From Sacculina carcini (lineage: Eukaryota > Arthropoda > Thecostraca > Sacculinidae): a DNA stretch of 64,000 nt. The DNA lies in contig OU696591.1 of NCBI GenBank assembly GCA_916048095.2, positions 7,165,499-7,229,498 of the forward strand, given 5' to 3'. Below are positions 1-64,000 of this stretch, one piece after another. Every line of letters begins with the position of its first letter. Within the stretch, counting starts at the first letter, position 1. A program made the translations under genes and the position numbers. The notes under the pieces are model-generated. The model worked only from the letters and a program-made list of their open reading frames with translations, did no database searches and was not told the origin of the DNA.

Positions 1-341
<341 letters not shown>

Positions 342-917
342 ACACACACACACTCACACACACACACAACACACACACACACACAAACACACAAGCAAAA
401 GAGTCATACACATACACAATCACGAACACACACACTCACCTACATACACACACCCATACACACACACAAAACAGACATATAACAGACATATAGACAAGTA
501 CATATACGCACAATCATGAACATACACTCACGTTTACATACTCAAAAACACAAAAATGCACACGTACACACACATACATATTGAATAAGATAGCAAAGCC
601 GACATACAGCACAGAAGACAACACAACATACAACACATTAAGACAACACAACAGGCATACAACGACATACACTCAGATTGACAAATCACAACAAAATAGA
701 CACACAAATACAAACCAGAAAACACAACATAACAGACACACAAAGACATACACTCAAACAAATAGACAGAGAACACAACACAACAGACACACAAACACAG
801 ATAACAGAGCTCAACACAACAACACACATACAGCATACAATGGAGAAACATACACACACAAGAACAGAAAACACACGCATGAAGCACATACACATAGAAG
901 ACAGAATTAGGAAACAA
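342..917. repeat. CA-rich low-complexity stretch, no gene
   Basis: Adenine and CA-rich sequence with imperfect ACACAACAGACAC-type units (about 600-840). Section 391-535 is a second copy of 28-155. Open frames here have only simple-sequence composition. It may be the 3' UTR of the LINE to its right. Confidence 0.7.
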
Positions 918-3900
918 TCAGACCTTATATTCAGTACTAATATATACAATATTATTAAGACAGTAATAAGACTTAGTGAGAAAGAAATTTTTAGTATGTT
1001 TTTTGAAAAGATATAGAGATTTGATTGAGCGTATTGAGGGAGAAAGCCTATTGTAGATACGAGGTCCTAAGATAGAGAAACAACGATTGTAGTGAGAATG
1101 CCTAGAAGGAAAGGAAGGTTCAACTAGTAGAAAAGGATCGTTAGAAGACCTAAGAGAAAGAGATGAGGTTTTATAAGACAGAAGGTCAAACAGATACGCA
1201 GGCTTACGAAGATAAAGAGCTGAATGAATAATTAAACAAATACGATACTCAACAAGAGCCTTAATGGGAAGTAACCTAAGTTTTTGTAAAGAAGAAGATA
1301 CATGAGAACCCGAAGGAAGATTAAATATCATACGACATGCTTTATTAATAATACATTGAAGTTTCCTAAGCTGGCGGTGGTTGAGAGATAGTAGAAGAGA
1401 ACAGCAGTACTGAGTTTTACTAAAGATGAATGAGTTAGCTAACTTAAAGGCAGCAGAGATGGTTATATATCTACGAATGGAATAGATACGCCTAAGTTGA
1501 TAGTTACAACACCTGATAATGTCGGATATGTGTGGATCAAAAGAAAGAGAGTTATCGAGTATGATACCAAGACTACGTACAGAGCAGGATAGAGGTATAC
1601 TAAGAGAAGTAGTACTATTAGAAGATGGAAAGAGAATATACTTAGTCTTATCAGGATTAAGTTTGAGATGACGAGTGAACGCCCATCTTTCTATATCAGA
1701 TAGGATGGTACTAACTGAAGAGTGAGAAATAGACTCAGACGAGAGAAGGATTTGAATGTCGTCAGCGAATATTTGGAAGGACACATCGTGACGACGAAGA
1801 ACTTTCCCTACAGAGGTAAGATACATATTGAAGAGGAGAGGGCCTAAGACAGAGCCTTGAGGTACACCACAAGTTAGTGGGCAAGCCTCACTACAAGAAT
1901 CAGCAGAGGTAGAAACAAACTGAAGTCTATTAGAAAGATAAGAGCGAAAGAAAGAGAGAGCTGTGCCGCTAATGCCTAAATCTAACAGAGTATCAATAAG
2001 AAGCAGATGATTAACAGTGTCAAATGCAGCAGAGAAGTCTAGTTGTATAAGTAGAACATCATTACCAGAGAGAGTAGATTTGACAATAGAATCATAGAGA
2101 AAAATGAGAGAAGTTTCAGTAGAGTGAAAGTGCCGGAAGCCAGACTGCTCAGCAAGAAACAAATTGTTAGATTCAAGATATTCGGATATCTGTATGTAGG
2201 CAGCCATTTCAAGAACCTTAGACAGCCAAGGAATTCTAGAGATTGGTCGATAGTTAGAAAGCGTGTTAGCATCCAGACCAGATTTCTTAAGTATAGGGAG
2301 AATACTGGCAGTTTTAGATGCAAGAAATTCCCCAAGAGTGAAAGAAGCATTGATGAGATTAGCTAAGAAAGGAAGGAGCAATTCAATGGAGTGAGGAATC
2401 CTGGAAAGATCAATGGGGTCGAGAGATGAAGAATGGATTTTAACATGCCTTAAAATAGTTCTACAGTCAGAAAGGGTAACTAAAGTAAAAGAGTGAATAA
2501 CAGAGGAGGGTAAGGGCGGAGAGTATAATGGTAGAGCAGCAGGGAACAAGCAACGAATCTTATCAATTTTAGACTGGAAGAAATTCATAAATATGGAAGG
2601 TAACTGATCAGAAGCAGAATCTGGGAAAACAAGACTACGGGAATTACCTAAAATACTGTCAAAAAGCTTCCAAAGTTTCTTAGAATTGAGACAGGAAGAA
2701 ATTTTAGAATTATAGTAAGATTTTTTGGCGGAATCACAAAGAAGATGATGATGACGGCGGGCAGAACAGAAAGATTGCCAGGAAGAGTCAGTCTTGAGAC
2801 GACGCCATTGGCGCTCAAGCCGACGAAGGGAGGTTTTTGAATTTTTAATATCAGAGTTATACCAAGGACAGCGAGTATTAGTGGAACGAAAGACTTTAAT
2901 AGGAATAAAGGTTGATTTGAGAGAATCGAGGGATGAGTTAAAGTATCCTAAGAGAGAATTAGGAGGTATATGAACGAAACATTCAGTAGCAAAAGACAAA
3001 TGCATATTGACATAAAGAGAGTCCAAATCAGCGTTACGATAATCCGAGAAACTAATAAGTTTGGGAGATTTGTAAGTGATAGGGAGGCGGGCAGAAAATT
3101 CAACTAATGAGTGATCAGAAATGAAGGAATCAATAGGAAAAACAGTGAGATCTCTAATAAGAATAGTAGAATCGGAGAAAGAAAGGAGGAGATCAAGTGT
3201 GTGACCGTGAACATGAGTAGGGCAGCAGATATGATTACAAAGACCTAATGAATCGATTAATTGTAAAAACATAGAAGAACAAGACTTGAGATGAGGCGCA
3301 TCAACCCAAAGGTTGAAGTCACCACAAATCACTATTCTAGAAGAAAAAATTGGAAGAAGTGTGTCTATAAGAGAAGAAAACTCATCAAGAAAAATTGAGG
3401 AAGAGAAAGAATTAAGACGATATATGTTGACAATACATACAGGCAGAGTAGTTTTACCTATTACTTTACAACAGATGTATTCAAATGACTTAATAGGAAT
3501 TTCTACACTACATAGATAGGCATTAATGATGTTAGAATTATAGACAAAAGAAACACCACCGCCAGAGCATTTAGTAGGATTAGATACATTCAAAGGGCGA
3601 CAATTATGAAAAGCTGAGTAGCCAGCAGGAAGAGAGCGGTCAAAGGAGGATATTTCAGCAACAGAGAGCCATGACTCAATAATCAGAAAAATATCATACT
3701 TAGGAAGGATGGACGCAAAAAGTGATATTTTAGACCTAATAGACCTGAAATTCAAGAAAGCACATTTTAATAAACCAATTGCATTATTAGATTTAGAACG
3801 AGAAATAATAGAAAATGAGTCAGAGAGAGAAGAAAGACACTTATCAGCGAGAAGAAAGACACTTATCAGCGGATGAAGTGCTGATTGAAGGAAGCAGAAC

Positions 3901-3965
3901 TGAAGATCCAGTATCTATTTCCGAAGTCAACTGCTGAGCACAGTCAGTCAGGCCGGAGGTCACAT
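918..3965 (-). pseudogene. LINE (CR1/L2-type) ORF2: endonuclease-reverse transcriptase
   Basis: Open from about 3840 down to 918, over 950 residues. Near the start an apurinic-type endonuclease is visible (IRSKISLF, then GDFNLWVD near residue 145 of the main frame), then a reverse transcriptase with SGFRHFHSTETSL, LDFSAAFDTVNH, GVPQGSVLGPLLF and the catalytic FADDIQ. The C-terminus has the short Cys/His-rich tail usual for the group (RRIYSIRRY, NKACRMIF). It would nick target DNA and prime cDNA synthesis there. The region linking it to ORF1 is frameshifted by a perfect 22-bp tandem duplication at 3827-3870; without this shift, an upstream frame that overlaps ORF1 would join it. The catalytic part itself is open. 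Family level is confident, clade less so. Confidence 0.9.
3827..3870. repeat. 22-bp perfect tandem duplication in ORF2 leader
   Basis: The unit GAGAAGAAAGACACTTATCA plus GC occurs twice head to tail (3827-3848, 3849-3870). 22 is not a multiple of three, so the ORF2 frame is shifted at its N-terminus. Confidence 0.9.
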
Positions 3966-6537
<2,572 letters not shown>

Positions 6538-6607
6538 TGCACACCAAAACCATGCGCTCACAGACAAGTGGTTCCCAATTCCATCACACTCCCTCTTGAT
6601 ATTAAGA

Positions 6608-8248
6608 TCAATGATCATCACTTTCCAGCACGTAATCTTGAAACCTAATCGGCTGTCTTCTCACTCTAGAAGATCTGCGAGGTATGTCATCAGAACCACT
6701 CGTTTCCATGTGTGCATTTTCCGTTGCAGAGCTTCCAGCATTTTCACCTACTACAGGCCTCAAGTCAGTCAAATGTCTCGGTACGCCATCTACTGAAATG
6801 TTGTTTTGAGACTGAATCCCAGTCACTGTTCCTTGCGACCAATGGGATGTGCATCTGGCAGGCACAGGCTTGACCCAGACTTCGTCGCCAATTTTAACTT
6901 TTATTCCGCCTTGTGTGTCATCTATGCTGGGCATAGCTCTGGGATGACGCCATATATAAGTGTAGACATGACGTTGCGGTGCGCTCTCTTCTTGCTGTCC
7001 GTTCTTTGCAGCTGCGTTATACCAGAACACAGCTGTCAACGGAGACACGTTTGTTTTTTCTGACATTCTTTTTATTGTCCGATGATGTCTTTCGATAATC
7101 CCATTTCCACTCGGGCGGTATGCCGCTCTATAAAAGCTGCCAACATTCCATCGCTTCAGCATTTCTCGGAACAAGGCCGACCTGAATATTGTGCCGTTAT
7201 CCATCAGGACTTGGTCTACTGGTCCACGCTCTAGAAACACACTTTCCAAAATCGCTGATACTTCTTCTGCCGTTTCCATTCTTAGTTCCCGCCACAGAGC
7301 AAATCGGCCCGGGCCGCAATCTATCATGGTCAAATACCCGTGGTGTCTGAAATGAGTCACGTCGACTGCTAGTCGGCTCCAGTTAGTCGACACGTGGAGC
7401 ACACCCGGTTCATGTCCTACAGGAGCCGGATCGTTGGACTGACACTGCACGCAATGTCTTACTACGTTTTCTACTTGCTCCCGTGATACTCCAGGGTCCA
7501 CCTTCTTTGAGAGGAACAGTGATCGCTCGACTCCCATATGATGTAAACAATGTAAATCCTTGACCTGCTCCATTGTTACACCACACAATCCGCCATACCG
7601 TTCAGTAGCAAGCTCTCGTTTCCAGTCTTTTTTAACTCGCGTCAACAGATCAGCTTTGTTAGCAGCGGTCGCTACGAGAGAAATGTTCACGCTCAAACTC
7701 AGTTCATTTACTAAATCTTTGATGATACCGAGCCGGCGCTTTATCAACACTTCAGCAGCTCCTTTTGTTCTCACCCTTCTCTCACATGTCAATGTTGACT
7801 GGAGCCAGCCAGCCAATGTTGAACAGTCAGTGCGTATATCAATTTTATTCAATCCCCACTTCAACGCCAGGTTCAGTCCTCGGGACACTGCCTCCAGTTG
7901 CGCAGCATTAATATGTGCAAATTCACTTTTCTTTCGTTGCCACGACGCATCTTCCACTAAAACACCATCCACGTCTACAGCCGCTCCGATGACTAAATTG
8001 CTGGCGTCGCACCATATCACACCGGCTTTGGTATCCGACACCACCCATTTCCCCTTCACCGGATCTTCGCCTCTGGTCCGATTCAACATTTCCTCAGTCA
8101 TATCCGAAACAGCACGAGGCACTGGATCATCCCAGTCCCAAGATGAGGCTTGTCGTTTTGTAAAACTGCACGCTGGTCTAAGCCATCCTGCTATGGGGTA
8201 ATCCGGGATTCGGCATCTCGTTTCCTCTGCGAAATTCCAAGACACCAT
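6608..8248 (-). pseudogene. Gypsy-A pol: RNase H and integrase
   Basis: The frame opens with the last bases of the RT connection (YPIAGWLRPACSFTKR). RNase H follows (VIWCDASNLVIGAAV, AAQLEAVSRGLNLAL, IRTDCSTLAGWLQ), then an integrase with the zinc-binding region (HHMGVERSLFL...CVQCQS) and the catalytic core (RLAVDVTHF, LMDNGTIFRS, GNGIIERHH). The C-terminus has GDEVWVKPVPARC and an Arg-rich tail. It is colinear with Gypsy-B (20178-21320) at clear but moderate identity. The RT-RNase H junction has lost roughly 18 residues and changes frame near 8216, so the polyprotein is not functional. The RNase H and integrase part itself has no stop. Ty3/gypsy-like domain order; sublineage not recognised. 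Confidence 0.85.
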
Positions 8249-8466
8249 TCTGATTCATTTGCACTTTCAGACCGAGTACACTGCCACCATCAATGGACGC
8301 TGGCTCCTTTGCCGCAAGTCCGTACAACTTCAGATGTCGGACCACTTCACTGGCCTCGACTTTCGACGTGTCGTCAATGATGTCGTCTACGTATGAATCA
8401 GTGGCGTTTGCTATTCTCTCTGATTTATCCAAGACACTGCGTAGAATTCTTGTTCGGGAATGTGTA
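8178..8466 (-). pseudogene. Gypsy-A reverse transcriptase remnant
   Basis: Encodes RTRILRSVLDK and SYVDDIIDD, the RT catalytic box, then IDGGSVLGLKV and LEFRRGN, matching Gypsy-B RT around 21900-22050. The upstream half of RT and the protease are missing; the sequence turns into unrelated CA-rich DNA at about 8467. Non-functional. Confidence 0.8.
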
Positions 8467-9243
8467 ATTCAAGCGTTCACATGTACACACAAACATATGC
8501 TCTCACATAAACACACACACACAAACACACAAAAACACACAAACATATAGACACACACATACTTTGATATTGTCGTGTTTCTCTTACATTGTGTGAGTCG
8601 AGTTGTGCTGTTTATTAGTAGAAGGCCGCGCGCGCGTGTTTGTGTGTGTATGTTTCTGTGTGTGCGTGTGCGTGTATGTGTGTGTTTGAGTGTGTATGAT
8701 TGTATTGAGGCAATATTAGAAACTGGTCCATACCAGTTTTCGTGAGTGTGCGCAAACTGTGATAAGAGCATGCGATTATTGATTGTGCCATATCTACTAG
8801 GAATTACTAAGAATCACAGTTCTGTCAATTGGTATTCAATTCATAAGATAAAGGAAATTAAGACAACCTTAAATTATTAATAATGTAATTGCAGATTCTT
8901 TAAGGACGCAGCACACAACCACACGTGATTGTATGCTCACGCGCTTGTGTGTGTGTGTCTGCAATATGGAGTAGCGTCCAGGACCGCCAAACAACGCCAC
9001 ACACACGCTTTATGATAACTCATTCAATACTGCCATTTGCTTAGTGCTTGTGGTATGCTTCTACAGTACGTAGCGGCCTGCAAAATTGAAACAATAAATG
9101 TCTGAGTGCACATGTTGCACTAACATCGCACTCTTGTGACTGTACACGATGTTCCCCCGCGATGTTGTGATTTGCTCGCGCCATAACAACATCGCGGGGG
9201 AAGCCGCTGGCGCAGCAACTTCCCCACCATCGTTTCCCAACTG
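8467..9243. other. Gene-free insert or replacement inside Gypsy-A
   Basis: CA and TG microsatellite patches (8480-8560, 8635-8700, 8945-8960) and unassigned sequence occupy the place of protease and N-terminal RT. No coding region is supported. The stretch 9152-9202 forms a strong hairpin. Confidence 0.6.
9152..9202. repeat. Perfect 17-bp inverted repeat, 17-nt loop
   Basis: Arms TTCCCCCGCGATGTTGT (9152-9168) and its exact reverse complement (9186-9202) enclose 17 nt. The stem is GC-rich and lies just after the premature stop of Gypsy-A gag, where the second zinc knuckle would be expected. Gypsy-B shows nothing alike at that place. Confidence 0.85.
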
Positions 9244-9903
9244 TCAGTGCACTGCCCTGTGACCAACTATGCCATATTTGAAGCACCGGGGCATATTTTT
9301 CTTGCAATGACGAGCCATACGTGGACCTCCACAATTAAAACACCGTCCAACGAACCCATTACGCCGCTCAACAGGGCGCTGAGCTGTCGCAGAAACACTG
9401 GTGTCAGCTGCGACGCTGGGCTCAGTGGCCACAGCACTGACCACCGACCGCGCCAGTATCCGAGCCTTGGTGAGAAGAGCCTCCATTGTCGTCTGTTGCA
9501 CATCATATTCCTGCAACCCTGCCGAGATCCTGCCTGGAAACCCACTGATAAAGGCCAACTTTACGGCGAGCTCCAATGAATCACCTCCAAACCCACACAG
9601 GCCCGCTAACCGACGTATTTCATTCGCATATACATCAACTTGCTCACCACGCCACATCACACTCTTCAATAACACGAAAGAATCCACCGGAGTGCTTGAA
9701 AATGCCTCTCGAAGTTTCGACTTAATCAACTCATAATCTGATTGACCCTCAACACTCATCTCAATATACAAGGCCAATGCTGCTCCCTCTAGAAATAAAG
9801 GCACAAAACTCTGCAAATCAGTGACTTCAGTGAGCTTAGCGACCAATTCAGCTTTTTTGAGCCATGCGATCACATCACCTGTGCCGTCGAAACTCTTCAT
9901 CAT
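9244..9903 (-). pseudogene. Gypsy-A gag
   Basis: About 219 residues: the capsid-like start FDGTGDVIAWLKKAEL matches Gypsy-B gag (FTGEGNVVAWLKKVNL), and the central part runs YANEIRRLAGL...VKLAFISGFP. Near the end is CFNCGGPRMARHC, a CCHC knuckle, then a degraded second knuckle (CFKYGIVGH, second Cys replaced by Tyr) and a stop. The start lies 36 bp after the primer-binding site. It would form the particle shell and bind RNA. Broken at its C-terminus and no longer joined to a protease. Confidence 0.85.
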
Positions 9904-9938
9904 GTCGGAGCGTTAACACATTTGGAGCTGAAGTCGGT

Positions 9939-9950
9939 GCCGAAATAGCT
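9939..9950 (-). other. Primer-binding site of Gypsy-A, tRNA-Phe 5'-end type
   Basis: On the coding strand AGCTATTTCGGC directly follows the LTR end (AACA). Its complement GCCGAAATAGCT equals nucleotides 1-12 of metazoan tRNA-Phe. The same 12-mer stands at the same place in Gypsy-B (23800-23811) and element C (30612-30623); sequences on both sides differ between the three. Confidence 0.8.
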
Positions 9951-10255
9951 TGTTGTTTCACCGCCCTTGTTGCCATTGTACACACGCTTCTCACAAGCGA
10001 TTTATTGCACAGCGATGAATGACAGTGACGAAAAATACAGAACAAGAGAATGAAGATGAACACGATCAACACAAAAAGCAGTAACCAATACACCCGATTG
10101 TACACAACCCTACTCAACACACACCTACACGACCACACACACCTGCACAACCGCACACTATCCGCTCCACACACCAACTCCCCTACGCTTACACAACCGG
10201 CCTTTGACCTTCGCAAAGGTCAACAAAAGCACACCTAAACACAAGACAGAACAGC

Positions 10256-10319
<64 letters not shown>

Positions 10320-10368
10320 CGCACCAAAACCATGCGCTCACAGACAAGTGGTTCCCAATTCCATCACA
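9951..10368 (-). repeat. Gypsy-A 5' LTR, 418 bp
   Basis: Begins TGTGATGG and ends ACAACA on the coding strand. It includes a 60-bp AC/TG run (10258-10317) and AATAAA near its end (about 9999). The outer edge is fixed by identity with 6536-6588. The inner edge is inferred from TG..CA ends and the adjoining primer site. Confidence 0.75.
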
Positions 10369-12574
<2,206 letters not shown>

Positions 12575-13209
12575 TTAATTATGATCGGCAACGATAGGTA
12601 TCAGTGGAGGTAGATTCATATTCCAAGCACTGCGAAGCAGATTTCCACCGGTTTCATAGATATACTGCTCAGCATGGGTCAAGTAATTTTCCTGTTGCAG
12701 ATCGTCGCTGATGATATCATTCACGAGATTATTCAGATAATTGCTGGTTTCGTTCAACGTCGTCGCAAATTCTTCGTTGGGATTGAATGTCAGTATCTTA
12801 TTCATGAGGGCGCAGTGATGCATAGCTTCTCGAATGTTCCTGCGCCGTTCATAAATCAAGACTCTGTGTTGTCCAATAAGCAAGCCTGTAGCATTCATCA
12901 TCATATCCACATATTGAGCAGTGATTAGCGTCTCAACTCTGTCCTGCGGCCCCGCCGTTTGTACGTATCCATTCAGAACGTGCCGAAAATCATCCAGTTC
13001 AGTATACACGATGGGTTTCTGTTGGCTCACTAGTTGGTTAATCCATTGCAGATTACGAATTTGAGGCAAGGCTACGATGAAGAGCCATTCGTAGGCGTTT
13101 TTCTCCTGAACGGGATTCAGAGACTGCACTTTACTGCTTGCCGAAATATACACCTGTACATCAGCATTCACTAATTAGTTTGAATTTCAATTTTGCGCTT
13201 GTTGCATGG

Positions 13210-13278
<69 letters not shown>

Positions 13279-13604
13279 TTAGTTTCACTTAACATATTTA
13301 ATTGAATAATATATTATTCCTTGCTGAATACTTTTTCAATTCTTTATTAATTAACTTTCATCTTCCTGACTTAAACATTCACTTTTCGAACTCTCTATCC
13401 ATACATATTTTGGTTTGTTTCCAGTACACATGGGGTCACCACACAGGGTGGTATTAGTGCACTTGCACTCTTCCCCCATGCTACTGAATTTGCCTGTAAT
13501 TAATATTAATAGTAATAATAATCTTTAATAGGACGATATGAATTAATTATATCCTCACTTACCAGAAATACCAGCAGCAAGCGGGACGTGGTTGCAAATT
13601 TCAT
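12575..13604 (-). CDS. Secreted protein, copy A (two coding exons, signal peptide)
   Basis: Coding exon 1 is 13563-13604 ([14 protein letters not shown]) and ends at CTG|GTAAGT. A 409-bp phase-0 intron (13154-13562) ends TGATGTACAG, and exon 2 is 12575-13153, starting [12 protein letters not shown]. Together the codons give 206 residues. The first 25 or so form a signal peptide split by the intron (basic start, LLLVFLVYI core), so the product should be exported. The mature part is acidic to neutral, helix-like and nearly Cys-free (one Cys), with possible N-glycosylation sites NAT and NET. I recognise no family. Copy B (48008-50055) has the same architecture and signal peptide (R8 to H) but a mature part sharing only scattered residues: LQW..Q near the start of the domain, NYLN/NYMN, LTHAEQ/LTEAER. 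The open frame amid decayed elements argues for a functional gene. Confidence 0.75.
13154..13562 (-). other. Intron 2 of secreted-protein gene A
   Basis: GT..AG intron between the signal-peptide exon and the mature exon. It contains a TA array (13212-13274). Near the acceptor stands CTAAT, a plausible branch-point core about 25 nt before the AG. Confidence 0.75.
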
Positions 13605-13681
13605 TTTGATTCGAGAAGGTGATGTAGAATACCTCTGTGGCAACACAACACAACAATGTATCAGCAGTGAATATGACAATA

Positions 13682-14122
13682 CAGTAAAAACCCTCTTATC
13701 CGGCATCCGAGTATCCGGAACATTTTCCCCGAGTTGGTACTCTGAAATGATTCGCACCATTGAAACCACTAAGTTGAAAATTATGTTGGAAACCACTGGC
13801 CAATCAAAGCTCACTGTCTGATGAATACACTACTGGGTTGAAAAACGCTGAAATTCAGGTGAACATATTGTCCACACGTTGTTTTGATGCGTTATTGAGA
13901 AGTGAACATATTGACCACACCTTTAGCCCCACTCACAGGTCTTTGTACGGCTCTGAATATAAGCAGAATCTGCGGCTCTGAATACAGCAGTATTGTATCA
14001 GCTGATCTTTGTTATGGTAAGATGCGTGAGTGTAGGGTGGTGATTGTGGACATAATTTTGCTTCTATTCAAGTATCCGGCATGTCGGCGGTCCCGTTGAT
14101 GCCGGATAAGGGGCTTTTACTG
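13682..14122. mobile_element. Tigger/pogo-like MITE in the 5' UTR intron, copy A
   Basis: Terminal inverted repeats start CAGTAAAA and end TTTTACTG, with TTATCCGGCAT inside both ends, flanked by TA target duplications (13680-13681, 14123-14124). 441 bp without transposase. The centre has GTGAACATATTGNCCAC motifs shared with the foldback at 18289. The same insertion is in copy B (50133-50574), so it predates the duplication. Confidence 0.85.
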
Positions 14123-14347
14123 TATCTCTCACAAATGCTCAAATACACATACAGACGACTGGATGTGTGAAAGGCAAGCTCAAGTGACAGCTGCTTCACG
14201 GGAAGAAGCCGAAGCTTATGAACACACACAGGTGTGTCCCGTGCAGCTCGCTGCCACCGCAGAAATGACTATATACATACTTGACTAAATGACATACTTC
14301 AATAGATGACTATATACATACGTGATACTATGGCAAAGATGGCATAC

Positions 14348-14382
14348 CTGCGTGTAGAATGGCCGAGTGCTGCGAGTGAACT
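14348..14382 (-). other. Candidate 5' UTR exon of secreted-protein gene A
   Basis: Inferred start at the A of ACAGTT (14382), 33 nt after the TATA start; ends at ACGCAG|GTATGC (14348). It would splice to TTGCCACAG|AGGTATTC at 13634, so exon 13563-13634 holds 30 nt of leader and the first 14 codons. All three signals are kept in copy B (50800-50834 and 50014-50085). Confidence 0.55.
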
Positions 14383-14407
14383 GTCTACGTGGCTCTGTTG
14401 GGGTGCT

Positions 14408-14415
14408 CTTATATA
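14408..14415 (-). promoter_or_regulatory. TATA box of secreted-protein gene A
   Basis: TATATAAG on the minus strand, about 33 nt before an arthropod-like initiator (ACAGTTC). About 15 bp upstream, at 14430, begins CAGAGGCGTAGCCAGG, which looks like an hAT-type terminal repeat, so upstream control DNA may be transposon-derived. Same arrangement in copy B. Confidence 0.6.
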
Positions 14416-14720
14416 GACTTTTCTGGTGTCAGAGGCGTAGCCAGGCTGTCTGTCGCGGGGGGAGAAATTTATGCCCCCCATGTATGCTAGCCGGTCACTT
14501 AGCCGCACGAGACTGTGCCAGCCTTAACATGACTGTAATAGGGAATTAGTCCATATGTCGGACTTTTGGAATCGCTTCTGTCACGTGCAGCGCGCGTGCT
14601 GCTGTCCGCTGCTTGTTTTCGCCCACTCGCGAAGGCATATCCAGAAATATCCGGCTTGAACCGGCTGCAGTCTGTACGAGCTGGATATTGTGTAAGTCAT
14701 GTGCTTGGCACATGACTGTG

Positions 14721-14886
14721 CGCGGTGGCTTAGAAATACCTGGAAAAAACATCAAAACAACTGTGTGTGGAAGTCATGTGCTTGGCACATGTGTGCAGCT
14801 GCAGTTTGCAAAATTCGCGTGCCAAGCACATGACTTCCACACACAGTTGTTTTGATGTTTTTTCCAGGTATTTCCAAGCCACCGCG
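14721..14886. repeat. Palindrome, 68-bp arms, 30-bp loop (copy A)
   Basis: Arms 14721-14788 and 14819-14886 are reverse complements with one mismatch (A at the TTAGAAA site). The outer ends begin CGCGGTGG and CCACCGCG. In copy B (51173-51338) the arms are perfect. No coding content; a foldback MITE or hairpin-RNA source. Confidence 0.9.
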
Positions 14887-15054
14887 TCTAAAGATAGAAC
14901 CTTTTGTGGCGTAGTGTAAAAACACAGCACATATATATATACAGAAAACACATATTTTACATGAATATATTATATGTCAGCTGTTTTTTGTTGTAGTCAC
15001 TTTAGGGCACACATGGAATAATGAGGTTCCAAATTGGTTTCGTTTCATTCGTAT

Positions 15055-16335
15055 CATTTGTGGGTATAAACTATAGCTTATCTTGTAGAACACAAAATTA
15101 TCTACACAGTAGTATATTCCTGTGTAATCGCAAATGCGCATAATAGCTGTCAAATTGGCAATATGTGCTTTTGACTTTACACAGCCGTAACTTCCTTCAG
15201 ATACACTTTGGAAAATTAAAAATTATACCGTATTGTAGAAAACAAGATTTCTAGCACGATGGTATAATTTATTTTTATGTGCAACAAATAGAAACTGAGA
15301 AATAGTCAAAAAATGAATAAATTTTAGTCGCCCAGTGTTCAAGTGTAATTTTGGATGTATTTGAGAATTTTGCCAATTTTACACATTTTTTGTTTCATTT
15401 GTGGATATAAATTATAACTTATCTTGTAGAACGCAAGATTATCTTCACAGTAGTATATTCCTGTGTAATCGCAAGTGCGCATAATAGCTGTCAAATTGGC
15501 AATATGTCCTTTTGACTTTACACCGCCGTAACTTCCTTCAGATATACTTTGGAAAATTACAAAATATACCGTATTGTAGAAAAATAGATTTCTAGCACGA
15601 TGGTATAATTTATTTTTATGTGTGACAAACACTTCCTGAGAAATAGTAGAAAAATGAATAAATTTTAGACGCCCGGTGATCAAGTGTAATTTTGGATGTA
15701 TTTGAGAATTGTGCCAATTTTACACGTTTTTTGTATCATTTGTGGGTATAAATTATAACTTTTATTGTAGAACACAAAATTATCTACACTATTGTATATA
15801 TTTTATAGCTGTACCATTGCTGGTTTATGAGGAATAGATAGCGGAATATTGACCAAAATATTAACGTTTTTGTGTGCTAATTTTGCTTTTTGGACTTTGT
15901 CATTTACACTTTACACCGCCGTAACTTTTTTTAATACACTTTGGAAAATTAACAATTATACCGTGTTGTAGCAAACAAAATTCCCAGCATGATGGTATTA
16001 TTTATTTTGATGTGTGATAATTAGTTTTTGAGAAATAGAGAAAAAAGTATAGAAAATCGGACGCGTGGAGTTAAAATAAAATTTTGAATGTAGATTTATT
16101 TTTTTTCCATTTTACATAATTCACATTTAATTTTTGGGTATAAATTATAATTTTTTGAGTAGAACAGAACATTTTCTACACATTGGTATAATTTTTATAG
16201 TTGTACCATTGCTGGTTTAGGAGGAGTAGTCTTCAGAAAATTGACCAAAATTTTCGCATTTTTCAGGGTTCATTTTGTTTTTTCACCGCTATAACATATT
16301 TTGGTTTCTACAAATTTTTAGCGGGTACGCCAAGT
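15055..16335. repeat. Four degenerate tandem units of about 340-390 bp (copy A)
   Basis: Units start at about 15062, 15409, 15744 and 16137, each with a GTGGGTATAAANTATA-like start, TTGTAGAACACAAAATTATC, a CGCCGTAAC segment and TTATTTTTATGTG. They end in AGCGGGTACGCCAAGTGATG. AT-rich and without coding potential; equivalent in copy B at about 51512-52785. Confidence 0.8.
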
Positions 16336-16432
16336 GATGGCCAAGTAGCAGCTGATAGAAAATGGACCAAGAAGGGTGGGACAGACAGACTCACACACAC
16401 ACAGCCACACAGAGGATCTCTTTTATATATAT

Positions 16433-16481
<49 letters not shown>

Positions 16482-18108
16482 GCGGGTTGAGGGATAATAT
16501 TTGTATATAAAAATATTAACATTTACACTTTTCTATTGTTCAAGATATATATAGGTTACATTTTTTGCTTTTCAATTTGTGTTCATTATATTTTATGGAT
16601 TTAATATGAATTTTATTGTATGAATTGTTCCGCACGACGGGCAGGTTTAAAAGCAAGTGTTTCCATTTTTTAGTTCGTTTTTTCAAATGGTTTTATTTAA
16701 AAAATGTTAATTTTGCGATGAAAAAATGACTAAGGCGGACTGAGGGGAAATATTTAGTCGAAATAAAAATAATTAAGCTTAGAATTTTCAATCGTTTAAT
16801 ATTTTTAAGAGTGTACCCTATTTCATTTTTAATTTTCTATATTTTTATTAATTGAATATGAATTTCATGTTATGAATTGCTCCGAACAACGGGTTTAATG
16901 GGCGGGCGGGTTTCATGCTAGTATATATATATATATAAAACAGATCCTCTGTCTGTGTGTTCGTTTGTCTGTCCCACCCTCTTATCAATATTTACACCTC
17001 AATTGTTCCGCACGACGGGCGGATAAAATGTTACTGGGAACAAAGTAAACTACTGAATATTACTGTGTAATTTAATTGGTTAAATTTCAAGATGCATAAG
17101 CATATGAGTTGAAATATCATGTATACATACTGTTAACATATTTACAGGATATTGTACATATGATATTTACAATGCAGGATATTTACAGGATTTCTTGCCA
17201 TATAATTTGTATTAATTTTCTTTTATGGATTGAATTTACATTTTATTTTATTAATTTTTCCGCACGACGGGCGGGTTCAAATGTACTTATATAAAAGGAA
17301 TTATCTGTCTGTGTGTGTATGTTTAAATACGAAGTGACATAACTGCGCGGGCTCAGTGGTATAGATCAGGGACTTTAAACGTAAACGAAGCGATGTTTAT
17401 GAAATAAAAATGTCCCGGGGCAGCAACTATAGACAATAGAACGTTCAATTTCATCGTGTAGAATGAATTCATATACAAAACTACCGGATTTGACTTCAAG
17501 ATCCAGAACAGATCGTGTTCGAGTTCTGAATTATTCCGCACGACGGGCGGGTTTGAATATGAGGAGGGCTGAGGGAGAATATTTTGTTAAAATTGAAATA
17601 AAAATTAAGTAGACGTGCAGCGTTGTCTGGCCACAAACCAGATCCAAAGCTGCATACCCCCAATTCGGCCTTGATATCCTAAACCAACTACACATTATGG
17701 ACAGATTACATAAGAGGGTAAAGAAGAAGCAAAATGATGAAATAATATGGGACCAGAAGATACACATAGCAATAAGTTATAATGCTTTTATTGTCTAGTA
17801 CCTCACACACAAGCTCAACCCGACACAAACTCAACCCCTAGTTAGTGATCATTTCTTGACGTAACCTAACCTAAATGTCTAGCATATAAATGTAGCAGCA
17901 CCAAATATAGCGCGTACAAAACTATGTGTATTGGTGGCTCGTAACAATGCAACTGGTGGTAATGATAGAACTGAATGAAAGCTGACATGACACACACTGA
18001 ACACACAGACATACCGTTACATGCATGCACACAAGTTAACTTGACACCCACACACAGACACACAACACACAGACATACAACTGCATCCATACACACGCAT
18101 GTCTCATA
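16336..18108. mobile_element. Cluster of Helitron-like 3' ends and TA arrays (copy A)
   Basis: The motif TTCCGCACGACGGGCGGGTT recurs at about 16628, 17003, 17258 and 17541, with a degenerate form at 16880. The CCGC..GCGG part can fold into a small hairpin, and at 16918-16921 CTAG follows it, then T, as in Helitron termini (hairpin, about 10 nt, CTRR, insertion next to T). TA arrays stand at 16433-16480. No Rep/helicase is seen, so these would be non-autonomous, partly tandem copies. 17340-17525 is an inverted copy of 19139-19330. No gene is visible. Confidence 0.5.
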
Positions 18109-18109
18109 C

Positions 18110-19119
18110 AGACGATTGGCTATTACTGGCAGCCAGTGGTCTTCAACCTCAGACCGGCCACATCCCCCCCTCAGGTGCTGTGCTCCGACTGCATGAAGCG
18201 GCGAGGCGGTCGCACGGGTCTGGAGCGCCGAGACTATACGATGCGAGCGGGATGTTGTGCACCGGTAGACGAACCTGAAGGGATCTAGTACAATATTGCC
18301 CTATGAACATATTAGCCACAAATGCCCGAGTACTCTCTTACTCTGCGATAGGGCAATATTTTCACCTCGGCCAGTGTAGTGTCAAAAGCGTAGCAAGTGC
18401 GGTGAGTGCGACTGCGGTTTGTGGCCAATATGTTCACTTTTCACCATAGCGTAATTTCAGTGGTTTTCAACACAACGCACGAGTTTGTTTACAACAGTAC
18501 TGTACTGTGCGGTTATTGATTAGGTTAGGTTAGGTTGGTCAGGTTAGGTCAAGTTTGGTTAGGTCAGCTTACTCAACCTAGCCAATAACCACGCACAGTG
18601 CGTTAGGTGCTAGTCATCTGTTGTATACGAACTCGTGCGTTGTGTTGAAAACCACTGAAATTACGCTATGCTGAAAAGTGAACAAATTGGCCACAAACCG
18701 TAGTCGCACTCACCGCACTTGCTACGCCTTTGACACTACACTGGCCGAGGTGAACATATTGCCCTAATTCAGAGTATGGGAGTACTCGGGCATTTGTGGC
18801 TAATATGTTCATAGGGCAATATTGTAGTACTCCCACCTGAATCAGCCGGTTCAGTCGTGGGAGTGGACGCTGAAACCGCGGTAGAATCGGGCGGTGAGTT
18901 GACAACATCACCTGGCGGATCTTGTTCAGCTCTTTCCAGATGTGCCGGCTTGAGCCTGTCGATGGCCACGACGTCTGGTTTACCACGATTGTCTATTGTG
19001 AATGCCTTGTCGTCACGCTGCAGCACGGCGTAGGGACCCTGGTAAGGTGGTGTCAACGGGGTCCTGTGACCGTCGACCCGGACGAAGACGTGGGAGGCCT
19101 TGTTCAAGGTTTGAGACAC
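18110..19119 (-). pseudogene. C-terminal fragment of a gypsy-type pol, split by a foldback
   Basis: Section 18827-19119 encodes HVFVRVDGHRTPLTPPYQGP and a following VLQRDDKAFTIDNRGKPDVV, ending AIDRLKPAHLE: the GPY/F module of Ty3/gypsy integrases that contacts DNA or chromatin. After the foldback, 18180-18288 continues with a basic tail (SRRSRPVRPPRRF). No other part of this element is here, and its sequence does not come from Gypsy-A, B or E. The same fragment is in copy B (55906-56198). Confidence 0.75.
18289..18826. mobile_element. Foldback element with TTAGG-like loop (copy A)
   Basis: Ends TACAATATTGCCCTATGAAC and its inverse at 18807-18826; the arms run almost to the centre (about 240 bp each). 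The apex holds ATTAGGTTAGGTTAGG and related GGTTAGGTC units. It splits the pol fragment above. No open frame of note. Copy B: 55368-55905. Confidence 0.85.
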
Positions 19120-19745
19120 GAATGGTTTGTGGTTTGTGGATCGTGTCGATCCGTTCTGGATCTTGAAGACAAATCCGATAGTTATGTATAAGAATGCATT
19201 CTACACGGTGAAATTGAACGTTTTATTGTCTATAGTTGCTGTCAGCGGGACATATTTATTTCATAAAAATGATCCATCGTTTCTTTTACGTTTGAAACCA
19301 CTGATCTATATCATTGAGCCCGCGTAGTTATTTTAACATCATATTCAAGCATTCATACACACACAGACAGACAGATAATTTCTTTCATATATATAGATTT
19401 ATACCCGCCCGTCGTGCGGAACAGCTCATAACATGTAATTCATATTCAATCTATAAAATAAAATGAATACAAATTAAAAAGTATAAAATTTAACCTGTAA
19501 ATATGCTATCCAATAGAAATGTCTAAATGTGAATATTTTAATTTTAATTTGGACAAAATATCCCTCGATCCGTCTCATATATGAACCTGCCCGTCGTGCT
19601 GAATAATTCAGAACTCAGACACAAAACAATGAAAAATGACCAAAGTTTTTCATTACGAGCGAGCGATAGCGAGCGAGTTCATACTTGGTGTTACTAGAAA
19701 AATGAGTATAAGCGGCCCGCCGGCCGGTCCGCCGGCCGTGGTGAC
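19120..19745. other. Helitron-like remnant, no gene
   Basis: 19139-19330 is an inverted copy of 17340-17525. ACCCGCCCGTCGTGCGGAAC, the inverse of the Helitron-like 3' motif, is at about 19404, and a variant at 19585. Homology with copy B stops at about 19678 (B: 56750). A GC-rich CCGGCC cluster lies at 19712-19738. Confidence 0.6.
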
Positions 19746-20075
19746 TGTAGGCTGAACAAAGGAACGAAAAAAATGTATTCACCAGCAACAATTCTATCAC
19801 ACCGTATTCAACGTACCATCTCTCACACTCGCAACACCCCAAGCTCCACTGACGCACGTCATTTTCCACATTGCAAAACCGTCCTGCAAATTCCATTCCA
19901 AGCGATCCGATTGCACATACGCACACGCGCACAGGCTCGCACATACACACAAGCACATACACACACACATGCACACAACAGCACGCATACATTTGCAGAA
20001 CCATTCATTCCGATTATATGCAACACTGAATGCAACTGAATGACGAAATCGGTCAACTATACACATCAAACTACA
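19746..20075 (-). repeat. Gypsy-B 3' LTR
   Basis: Direct repeat of 23812-24141. Rich in CA on the plus strand (ACACACAAGCACATACACAC). On the coding strand it begins TGTAGTTTGATG and ends CAGCCTACA. Confidence 0.92.
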
Positions 20076-20177
20076 CACCCTTGTCATTTAATAATCATTA
20101 TCATTTCGAATTGAACACGAAACTCGACACACCCCAATAGAAACGACTTAAAGACAATTATATCCCTATAAACTACA

Positions 20178-21320
20178 CTAGCTACTCACATAGTCATTCA
20201 TCCAGATTGGCCGTCTCACCTCTCTCCTCGGTCGCTCTATGGTAGCTGCAGATTCTGAATGTGTGCATTCGTTTTCAGCGTTCGGAGGCGGACGAATCTC
20301 CTCGGGCCCTGGATCAATAACGGGCCGCAGGTCCAGCACATGTCTAGGCATACCGTCAAATGAGATGTTGTTGTTGGAGTTCACTCTCGTAACGACGCCC
20401 TTGCTCCAATGAGAAGTGCAGCGCGCGTTGGGGGGCTTCAACCACACTTAATCCCCCAATTTGACTGTCGACCCCGATACCCGGTCTTCATCTCCGCTTT
20501 GAGAAATATCTCTGAGACATCTCCAGTCGTAAGTGTGCACTGATCGTTGCGGTACGCTTTCGTCTTTTTGACCATTCCGCGGAGTACAATTATACCAGAA
20601 CACGGCTTCAGTAGGGTAAATCTCCCCTCTCTCAGCAATAGCTTTAACAGTTCGGTGGTTTCTTTCAATTATGCCATTGCCTCCTGGCCGATATGCTGCA
20701 CGAAATAACCTACGAACTTTCCACCGTGTCAACATGTTTCCCAAATGCTGAGACCGGAATGCAGCACTGTTATCTAGAAGAAGTTCATCTACCGGTCCCC
20801 GCTCGAGAAATATGCTGTTCAACACCTCGGTCACCTCTTGTGCGTCTTCTCCTCTCAGCTTTCTCCAGAGGGCGAAACGGCCTGGTCCACAATCGATGAT
20901 GGTCAGAAAGGGTACTTGTCTATAGTGTGTGACATCCACAGCTAGTCGACTCCAAGTATGTTCCACGCTTAATTCACCGCCTTGATGTACGACAGGTGCG
21001 GGATCGATCGACTGACATCGAATACAGTTACGTACGACTTTTTTCACGGTTTCTCTCGACACTGTGGGATCAACTTTTCTCGCTAGGTACAAAGTCCTTT
21101 CCACCCCCATATGATGTTGATCGTGCAAATCTCGGATATTTACAACAGCATTGACGCAATGCTGAGAAACTTCGCTTACGTATTTCATCAACCATTGTTT
21201 ATTCACCCTGGTGAGCACGTCGGCTCTATTACTTTTCGAAGGTACCAGGTGTACCACCACGCGCAAGTCAAATTCCTCTACGAGTTCTTTGAGATTTCCC
21301 AGTCGTCTCTTTATAATCAT
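20178..21320 (-). pseudogene. Gypsy-B pol: end of RNase H and integrase
   Basis: Continues after a stop at 21321-21323. The start (IIKRRLGNLKELVEEF, VPSKSNRADVLTRV) is the last RNase H portion. The integrase follows: HHMGVERTLYLARKVDP with CIRCQS, RLAVDVTHYRQ, LLLDNSAAFRS, GGNGIIERNHRTVK as the D,D,E core, then the C-terminal module. A second stop at 20448-20450 separates VWLKPPNARCTSHWSKG and the tail. Same lineage as Gypsy-A. Confidence 0.88.
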
Positions 21321-22767
21321 TTATGCAGCTCCTTTGGTGTGAATCCGCTTCTCCGCGTATAGTGCAGACTGCAGCCAGGCGGCCACGGTCGCGGAGTCGG
21401 TCATCAGGTCAATCGTCTTCATGTGCCATTTGAGTGCTAGGTTAACACCCTTGAGAACAGCCTCCAACTCTGCCACATTAATATGTTTTTCATCGTCCTT
21501 CTTACGCAACCACGCAGCATCTTCAACAATTTTTCCATCGACCGCTAAAACCACACCAGTTGCGATGCTGCTGGCATCACACCACACCTCACAATGCGCT
21601 CCACCCGTAACACTCCAAAGTCCTTTGACTGGATCATCGGCATTGACTTTTTCAACCACCTGCTTTATCATATGCATTGCTGAGTCGCCGATAAAATCAT
21701 CCCAACGAGCCCCAGATGCACGTCGCTTGATATAGCTACACGCCACTCGCATCCACCCGGCTACCGGGTAGTGCCCCACTAGCATGCCACAGATGGAGAA
21801 TAACTTCCTTCTGGTCAACACTTCAGGAACTTCAGGAACGATGTTACCTCTCCGAAATGCCAGCTGGTCACCGGAGCGCGTCAGCTGCAGCCCCAACACC
21901 GATCCACCATCGAGCGACTCCGCTGGTTTCGCAATCAAACCAAACGCCTTCAAGTGCTTGCTCACGTCCGCTGTAGAGACTATAGCTTCATTTACCAGTA
22001 TGTCGTCAATATATGAACTTGTTCCGCGCCCGACAGCTTCGTTCTTGTCCAAGATTGTCTTCAAAATTTTCGACATGATTCGCGGAGCCGAACTTAAGCC
22101 GAAGCCAAGACGCGTCAGACAGAAAATTTTACCCTTGTACTCGACTAACTGGTATTTCCACAGCTCTTTGTGAATTCCCAACTGTAAATATGCAGATTTC
22201 AGGTCTAATATCGCTGCTTTGTCTCCCACTCGTCGCCATTTTCTCAGCTTTTCCTCGCAAACATCGGTGAAATCGTCACCCGTATGACACTCGATGTTTG
22301 CGTTATGTCACCCGTATGACACTCAATTCGCGAAAATCTAGCACTGGACGGATTTTACGCTTTTGTGGCTGATTTACGGCCATCAGCGGAATCACCCCTG
22401 AAACAGCACCATCCCATGGCAGTAAAATCCCCTCTGAAATCCATCTTTGCACTTCTTTGTCGAACTCTTCCTTGACTCGATCATCCTTTCCTGCACCATA
22501 GCTGCCCACTTGATTTTTCACCTCAACTGACATGTCATTCTTCCACCGCCACTTCACGGTCCACCTCTCACCATCAAAATCAGCACTGAAGTCAGCGTCA
22601 TCTATAGTGAATCGTGCCGAGCTGCTGACATCTTCACGACTCATACACGACTCGCGTTGGATACCACCGGCCACTGCAACTTTACAACCGGAAAAACTAA
22701 CACCTTGTTGAGTGATCGTAACGCCCCCCATCAAATTGATGACATCAAGCCCGACAATGACATCCAC
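21321..22767 (-). pseudogene. Gypsy-B pol: reverse transcriptase and RNase H
   Basis: 22303-22767 encodes the protease end and RT start (EFDKEVQRWISEGILLPW, RKIRPVLDFREL). 21321-22229 continues with LDLKSAYLQLGIHKELW, LTRLGFGLSSAPRIM, the catalytic SYIDDILV, and RNase H (VWCDASSIATGVVLAV, HINVAELEAVLKGVNLAL, LMTDSATVAAWLQ). The break between them, at about 22270-22325, coincides with a short tandem duplication of GTCACCCGTATGACACTC. With the terminal stop the enzyme cannot be made whole. Confidence 0.88.
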
Positions 22768-22770
22768 ACC

Positions 22771-23088
22771 TTAAATCAGCCGATCATCATCAACGACTCT
22801 CAGTCGGATACACCTTCCGTTCACAACTAGTGCCACATCATCAGCATATGTACACCTAATTTGACTCCCATCAAAAGCTTGCACGAACACCGTACCATCA
22901 GTCTGTGACACGTATTTCTCATGAATAACGCTTGTAGAGCAGCCAGTGTCTATCAGACCTTTGGTCTGTGTATCCCCAAGAACAACATCAATGATGGGTA
23001 ACTGTGCATGAGGCGCCTGACGGTAAGAAGGGCGGTTGCTGGCGCACGCACCGCCCCCTAGGAGTTTTCCGAATTCTGGTTGGGACAC
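22771..23088 (-). pseudogene. Gypsy-B protease
   Basis: Encodes GLIDTGCSTSVIHEKYV, the retropepsin active-site box, after a short spacer. The frame is -1 to gag and overlaps its end by about 30 nt, so frameshifting at or near GGAAAAC is plausible. A stop at 22771-22773 interrupts the link to RT (the next residues are VDVIVGLDVIN). Confidence 0.8.
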
Positions 23089-23783
23089 TCACCTGAAATA
23101 TGACCGCTCTGGCCACATTTAAAGCACCCCACCGTCTTCTCAGTACAGTCCCGGATGAAGTGCGCGCCACCACATCGAAAGCACCCGCCCACCTTCGGTC
23201 TTGACGGAATTCGGCTCCCTTTTCCACGTCCGCTACTTTGTGCACACCTTCCGGCTTTCAGAGCAACAGCAGCATGTCCACCATGAGATGTATGACCATT
23301 CGTAGTCAGTACTCTTGCGTGCCCTATCGGCACACTCATCGAGAGGCTCATGACATCATCGATGCGGCGCAAGATCGAACTGACGTGGTCGGGAAACCCA
23401 TTAACAAAACAGAGCTTCACAATATGCTCCAGCGCAGCTTTGTCGAAGCGAGCCAGTCCAGCCAGACGCCGCAGCTCATTGGCATAGGCGTCGACTGACT
23501 CGCCACCCCACTTCCTCTCGGATAGCTTCCCGAACGCCACGAACGCATCATCACTGAACGCCTCCTTCAATCGCGTTTGAATCGCATCGACGTCATTCTG
23601 AGCTTCTTCATCCATCTCCAGATAGACCGCCAGAGCATCATCCTCCAGATAGAGAGGCAAGAAGCTTGCCAAATCAGTGACCTTCGTTAGTTTGGCCACC
23701 AAATTTACTTTTTTTAACCAAGCCACCACGTTGCCCTCGCCTGTGAAAAGCTTCACCATGTCGCTTTTCACAATTCCAGCCAT
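23058..23783 (-). CDS. Gypsy-B gag (intact frame)
   Basis: 242 residues starting MAGIVKSDMVKLFTG, 17 bp after the primer site. Capsid-like middle (YANELRRLAGL, VKLCFVNGFPDHV), then two complete CCHC knuckles, CFRCGGAHFIRDC and CFKCGQSGHISGEC. It forms the particle and binds the element RNA. It is the only uninterrupted gene of Gypsy-B and ends NQNSENS overlapping the protease frame. Confidence 0.88.
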   Translation of the reverse strand: MAGIVKSDMVKLFTGEGNVVAWLKKVNLVAKLTKVTDLASFLPLYLEDDALAVYLEMDEEAQNDVDAIQTRLKEAFSDDAFVAFGKLSERKWGGESVDAYANELRRLAGLARFDKAALEHIVKLCFVNGFPDHVSSILRRIDDVMSLSMSVPIGHARVLTTNGHTSHGGHAAVALKAGRCAQSSGRGKGSRIPSRPKVGGCFRCGGAHFIRDCTEKTVGCFKCGQSGHISGECPNQNSENS

Positions 23784-23799
23784 AGTCGAGTGCAAAATA

Positions 23800-23811
23800 G
23801 CCGAAATAGCT
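23800..23811 (-). other. Primer-binding site of Gypsy-B, tRNA-Phe 5'-end type
   Basis: AGCTATTTCGGC on the coding strand, with no spacer after the LTR end (CCTACA). Complement of tRNA-Phe nucleotides 1-12. The LTR edge here is certain because two LTR copies define it. Confidence 0.88.
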
Positions 23812-24141
23812 TGTAGGCTGAACAAAGGAACGAAAAAAATGTATTCACCAGCAACAACTCTATCACACCGTATTCACCATACCACCTCTCACACTCGCAA
23901 CACCCCAAGCTCCACTGACCCACGTCATTTTCCACATTGCAAAAGCGTCCTGCAAATTATATTCCAAGCAACCCGATTGCACATACGCACACGCGCACAG
24001 GCTCGCACATACACACAAGCACATACACACACACATGCACACAACAACGCGCAGACATTTGCAGAACCATTCATTCCGATTATATGCAACACTGAATGCA
24101 ACTGAATGACGAAATCGGTCAACTATACACATCAAACTACA
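23812..24141 (-). repeat. Gypsy-B 5' LTR
   Basis: Second copy of the 330-bp LTR; see 19746-20075. Right flank 24142-24146 is GTCAC. Confidence 0.92.
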
Positions 24142-24147
24142 GTCACG

Positions 24148-24668
24148 CTTTTCAGAGGCTTATATCTCTGGAACCATACGTCCGATTAACATGCATTTTT
24201 TGTTGGGTAAACTCATCTTTCCTGCCGCGGATGAGACCAAGCCGAATCATGTCAGTGCCCACTGTGGCACGTGGCACGTCCCAAACGCCCTCCTACTTTT
24301 TCGAAAAACTTTTTTACCCGTTTTTCAGAGGCTTATATCTCTAGAACCATAAGTCCGATTAACATGCATTTTTTTGTTGGGTAGCCCAATCCTTCCTGCC
24401 GCGGATGAGAACAAGCCAAATTATTTCAGTGCCCACTGTGGCACGTGGCACGTCCCGAATTCCCTCCTACTTTTTCGAAAAACACTTTTTACCCATTTAT
24501 CAGAGGCTTATATCTCTGGAACCATAAGTCCGATTAACATGCGTTTTTTGTTGGGTAGCCTCATCCTTCTTGCCGCGAATCTGACCATGCCGAATCATGT
24601 CAGTGCCCAGTGTGGCACGTGGCATATGCCATATGCCCTCTTATAATTTAGCAGAAAACTTTACCCAT
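24148..24668. repeat. Three tandem units of about 175 bp
   Basis: Each unit starts TTTTCAGAGGCTTATATCTC or a close variant and has CGATTAACATGC, TTGTTGGGTA, TGCCGCGGATGA, GTGGCACGTGGCA and a TTTTTCGAAAAAC-like end. The third is more degenerate. No coding potential. Confidence 0.88.
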
Positions 24669-24769
24669 GTACGCAGACAAATGCATTTACGACAAAGTTG
24701 GATTACATATGATAGCTTCGCGTTCGCTCGTTCATCGCCGAACACGTCGCCTTACTGGTCATAATGTTT

Positions 24770-24880
24770 CCAAAATAATATTTATAACTTAACATCACCA
24801 CCTATCACCATAATATTTATAACTTAACACCACCATCTATCACCATAATATTTATAACTTAACATAACCATCTAGCGTTG
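24770..24880. repeat. Three 35-bp tandem units next to a Helitron-like end
   Basis: ATAATATTTATAACTTAACA followed by a CACC-rich half, three times, then CTAG and an inverse hairpin motif (GCCCGATGTGCGGAAC). The equivalent junction at 54020 in copy B has one unit only. Confidence 0.8.
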
Positions 24881-25607
24881 AAGCTCGCCCGATGTGCGGA
24901 ACAAATATTATATAAATAAAATAAATATTGAATTCATGAGAGAAAACAAATACAAATGTGAATAGAAAAAATTAAACCCATAACAACTATTAACCAATAG
25001 AAAAGTCTAAATATGAATGTTTTTATTTTTTATTTTTAGCTAGATTGTGTCCTGAACGCTAGCGCTCTAGCGAATACGCCATGCGCTTTGCACATAAATT
25101 CAGATGTTGATTTCGCAGCAGCGAGAAATCATAGGCGGATGAAGTAAATATTTATAGTACGTCTAAATATTTTATAATGGCTTGCTAAAAAGTTTTTTTA
25201 GAAGATATATCAAAATTAGGGGAAAACATTGCATGTGAAGGACATTTTTAACAACGTATTTCAAAGAGGCTAAGCCCCCTGCGAAATTCCTGGATCCGCC
25301 ATTGTCTCCATTGATCGCTGTGTTAAATCTATCAGTCGTCGGTGGAAATGACATGGTCTTGAATAAACTGTTGTGTCTTTTGAAATGTTAACACTACATT
25401 TTTTTATAAATATATCACCTTGTAGAAGACAAGATTTCCAATCTGTGGATATAAAAAACTGTCAATTCTGTTGAGCAGTTTTCCTCAAACCCGTGGCATA
25501 AAATCCCCAAAATGTGAAAAACTCGTTTGTGCACACACACACACAGAATAACGCTTTGATTATTATCGGGTTTATATGCTGGTTTATATGTTTATATGCA
25601 ACAAAAC
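24881..25607. other. Intergenic, no gene
   Basis: AT-rich, with the inner part of a Helitron-like copy (to about 25060) and, at 25264-25302, CCTGGATCCGCCATTG, inverse of a common hAT-type MITE end. No supported coding region. Confidence 0.5.
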
Positions 25608-25985
25608 CTAGCCTATGACCTTCTTGCATCCATTTTACCCCTAGAGACCAAGTTTCATGAAAATCGGTCCAGTGGTTTAGGAAGAGATAGGGTAAACAGA
25701 CACAAATGACCTCAATGACCTTGAAAATGACCTCAGAGGTCAACAAAACCTAGCCTATTACCTTCTTGTATCCCTTTTACCCCTCGTGACCCAGTTTTAT
25801 CAAAATCGGTCCAGTGGCTTAGGAGAAGATAGGGTTAAAAGACACAAATGACCTCAATGACCTTGAAAATGACCTCGGAGGTCAACAAAACCTAGCCTTT
25901 GACCTTCTCGCATCCATTTTGCGCCTAAGGGACCAAGTTACATCAAAATCGGTCCAGTGGCTTAGGAAGAGATAGGGTACAAACA
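25608..25985. repeat. Three tandem units of about 140 bp
   Basis: Units carry ACAAAACCTAGCCT, CATCCATTTTACCCCT, AAAATCGGTCCAGTGG, GATAGGGTA and TGACCTTGAAAATGACCTC. The last one is the point (25903) where homology with copy B resumes (56750). Between 25986 and 26920 I see only unassigned AT-rich sequence shared with 56800-57360 and 61826-62225. Confidence 0.85.
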
Positions 25986-26920
25986 GACATATAGACAATT
26001 TGCAATCAGTATAGGGCAAAAAAATACCGTCAATCAGGACCTTTGGGCCTAATTGGATAAGCCAGAAATAAGAAAATGTGCGAAGCATTGCAAAACATAA
26101 AATAAAGGAAAATCTCACACACAAAAAACACCACAAGAAAACTCGTTCATCTCTGTACACTGAATAACTCCATCCAGCACCAACACTCGACCAAACGTCT
26201 TGCTGTGGCGAATACATCCAAGCATAAAGACAGACACGCAAGTAGAGTATATGAAGTCCCAAGTATACGCTTGGGTTTGAAATATTAAAACATGAATATT
26301 CATAACATGTCATTTCATACATACATGGATAGCGAATGTATTATCTAATGTATTCCAGTCAGGCTTTGTATAATATAGTGTGATAGTGCCGAAATAGAGC
26401 GCCACCTACGTGTCAAGAATCAATATATCTTGATATTCGGACTTTTCGTGATGGACAACCTTGTCCACTTCCATCGAGAAGCTTTGACCAGGCCATAATG
26501 AATTCGACTCACTGAACCAACCATTTTTCATTTTATCCATCTCACGCAAAAAATACAGGAAAACAACCCCGCAGAAGCATTTATAGACATGAAATGGGAG
26601 CCACTGCCGTTTGCTTCAAGCACACGCGGCAGATATTGTGTGTAAAATTTAAATATGAAATCAACAGGATTTCACAATATAATTTCATTGATCCAATGAT
26701 ACTGAATTGCCAATAAAATCAGGAATCGTTACCAATTTGATCATCAAAACGCGAATTTTTCAAATTCATTAGGTTTTTCGCACATTATTGCGTATTGAAT
26801 ATCGCAATTGATGGCGGGTAATTCAAACATTTATAGACAATTATGAAAACGTGTGTTTTGAGGGTCAGCAGTGCATACATATTTTTGAAAATGACTAGGA
26901 TAGTTTTGGGTTGTCAGCTA

Positions 26921-29272
26921 TGTAGTGTCTTGTATCATGTGCGGTTTACTGTATTGCGATTGTAAAGATGGCGCGACGTGTATCGCGATATTGTGACGTG
27001 TATCGTACGCTTGTGAAATGGACCAATCAGAGGAAGGCACGTATGACAGCAAGGTACAATCGGGGTCAGGCTATAGAGTAAAGTCAGTCTAGGTGTAGGT
27101 CTCGTTCCGTTAACTTGTCCGTGTTTTAATATACGTGTGAGTCAAGCCACATCTCAGATTCGCTCGCCGTCGCTCCGACACTACAATTTGGCGACGAGGT
27201 CAGTTTCAGTATTGATAATTTGTCTATTTACAAATATCAGTATGGATGGTGTCGCAGCACCTCCCACTTTTCTTTCGCGCCCGGGAAAGCCTCTCATCCC
27301 CTGGACTGAGTGGAAGTTTACGTTCGAAAACTATCTAACGGCCATCAACGGCGACAGTTTTTCCGTGTCCCGGCGCAAGGCAATTTTGCTTCACTGTGTT
27401 GGAGCTGAGGCGCAGCGAGTTTTTCTCTCCCTTCCAGACTCTCCTAAGAGGGGAGGCGAAGACGATTACACCAAAGTGCTATGTCAAATGGGCGAATTTT
27501 ATTCACCTAAGCTGAAGGTTATTTCAGAACGGTTCAACTTCAGATAAAGAACGCAGACCCAGAATGAAACTACTGCAGAGTACGTTTCTTCATTACGCAG
27601 TTTGTCGGCGAATTGTCAGTTCGGTCAACTGCAGGATGAAATGATAAGAGACCAGGTTGTAGAACATACGGTGCACCCTAGACTCCGCGAACGATTTCTA
27701 CAGGGCTCAAAACTCACACTGGACTCCCTGCTGGATCTGGCAGAAGCGTACGAGACTTCGCGCTGGCATTCGGCTTTAATGAGCTCCAGTAAAGAACCCG
27801 ACGCGGCCACTGTGAATGTCACAAGAATGTCCTGTAAATGCAAACAGCGTGACGGTGGTGTGACAGATAGCCAGTGCATATACTGCGGCCGTTCGCACGG
27901 CTCACCCAGAGCTGAATTTTGTCCGGCTCGTAATGCAGAATGCAATGCGTGCGGTCGGCGTGGGCACTGGGCCGTTGTGTGCAGATCAAAGGAAAGGACG
28001 AGTGTGGCAACCAGATTCAAGCCGGTCAAAGAGGTCACCATTCTATCCTGCGCAGATGCACAAGACAAAAGATTGACATGCAACGCAAGAGTCACAGTCG
28101 AGTCAGGCCAGTCAGCAGACATCGAACTTCAGGTAGATACCGGTGATAGTGTCTCTGTCATGAGTTTGCCGCTAGCAGGGAAGCTTTTCAGAGGCTCAGC
28201 GGTAACAGCGTCTGACACTCAGCTTTTCGGCATTGGCCGACGTCCGCTGAAAGTCGTCGGAACGCTACCTGTATCAGTCACTGTGGGTGATAGCACGACT
28301 ATGGCTGATTTTTTCATTATCGATACCAGATATTCAGAAGGTATATTGAACTTCTCCACGCTGGCGAAACTTTCAGCCCGGAAAAGCACAGGTGTTGCAA
28401 ATAATTACCGAACCAAAAGAAGTCGCAGCTTTACTACCAAACGAAGGGTATTGCCACAAAACCAGATTGAAGCAAAACGACGCACCGACAGCGCATCCTC
28501 TGCGTAAACTGTCATTCTCCGCAAACGCACGACAGCGTACAACAGTCGCTGTTTTGGCTGAGAAGGGGGAGCGGAGAGAAGTCACGACAGTTACAGTGAC
28601 GGCACGACAGCGACACGACAGCGACTGTGACGAGGACACAGAAGTGTCAGGCTGTGATCCGGTCAGATCCACTGTGCGCAACATCGGCATTTCTACAGGT
28701 CTGCAGCGGCCAAGTCGGCGAGGCGCGGTCTGCAAGCCGGTGGGCTCCGGCTTCCGACGTTCCGGAGATATTCCGATAATTTGCCGTTCGCGAACCAGGC
28801 GATGTAGCTGCCGTAGATATCGACCTCGACGATTCCTCACCACCATGTGCGACGGCACCGACGGTCGACATCAGACAGCTCAGTGCTACTGCGGCTGTGA
28901 TCCCGGCATTGGTGAAGACTGGCGGCGTCGCTGCCAAAGAACATGTTACTATCGACGAAACCCCGCTTATCTTTCTGATGGTGTGTATTATTATAAGTGA
29001 GGGGGTATGTAGTGTCTTGTATCATGTGCGGTTTACTGTATTGCGATTGTAAAGATGGCGCGACGTGTACCGCGATATTGTGACGTGTATCGTACGATTG
29101 TGAAATGGACCAATCAGAGGAAGGCACGTATGACAGCAAGGTACAATCGGGGTCAGGCTATAGAGTCAAATCAGTCTAGGTGTAGGTCTCGTTACGTTAA
29201 CTTGTCCGTGTTTTAATATACGTGTGAGTCAAGCCACATCTCAGATTCGCTCGCCGTCGCTCCGACACTACA
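26921..29272 (+). mobile_element. LTR element D: internally deleted gypsy-type retrotransposon
   Basis: 265-bp LTRs (26921-27185, 29008-29272) with TG..CA ends and about 5 differences (roughly 98% identical). Perfect 5-bp target duplication AGCTA (26916-26920, 29273-29277). Primer site TGGCGACGAGG at 27188-27198, complementary to a tRNA-Ser(GCT) 3' end. Polypurine tract AAGTGAGGGGG before the 3' LTR. Gag and protease are present, RT to integrase are missing, and an Arg-rich pol end is left at about 28680-28770. It can move only with enzymes from elsewhere. Confidence 0.92.
27242..28507 (+). pseudogene. Element D gag-protease
   Basis: From ATG 27242: capsid-like part (PWTEWKFTFENYLTAING, LLHCVGAEAQRVFLSLP). 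An in-frame TAA at 27545-27547 interrupts it, and the same frame continues (EYVSSLRSLSANCQFG, RDQVVEHTVHPRLRERFL). Then CIYCGRSHGSPRAEFC and CNACGRRGHWAVVC knuckles and the retropepsin box LQVDTGDSVSVMS. After about 28400 the frame is lost. A neighbouring frame shows PTAHPLRKLSFS, the very start of RT, followed by the deletion. Confidence 0.85.
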
Positions 29273-29567
29273 AGCTATATCCTTGCATTGGAATGATATT
29301 GACTCGACTTGGTGGCAACGGTGCTAACTGGCGTTTTTTATGAACTTCTCGAAAGTAATGGGTATTCATTGAGCAATATACCCTACACACTTGGTCAGTT
29401 ATTTGCTTTAATCTTAAATATTTGTCGTTGTTGTTCTATTTGTGCTTCTCAATATCGTGCATTATTGGCGTTTTTCGATGGATTTTTATATTAGCGCTCG
29501 CGCGCGTGTGTGTGTGTGTGTGTGTGTGTGTTTGTGTTTGTGAGGCTTTCATTGCTTGTAAATAATA
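29273..29567. other. Spacer between elements D and C
   Basis: About 300 bp of single-copy sequence ending in a short TG run (29507-29530). No gene seen. Confidence 0.6.
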
Positions 29568-30919
29568 TGTAACAAAACCAGAAACTCAAATATATTACAG
29601 ACAGGCGCGCGTGGGCATCACCGCCCCACGCGCGCCTACAGGACGTCACACTCCGATCGCACCACAAACACGACTCCCGCTCACACCGTCACACACGGGA
29701 GCACACACGGACACACACACACGCACAGTCCTCACGCACACCGCCACACCCAATCAGCGGCGAGCCGGTCAATCGCTCGCCGCCGCGGGGCATGCACACT
29801 TCATGAAACGCATACATACAAACACATCACCAAACAACGCAAACACGAACGCAAACGCGAATCACACACACACACACACACACACACTAAACCACAGACA
29901 CTCCAACGCGCTCACACACTCTCTCTCTCGCTCACAATCACACCACACCTCCACCTGTTTTTACAGAAACATGAACTATAGAGCATACAATAAAAAAACG
30001 CATAACAAACAAACAAAAACAACCAAACCCGACGACGGCCTCCACCGGACGCACACACCTTGGCTGCGGCGAAGCGCAACACGGCAGGCCCCAGCATCCT
30101 CCACGCTCCCGCCACCGCCCGTGCTCTTCAGTGCTCCGCCGCAGCCTGCCGTCCTCTTCATCACCGGCTGCCGCGACAGGGCACAACACCTTGACCCCAG
30201 CATCCACCATGCTTCCGTCGACACCGGTGCTCTTCAGCACCCTACCGCGACAGCCGTAACGTCGCCGCACATGCAGGCCACGCCGTCGTCTCAACTCCTT
30301 CGTTTTCTCATCCGGCTTCAGCAGCTCCTTTCTCTCACATGCCCTCCAGCACCAGCAGCCTCCACCAGCGATCTTCATTCTGCCCGGCGACGAGTCCAAC
30401 ACCAGTGCAGGTGGGACGACGAGCAACCCTCGGCCACAGCTCCCCCGCAGCTTCCTGCCGGCACCATGCTCTCCTGCCGCTCCCCTGCACACCAACCTGA
30501 CACGCCGCCGAGCACCTCCACCACGTCCTCCAGGCCGCTGCAAATACTGGAGGGCACCATCTCCGCTGCTGAAGCCGGGTCGCAGACAAAAAACCACTTC
30601 CAAACTAAAAGGCCGAAATAGCTTGTAACAAAACCAGAAACTCAAATATATTACAGACAGGCGCGCGTGGGCATCACCGCCCCACGCGCGCCTACAGGAC
30701 GTCACACTCCGATCGCACCACAAACACGACTCCCGCTCACACCGTCACACACGGGAGCACAAACGGACACACACACACACGCACAGTCCTCACGCACACC
30801 GCCACACCCAATCAGCGGCGAGCCGGTCAATCGCTCGCCGCCGCGGGGCATGCACACTTCATGAAACGCATACATACAAACACATCACCAAACAACGCAA
30901 ACACGAACGCAAACGCGAA

Positions 30920-30958
<39 letters not shown>

Positions 30959-31013
30959 CACAGACACTCCAACGCGCTCACACACTCTCTCTCTCGCTCA
31001 CAATCACACCACA
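29568..31013 (-). mobile_element. Element C: short, young, non-autonomous LTR element
   Basis: LTRs 29568-29947 (380 bp) and 30624-31013 (390 bp) differ by one substitution plus CA-repeat length. Perfect target duplication TAATA (29563-29567, 31014-31018). On the minus strand the order is 5' LTR (30624-31013), primer site 30612-30623, 664 bp interior, purine tract AGGTGGAGG, 3' LTR. The interior is GC-rich with a degenerate repeat pair (about 30060-30280) and no gag, protease or pol motif in any frame. It shares its primer site with Gypsy-A and B, so it is probably moved by such an element. Confidence 0.92.
30612..30623 (-). other. Primer-binding site of element C, tRNA-Phe 5'-end type
   Basis: AGCTATTTCGGC directly after the LTR end (GTTACA) on the coding strand; the following bases (CTTTTAG) differ from Gypsy-A and B. 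The best-defined of the three sites, because the LTRs are nearly identical and the target duplication is perfect. Confidence 0.9.
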
Positions 31014-31331
31014 TAATAAATAACAACAGATGGACTTATCTCCCTCCCTCTCTCTAACACGTATCTTCCACTCTCTCTTTCTCTCTCTCACTGCCATTCT
31101 TTCTGTTTATTTTTTATACTCCATTCCATTTCATTACAACACACACACACACATAAACACACATATATACACACATGCACACACATACACACACACACAC
31201 GCGTACACATATACACACACATACTTGCACTATCAAGCTCTACCACATTGAATTCACCGCAATAATGTGTATGTGTTTATGTGTGTGATTGTGTGTGCAT
31301 GTGTGTGTATGTATGTATGTATGTGTGTGAG
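31014..31331. repeat. TC-, CA- and TG-rich simple sequence
   Basis: Pyrimidine-rich 31035-31130, CA runs 31138-31225, TG-rich 31265-31330. No gene seen. Confidence 0.8.
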
Positions 31332-31476
31332 CAGTGCTCCAGCAAGTGTTGCACAAGACTGTCGAAGCAATCACAAAGTGAAGACATTGTTGAAGATCAA
31401 GACGTAACCATTCTTCCGTCAGCTCGAGTTGAAGTCACGTCAGATGTATTTGACCATCACGTCGCAACCAAACACA
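31332..31476 (+). CDS. Candidate upstream exon of the membrane dipeptidase (cytoplasmic tail)
   Basis: 145 bp of unique sequence between TG repeats, open in one frame: [20 protein letters not shown] and following hydrophilic residues ending VATKH. Possible acceptor GTGTGTGAG before 31332 and donor ACACA|GTATGT after 31476. The phase (1) fits an acceptor GGCAG at 32644 in the next exon, which would give a short cytoplasmic tail ahead of the membrane anchor. Acidic, Cys-rich start; no domain recognised. It may instead be non-coding. Confidence 0.35.
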
Positions 31477-31487
31477 GTATGTTTGTA

Positions 31488-31527
<40 letters not shown>

Positions 31528-31612
31528 AGTGTGTGTGTGTGTGTCAGTGTGTGTGTGTGTCAGTGTGTGTGTGTCAGTGTGTGTGTGTCAGTGTGTGTGT
31601 GTGTGTTTTACT
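31477..31612. repeat. TG microsatellite with CAG interruptions
   Basis: TG runs broken by CAG every 10-20 bp (GTGTGTCAGTGTGTG). Confidence 0.9.
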
Positions 31613-31824
31613 TGTTGGGAATATTACATACCCTTGATCAGTGGTTCTCAAACATTCTCACTGCTAGAACTTCTTTCACAAATCAACAGTCAGTTCTGGC
31701 ACCCCCCATGGATTATTGATAGCTATACGAAAATATATAAATACAAACGACGAAATAACAATTTATATATTTAATATTCATTCATGCAAATCCCATAAGA
31801 TGATTTAGGAGCATTTGAAAATAA

Positions 31825-32457
31825 ATTCTTCCTTTCCTATCATTCAAGTGTTAATTTACGTTTTTCAACAAACTATTGCACACATTTGTACTTTATTGGT
31901 ATAATTCACAGTGTATTGAAACTTATTGTTTTGTGTATGTGTGGTGGTCAAGCCACATATAAAGATGGCACAGATAGATGGCATAAATAGATGGCACAGA
32001 CGAAGCTGGGTGTATTGCGGCACCGGACAAGAACAGCTCAATACCTGACGAATGACTGGTCTGGAATACCACATTGCTGTTCTTAGTCATGGATTAAATA
32101 ACTTTCGGTCACGTGACGTGAAACGGTGCACACACGCACACATACACATTGACTCACACACAAACCTACACCATGATTCTCACACGCACAATCACACTGA
32201 CACTTAGGGCTACAGACAAACATACAAACGTTCATACACACAAGCTTCACACACATTCGCACAAACTGCCACACTTGTTACATACACACAGACACGCATA
32301 CTCTACACTTGCGTACTCACATACACGCATACATTACGCATACATTCTTCCTTTCCTATCATTCAAGTGTTAATTTACGTTTTTCAACAAACTATTGCAC
32401 ACATTTGTACTTTATTGGTATAATTCACAGTGTATTGAAACTTATTGTTTTGTGTAT
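31825..32457. repeat. Direct repeat pair of about 112 bp
   Basis: 31825-31938 and 32345-32457 appear identical (TTCTTCCTTTCCTATCATTC at the start, TATTGTTTTGTGTATGT at the end), 520 bp apart. The DNA between is single-copy with CA patches. The ends lack TG..CA, so LTRs are unlikely; a local duplication is simpler. Confidence 0.85.
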
Positions 32458-32636
32458 GTATAAAACTTAGTCATACTGAACGTTTTTCATCATGTGAAAT
32501 AACTGTGGATATGAAGCACTCCATGAATAATATGAAGTAGAATTTTGTATTAAAATATGGGCTTAATGACAGGATCTATGGGATGTATGTCATTGTGTGT
32601 TTGTTATGTGTTTTTGTGTGTGTTTGTGTGTTATAT

Positions 32637-32944
32637 ATGGCAGCTGTCGTTGGCACAACTTCACTCAATCCTTCAACAGCGTCATGTACTGGCAGCAGAG
32701 GTGTGGTGTGTGTGGCGGTGTTGCTATTGTGTGTCCTGATGGCGGTCACAATGCTGCTTCTCATGTCGCCTCACTGGAAGTGGCCTGTGTGGCAGCCACA
32801 CTTCCTGTCATCATCGTCATCAGTGGAGGAAGCAGGAGTAGGTGTTCATGATGATGGTGATGATGTAGCATCCGTGATTCTGCTGGATAGTGAAACAGTA
32901 AACAGTCGCACTCTGCTAAACTCCGTCACTCGGGTCATAGACGG
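32637..32944 (+). CDS. Membrane dipeptidase, exon with signal-anchor
   Basis: ATG 32637 (or, if the upstream exon is used, acceptor at 32645). Encodes a short lead, a hydrophobic span (GVVCVAVLLLCVLMAVTMLL), an aromatic patch (SPHWKWPVWQPH), an acidic Ser-rich stretch, and TLLNSVTRVIDG, the start of the dipeptidase domain. It ends ATAGACGG|GTAAGC in phase 2. Spliced to 40532 it restores the family signature VIDGHNDLPWN. A long N-terminal anchor without a signal-cleavage site suggests a type II membrane protein with the enzyme outside. The family (M19) hydrolyses dipeptides with two zinc ions. Membership rests on the join with the next exon. Confidence 0.8.
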
Positions 32945-33882
32945 GTAAGCAGCACTCTCTCACAAGAACGCTCTATACTCTCTTTCTCTCTCTATCTCAT
33001 AAGAGTACACTATACTGTCTCACTCCCTATCTCACAAGAGTGCACCATACTGTCTCACACTCACTCACGTGAGTATAATTAACTCATTCACTATCACTCA
33101 CTCATAAGAGTACAATAATATTTCTCATTCTCTCATAAGAGTGCAATTCACTCGCCTCACTCTTAAGAGTATCGTATACTCACTGAAGAACACTATATAA
33201 ACAAACTTGTTCAATATCATTCCTCTTCCTTCTTTCATCATCTTATTCTCCATTTATGAGCACATCGGTGTGTGTGTCAGTGTGTTAATTAGGGAGCCAT
33301 AAGAACACATACACTGACACACACACACACACACACACACACATAAGGCTTCATTTGATGACAGTTTCGATAGTATAATAAGCTTAGCCTATCTATCTAT
33401 CTCTCGCTCTCTCTTGTTCAAGTTTATTATATTTGCCCGCCTATTTATGTCTGTATTGCCCACAATAACTCACATACAGACACACAGACAGTGGCAATGT
33501 GTGTATGTGTGCGCGTGTGTGTTTATATATACCTTTTCAATGTAATATAATGTAATGTGTATTGTGTAATTATGTGTGCATCAATAGTTTGTAATATAAT
33601 ATAATGTAATGTGTATTGTGTAATTATGTGTGCATCAATAGTTTGTAATATAATATAATGTAATGTGTATTGTGTAATTATGTGTGCATCAATAGTTTGT
33701 AATATAATATAATGTAATGTGTATTGTGTAATTATGTGTGCATCAATAGTTTGTAATATAATGTAATTTTATATAATTTAATTTGATGTAATGGTGTGTA
33801 ATGCCATCTAATGTATGGAATGTAATGTAATCTAACATATTATAATATTATATGATGTAATTTAATGTATTGTATGTGTGTA
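32945..33882. other. Start of dipeptidase intron; simple repeats, no gene
   Basis: CTCACAAGAGT-type units (32950-33185), CA run 33318-33342, and four near-perfect units of about 54 bp at 33541-33760 (TGTATTGTGTAATTATGTG, GCATCAATAGTTTG). The last 120 bp are TAATG-rich and continue the satellite found again at 38399, which the LINE has split. Confidence 0.8.
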
Positions 33883-34050
33883 TCAGAATCGAGTCTGATT
33901 CGTCAAAAATCGATTCAAACATTTTCTTGTGTTGTGTTTGGTGTTTGCGTGCGTGGTTCGGTCAATCTTCAATAAGGAAACTCTCCATGAATTATTAGGC
34001 ATTTGTGCGCGCATACTCACTTCAAACCCGAATTTCGCATCGCCTACGCC

Positions 34051-35118
34051 ATGACCACGGACATCTGCGTCATATGCAAGACCGGCGGTGGTGACTCCAC
34101 GAGATGTGTCACATGTTCGCTCTGTGACTCATGGGCGCACACTAAGTGCGCGTCGTTGCAGGGGGTGAAGCTGGACTCTCTGAAGTCCATCAATTGGATT
34201 TGCTCTCCATGCATTGGTCGCGCCAAGCTGGCCATTGACATTGCCGGCAATGTGGGTGGTTTCGGTGCCCGGCTGTCCTCCATAGAGTCGAAAATTTCTT
34301 CGCTGGTGACTGCCTCGGTCTCTCCTCCGCCGATTTCTGCATTTCCGTTGTCTGGTACTGAGAGAGTCCCTGTGCGCTCCTATACTGTCGTTGTCAAGTC
34401 GCGTGGTTCTTCTCCTGTGGTCGCTGAGTCGGTGGCTCCGGCACTCGCGGATGTACCGGCTGCAAGTTCTCGCCCGACTGCCAGCGGTGGGCTTGTTCTG
34501 CGCTGCAATTCGTCTGCTGATGCTGTGCGTGCCGCTGATTGCGTTCGCTCGGCGCTGCCCGATACTGACGTCAGTGTTCCGGCGGACTCTCCTCGGCAAC
34601 CTAGGATTACGCTTGCGCATGTGCCTGTCGATATTTCAGCCGAAGATATAGTCGCCTCCCTCAAGAGGAAAAATTCATTTCTGTCGGCTGTCTCGTCCTC
34701 TGAACTTCATCTGCTTTTCTTGACGAAACCCAAGACCTCAGGCGTTCATGCGGTGTTTTCTTTGTCACCGAAATGCCGCTCTCTGATCCGATCTATGGGA
34801 GACCGGTTGTTCGTGGGCTTGCAGTCGTGTGCGGTGTACGACCGCTTCTGGGTAGCTCGCTGCTTCCGCTGTGCTGGTCTGGGTCAAAAGGCCATCCACT
34901 GTAATCACCCTGAATCTTGTGGACATTGTGCAGGTCCTCATCGGTCCTCTCAATGTGATCGTACTGGGGCAGCTAAATGCCGCAACTGTGCTCAGGCAGG
35001 ACGTCCTCACTCCCACTCGTCTTTCAGCTCCTCTTGCCCTTCATTCATCGGTGTGCGTAATTCTCTTCGCCTCCGCACTGCGACTGATGATTCTCCTGTT
35101 GCTTCTCCTCAGGCTTGA
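34051..35118 (+). CDS. LINE ORF1: PHD finger and CCHC knuckles
   Basis: 355 residues from ATG 34051. An N-terminal PHD-type zinc finger (CVICKTGGGDSTRC, CDSWAHTKC, WICSPC), then a Ser/Pro-rich linker, an RRM-like middle (ITLAHVPVDISAEDIVASLK), and C-terminal knuckles CFRCAGLGQKAIHC, CGHCAGPHRSSQC and a CRNCAQAGRPHSHS cluster. RNA-binding partner of ORF2. It is open throughout. The ORF2 frame follows directly after its TGA in the same frame, so re-initiation or readthrough could express ORF2. Confidence 0.9.
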   Translation: MTTDICVICKTGGGDSTRCVTCSLCDSWAHTKCASLQGVKLDSLKSINWICSPCIGRAKLAIDIAGNVGGFGARLSSIESKISSLVTASVSPPPISAFPLSGTERVPVRSYTVVVKSRGSSPVVAESVAPALADVPAASSRPTASGGLVLRCNSSADAVRAADCVRSALPDTDVSVPADSPRQPRITLAHVPVDISAEDIVASLKRKNSFLSAVSSSELHLLFLTKPKTSGVHAVFSLSPKCRSLIRSMGDRLFVGLQSCAVYDRFWVARCFRCAGLGQKAIHCNHPESCGHCAGPHRSSQCDRTGAAKCRNCAQAGRPHSHSSFSSSCPSFIGVRNSLRLRTATDDSPVASPQA

Positions 35119-38025
35119 CTACTTCCCCTTTCTCACCACTCCTCTCACTCTACTGTTGCTACCCCTATTACTTTCCCTCCAACATCCCGTCCTTCTCATC
35201 TTTCCATTGGGCTTCTTAACATTCGTTCCTGCAGAAATAAAACTCTTCCAATCTGTAATTTTATCTCTTCATTCAATCTCTCTATTTTGTGTTAAACTGA
35301 AACCTGGCTTCTCGATTCTGATGTTTCTTCTTTCGCTGCAAACATTCCCTCCTCTTACAATTTCTTGCACAAATCTCGCTCACATTCTAAATCTTCTGGC
35401 GGTGGAGTTGGCTGTATATTTTCCAAGTCTTTCTCTGTTTCTCCTGTAAATGACCTGATTCCGGATTGCTCCTCATTTGAATTCCTTGCACTCTCCCTTG
35501 CTGTTACTTCTTTCTCTAAATTTTGTTTTTTGATAGTCTACCGTCATAATCACCCTGGCTCATCTCCTCTTTTCCTTAATGAATTTTCTTACCTCATCGA
35601 TGCTGTCTCCTCGCGTTTCTCCAGCGACTTCATCGTCGTAGGGGATTTCAATTTCTGGGTTGACTCCCCATCCAATAATCCTTACTGTCAAAACTTCATT
35701 TCTCTTCTTCAGGCACTCGGTCTATCAATTTTAAATTCTTCTCCTACTCACATATCTGGTCATTCTCTTGACCTATTTCTCTCTCCCGCTCCCGCTATCA
35801 CCTCAGACCGTCCTCCTCCTGATGTTTTCACATTGCCTTCTGATCCAAATATTTCTGACCATTGCCTCTTGATTTCTTCACTTCCTTTCTCCCGTGCTGC
35901 TTGTCCTCCACCATTCTCATATCGCAATTACAAACAGTTTGATCCTACTAAATTTACTTCACTTTTATCTTACTTACTTCCTCTCGACCGCTTCTACTGG
36001 CTCCCTCTCCGCGATATTTTTCCAGCCATTTCAGATGTTCTCTCAGGTATAAATGATTTTATGTTTCCTTTGGTCACTCGGTCTAAACCTCTCACTTCCT
36101 CTCCCCCTTGGTTCTCCTCTCATCTTCATTCTCTTAAACATACTCAGCGGCGTGCCGAAACTGTCTGGAATAGAACTCGGTCTTCACAGGATTGGGAACT
36201 ACTTTGCTCTGCCCGGTCGTCTTATGTTTCTGCATTACATATTGCCAAACAAGATTTTTACAAATCCAAACTTGCTTCCCTTTCCCGTTCTTCTAAATCC
36301 CTTTGGTCCTCTCTCAATTCTCTCTGCGGTCTCCGATCTCCTTCTACCTCGTGTGATCTTACAGCCTCTCAGTTTGCGTCTTTTTTCTCTGCAAAAATTG
36401 ATTCTGTTCTAAAGAATATCCCTCCTTTCCGATCCTCCCTCTGTCATACTCGCACTTCCGAAAATTTTCCTTCATTTTCTTTTGTCTCGCTTCCTGACAT
36501 TCTCCACCTTTTGTCTTCAATCAAGATGTCCCACTCTCCCTCGGACTCAATTAATTTTCGAGCTATTTCTGTGTCTCTTCCTTCTCTTGTGCCTTACCTT
36601 CTCCACCTTATCAACTCTTCTTTTCTGCATGGTGTTTTCTTGCCAGACAAACATGCTACTGTTCGACCCATTATAAAAAAACCTACTCTTGATCCCGCTG
36701 CTCTCACCAATTACCGTCCTATATCTCTCCTCAGTCTTCCCTCCAAACTCCTTGAATCCGCTATTTCATTGCAACTCTCTCCTTACATCTCTAAATTCCT
36801 TGACCCGTGTCAATCTGGTTTCCGCTCTGCTCACTCTACTGAATCTGTACTTATTTCCTTGTGTAATGACACCCTTTCACACTTCTCCTACCGTCAATCT
36901 GTCCTCTTGGTATTACTTGATCTGTCCTCGGCTTTTGATCTTGTTAGTCACCCTATTATTATTCGTGATCTTTCCTGTTTGGGTCTATCTTCTTCCGCCC
37001 TTTCTCTTCTGAAATCTTACCTCACTGATCGTACTTACTCAGTTGACTTCAATTCCTCTACCTCTGCTCACTTCCCTCTTCGATCTGGTGTTCCCCAAGG
37101 TTCCGTCCTTGGCCCACTATTATTTAATCTTTATATGTCTTCTCTTTGCCCTGTTCTTCGAAAACATTCCATTACTTTCAAAATCTATGCCGATGACATC
37201 CAATTCCTCATTCCTGTCACTCCTGTTACTCCCTCCTTTCTCTCTGATATACTTTCTGAAATTTCCTCATGGGCCGCCTCTCGGCAGTTGTACTTGAATA
37301 CTTCTAAGTCTGAGTTCATCGTCCTCCATCCACCTCGTATTTCACCTCCTCTTCTCCCATTTCCTATCTCAACTGCTGTTCGCAATCTCGGCTCTATCTT
37401 TGTCTCTTCGCTCTCCTGCTTTGACAATATCGTTTCTGTCGCCCGCACTTGTCGTCTTATTCTGCGCTCTCTCTACCCTATACGTCCCTATCTTGATAAA
37501 AATTCCGCCATCACTCTTGTTCATACTCTCATTTTCCCCAGGTTAGACTACTGCAACTCGCTTTACTTTAGTGCTCCTCGTTCTCATCTCTTAATCCTTC
37601 AGCGTGTGATTAACCAATCTTGTCGATTTGTCTTTCATCCTACCTTTTCTCGCCACACGTCTCACCTACTTTTTCAACTCCACTGGCTTCCTATCATCCC
37701 ACGAATTCATTTTCGCCTTTGCTGTCTCATTTACAAGCTTCTGCATGATCCTCACCAACCTTCTTATCTTGCTAATCTTTTGTCTCCCACTGACTCACAC
37801 TCCTCTCGTCGCCCTCTTCCTCTCGCTTGTCCTCGTGCATCTAATGAATCTTCCTGGTCCTCTAAATCGTTCTTCTTTTACGCTCCTCGCTTGTATAATT
37901 CTCTTCCCTCTCATATCACCCGCGCCTCTTCATTTCGGTCATTCCGCCATCGGCTTCGCCTGTACCTTTTTGACATTCCATTTGATCCGGTCTCGCACTC
38001 TCTCTCTCCTTTCGCCTCTCTGTGA
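35119..38025 (+). pseudogene. LINE ORF2: endonuclease-reverse transcriptase, one stop
   Basis: From just after ORF1: SIGLLNIRSCRNK begins the endonuclease, TAA at 35293-35295 lies just before TETWL, and the frame then stays open to 38025. Visible marks: VVGDFNFWVDSP, SDHCLLIS, the RT boxes NYRPISLLSLPSKLLE, SGFRSAHSTESVLIS, GVPQGSVLGPLLFNLY, and the catalytic YADDIQFL. C-terminal motifs include LIFPRLDYCNSLYF and HWLPIIPRIHFRLCCLIYKLLH. One point change in an early codon would explain the break. Confidence 0.9.
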
Positions 38026-38398
38026 TATTGTTTGAACTATTTCTCCGTTTTATGATTGTTTCAATTCTCGTTGTCTTATTTTTCCCTGTCTTGAGCACAG
38101 TTACTGCTTCCTTTCCTTCCTTGCTGCTTTATTTATTCTATTGTGAATGTTCTCTGTAATAATTCTCTGTCGATTTTATTGTCCGAACATACCACTTGAT
38201 TTTTTGGAACTGTGCCCTTTGTGCTTGTGCTTGCTATTTACCAATTTTGGTTGTTTTGTGACTTCTCTTTCTTTTACTTGCTCATTTCTCCCATATTCTT
38301 TACAATTGTCGTTTTATCTCAATTGATGTTTTCCGTTTTTCGCGCTTGTGTTTTACCGGCGCTATAGCAAATACACGTTGTTGTTGTTGTTGTTGTTG

Positions 38399-40531
38399 TA
38401 AGTGTGTAAGTCACAATGTAATGTAATTTAATGTTATGTAATACAATACAATGCCAAATAATGTAATGTCAAATAATGCTATTTCAAGTAACGTAAAATA
38501 GTATAAAGCAATGTAAAATAATGTAAAATAATATAATGTGATGTAATGTATTACATGCGTGTGAATGTGTTAGACAAAATGTAATATAATGTAATGTATT
38601 ACATGTGTGTGAATGTGTTAGACACAATGTAATGTATTGTAATGTAATGTGTGTGAATGTGTGAGACACAATGTAATATAATGTAATGTATTGCGAATGT
38701 AATTTATTGTAATGAAATGTGTGTGAATGTGTCAGACACAATGTAATGTAATGTATTGTAATGTAATGTGTGTGAATGTGTCAGTCACAATGTAATATAA
38801 TGTAATGTGTTGCGAATGTAATGTATTGTAATGTAATGTGTGTGAATGTGTTAGACACAATGTAATGTGGTGTAATGTAATATAATGTAATATAATGTAT
38901 TGTAATGTGTTTGAATGTGTTAGACACAATATAATGTAATGTAATGTGTGTGAATGTGTTAGACACAATATAATGTAATGTAATGTGTGTGAATGTGTCA
39001 GTTACAACGTAATATAATGTAATATATTACATGTGTGTGAATGTGTTAGACACAATGTAATATAATGTAATGTAATGTAATGTACATGTAATTATAGTTT
39101 GTAATATAATGTAATTTTATATAATTTAATTTGATGTAATGGTGTGTAATGCCATTTAATGTATGGAATGTAATGTAATCTAACATATTATAATAGTATA
39201 TGATGTAATTTAATGTATTGTATGTGTGTAAATGTGTCAGTCACAATGTAATGTAATTTACTGTTATGTAATACAATACAATGCCAAATAATGTAATGTC
39301 AAAAAAGTTATTTCAAGTAACGTAAAATAGTATAAAGCAATGTAAAATAATGTAAAATAATATAATGTGATGTAATGTATTACATGCGTGTGAATGTGTT
39401 AGACAAAATGTAATATAATGTAATGTATTACATGTGTGTGAATGTGTTAGACACAATGTAATGTATTGTAATGTAATGTGTGTGAATGTGTTAGACACAA
39501 TTTAATATAATGTAATGTATTGCAAGTGTAATGTGTTGTAATGTAATGTGTGTGAATGTGTTAGACACAATGTAATATAATGTAATGTATTGCGAATGTA
39601 ATTTATTGTAATGAAATGTGTGTGAATGTGTCAGACACAATGTAATGTAATTTATTGTAATGTAATGTGTGTGAATGTGTCAGTCACAATGTAATATAAT
39701 GTAATGTGTTGCGAATGTAATGTATTGTAATGTAATGTGTGTGAATGTGTTAGACACAATGTAATGTGGTGTAATGTAATATAATGTAATATAATGTATT
39801 GTAATGTGTTTGAATGTGTTAGACACAATATAATGTAATGTAATGTGTGTGAATATGTTAGACACAATATAATGTAATGTAATGTGTGTGAATGTGTCAG
39901 TTACAACGTAATATAATGTAATATATTACATGTGTGTGAATGTGTTAGACACAATGTAATATAATGTAATATATTACATGTGTGTGAATGTGTCAGTCAC
40001 AATGTAATATAATGTAATGTGTTGCGAATGTAATGTATTGTAATGTAATGTGTGTGAATGTGTTAGACACAATGTAATGTGGTGTAATGTAATATAATGT
40101 ATTGTAATGTGTTTGAATGTGTTAGACACAATATAATGTAATGTAATGTGTGTGAATATGTTAGACACAATATAATGTAATGTAATGTGTGTGAATGTGT
40201 CAGTTACAACGTAATATAATGTAATATATTACATGTGTGTGAATGTGTTAGACACAATGTAATATAATGTAATATATTACATGTGTGTGAATGTGTCAGT
40301 CACAATATAATGTAATGTAATGTGTGTGAATGTGTCAGTTACAACGTAATATAATGTAATATATTACATGTGTGTGAATGTGTTAGACACAATGTAATAT
40401 AATGTAATATATTACATGTGTGTGAATGTGTTAGACACAATGTAATATAATGTTATATATTACATGTGTGTGAATGTGTCAGTCACAATATAATGTAATG
40501 TAATGTAATGTAATTTGTGTGAATGTGTTAG
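38399..40531. repeat. TAATG-type satellite in the dipeptidase intron
   Basis: About 2.1 kb of units built from ATGTAATGTAATGTGTGTGA, ATGTGTTAGACACAATG and ATGTATTAC, with a higher-order period of about 830 bp (38406-39060 against 39240-39970). It abuts exon 40532. Most units contain TGTGTGAATGTGTTAGACAC, which is also the exact intron-exon junction of that exon. Confidence 0.92.
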
Positions 40532-40688
40532 ACACAACGATTTGCCGTGGAATATTCGCAAGTTTGTACAGAACGAACTGAAAACGTTCAATTTTGACAG
40601 TGACCTGCGTCACGTGACCCCGTGGAACTCGAGCCGATGGTCACACACTGACCTGCCTCGCCTCAGGCAAGGTCATGTCGGGGCCCAG
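40532..40688 (+). CDS. Membrane dipeptidase, exon with first zinc ligands
   Basis: 157 bp. The first base completes the Gly codon of the previous exon; then HNDLPWNIRKFVQNELKTFN, and onward to WSHTDLPRLRQGHVGAQ, ending in phase 0 at CCCAG|GTGTGT. His and Asp of HND are zinc ligands in M19 dipeptidases. The WSHTDLPRLRxGxVGAQ block is the next conserved segment, followed in the family by an FWS-type motif not found in this window. So the remaining exons lie beyond 64000 or the gene is cut off. Its acceptor sits at the edge of a satellite made of copies of that acceptor. Confidence 0.88.
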
Positions 40689-40885
40689 GTGTGTATGTTT
40701 GTATGTTTGTGTGTATGTTTGTCTGTGTGTTTGTGCTCAAGACAAGTATATTGAAAAAGAGCTCATTTAATATTGAACATGGCATTGTATAACACATACT
40801 ATCCATGATATTACACTTTCATACACTTAACACACAAATAACACACAAGTAACACACACACACACACACATACACATTGTAATTG
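40689..40885 (+). other. Dipeptidase intron start, simple repeats
   Basis: TG-rich directly after the donor, then CA run 40855-40872, then the edge of duplicon B. No gene seen. Confidence 0.6.
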
Positions 40886-41153
40886 TGCCCACACTATAGT
40901 GTAGTGTTGAATTCAACGGGAGGTTGGCTGAGCTACAATGCACATGTTTTTCATGTGAAATTCCCTGCCAATCTGCTGTTTTGCTATTATAATTACTGCA
41001 AGAATTTCTCGTGCCAAATATTCAGACAAGCCTTTACATTATACATTAATTGTCTTTTTCTATGTATTTAATGTATTTCGCCATTCTCTGAATTACAGAG
41101 ATATGTATATAATACACCGTTCTCTGTGATTTAGAAATATGTATGTAATACAC

Positions 41154-41388
41154 TGTATGGTGCTGGTCTGGCATCATCAGTAGCGGGGAAGCGATAATGA
41201 CGCGAGAGCGACATTCACTGTGGAGGCGTGTTTTGGGATTGTGGTCGTTGGAGATTCATGCGATGTGATTGAGATATTTCTGAGTTATTCCGGTGGTTTT
41301 GTGGTTAGTTAATTTGACTAAGTTCGTTACCGTTTATATCAATATATTCAGTTGTGTTATTGGGTTGTTTGATCGTAATAACATAACA
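41154..41388 (+). repeat. Element E 5' LTR
   Basis: Begins TGTATGGTGCTGG, ends ATAACATAACA. No TATA-type promoter is obvious except TTTATATCAATATA near the end. Confidence 0.95.
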
Positions 41389-44300
41389 TGGCGCAGCCGA
41401 CAGCGGCAACGGATGATCAAATTTCTAAGCTAACTAGTCTGGTCGCACAATTGGTAGACCAAAACATTCAAAGAAAACGAATGTTAGAGCAACAACTTCA
41501 GCAAGCAAGGGCTAGTGATTCAAATCGCCAAAGTCAAAATAGCTCTGAATCTCAGAATAAGACGGTGAAATTACCTGCGAATTCCACTCCAGTGTTGCAT
41601 GCAGATTGTTCATTGCGCGATTTTGATACTTGGAGGTACAAAATAATGGGCTATGTCGCGTTGTCAAATCTAGACAAGCTCCCGCCAAAAGAACAACAGG
41701 CAGTGTTGCACGCGTCAGTCGATGAGGACTGGTCGCGTATATTGCGATTCAGTCTGAACATCAGTCAGGGTTCCGACATGGATCAGTGCATCACTCAGAT
41801 GGAACAGCACTTACGAGCACAACACAATATTGTAATCGACCGGAGGGAATTATATCTCAGATCTCAACAGCCCGGTGAATCTTTCGATACGTTTTTGTGT
41901 GCAGCAAAGGAGATACAGTCTTTCTGCGATTTTTGCACGGTCTGCAGTGATGATAGACTTCGTGACAAAATTATGATGGGGACAGGTGATGAACATGCAC
42001 TGAGTCACATGCTTTGCGAGAAAGACATGAATTTGATGAGGGCGATCGATATATGTCGTTCATCTGAGGCAGCAAAAACAAACTCTTCGCAAATCAAGGG
42101 CGAATCGTGCAGAGCGGTATCCCACAATCACCTGAAAAAGGCGGACGCCAGTCATAGCGACAGGCAAAATTACACCAAGTGTGGATCTAAATGCAGCGGT
42201 GGCCAGAAATGTCCCGCATACGGCAAGGCCTGTCGTATATGCGGAAAAAACGGACATTATGCGAAGGTATGTCGTAGCAGTAACCGCAGAGGATCCCACA
42301 AAACCAACAGACGTCAACGGATTGTTCAGGCCGACTCAAACGAACAAGTACGACGCATTCGTGTGGGTGACGTACGACAGAAGCAAAAAGGAAAGCGAGC
42401 GCCCGCGATCAGCATCAACGTTAAGCCTAGTCAAGGACGGTCGGTCGATATACGCTGGATCGCTGACACTGGCGCTGAATGCAGTGTCATAAATTCTGCT
42501 GTGGCAGCCAAGTTGGGAATCAAAACGACTTCTTTGACTACATGTGCAGCGCGCCTATGTTCGGCGGATGGCGGTCGTCTTCACTGCTCCGGCACATGCA
42601 AGGTGACTCTGCGATTGGGAGACGCAACGTGTATCACAACATTGTACGTGGTTCCTGCCGCAACAGATGCTCTCCTATCGTGGTCTGACGCAGTTGACCT
42701 GCGTATTATTCACCGCGCCTTTCCTCAGCAGCTGCCGGAGTATCCCTCAAGCAACCAGGCAGTATGTACCAACTCTACCTGCGTCAGGGCTGGGAAGATG
42801 CAGTCGGTGTCAGTCTCAAAAGGCGGTAATTATACAGTATCTGCCGCAACGTTGTCACGCAACAACAACGAGGGATGTCCGGCCGGAGCACCATCGAACG
42901 ACGACAACCAGCGCAGAGAAATGTCCGACACCGTGTCTGAAAAACGAGAGATTAAAAGCTCGAGACCAATATGGCCGCATGCACGAGAGCCAACAACTAT
43001 GGAGCGGCGCCAGCATGCGAATGCATTGCGGCTCGCTTTTCCTGATGTGTTCAACGAAGATGGTCCGTTGAGGTGCATGAAGGGGCCTCCCATGCGCATT
43101 TCGTTAGCCGAAAATGCACGCGCAACGAGCGTTTACGCACCGCGGAACATTCCAGTCGGGTACCGCGAGCACATCAAGCGTCATCTAGACGAACTAATTA
43201 TACAGGATGTCATCGAACATATCACCCATCCGACCGAATGGTGCCACCCTGTAGTACCAGTACCGAAACGCAGCAGTGACGGAAAAATTATCGGATGTCG
43301 TCTGACCATCGACTTAACTAAATTGAACCGGTACGTGCTTCGGCCTGCATTTCCTGTCAGGGTCCCGCTTGATGCAGTGTCTAGCATCACACCCGGATGT
43401 CGTTACTTGTCGACATTGGACGCGAAACATGGGTATTTTCAGATCGGCATACATGAAAATGACCGTGATTTGACGTGTTTCATGACGACGTGGGGTCGTT
43501 ACCGATTGAAACGTGCTCCAATGGGTCTCATCTCCAGCGGTGACGTGTATAATCAGCGTTGTGATATGGCTCTGGCCGGCCTGGTCAACATGAATAAAAT
43601 TGTTGATGATATTCTCGTATACGACACTACATACGACGAACACTTGAAAAATGTGTGGAACGTTCTCCAGCGATGTCGAGAACATGGCATCACATTGAAC
43701 AAGCAAAAATTCACATTCGCTGAATCTCGCGTACAATATTGTGGTTTCGTGATCGACAAAGATGGATATTGTGTGGATGATAAGAAACTGGAGGCAATTT
43801 CCAAGTTTCCCCGTCCATCGAACGTCAGGGAGGTCAGATCGTTTCTTGGTTTGGCTAACCAGTTATCTCAATTTCCAACTGAGAGAGCCAGCACCACAGC
43901 ACAGTTGAGGCATTTACTGCGAAAGGATGTTGAATGGCGTTGGGACGAGGCCATACACACACCGGCGTTTGAGACAACGAAAAGATCCCTGACGTCACCT
44001 CCTGTATTGGATTTCTACGAGCCCTCGAGACAGACGGTGGTTGAGACTGATGCTGCTCGTTTGCACGGTCTCGGTTTTGTTGTACGTCAAATGGACGAAC
44101 AGCAGCGCTGGAGACTGGTTCAGTGTGGTTCGCGCGCCCTTACGGAAACTGAAACCAGGTACGCTGCCGTGGAACAGGAAATGTTGGCAGTCGTATGGGC
44201 CTGCCACAGAGCAAATAATTATCTTGCTGGCGCCAAGAAATTCGTCATCATGACAGACCACAAGCCACTCTTGCCCATACTGAACACAAAAAGTATCGCG

Positions 44301-44771
44301 GAAATAAGCAACCCGCGCTTGCAGCGTATGAGAACCAAGCTATCGCACTTGAGGTTTGAAGCCGTTTGGAAAGCAGGCAAGGAACACGTAATTGCGGATT
44401 GCCTATCCCGCTCGCCACCGCCGATTTCCAGTGACGAGAACATTGATACGGCAGTTTGCGATGAAACCGGCGGAAAATTTGAGCATTCCATCACGATATC
44501 ACGCCTGTTGGACGAGCAAGCTGAATCGCAAACAGAATCAGGTGATCTTCTTCTGAATCGCATCATCGAGGCCGGTAAATCAGATCATGAATACCGGACT
44601 CTGTTCAACACTGTGAGACGTGGTTTCCCAGCAGAAAAGTATCAGACAGAGGAACTGATGCGTCCGTACTGGAATGTACGTAACGATTTACGTCTGGATG
44701 GAGATGTTATACACTATGGATGTCGATTAGTCGTGCCGCGTGCTCTGCGACGCGAAGTACTCAATTCGTAA
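41388..44771 (+). CDS. Element E gag-protease-RT-RNase H polyprotein
   Basis: 1,127 residues. The ATG uses the last LTR base plus the first two of the primer site. Gag holds a coiled-coil-prone Gln-rich start, a capsid-like part (WRYKIMGYVALSNLDKLP), and CRICGKNGHYAKVC. Protease box IADTGAECSVIN near residue 360; RT boxes LTIDLTKLNRYV, LDAKHGYFQIGIHE, RAPMGLISSGDVY and IVDDILVYD (Ile-Val in place of the usual Tyr-Ile); RNase H has VVETDAARLHGLGFVV and MTDHKPLLPIL. Mag-like features, but the clade is uncertain. The frame ends in TAA at 44769-44771 just before the integrase HHCC region. Confidence 0.92.
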   Translation: MAQPTAATDDQISKLTSLVAQLVDQNIQRKRMLEQQLQQARASDSNRQSQNSSESQNKTVKLPANSTPVLHADCSLRDFDTWRYKIMGYVALSNLDKLPPKEQQAVLHASVDEDWSRILRFSLNISQGSDMDQCITQMEQHLRAQHNIVIDRRELYLRSQQPGESFDTFLCAAKEIQSFCDFCTVCSDDRLRDKIMMGTGDEHALSHMLCEKDMNLMRAIDICRSSEAAKTNSSQIKGESCRAVSHNHLKKADASHSDRQNYTKCGSKCSGGQKCPAYGKACRICGKNGHYAKVCRSSNRRGSHKTNRRQRIVQADSNEQVRRIRVGDVRQKQKGKRAPAISINVKPSQGRSVDIRWIADTGAECSVINSAVAAKLGIKTTSLTTCAARLCSADGGRLHCSGTCKVTLRLGDATCITTLYVVPAATDALLSWSDAVDLRIIHRAFPQQLPEYPSSNQAVCTNSTCVRAGKMQSVSVSKGGNYTVSAATLSRNNNEGCPAGAPSNDDNQRREMSDTVSEKREIKSSRPIWPHAREPTTMERRQHANALRLAFPDVFNEDGPLRCMKGPPMRISLAENARATSVYAPRNIPVGYREHIKRHLDELIIQDVIEHITHPTEWCHPVVPVPKRSSDGKIIGCRLTIDLTKLNRYVLRPAFPVRVPLDAVSSITPGCRYLSTLDAKHGYFQIGIHENDRDLTCFMTTWGRYRLKRAPMGLISSGDVYNQRCDMALAGLVNMNKIVDDILVYDTTYDEHLKNVWNVLQRCREHGITLNKQKFTFAESRVQYCGFVIDKDGYCVDDKKLEAISKFPRPSNVREVRSFLGLANQLSQFPTERASTTAQLRHLLRKDVEWRWDEAIHTPAFETTKRSLTSPPVLDFYEPSRQTVVETDAARLHGLGFVVRQMDEQQRWRLVQCGSRALTETETRYAAVEQEMLAVVWACHRANNYLAGAKKFVIMTDHKPLLPILNTKSIAEISNPRLQRMRTKLSHLRFEAVWKAGKEHVIADCLSRSPPPISSDENIDTAVCDETGGKFEHSITISRLLDEQAESQTESGDLLLNRIIEAGKSDHEYRTLFNTVRRGFPAEKYQTEELMRPYWNVRNDLRLDGDVIHYGCRLVVPRALRREVLNS
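41389..41399 (+). other. Element E primer-binding site, tRNA-Ser type
   Basis: TGGCGCAGCCG directly after the LTR, close to the complement of tRNA-Ser 3' ends (TGGCGCAGTCG class). It overlaps codons 1-4 of gag. Confidence 0.7.
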
Positions 44772-45284
44772 CACGCCAGTCATCAAGGAATCGTGAGGAC
44801 AATGCAACGCGCGCGACAAGCGGTATATTGGCCAACAATCAACAACGAAATAAAGTTGATCGTGTCTTCATGTCAGCAGTGCGTAACGCACCGTAGAAGC
44901 ATTCAGAAGGAGGAATATTTGTGCGATGATGCGCCTACTCGTGTGTTCGAGAGTGTGTCTTCGGATTACTTCACCTACGCCGGTCGAACGTACCTCGTGT
45001 ATGTTGATCGACTGTCCAACTGGCCGGTGGTCGTCGACTGTCCGAGAGGCGACTCCACATCACGTCACCTCATCAAAACAATGCGGCGATTATTCGTGAT
45101 GTTTGGAGCCCCGAATCGACTTCGCAGCGATGGAGGACCACAGTACACGTCGCGGCGAACAGCTGAGTTTTTCAAACGCTGGCACGTGGATCATCACATG
45201 AGCAGTCCAGAGTATCCACAAGGAAATGGTCACGCGGAGGCTACTGTGAAGAAGATAAAGCTTCTGGTAAAAAAACAACGCTGA
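44772..45284 (+). pseudogene. Element E integrase, N-terminal and core part
   Basis: In frame with the polyprotein after its stop: HASHQGIVRTMQ and CQQCVTH (zinc-binding HHCC), SSDYFTYAGRTYLVYVD (first Asp), LRSDGGPQYTS (second Asp), PQGNGHAEATVKKIK (Glu). It inserts the cDNA. It ends in TGA just after a run of seven adenines (about 45268-45275), where the frame is lost by one base. Confidence 0.88.
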
Positions 45285-45862
45285 ATGTAAACTTAGATAC
45301 TGATGCCTTCACCGAGGGTCTTGTGGAGATGCGGAATACTCCAGGACGGGACGGACGATCTCCAGCACAAGTCTTGTTCGGACACCCCATTCGTTCCCAG
45401 GTGCCGACTCATCATACAGCCTTCTCACAGGAATGGCAGCGGTGTGCAGACGTCTGTGACACGGTGAGGGAGGTGGAGCAGAAGAAGGCACAGGAAGCGT
45501 ACAACAGGACGTCGAAACCCCTTCCTCGACTGAAGGTGGGCCAAGACGTGTACATACAGGATCAGACTACAAAGCAGTGGCAGCGTAAGGGCACTGTCGT
45601 CGGTGTACGTGATCATCGCAATTACGCCTTACGAATGCCCAGCGGACGCATGGCTATCCGAAACCGGCGCTATCTTTTGTTGGAGACGAGACCGACAATT
45701 GTCAACCCAGAGCGGAGCGACGTCGACAACACCCCGGTCACTGTGGATCACGTTGATCCTCAGAATCGTGAACAGGTCGAACTTCCGAGGCGGAGCCAAC
45801 GTGATCGAAGACGTCGAAGGCTATCTGAAGGATTACGTCTGCCCCATCAAGCGACAGACTGA
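45285..45862 (+). pseudogene. Element E integrase C-terminal part, shifted frame
   Basis: Continues as LVEMRNTPGRDGRSPAQVLF, then QKKAQEAYNRTSKPLPRLKV, VYIQDQTTKQW and GTVVGVRDHRNYALRMPSGR, with an Arg-rich end and stop 9 bp before the 3' LTR. The shift of one base sits in the A run, so it could also be a sequencing error. No env gene follows. Confidence 0.85.
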
Positions 45863-45870
45863 AGGGGAGG

Positions 45871-46105
45871 TGTATGGTGCCGGTCTGGCATCATCAGTAG
45901 CGGGGAAGCGATGATGACGCGAGAGCGACATTCACTGTGGAGGCGTGTTTTGGGATTGTGGTCGTTGGAGATTAATGCGATGTGATTGAGATATTGCTGA
46001 GTTATTCTGGTGGTTTTGTGGTTAGTTAATTTGACTAAGTTCGTTACCGTTTATATAAATATATTCAGTTGTGTTATTGGGTTGTTTGATCGTAATAACA
46101 TAACA
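45871..46105 (+). repeat. Element E 3' LTR
   Basis: Second copy of the 235-bp LTR, preceded by the purine tract and followed by TACAC. Confidence 0.95.
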
Positions 46106-46110
46106 TACAC

Positions 46111-47818
46111 CATTCTCTATAGTGAAATTCAGAGACTAGTCCTTGCTTCCTGAAAATACAGAGATCCAGATGGCGTTGATGTAGTCTGGGGCTCAATTAG
46201 TGCAACTGCCCACTTTATCAGCATCAATGACACCTGAGCAAACACACTCGCATGCAATACGAACACGTATGCATGTGTGTGTGCGTGTCGGTGTGTCAGT
46301 GTGATTGAGTGTCGAACAGCTTGATGTAGTGTTTGAGCAGAAATGATCAATCAATCTTGCTCTGTAACAAAATTGATTGGTACAACATGAATTGAGCTCT
46401 CTATTGAAAATGGCCTCGGGCAATATTTCAATGCGGTTTTTGTCGCCAGTCAACCCGCGTCTCGTAACCTCGTTGTCAACATATTGGGAATATTATTACA
46501 AACTTATTAAATATAAACTGATTTTTAACCGCAAATCAACCGTAAGCGGCTATCAAAAACCAGCAGTCAAACAAAGCCAAATTATAATTACATTGTAAAA
46601 ATATTTCTCACAAATATGCCGTTTTAAGCGAAAAAACATAAAATGTTATTTTCACTGAAAATATTGTTCAAATATATAATTCTATAGATGGCGCCCGGAA
46701 TTTATATATTCTGTTAATAATTGTAATAGCACAGATCACGGATTCAACATGTTATGATATACTCAAACACTGCATAAATGTACAGCAATGTTCCTGATAG
46801 ATTTTCAAGTAGAGATAACATGTGAGTACCACGGTGTTATAACCCTGGTTAACTACCGCATTTGTCCTGCGGTCAGGGATAAGAATACTGCCGCCGTACC
46901 CGCTGCGTGTCGTGTAAGAGGCGACTAAAAGCGGACCATCTGCTTCTTCTCTTCCTGTACTGCCATGTCCGATGGGGGAGCGATAATACAACAGGCACCC
47001 CCCTTGGATTACTGCAGCTGTCTTCTGTCCTATCCTACCTGAAATATAAAAAACTACCGTATGGGTTGTGACGGTGGTTTATTTGTTGTAATTCAATCGC
47101 TCCAAACTAGGTTATCGTGCCATTGGTCTTTTGGTAAGGTAGGATTATGCATACGTGTATTTCATATTTAAATTTTCGGGAAATTATTCAACGCAAATTG
47201 CTAAAATGGTGTATGTATTGTCAAGCTCAAAGGGGTTGAAGGAGTTCAATGTTAAATCGAATTTTCTCAGAAAAACATGTCTGATGATACAGTATGTTTT
47301 GTGTTGCATGGGAGAAAAACGTGTCCGCTTGTCACAAGTCGCAGCTCGAACAACACAACAAATCTGCTGCTCACTATAAAAACATCAAATGCAACTATAC
47401 ATGCAGAATCGAATCATTAGATTATTGCGCCTCGAAGTAAAATTCTCGAATGGTACCACTACCAAGGGGCAGCACCAAGGGACAGGGGATGTAGGGGCTC
47501 CACCCCCACCCCAATGTGAATCTCTTGTTTATGAGGAGTTGATAGAAACATTTGTGGTCTTCAACCATCTGAGCTCCTTCTGGATCCATCAGTGTGTATC
47601 TTTAAAAAACGCATATAAAAATGTATATATTATGTGTTCCAATACGCAGTGCACGTGCATTAAAATACACATGGATTTGTGATTATTGAAACACGATATA
47701 ATTTCCTGTTTATTTTCTCCCAAAATGTATTTATACATGTATACACCCAGATAGATATAAATATATATATAGATATATAGATAGATATATAAATATATAG
47801 ATATATAGATAGATAAAT

Positions 47819-47887
<69 letters not shown>

Positions 47888-47892
47888 TAGAC

Positions 47893-47923
<31 letters not shown>

Positions 47924-48007
47924 GCGGTTTAGAAGCAGACTTCAAATAGTGCCATTGCATACACCGGGATATAGCATAATATAGTGATGTAAAACTAGAA
48001 AACTGAA
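46111..48007. other. Intergenic part of copy B, no gene
   Basis: Matches 10676-12574 in copy A. Contains the block with GTAAGAGGCGACTAAAAGCG (about 46910) and TA/TAGA arrays (47750-47925). No supported coding region. Confidence 0.75.
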
Positions 48008-50055
<2,048 letters not shown>

Positions 50056-50132
50056 TTTGATTCGAGAAGGTGGTGTAGTATACCTCTGTGGCAACACAAC
50101 ACAACAATGTATCAGCAGTGAATATGACAATA

Positions 50133-50574
50133 CAGTAAAAACCCTCATATCCGGCATCCGAGTATCCGGAACATTTTCCCCGAGTTGGTACTCTGAAATG
50201 ATTCGCACCATTGAAACCACTAAGTTGAAAATTATGTTGGAAACCACTGGCCAATCAAAGCTCACTGTCTGATGAATACACTACTGGGTTGAAAAACGCT
50301 GAAATTCAGGTGAACATATTGTCCACACGTTGTTCTGATGCGGTATTGAGAAGTGAACATATTGACCACACCTTTAGCCCCACTCACAGGTCTTTGTACG
50401 GCTCTGAATATAAGCAGAATCTGCGGCTCTGAATACAGCAGTATTGTATCAGCTGATCTTTGTTATGGTAAGATGCGTGAGTGTAGGGTGGTGATTGTGG
50501 ACATAATTTTGCTTCTATTCAAGTATCCGGCATGTCGGCGGTCCCGTTGCATGCCGGATAAGGGGCTTTTACTG
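50133..50574. mobile_element. Tigger/pogo-like MITE, copy B
   Basis: Same insertion as 13682-14122: CAGTAAAA..TTTTACTG, TA flanks (50131-50132, 50575-50576), in the 5' UTR intron. Confidence 0.85.
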
Positions 50575-50799
50575 TATCTCTCACAAATGCTCAAATACAC
50601 ATACAGACGACTGGATGTGTGAAAGGCAAGCTCAAGTGACAGCTGCTTCACGGGAAGAAGCCGAAGCTTATGAACACACACAGGTGTGTCCCGTGCAGCT
50701 CGCTGCCACCGCAGAAATGACTATATACATACTTGACTAAATGACATACTTCAATAGATGACTATATACATACGTGATACTATGGCAAAGATGGCATAC

Positions 50800-50834
50800 C
50801 TGCGTGTAGAATGGCCGAGTGCTGCGAGTGAACT
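50800..50834 (-). other. Candidate 5' UTR exon of secreted-protein gene B
   Basis: Same start (ACAGTT), donor (ACGCAG|GTATGC) and downstream acceptor (before 50085) as in copy A. Confidence 0.5.
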
Positions 50835-50859
50835 GTCTACGTGGCTCTGTTGGGGTGCT

Positions 50860-50867
50860 CTTATATA
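50860..50867 (-). promoter_or_regulatory. TATA box of secreted-protein gene B
   Basis: TATATAAG on the minus strand; surroundings identical to copy A for at least 60 bp, including the hAT-like CAGAGGCGTAGCCAGG at about 50882. Confidence 0.55.
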
Positions 50868-51172
50868 GACTTTTCTGGTGTCAGAGGCGTAGCCAGGCTG
50901 TCTGTCGCGGGGGGAGAAATTTATGCCCCCTATGTATGCTAGCCGGTCACTTAGCCGCACGAGACTGTGCCAGCCTTAACATGACTGTAATAGGGAATTA
51001 GTCCATATGTCGGACTTTTGGAATCGCTTCTGTCACGTGCAGCGCGCGTGCTGCTGGCCGCTGCTTGTTTTCGGCCACTCGCGACGGCATATCCAGAAAT
51101 ATCCGGCTTGAACCGGCTGCAGTCTGTACGAGCTGGATATTGTGGAAGTCATGTGCTTGGCACATGACTGTG

Positions 51173-51338
51173 CGCGGTGGCTTGGAAATACCTGGAAAAA
51201 ACATCAAAACAACTGTGTGTGGAAGTCATGTGCTTGGCACATGTGTGCAGCTGCAGTTTGCAAAATTCGCGTGCCAAGCACATGACTTCCACACACAGTT
51301 GTTTTGATGTTTTTTCCAGGTATTTCCAAGCCACCGCG
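51173..51338. repeat. Perfect palindrome, 68-bp arms (copy B)
   Basis: Arms 51173-51240 and 51271-51338, loop 30 bp. The one mismatch of copy A is absent, so either A mutated or B was corrected. Confidence 0.9.
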
Positions 51339-52886
51339 TCTAAAGATAGAACCTTTTGTGGCGTAGTGTAAAAACACAGCACATATATATATACAGAAAA
51401 CACATATTTTACATGAATATATTATATGTCAGCTGTTTTTTGTTGTAGTCACTTTAGGGCACACATGGAATAATGAGGTTCCAAATTGGTTTCGTTTCAT
51501 TCGTATCATTTGTGGGTATAAACTATAGCTTATCTTGTAGAACACAAAATTATCTACACAGTAGTATATTCCTGTGTAATCGCAAATGCGCATAATAGCT
51601 GTCAAATTGGCAATATGTGCTTTTGACTTTACACAGCCGTAACTTCCTTCAGATACACTTTGGAAAATTACAAATTATACCGTATTGTAGAAAACAAGAT
51701 TTCTAGCACGATGGTATAATTTATTTTTATGTGCAACAAATAGAAACTGAGAAATAGTCAAAAAATGAATAAATTTTAGTCGCCCAGTGTTCAAGTGTAA
51801 TTTTGGATGTATTTGAGAATTTTGCCAATTTTACACATTTTTTGTTTCATTTGTGGATATAAATTATAACTTATCTTGTAGAACGCAAGATTATCTTCAC
51901 AGTAGTATATTCCTGTGTAATCGCAAGTGCGCATAATAGCTGTCAAATTGGCAATATGTCCTTTTGACTTTACACCGCCGTAACTTCCTTCAGATATACT
52001 TTGGAAAATTACAAAATATACCGTATTGTAGAAAACTAGATTTCTAGCACGATGGTATAATTTATTTTTATGTGTGACAAACGGTTCCTGAGAAATAGTA
52101 GAAAAATGAATAAATTTTAGACGCCCGGTGATCAAGTGTAATTTTGGATGTATTTGAGAATTTTGCCAATTTTACACGTTTTTTGTATCATTTGTGGGTA
52201 TAAATTATAACTTTTATTGTAGAACACAAAATTATCTACACTATTGTATATATTTTATAGCTGTACCATTGCTGGTTTATGAGGAATAGATAGCGGAATA
52301 TTGACCAAAATATTAACGTTTTTGTGTGCTAATTTTGCTTTTTGGACTTTGTCATTTACACTTTACACCGCCGTAACTTTTTTTAATACACTTTGGAAAA
52401 TTAACAATTATACCGTGTTGTAGCAAACAAAATTCCCAGCATGATGGTATTATTTATTTTGATGTGTGATAATTAGTTTTTGAGAAATATAGAAAAAAGT
52501 ATAGAAAATCGGACGCGTGGAGTTAAAATAAAATTTTGAATGTAGATTTATTTTTTTTCCATTTTACATAATTCACATTTAATTTTTGGGTATAAATTAT
52601 AATTTGTTGAGTAGAACAGAACATTTTCTACACATTGGTATAATTTTTATAGTTGTACCATTGCTGGTTTAGGAGGAGTAGTCTTCAGAAAATTGACCAA
52701 AATTTTCGCATTTTTCAGGGTTCATTTTGTTTTTTCACCGCTATAACATATTTTGGTTTCCACAAATTTTTAGCGGGTACGCCAAGTGATGGCCAAGTAG
52801 CAGCTGATAGAAAATGGACCAAGAAGGGTGGGACAGACAGACTCACACACACACAGCCACACAGAGGATCTCTTTTATATATATAG

Positions 52887-52917
<31 letters not shown>

Positions 52918-55367
52918 GCGGGTTGAGGGATAATATTTGTATATAAAAATATTAACATTTACACTTTTCTATTGTTCAAGATATATATAGGTTACATTTT
53001 TTGCTTTTCAATTTGTGTTCATTATATTTTATGGATTTAATATGAATTTTATTGTATGAATTGTTCCGCACGACGGGCAGGTTTAAAAGCAAGTGTTTCC
53101 ATTTTTTAGTTCGTTTTTTCAAATGGTTTTATTTAAAAAATGTTAATTTTGCGATGAAAAAATGACTAAGGCGGACTGAGGGGAAATATTTAGTCGAAAT
53201 AAAAATAATTAAGCTTAGAATTTTCAATCGTTTAATATTTTTAAGAGTGTACCCTATTTCATTTTTAATTTTCTATATTTTTATTAATTGAATATGAATT
53301 TCATGTTATGAATTGCTCCGAACAACGGGTTTAATGGGCGGGCGGGTTTCATGCTAGTATATATATATAAAACAGATCCTCTGTCTGTGTGTTCGTTTGT
53401 CTGTCCCACCCTCCTATCAATATTTACACCTCAATTGCTCCGCACGACGGGCGCATAAAATGTTACTGGGAACAAAGTAAACTACTGAATATTACTGTGT
53501 AATTTAATTGGTTAAATTTCAAGATGCATAAGCATATGAGTTGAAATATCATGTAATGTCAACTTCATGCATATGCTGTTTTAGCGGAAGCATTCACCTG
53601 GAATCATAGAGATGACAGAAAGTTTCGTTGTTTTGATAGTGTTAAAATTTTTATTCACCACGCACGAACGACGGGTTTAAATTTAAGGAGTGTTGAGGGG
53701 AAAATTCCGTCAATAATTTAAACAGGTTAGGTTAGGTAATTTACAAATATATATTTTTCTATTGGTCAAGCTTTTTGCTGTTTTTCATTTTATTTTAATA
53801 GTCGTTCCGCACGACGGGCGGGTTCAAATATGAGGCTGTTCGAGGGAAAATATTTTGCCACATATAAAATAAAAACATTCATATTCAGACTTTTCTATCG
53901 GTTAATAGTGTTTATGGGTTAAATTTTTTCTATTTAAATTTGTATTAGTTTGCATTTATGAATTCAATATATATTTCATTTTATTAATTGTTCCGCACAA
54001 CGGGCGGGTTTCAATGCTAGATGGTGATGTTAAGTTATAAATATATTTTGGAAACATTATGATGAAAAAGATCAGTCAAATTTCATTGTTTTTTGTCTTG
54101 TGTCTTTTGAGTTCTGAATTATTCCGCACCACGGGCAGGTTCATATATGAGGCGGGATGAGGGATTATATTTTGTCAAAATTAAAATTAAAATATCCACA
54201 TTTTGACATTTCTATTGGTTAACATATTTACAGGATATTGTACATATGATATTTACAATGCAGGATATTTACAGGATTTCTTGCCATATAATTTGTATTA
54301 ATTTTCTTTTATGGATTGAATTTACATTTTATTTTATTAATTTTTCCGCACGACGGGCGGGTTCAAATGTACTTATATAAAAGGAATTATCTGTCTGTGT
54401 GTGTATGTTTAAATACGAAGTGACATAACTGCGCAGGCTCAGTGGTATAGATCAGGGACTTTAAACGTAAACGAAGCGATGTTTATGAAATAAAAATGTC
54501 CCGGGGCAGCAACTATAGACAATAGAACGTTCAATTTCATCGTGTAGAATGAATTCATATACAAAACTACCGGATTTGACTTCAAGATCCAGAACAGATC
54601 GTGTTCGAGTTCTGAATTATTCCGCACGACGGGTGGGTTTGAATATGAGGAGGGCTGAGGGAGAATATTTTGTTAAAATTGAAATAAAAATTAAGTAGAC
54701 GTGCAGCGTTGTCTGGCCACAAACCAGAGCCAAAGCTGCATACCCCCAATTCGGCCTTGATATCCTAAACCAACTACACATTATGGAAAGATTACATAAG
54801 AGGGTAAAGAAGAAGCAAAATGATGAAATAATATGGGAACAGAAGATACACATAGCAATAAGTTATAATGCTTTTATTGTCTAGTACCTCACACACAAAC
54901 TCAACCCGACACAAACTCAACCCCTAGTTAGTGATCATTTCTTGACGTAACCTAACCTAAATGTCTAGCATATAAATGTAGCAGCACCAAATATAGCGCG
55001 TACAAAACTATGTGTATTGGTGGCTCGTAACAATGCAACTGGTGGTAATGATAGAACTGAATGAAAGCTGACATGACACACACTGAACACACAGACATAC
55101 CGTTACATGCATGCACACAAGTGAACTTGACACCCACACACAGACACACAACACACAGACATACAACTGCATCCATACACACGCATGACTCATACAGACG
55201 AGTGGCTATTACTGGCAGCCAGTGGTCTTCAACCTCAGACCCCCCCCCCTCAGGTGCTGTGCTCCGACTGCAAGAAGCGGCGAGGCGGTCGCACGGGTCT
55301 GGAGCGCCGAGACCATACGATGCGAGCGGGATGTTGTGCACCGGTAGACGAACCTGAAGGGATCTAG
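51339..55367. other. Copy B: tandem 340-bp units, Helitron-like ends, no gene
   Basis: The four degenerate units (about 51512-52785), TA array (52885-52912), and the CCGCACGACGGGCGGG motif at about 53064, 53440, 53806, 53992 (CACAACGGG form, followed by CAATGCTAG), 54345 and 54626. 53555-54220 is absent from copy A, whose joining point falls between two such motifs. Nothing codes. Confidence 0.65.
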
Positions 55368-55905
55368 TACAATATTGCCCTATGAACATATTAGCCACAA
55401 ATGCCCGAGTACTCTCTTACTCTGCGATAGGGCAATATGTTCACCTCGGCCAGTGTAGTGTCAAAGGCGTAGCAAGTGCGGTGAGTGCGACTACGGTTTT
55501 TGGCCAATATGTTCACTTTTCACCATAGCGTAATTTCAGTGGTTTTCAACACAACGCACGAGTTTGTTTACAACAGTACTGTACTGTGCGGTTATTGATT
55601 AGGTTAGGTTAGGTTGGTCAGGTTAGGTCAAGTTTGGTTAGGTCAGCTTACTCAACCTAGCCAATAACCACGCACAGTGCGTTAGGTGCTAGTCATCTGT
55701 TGTATACGAACTCGTGCGTTGTGTTGAAAACCACTGAAATTACGCTATGCTGAAAAGTGAACAAATTGGCCACAAACCGCAGTCGCACTCACCGCACTTG
55801 CTACGCCTTTGACACTACACTGGCCGAGGTGAACATATTGCCCTATTGCAGAGTATGGGAGTACTCGGGCATTTGTGGCTAATATGTTCATAGGGCAATA
55901 TTGTA
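55368..55905. mobile_element. Foldback element (copy B)
   Basis: Same as 18289-18826; TACAATATTG ends, TTAGG-like apex at about 55600-55650. Inserted in the pol fragment before the duplication. Confidence 0.85.
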
Positions 55906-56198
55906 GTACTCCCACCTGAATCAGCCGGTTCAGTCGTGGGAGTGGACGCTGAAACCGCGGGAGAATCGGGCGGTGAGTTGACAACATCACCTGTCGGATC
56001 TTGTTCAGCTCTTTCCAAATGTGACGGCTTGTGCCTGTCGATGGCCACGACGTCTGGTTTACCACGATTGTCTATTGTGAATGCCTTGTCGTCACGCTGC
56101 AACACGGCGTAGGGACCCTGGTAAGGTGGTGTCAACGGGGTCCTGTGACCGTCGACCCGGACGAAGACGTGGGAGGTCTTGTTCAAGGAAGGAGACAC
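55906..56198 (-). pseudogene. Gypsy-type integrase C-terminal fragment (copy B)
   Basis: HVFVRVDGHRTPLTPPYQGP to AIDRHKPSHLERAEQDP, equivalent of 18827-19119. Continues across the foldback at about 55250-55367. Confidence 0.75.
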
Positions 56199-57361
56199 GA
56201 ATGGTTTGTGGATCGTGTCGATCCGTTCTGGATCTTGAAGACAAATCCGTTAGTTTTGTATAAGAATGCATTCTACACGGTGAAATTGAACGTTTTATTG
56301 TTTATAGTTGCTGTCTGCGGGACATATTTATTTCATAAAAATGATCCATCGTTTCTTTTACGTTTGAAACCACTGATCTATATCATTGAGCCCGCGCAGT
56401 TATTTTAACCTCATATTCAAGCATACATACACACACAGACAGATAGATAATTTCTTATATAGATATAGATTTAAACCCGCCCGTCGTGCGGAACAGTTCA
56501 TAACATGTAATTCATATTCAATCTATAAAATAAAATGAATACAAATTTAAAAGTGTAAAATTTAACCTGTAAATATGCTATCCAATAGAAATGTCTAAAT
56601 GTGAATAATTTAATTTTAATTTGGACAAAATATCCCTCGATCCGCCTCATATAAGAACCTGCCCGTCGTGCTGAATAATTCAGAACTCAGACACGAAACA
56701 ATGAAAAATGACCAAACTTTTTCATTACGAGCGAACGATAGCGAGCGAGTTGACCTTCTCGCATCCATTTTACGCCTAAGGGACCAAGTTTCATCAAAAT
56801 CGGTCCAGTGGCTTAGGAAGAGATAGGGTACAAACAGACGTATAAACACTTTGCAATCAGTATAGGGCAAAAAAATACCATCAATCAGGACCTTCGGGCC
56901 TAATTGGATAAGCCAGAAATAAGAAAATGTGCGAAGCATTGCAAAACATAAAATTAAAGAAAATCTCACACACAAAAAACACCACAAGAAAACTCGTTCA
57001 TCTCTGTACACTGAATAACTCCATCCAGCACCAACACTCGACCAAACGTCTTGCTGTGGCGAATACATCCAAGCATAAAGACAGACACGCAAGTAGAGTA
57101 TATGAAATCCCAAGTATACGCTTGGGTTTGAAATATTCAAACATGAATACTCATAATATGTCATTTTAACACATGTAATTTTACAAAAATTGTATTGATT
57201 TTTACACGCATGCCATTTCATACATACATGGATAGCGAATGTATTATCTAATGTATTCCAGTCAGGCTTTGTATAATATAGTGTGATAGTGCCTATATAG
57301 AGCGCCACCTACGTGTCAAGAATCAATATATCTTGATATTCGGACTTTTCGTGATGGACAA
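56199..57361. other. Copy B intergenic, no gene
   Basis: Helitron-like remnant to about 56750 (inverse motif at 56475 and 56662). Then it joins sequence equivalent to 25903-26453 of copy A, so 6.2 kb of A is missing at the join. No coding region is supported. Confidence 0.7.
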
Positions 57362-57363
57362 GT

Positions 57364-58077
57364 TCTGAGTTTATTGTTTTCCATCCTCCCCGCATTTCTC
57401 CCCCTCTTCTTCCTTGGCCTGTCTCCCAGTCAGTGCGTAGTCTTGGTGTGATCTTTGATTCTAATGTTTCGTCCTCCTCTCAAATCACCTCTGTTTCTCG
57501 TACGTGTCGCCTTATTCTGAGATCTTTATATCCTATTCGCCCGTTTCTTGATCGCCCTTCTGCTATTAAACTTGTTATTTCTCTAATATTTTCCCGTATT
57601 GATTATTGTTGTTCACTCTATTTCCACGTTCCCCGTTATTCCCTCCGCATTCTTCAGCGTGTTATCAACTCTTCTTGTCGTTTTGTCCTGTCTCCTACTC
57701 CTTGTCGCCATACTTCTGAATTTTTGTTTCAATTTCGTTGGCTTCCTATCATTCCCCGCATTCATTTTCGCCTGTGCTGTGTTATTTTTAAACTCATTCA
57801 TGACCCTTCTCAGCCTTCCTATCTTTCTCACCTTTTGTCTGAATCTGTTGTTCCTTCTCGACACTCACGCCCACTTGTATGTTCTAGAGCTTTAAATCAG
57901 TCTACTTGGCCTTCTAAATCGTTTTCATTTTTTGCTCCGCGTCTGTTTAATTCTCTTCCCTCTAACATTGTTCAATTTTCCTCCTTCCATTCGTTCAGGT
58001 CCTCTTTGTTTAAATATTTGTTTGATCAATCGTTTGACGCTGTATCTCACTCTCTTACTCCTTATGCTTCTGTGTGA
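57364..58077 (+). pseudogene. LINE RT C-terminal fragment
   Basis: Begins SEFIVFHPPRISPPLLPWPV, i.e. after the catalytic RT boxes, and continues SLYPIRPFLDRPSAIKL, FRWLPIIPRIHFRLCC to ...LTPYASV. Related to, but clearly different from, the LINE at 33883. Lacks the active site. Confidence 0.88.
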
Positions 58078-58144
58078 TCTGTTTTTAGTTATTTCCGATA
58101 CACAATTTTTATTTGCTTTGTGTACCTCATCTGGTTTTGCTGTT

Positions 58145-61100
58145 TGTAACATTTTTGTCTTCAGTGATGATAATTCTAGTGAAGCAGGCCTCTTAACGTT
58201 GTGCGCCGCGATAACGCTTGATGTCCGATTCCAAACATTAGTTTTGTTGAAACAATGTATTTCGTCGTGATATTGAAGGTTGCAGTTCTTAACTCTATCG
58301 TCCTAACGTTATATTCAATGTTCTGTCCTATCTGTTCTGCCTGTATCTGCTTGTCTGTCTCTCCTGTCTGTCTTCCTATCTGTTCTCTTGTTCCCCTGGT
58401 GTTGCTATACTCTGTTCCGTTCCATTTTCCCTCTGAACCACTCCACTTCTCTACTGAATCTTCCCTACTGCCGCTGCTCTTCTATTCCTATCTCCATCCT
58501 CTCTATCCCCGAATGGTGAAAACACTGTGCTTATATAGTGCTAGCTAGCGCCGCCTACAACATTCTCCAGCTCCAAGTTGTGCACGGCCTCATTAGTTAC
58601 GGACCGCAAGGTCACCACAATGCAGCACGCCCATAGTCTTACACACTGGTGTGTGTAATATATGCGTGTGCACGTGCTGCCCTGCTGTCTCTTAATGTCT
58701 TGCAGTTGTGTGTGTGTGTGTGTGTGTGTGCCTACGTGTGTGCAACCAATGCTGTGTTCTGTATTCTAACCTACTGTGTTGACAGTGATGCATGTGTTTA
58801 CGCTTCACTTCCTGTCCTAACTTCTATCCTATGTCACTTTCAATGCACAACATACAATACAATCATCAACAACAATACATACATACAACAATCAACGATT
58901 ACTAAATAAAGATATAAGAATACAATTTATATACAACACCGCATGAAATATAAACATTGTTACATCACAACTGCGAGGTCATTCGAGCGAATGTGAACCA
59001 CTAGAGCTTATACACGGCCATGCTATTGTGTGGTCAGAAGTGGGTTTTCATTGAAGACGTGTGATGATCTTCAACTGACGAGTATTTGTACAATTGAGCC
59101 CCGCGATTGTTGTTTATTTGCACGCGTTCCGATGAGTACTTGGCTTCTTGGTACCTCGTACATGGTGGATGATTTCGGCTGATGTTGTTCACAGATGTCA
59201 TCGCGCAGATATACGTAATCAGGATACTGTTGTCAGCTTTTGTCACTTCGGAGTTCGGCTTGGCCGGTGTCACGCATGAATGCTGACGGTAGTTCCTTGT
59301 TCACATTGTAGAACACCATGTACATCTTCTAATGTCATTCCCCCAACGGTGATGAGCAACTTTACTGCGTCGATCGTTGATGTTCTTATAGTTCTGGACA
59401 ATCCGTCGATTTTTGCTTGCTGTTCAGTGTCGTGTATCAGCGTGGTATCAAGAAAAGGAATAGGATTCCGTGGGATTAATAAGATTAGTTCGGAATAGGA
59501 ACAGTATTCGCAGAGCTATGTATTATTTTTCACATAAATCTTGTTTCGTTATTCTTCTCTCTATTTCCTCTTCTGTATTTTACCGTAATTTTATTCTCTC
59601 GCCGTTCTATCATTGTCATTCAATTATCTAATGGTGTCTTGTCTACAGTTTAGTAATGTCTTATACACGGACGTTTCAAGGCCTTCATAGTAGCGGTTCA
59701 TACTTTCAGTCATCTAGTCATATAGTCATCAGTCACCTAGTGACGTATCATGCCCTCACGTTCCAATGCATCAATCTATGCATTGAAGTTATGAAGTTAA
59801 TATGAATAACATATGAAGTTAAGTTGGGGCATTTGATATGCTACTTAACGGACAAGAGATATTGAATGATATATCTGGTAACAAGGACAGATATAACGAA
59901 GCATACAAGGAGAGTATGTATCGACATGCATAGATGGATGCATTGGAACGTGAGGGCATGATACGTCACTAGGTGACTGATGACTATATGACTAGATGAC
60001 TGAAAGTATGAACCGCTACTATGAAGGCCTTGAAACGTCCGTGTATAAGACATTACTAAACTGTAGACAAGACACCACTAGATAATTGAATTAGAATAAT
60101 AGAATCAAAACGACAAGAGAATAAAATTACGGTAAAATACAGAAGAGGAAATAGAGAGAAGAATTACGAAATAAGATTTATGTGAAAAATAATACATGGC
60201 TCTGCGAATACTGTTCCTATTCCGAACTAATCTTATTAATCCCACGGAATCCTATTCCTTTTCTTGATACCACGCTGATACACGACACTGAACAGCAAGC
60301 AAAAATCGACGGATTGTCCAGAACTATAAGAACATCAACGATCGACGCAGTAAAGTTGCTCATTACCGTTGGGGGAATGACATTAGAAGATGTACATGGT
60401 GTTCTACAATGTGAACAAGGAACTACCGTCAGCATTCATGCGTGACACCGGCCAAGCCGAACTCCGAAGTGACAAAAGCTGACAACAGTATCCTGATTAC
60501 GTATATCTGCGCGATGACATCTGTGAACAACATCAGCCGAAATCATCCACCATGTACGAGGTACCAAGAAGCCAAGTACTCATCGGAACGCGTGCAAATA
60601 AACAACAATCGCGGGGCTCAATTGTACAAATACTCGTCAGATGAAGATCATCACACGTCTTCAATGAAAACCCACTTCTGACCACACAATAGAATGGCCG
60701 TGTATAAGCTCTAGTGGCTCGCATTCGCTCGATTGACCTCGCAGTTGTGGTGTAACAATGTTTATATTTCATGCGGTGTTGTATATAACTTGTATTCTTA
60801 TATCTTTATTTAGTAATCGTTGATTGTTTTGTGCATTGTGTATTGTATGTTGTGCATTGAAAGTGACATAGGATAGAAGTTAGGACAGGAAGTGAAGCGT
60901 AAACACATGCATCACTGTCAACACAGTAGGTTAGAATACAGAACACAGCATTGGTTGCACACACGTAGGCACACACACACACACACAACTGCAAGACATT
61001 AAGAGACAGCAGGGCAGCACGTGCACACGCATATATTACACACACCAGTGTGTAAGACTATGGGCGTGCTGCATTGTGGTGACCTTGCGGTCCGTAACTA

Positions 61101-61494
61101 ATGAGGTCGTGCACAACTTGGAGCTGGAAAACGGCGCTAGCTAGCACTATATAAGCACAGTGTTTTCACCATTCGGGATGGATATAGAGATAGAAGAACA
61201 GCGGCAGTATGGATATAGAGATAGAAGAGCAGCGGCAGTATGGAGAACAAGAGAACAGATAGGAAGACAGACAGGAGAGACAGACTAGCAGATACAGACA
61301 GAACAGATAGGACAGAACATTGAATATAACGTTAGGACGATAGAGCTAGGAACTGCAACCTTCAATATCACGACGAAATACATTGTTTCAACAAAACTAC
61401 TGTTTGGAATCGGACATCAAGCGTTATCGCGGCGCACAACATTAAGAGGCCTGCTCCACTAGAATTATCATCGCTGAAGACAAAACTGTTACAC
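58145..61494. repeat. Giant palindrome, arms of about 1.6 kb
   Basis: Left arm 58145-59773, right arm 59937-61494, loop of about 165 bp. The outer ends read TGTAACA..TTTTGTCTTCAG and the inverse. Arms match closely, with a TG/CA run (58705-58730; 60970-60988) and a short duplicated GATATAGAGATAGAAGA block in the right arm. Both arms hold the same small open frames (59034-59273 minus; 60442-60681 plus; one residue differs, E to D). No transposase was recognised. Confidence 0.92.
60182..60681 (+). CDS. Two small overlapping frames in the palindrome arm, unknown
   Basis: Frame one (to 60445) encodes TLIHDTEQQAKIDGLSRTIR and TVGGMTLEDVHGVLQCEQ. Frame two (60442-60681) encodes TPAKPNSEVTKADNSILITY and SSERVQINNNRGAQLYKY, overlapping by 4 nt. 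The left arm carries the second frame intact (59034-59273, minus), while the first has a stop near its start there. I recognise no family; it may be a worn fragment of the element's own gene. Confidence 0.3.
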
Positions 61495-61820
61495 TGTTCC
61501 TGCATTGTGTATTGTTTGAGTGTTGTGTGTGTATAAGTATTTGCTATATGTGTTTTCTTCTTGCTATTCAATTGGTATTTTGCGCGCATGTGCATTTATA
61601 TGCGCTAAATGAGATGTATTTATTATTATTATTATTATTCATAATTTCTTTCTAGCGTAGTTGGCTTTTGTAGTTGTCCGCATGTTATTTTGTGTGTGTG
61701 TGTGTGTGTGTGTGTGCGGTGCTTTCATGTGAATGTTTTTATTTTCCAATCTTCGTTGTAGGTTGCCGCGCTTGTGTCCCTGGATGAGCGCTATACAAAT
61801 AAATGAATGAATGAATGAAT
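61495..61820 (+). mobile_element. LINE 3' UTR and tail
   Basis: Right part of the split LINE: ATT repeats (61618-61640), TG run (61693-61716), then TGGATGAGCGCTATACAAAT and four to five AATG units. Confidence 0.8.
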
Positions 61821-61825
61821 GACAA

Positions 61826-64000
61826 CCTTGTCCACTTCCATTGAGAAGCTTTGATCAGGCCATAATGAACTCGACTCACTGAACCAACCATTTTTCATTT
61901 TATCCATCTCACGCAAAAAATACAGGACCCCAGAAGAAAATATAAACATGAAATGGTAGCCACTGCAGCTTGTTTCAAATACATGCGATTTTGTCTGTAA
62001 GTATTATAAAATGAAATCAACATTATTTCATATTTTGATATTTTAAGAAATATCACGAAAACTTGAATTTAATCGCGACTCTCTTATAATTTTTGAAATA
62101 AAAAAGAGAATTTGATTTAATCATTAGTTAATTAATATTTAATGGTTTTTTGCACAGCTTTGCGTATTGAATATCGCAATTGATGGCGGTTAATTCAAAC
62201 ATTAATAGACAATTATGAAAACGTGTTTCAGGCTCTAGGTGCTAGGGTTACATATAGGGCTGGGCAAGAATCGGATTTCTGAGAATCGTCAGAATCGATT
62301 TTAATCGACAGCAGAATCGTCAGAATCGAGTCTAGAATCGAGTCTGATGTGTAACCAGGGGAATCTCCCAACATCTCGCACATCGCTTATACGCATACAA
62401 AGCGAAATACAGTTGCTCCAGTTAGGTGTGTTTGGGCTCGAGCAAATGATAGGATATACTAAATAGCTATCGAAAACCTAATTAAATTTCTTGACGCGTG
62501 CTAAAATCGCATTGAAACAAACGATGGTTGAACGATTTTATTGAGCGTGCGTGCTGTGGATGTCGGTGTGTTTTGTGTGTGTTCGTGCACAATGGACAGT
62601 CACTGGCGGATCCAGGGGTTCAGAGGGATGAAGAGCTCATTAAGAGGTGAAAATATGTTTTGTGTAGAATTTGTTTATATAAGCAGTATTGCAAATACGT
62701 TGCATAGTGATACATGTACATGAATGACAGCCCCCAAGGTTTAGCTCCCCCCTAAAATTATTCAGCTCCTCACAACATTGCGCCTTGTATCCGCTACTGT
62801 TAACAATGTGGTGCGTAGAATCAACGCCACCTAGTAGTCTAGGTGGCGTTGGTTGCACGTGTGTTGTAATTGGTGAAGTGCGCGATGTGTCGGTAGATGG
62901 AGTGTCTGGTGTATCAGCTCGCCTCTGATTGGCTGAGGTATGTCGTAATGTGTGTATGCGTGTGCGCGTGTGTCCTTGCTTTGTCCTCGAGCATCGCACG
63001 GAGTTAGTTTGCTCAACAAACTTTGTTGTTTTAGTGTGGTTTGTTTCTGTAGGCGCACGTGGAACAGCAATGAATCTTTCTATTAGCAATTGAATCAATC
63101 TTTCAATTGTTTTCAATCGTTTCGCTGCATAAGCCGTTCTCATGAATCTCCGCTGAGTCACAAATATGACAAATTGCGCTCGCAGTGAAGAAAACTGCGA
63201 CCGAATTGGCTAATTTGTTATATCGATGATTGCCTCCATTTTCATATTGCAATTTCTCAACTGGATTCGATAATTTTGGTTTGACACAAATTTCGTCTTA
63301 CGCCACCTCATGACCCTACCAGCGATTTCTTTGTTTGTACGTCGATTTCTTTGTTTGTCTGTGTGTCATGTTTGTCCGCGTCATTGTGTTTGTTGTTGGA
63401 CCATGTGTGCGTGAACTTTTTTGTACGCGTGTCTGGTTCGTCCCGTCCTGTTGTGAGTGTGAATACAGTCGGTCCATAGCATTCACGTTGTTCAGTAGTA
63501 TAGCTTCGTAACGAGCCAAATCAAGGAGTGCAGATGCGGTACAACAATCAATAACTGAAAACTCGGTCTTAGTCAAGTGCGCAAACTAAATACACAAAAT
63601 TAAGCATGACCCAATAGAAACAGCAATCAGCAATACATATAAATATTGATAACTGAATCACTACACTACACTGAAACATGTATTTATTTGTATATTTAAT
63701 TCATTTTGAACATTCGCTGTTGAATTATGTTTCACATGCTTCAACTTTCACTTTCTTGTCGTAAGAGGAAATTAAGGTTATGACTTTGATTGAAGTCAAA
63801 CATAGTTGTAAAAGTATATGTCAAATAATGTGTATAATTATGTGTATAGTGACAAAACTGGAAAATTACCCTCATACACCAATAGTAACATTCTAATACC
63901 AGATAGTAACATTTTAAACCTGCAATATAACAACTTGAATAATGAGCGAAGTCGAGTCTGGCCTGAGTCGATTTTGAGCGAATCGAATCTGGGCGGATTC
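61826..64000. other. End of copy B and flanking sequence, no gene
   Basis: To 62225 it matches 26454-26865 of copy A. 62268-62350 is rich in AGAATCG / AATCGAGTCT words, which also begin the LINE at 33883. 62601-62799 has ends CACTGGCGGATCCAGG and TTGTATCCGCTACTG, an hAT-type MITE candidate without a clear target duplication. A small inverted repeat (CGCCACCTAGTAGTCTAGGTGGCG, inside 62825-62848) follows. No coding region supported. Confidence 0.55.

Follow-up and report, generated by a model that had tools for sequence, protein, structure and literature searches.

How can two copies of a gene keep much the same promoter, leader and flanks, and code for largely unlike proteins? For genes with fast-changing exons and slow-changing introns, explanations have so far invoked selection acting on the exon, homogenisation of all the rest or constraint on non-coding sequence, and their distant members are usually not alignable well enough to decide. 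In abalone sperm lysin, a protein with a helical fold, exons change faster than introns; in conotoxins and snake venom phospholipase A2, signal or non-coding parts are conserved and the mature parts change fast. Here, we analyse a pair of this type, genes A and B, within a 64,000-nt stretch of Sacculina carcini DNA (the window), together with their relatives in the genome. The silent sites within the diverged exon are a surviving clock, and for this family they favour youth and selection, with conversion second. We consider it likely that A and B are members of a gene family, young and expanding, for secreted and probably helical proteins, and that positive selection on point mutations and later gene conversion among the copies have shaped it.

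Anatomy of the gene pair

The features of both genes and of the duplicated blocks that contain them are as follows (window coordinates).

12575..13153, minus strand: gene A, mature exon, 192 codons plus stop; codons 1-12 conserved, remainder hypervariable
13154..13562, minus strand: gene A, intron 2, 409 bp
13563..13634, minus strand: gene A, signal-peptide exon including the end of the 5′ UTR; coding sequence 13604-13563; 16 copies genome-wide
13635..14347, minus strand: gene A, intron 1; inverted ends at about 13682-14122 enclose a MITE-like element
14348..14415, minus strand: gene A, TATA box (14415-14408) and 5′ UTR exon ending at 14348
48008..48604, minus strand: gene B, mature exon, 198 codons plus stop
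48605..50013, minus strand: gene B, intron 2, 1409 bp, of which about 950 bp are an insertion common only to B, F1 and F2
50014..50085, minus strand: gene B, signal-peptide exon MKFATTSHLLLVFL including the end of the 5′ UTR; coding sequence 50055-50014
50086..50799, minus strand: gene B, intron 1; the MITE-like element of gene A recurs at about 50133-50574
50800..50867, minus strand: gene B, TATA box (50867-50860) and 5′ UTR exon ending at 50800
10675..19679, no strand: duplicated block with gene A
46105..56751, no strand: duplicated block with gene B

The two blocks align in three long pieces that are 94.5, 97.9 and 97.5% identical (blastn). As an earlier note on this DNA had claimed, A and B share the TATA box, the UTR exon, the MITE-bearing intron (an assignment judged from the inverted ends alone) and the signal exon, and the splice sites are canonical in both. 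The signal exon codes for MKFATTS[RH]LLLVFL and is followed in both genes by a phase 0 intron. The likeness that the note had traced to codon 12 of the mature exon is indeed there, with one silent change; it then collapses, and near-identity returns directly from the stop codon into the 3′ flank, again as described. Its statement that the next intron carries few changes did not hold, with lengths of 1409 bp in B and 409 bp in A, the 950-bp insertion, and an 11% difference over the first 300 bp. That the mature-exon DNA hardly aligns is true of blastn but not of a comparison by codon, where positions 1, 2 and 3 differ at 59, 49 and 33%, as homologous exons do. We also considered the note's own possible refutation, a B exon derived from an unrelated gene or transposon, and found a homologous family exon instead.

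The note's description of almost every nearby transposon gene as broken was too strong: LINE- or gypsy-like ORFs, named by eye, are open at 918-3914, 35296-38025 and 41382-44771 of the window (998, 909 and 1129 aa). A (TG/AC)n array of about 1.4 kb at 5100-6600 produces long meaningless open frames, and an Rfam search of the window returned no match.

Family members across the genome

We searched the genome (264 Mb in 43 contigs, the window lying on contig C29) for copies of the MKFATTS exon, a collection that the earlier note had proposed, and found 16. Genome searches with mature proteins gave 14 matches to the A query, 10 to B and 18 to G1, one weak G1 match (32 query residues, with a stop) being excluded. 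The members are located as follows.

Contig C29: A, B, eight C copies and D; signal exon present
Contig C20: E; signal exon present
Contig C11: F1 and F2; signal exon present
Contig C16: G1 and G2; signal exon present
Contig C16: H1 and H2, added by the mature-protein searches; signal exon not found

The family comprises at least 18 genes on four contigs, and the open frames that had been reported for A and B extend to all 18 mature exons. With this many copies the A-B pattern goes well beyond chance. A single stop in the B-query matches to H1, H2 and G1 is a match overrunning their own stop codon. The copies on contig C29 are scattered over about 1 Mb, and the members as a whole are not clustered in short chromosome regions.

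A conserved promoter, UTR, signal exon and intron surround the hypervariable mature exon. The TATA and 5′ UTR block is nearly unchanged in all 14 genes of subgroups A to F, and a loose search finds a related block in G1 and G2. Between pairs of these subgroups the flanks and signal exon are mostly 88-98% alike, with shorter stretches at 73-86% (blastn); with the same program the mature exons remain unaligned in most pairs, aligning partly for C-E and weakly for C-D and B-F. Gene D has a LINE insertion just past its mature exon and an altered C-terminus. The shared block extends from about 1.1 kb upstream to 1.2-2.2 kb downstream; its 3′ flank matches gene loci at 90-100%, and part of it resembles a common repeat at about 80%. 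A transposon was considered as the mobile carrier of this block and rejected, with no terminal repeats visible by eye and with ends that lie mostly at simple repeats.

Two further ORFs on contig C16 were left outside the 18. Gene-like ORF I (locus L030, reverse strand, 7808-8347) shares the exon layout, ends similarly (RRLLPN) and matches the family profile marginally (E 0.024 in a 20-sequence file); it is perhaps an older relative of the family. ORF J2 gave a family-profile E of 1.1. On the opposite strand beside G1 and G2 (loci L029 and L030) lie two nearly identical ORFs, J, coding for a helix-like protein; one copy has an in-frame stop and the other is open. The G and H genes on this contig have an inverted arrangement, and long tandem arrays that read [CL]TSSL[SC]HVITVSRHH in all three frames adjoin them (loci L029, L030, L041 and L042).

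Silent-site divergence, exchange and rival explanations

We aligned 12 mature proteins by their residues only and then restored the codons. Six subgroup representatives (A, B, C7, D, E and F1) form 15 pairs with 18-45% protein identity, in which differences affect 51, 46 and 32% of first, second and third codon positions. At fourfold codon pairs that code for the same residue, the third base differs in 34 of 338; at pairs with a changed residue it differs in 57 of 293. The shuffled control has a mean of 75%, and sliding the alignment by one to three codons yields 75-83%. Because only residues entered the alignment, the fourfold third bases provide independent evidence of the exons' homology and youth. 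The same six subgroups differ at 265 of 404 fourfold third bases from the older G1 and G2, and at 162 of 508 from H1 and H2. A conserved overlapping frame was considered as the source of the third-base conservation and rejected: A and B have many stops in both remaining frames of the same strand, and no opposite-strand ORF of 120 aa crosses either mature exon. The mature exon of H1 is overlapped by an antisense ORF of 161 aa.

Using maximum-likelihood codon fits for 19 of the 66 possible pairs, we obtained an omega of 13 for A-B (dN 1.17, dS 0.089) and values between A-F subgroups from 3.3 (C7-D) to 24 (B-D). Lower values were found for G1-G2 (3.1), E-H1 (2.3), A-H1 (1.6), H1-H2 (1.2) and G1-H1 (0.76), the last three pairs lacking the excess. 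Across four alignment settings with near-gap columns removed, mean dN was 1.00-1.06 and mean dS 0.079-0.128, a ratio of means of 8.2-12.7, with single pairs having a dS near 0. A tree of seven sequences over 170 codons has an omega of 6.3 and rejects omega = 1 (2ΔlnL = 147), although the exact omega is uncertain because protein alignment at 18-45% identity is itself uncertain and a dN near 1 is saturated. The earlier note had called for dN/dS to be set against intron divergence; the outcome is an omega far above 1 and silent sites about as diverged as the intron. In the six genes, the opening 300 bp of intron 2 have diverged by 8.5%. Downstream, 500-bp pieces one and two of the 3′ flank have diverged by 7.0 and 6.2%, and two pieces of that size upstream by 4.2 and 3.2% (0.2-1.0% for A-B); a third downstream piece (14.5%) is not comparable, the shared block of E having already ended. 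Silent sites, intron and 3′ flank indicate similar ages. The 5′ flank appears to be younger or under constraint: it is less diverged than the silent sites, so that constraint or homogenisation acts on it.

The eight C exons, which are of equal length, vary at 41 sites in 34 codons, and the amino acid varies in every one of the 34. With a synonymous fraction of 0.23-0.29, the chance of no silent change among the 41 is 2e-5 to 7e-7. On average the C copies differ from one another by 3.5% in the exon and 0.7% in the intron, and by 1.9% in upstream and 3.0% in downstream sequence. The mature region is under positive selection, with H1-H2 excepted, and the low dS, the dN of about 1.0, the tree-wide omega and the 41 of 41 replacement sites in the C copies strongly support selection as the mechanism, one of two that the note had offered.

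The other, cassette conversion, survives in part, as exchange among young members of exon halves and of intron-plus-exon units; an old or foreign exon does not agree with silent sites whose divergence is as low as that of the intron. Of 595 informative site pairs in the C exons, 275 fail the four-gamete test, and two block patterns appear, at about codons 16-81 and 142-190. H1 and H2 code for identical protein over codons 32-130, with three silent changes, and carry 28 replacements and 5 silent changes outside it, both sides taken together. F1 and F2 differ by one base in their last 540 nt, and by a few residues just past the signal peptide. The insertion in intron 2 of B is shared with F1 and F2 and is absent from the other 13 of 16 introns; the mature exon of B is closest to F (support 0.95), and its flanks fall with those of A (5′ 0.95, 3′ 1.00). 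Because the flank and exon trees disagree and the insertion is shared, the intron-exon segment of the A/B pair and its flanks have different histories; consequently, part of the A-B exon difference predates the duplication of their block. The low silent divergence identifies the donors as young family members. The exons are mosaics among copies, as a repertoire fed by segmental conversion would have them, and conversion redistributes diversity that had arisen earlier, from point changes under selection.

Three other explanations bear on these data. If an old, separately evolved or foreign mature exon had been swapped into an otherwise unchanged gene, one would see the sharp borders at codon 12 and the stop codon and the failure of blastn across the exon; the B insertion, common to F1 and F2 in a gene whose flanks group with A, likewise indicates that an intron-exon segment changed partners within the family. 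Such an exon would, however, bring saturated silent sites into young flanks, and none were found: even at changed-residue codons the third base differs in 57 of 293 against 75% when shuffled. With an A-B dS of 0.089 beside an intron that is 11% different, only exchange among young members is left, and the low silent divergence refutes the old or foreign form, making this swap highly improbable as an account of the family. Relaxed constraint, in which dying copies drift neutrally and merely appear diversified, could draw on the repeat-rich surroundings of the copies and on D, with its LINE insertion and changed C-terminus, but we give it next to no credence. Drift would produce an omega near 1, against an observed 6 or more and none of 41 silent changes in the C copies, and it would hardly leave 18 of 18 mature exons open with promoter and splice sites kept.

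Concerted evolution deserves more weight and is still rather unlikely. Here the family would be old, with conversion homogenising flanks, promoter, signal exon and introns, and selection shielding the mature exon. The 5′ flank is less diverged than the intron and 3′ flank, conversion among the copies is evident, and the same argument has been published for the Hessian-fly SSSGP genes. Yet the silent sites, which alternate codon for codon with the replaced residues, have changed as little as the intron. Conversion could even them out without touching the positions beside them only if its tracts were one or two bases long. We therefore prefer a young family under point-mutation selection, and the course of events that it implies can be outlined. 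One unit, consisting of the TATA box, 5′ UTR exon, intron 1, signal exon, intron 2, mature exon and 3′ flank, would have been copied to at least three further contigs. Sustained positive selection would replace most residues of the mature protein through point changes, and the silent sites, intron 2 and 3′ flank would gain only the changes expected of recent copies. Gene conversion would shift segments, namely exon halves within the C cluster and intron 2 with the mature exon relative to the A/B flanks. Many unlike copies under one conserved promoter may then act jointly in a molecular arms race.

Predicted protein properties, precedents and putative role

The signal peptide predicts that the proteins are secreted. 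Thirteen mature proteins, taken from residue 8, have masses of 18.7-24.6 kDa and a pI of 4.7-9.5, and contain 0-1 Cys; a conserved cysteine framework of the conotoxin or three-finger kind is absent from them. Conotoxins and venom phospholipase A2 are disulphide-rich, in contrast to these Cys-poor sequences with helical predictions. AlphaFold models of A and B, built from two sequences each, are both poor (pLDDT 55.7 and 47.5). Both are all-helical, with helices at 14-66, 72-121, 127-154 and 160-180 in A, and at 12-66, 73-106, 108-121, 127-175 and 180-189 in B. The comparison of structures that the earlier note had suggested thus sets two poor models side by side, with similar helix limits. The family-mean hydrophobicity has amphipathic-helix periodicity in three of four helices (P 0.004, 0.0075 and 0.004; the fourth, 0.064), while single sequences are mostly without significant helical periodicity. 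Among eight representatives, the average number of residue types is 5.0 in polar columns and 3.2 in hydrophobic ones. These values fit a predicted helical core that is kept and a surface that is selected. Eighteen open genes, the kept signal exon, an omega well above 1, 0-1 Cys and the helical predictions bear out the note's overall reading of a fast-diversifying family of secreted, helical, Cys-poor proteins.

Searches with A, a 12-sequence profile and gene I found no protein at E ≤ 1 among 5.8 billion, by a method that requires short exact words and that fast relatives may escape. Pfam, NCBIfam and PDB gave nothing above the curated cut-off, lysin was absent among the Pfam or PDB matches, and Foldseek with the A model had no match at E ≤ 0.001. 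Fibroin light chain (PF05849) was considered and set aside, since it matched G1 only, at 19.2 bits against a cut-off of 27, and nothing in the genome exceeded that cut-off.

The closest precedent that we can name is the Hessian-fly SSSGP genes, by likeness of pattern rather than shown homology. As excerpts of PMC2955719 describe them, they too have several copies, in which promoter, UTRs, signal-peptide region and intron are conserved and the enclosed mature region is hypervariable; where pairs could be aligned, dN/dS exceeded 1, and a table gives values of up to 18.8; their authors could not align members below 80% identity and proposed homogenisation. According to the same excerpts, SSSGP members cluster in one short region, whereas the Sacculina copies occupy four contigs, and here distant exons align by codon and silent sites reveal recency. 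Plethodontid modulating factor (PMF), a salamander pheromone, resembles the present family in its many copies, positive selection and diverged isoforms with conserved UTRs (about 30% isoform identity and about 98% conserved UTRs, read as purifying selection, in the sections of PMC6487043 that treat them). PMF is a three-finger protein, unlike these predicted helical proteins with their 0-1 Cys, and here intron and 3′ flank evolve like silent sites (compared with the same sections of PMC6487043). Abalone lysin and sp18 are likewise secreted, duplicated paralogues; they are few, against at least 18 genes here, and one sp18 pair was too diverged and saturated for a dN/dS estimate, as far as the relevant part of PMC9022041 goes. 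In our literature searches, covering titles and abstract openings and three papers further, we recognised no publication that describes this family. Genes of this kind are already known; what we did not find in that literature is a protein family datable by its silent sites at this protein divergence, with copies on four contigs. The same silent-site test is applicable to SSSGP, venom and pheromone families.

The coexistence of unlike copies under one promoter suggests a repertoire more than a single lock-and-key pair. An exocrine arsenal, for example of venom, saliva or pheromone, is the putative role that we favour, with modest confidence; reproductive recognition is a possible but doubtful alternative, and immunity is less probable again. 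If the tissue is a gland, this would be a new protein family among arms-race secretions. More tentatively, the family may be a self-renewing repertoire, in which almost all surface positions of a helical bundle would be under diversifying selection and segmental conversion would recombine exon halves and carry intron-plus-exon units between loci on different chromosomes, yielding largely unlike proteins under one control sequence. If true, this would perhaps be among the fastest whole-protein adaptive divergences measurable by a silent-site clock in the same exon.

We also made some side observations on the genome. TTAGG repeats and cuticle domains mark it as that of an arthropod, and probably not of a winged insect: a search run without a positive control gave no genome match to the 7tm_6 odorant receptor or Orco. 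COX1 was likewise looked for without a match. A 30-mer of TTAGG has 9572 and 10209 genome matches and a 30-mer of TTAGGG has none; TTAGG repeats also occur as short chromosome-internal arrays, for example at C1:4307583-10881739. The chitin-binding cuticle domain has 94 genome matches, and 20 similar cuticle-protein (Chitin_bind_4) matches are clustered at C30:335968-429085.
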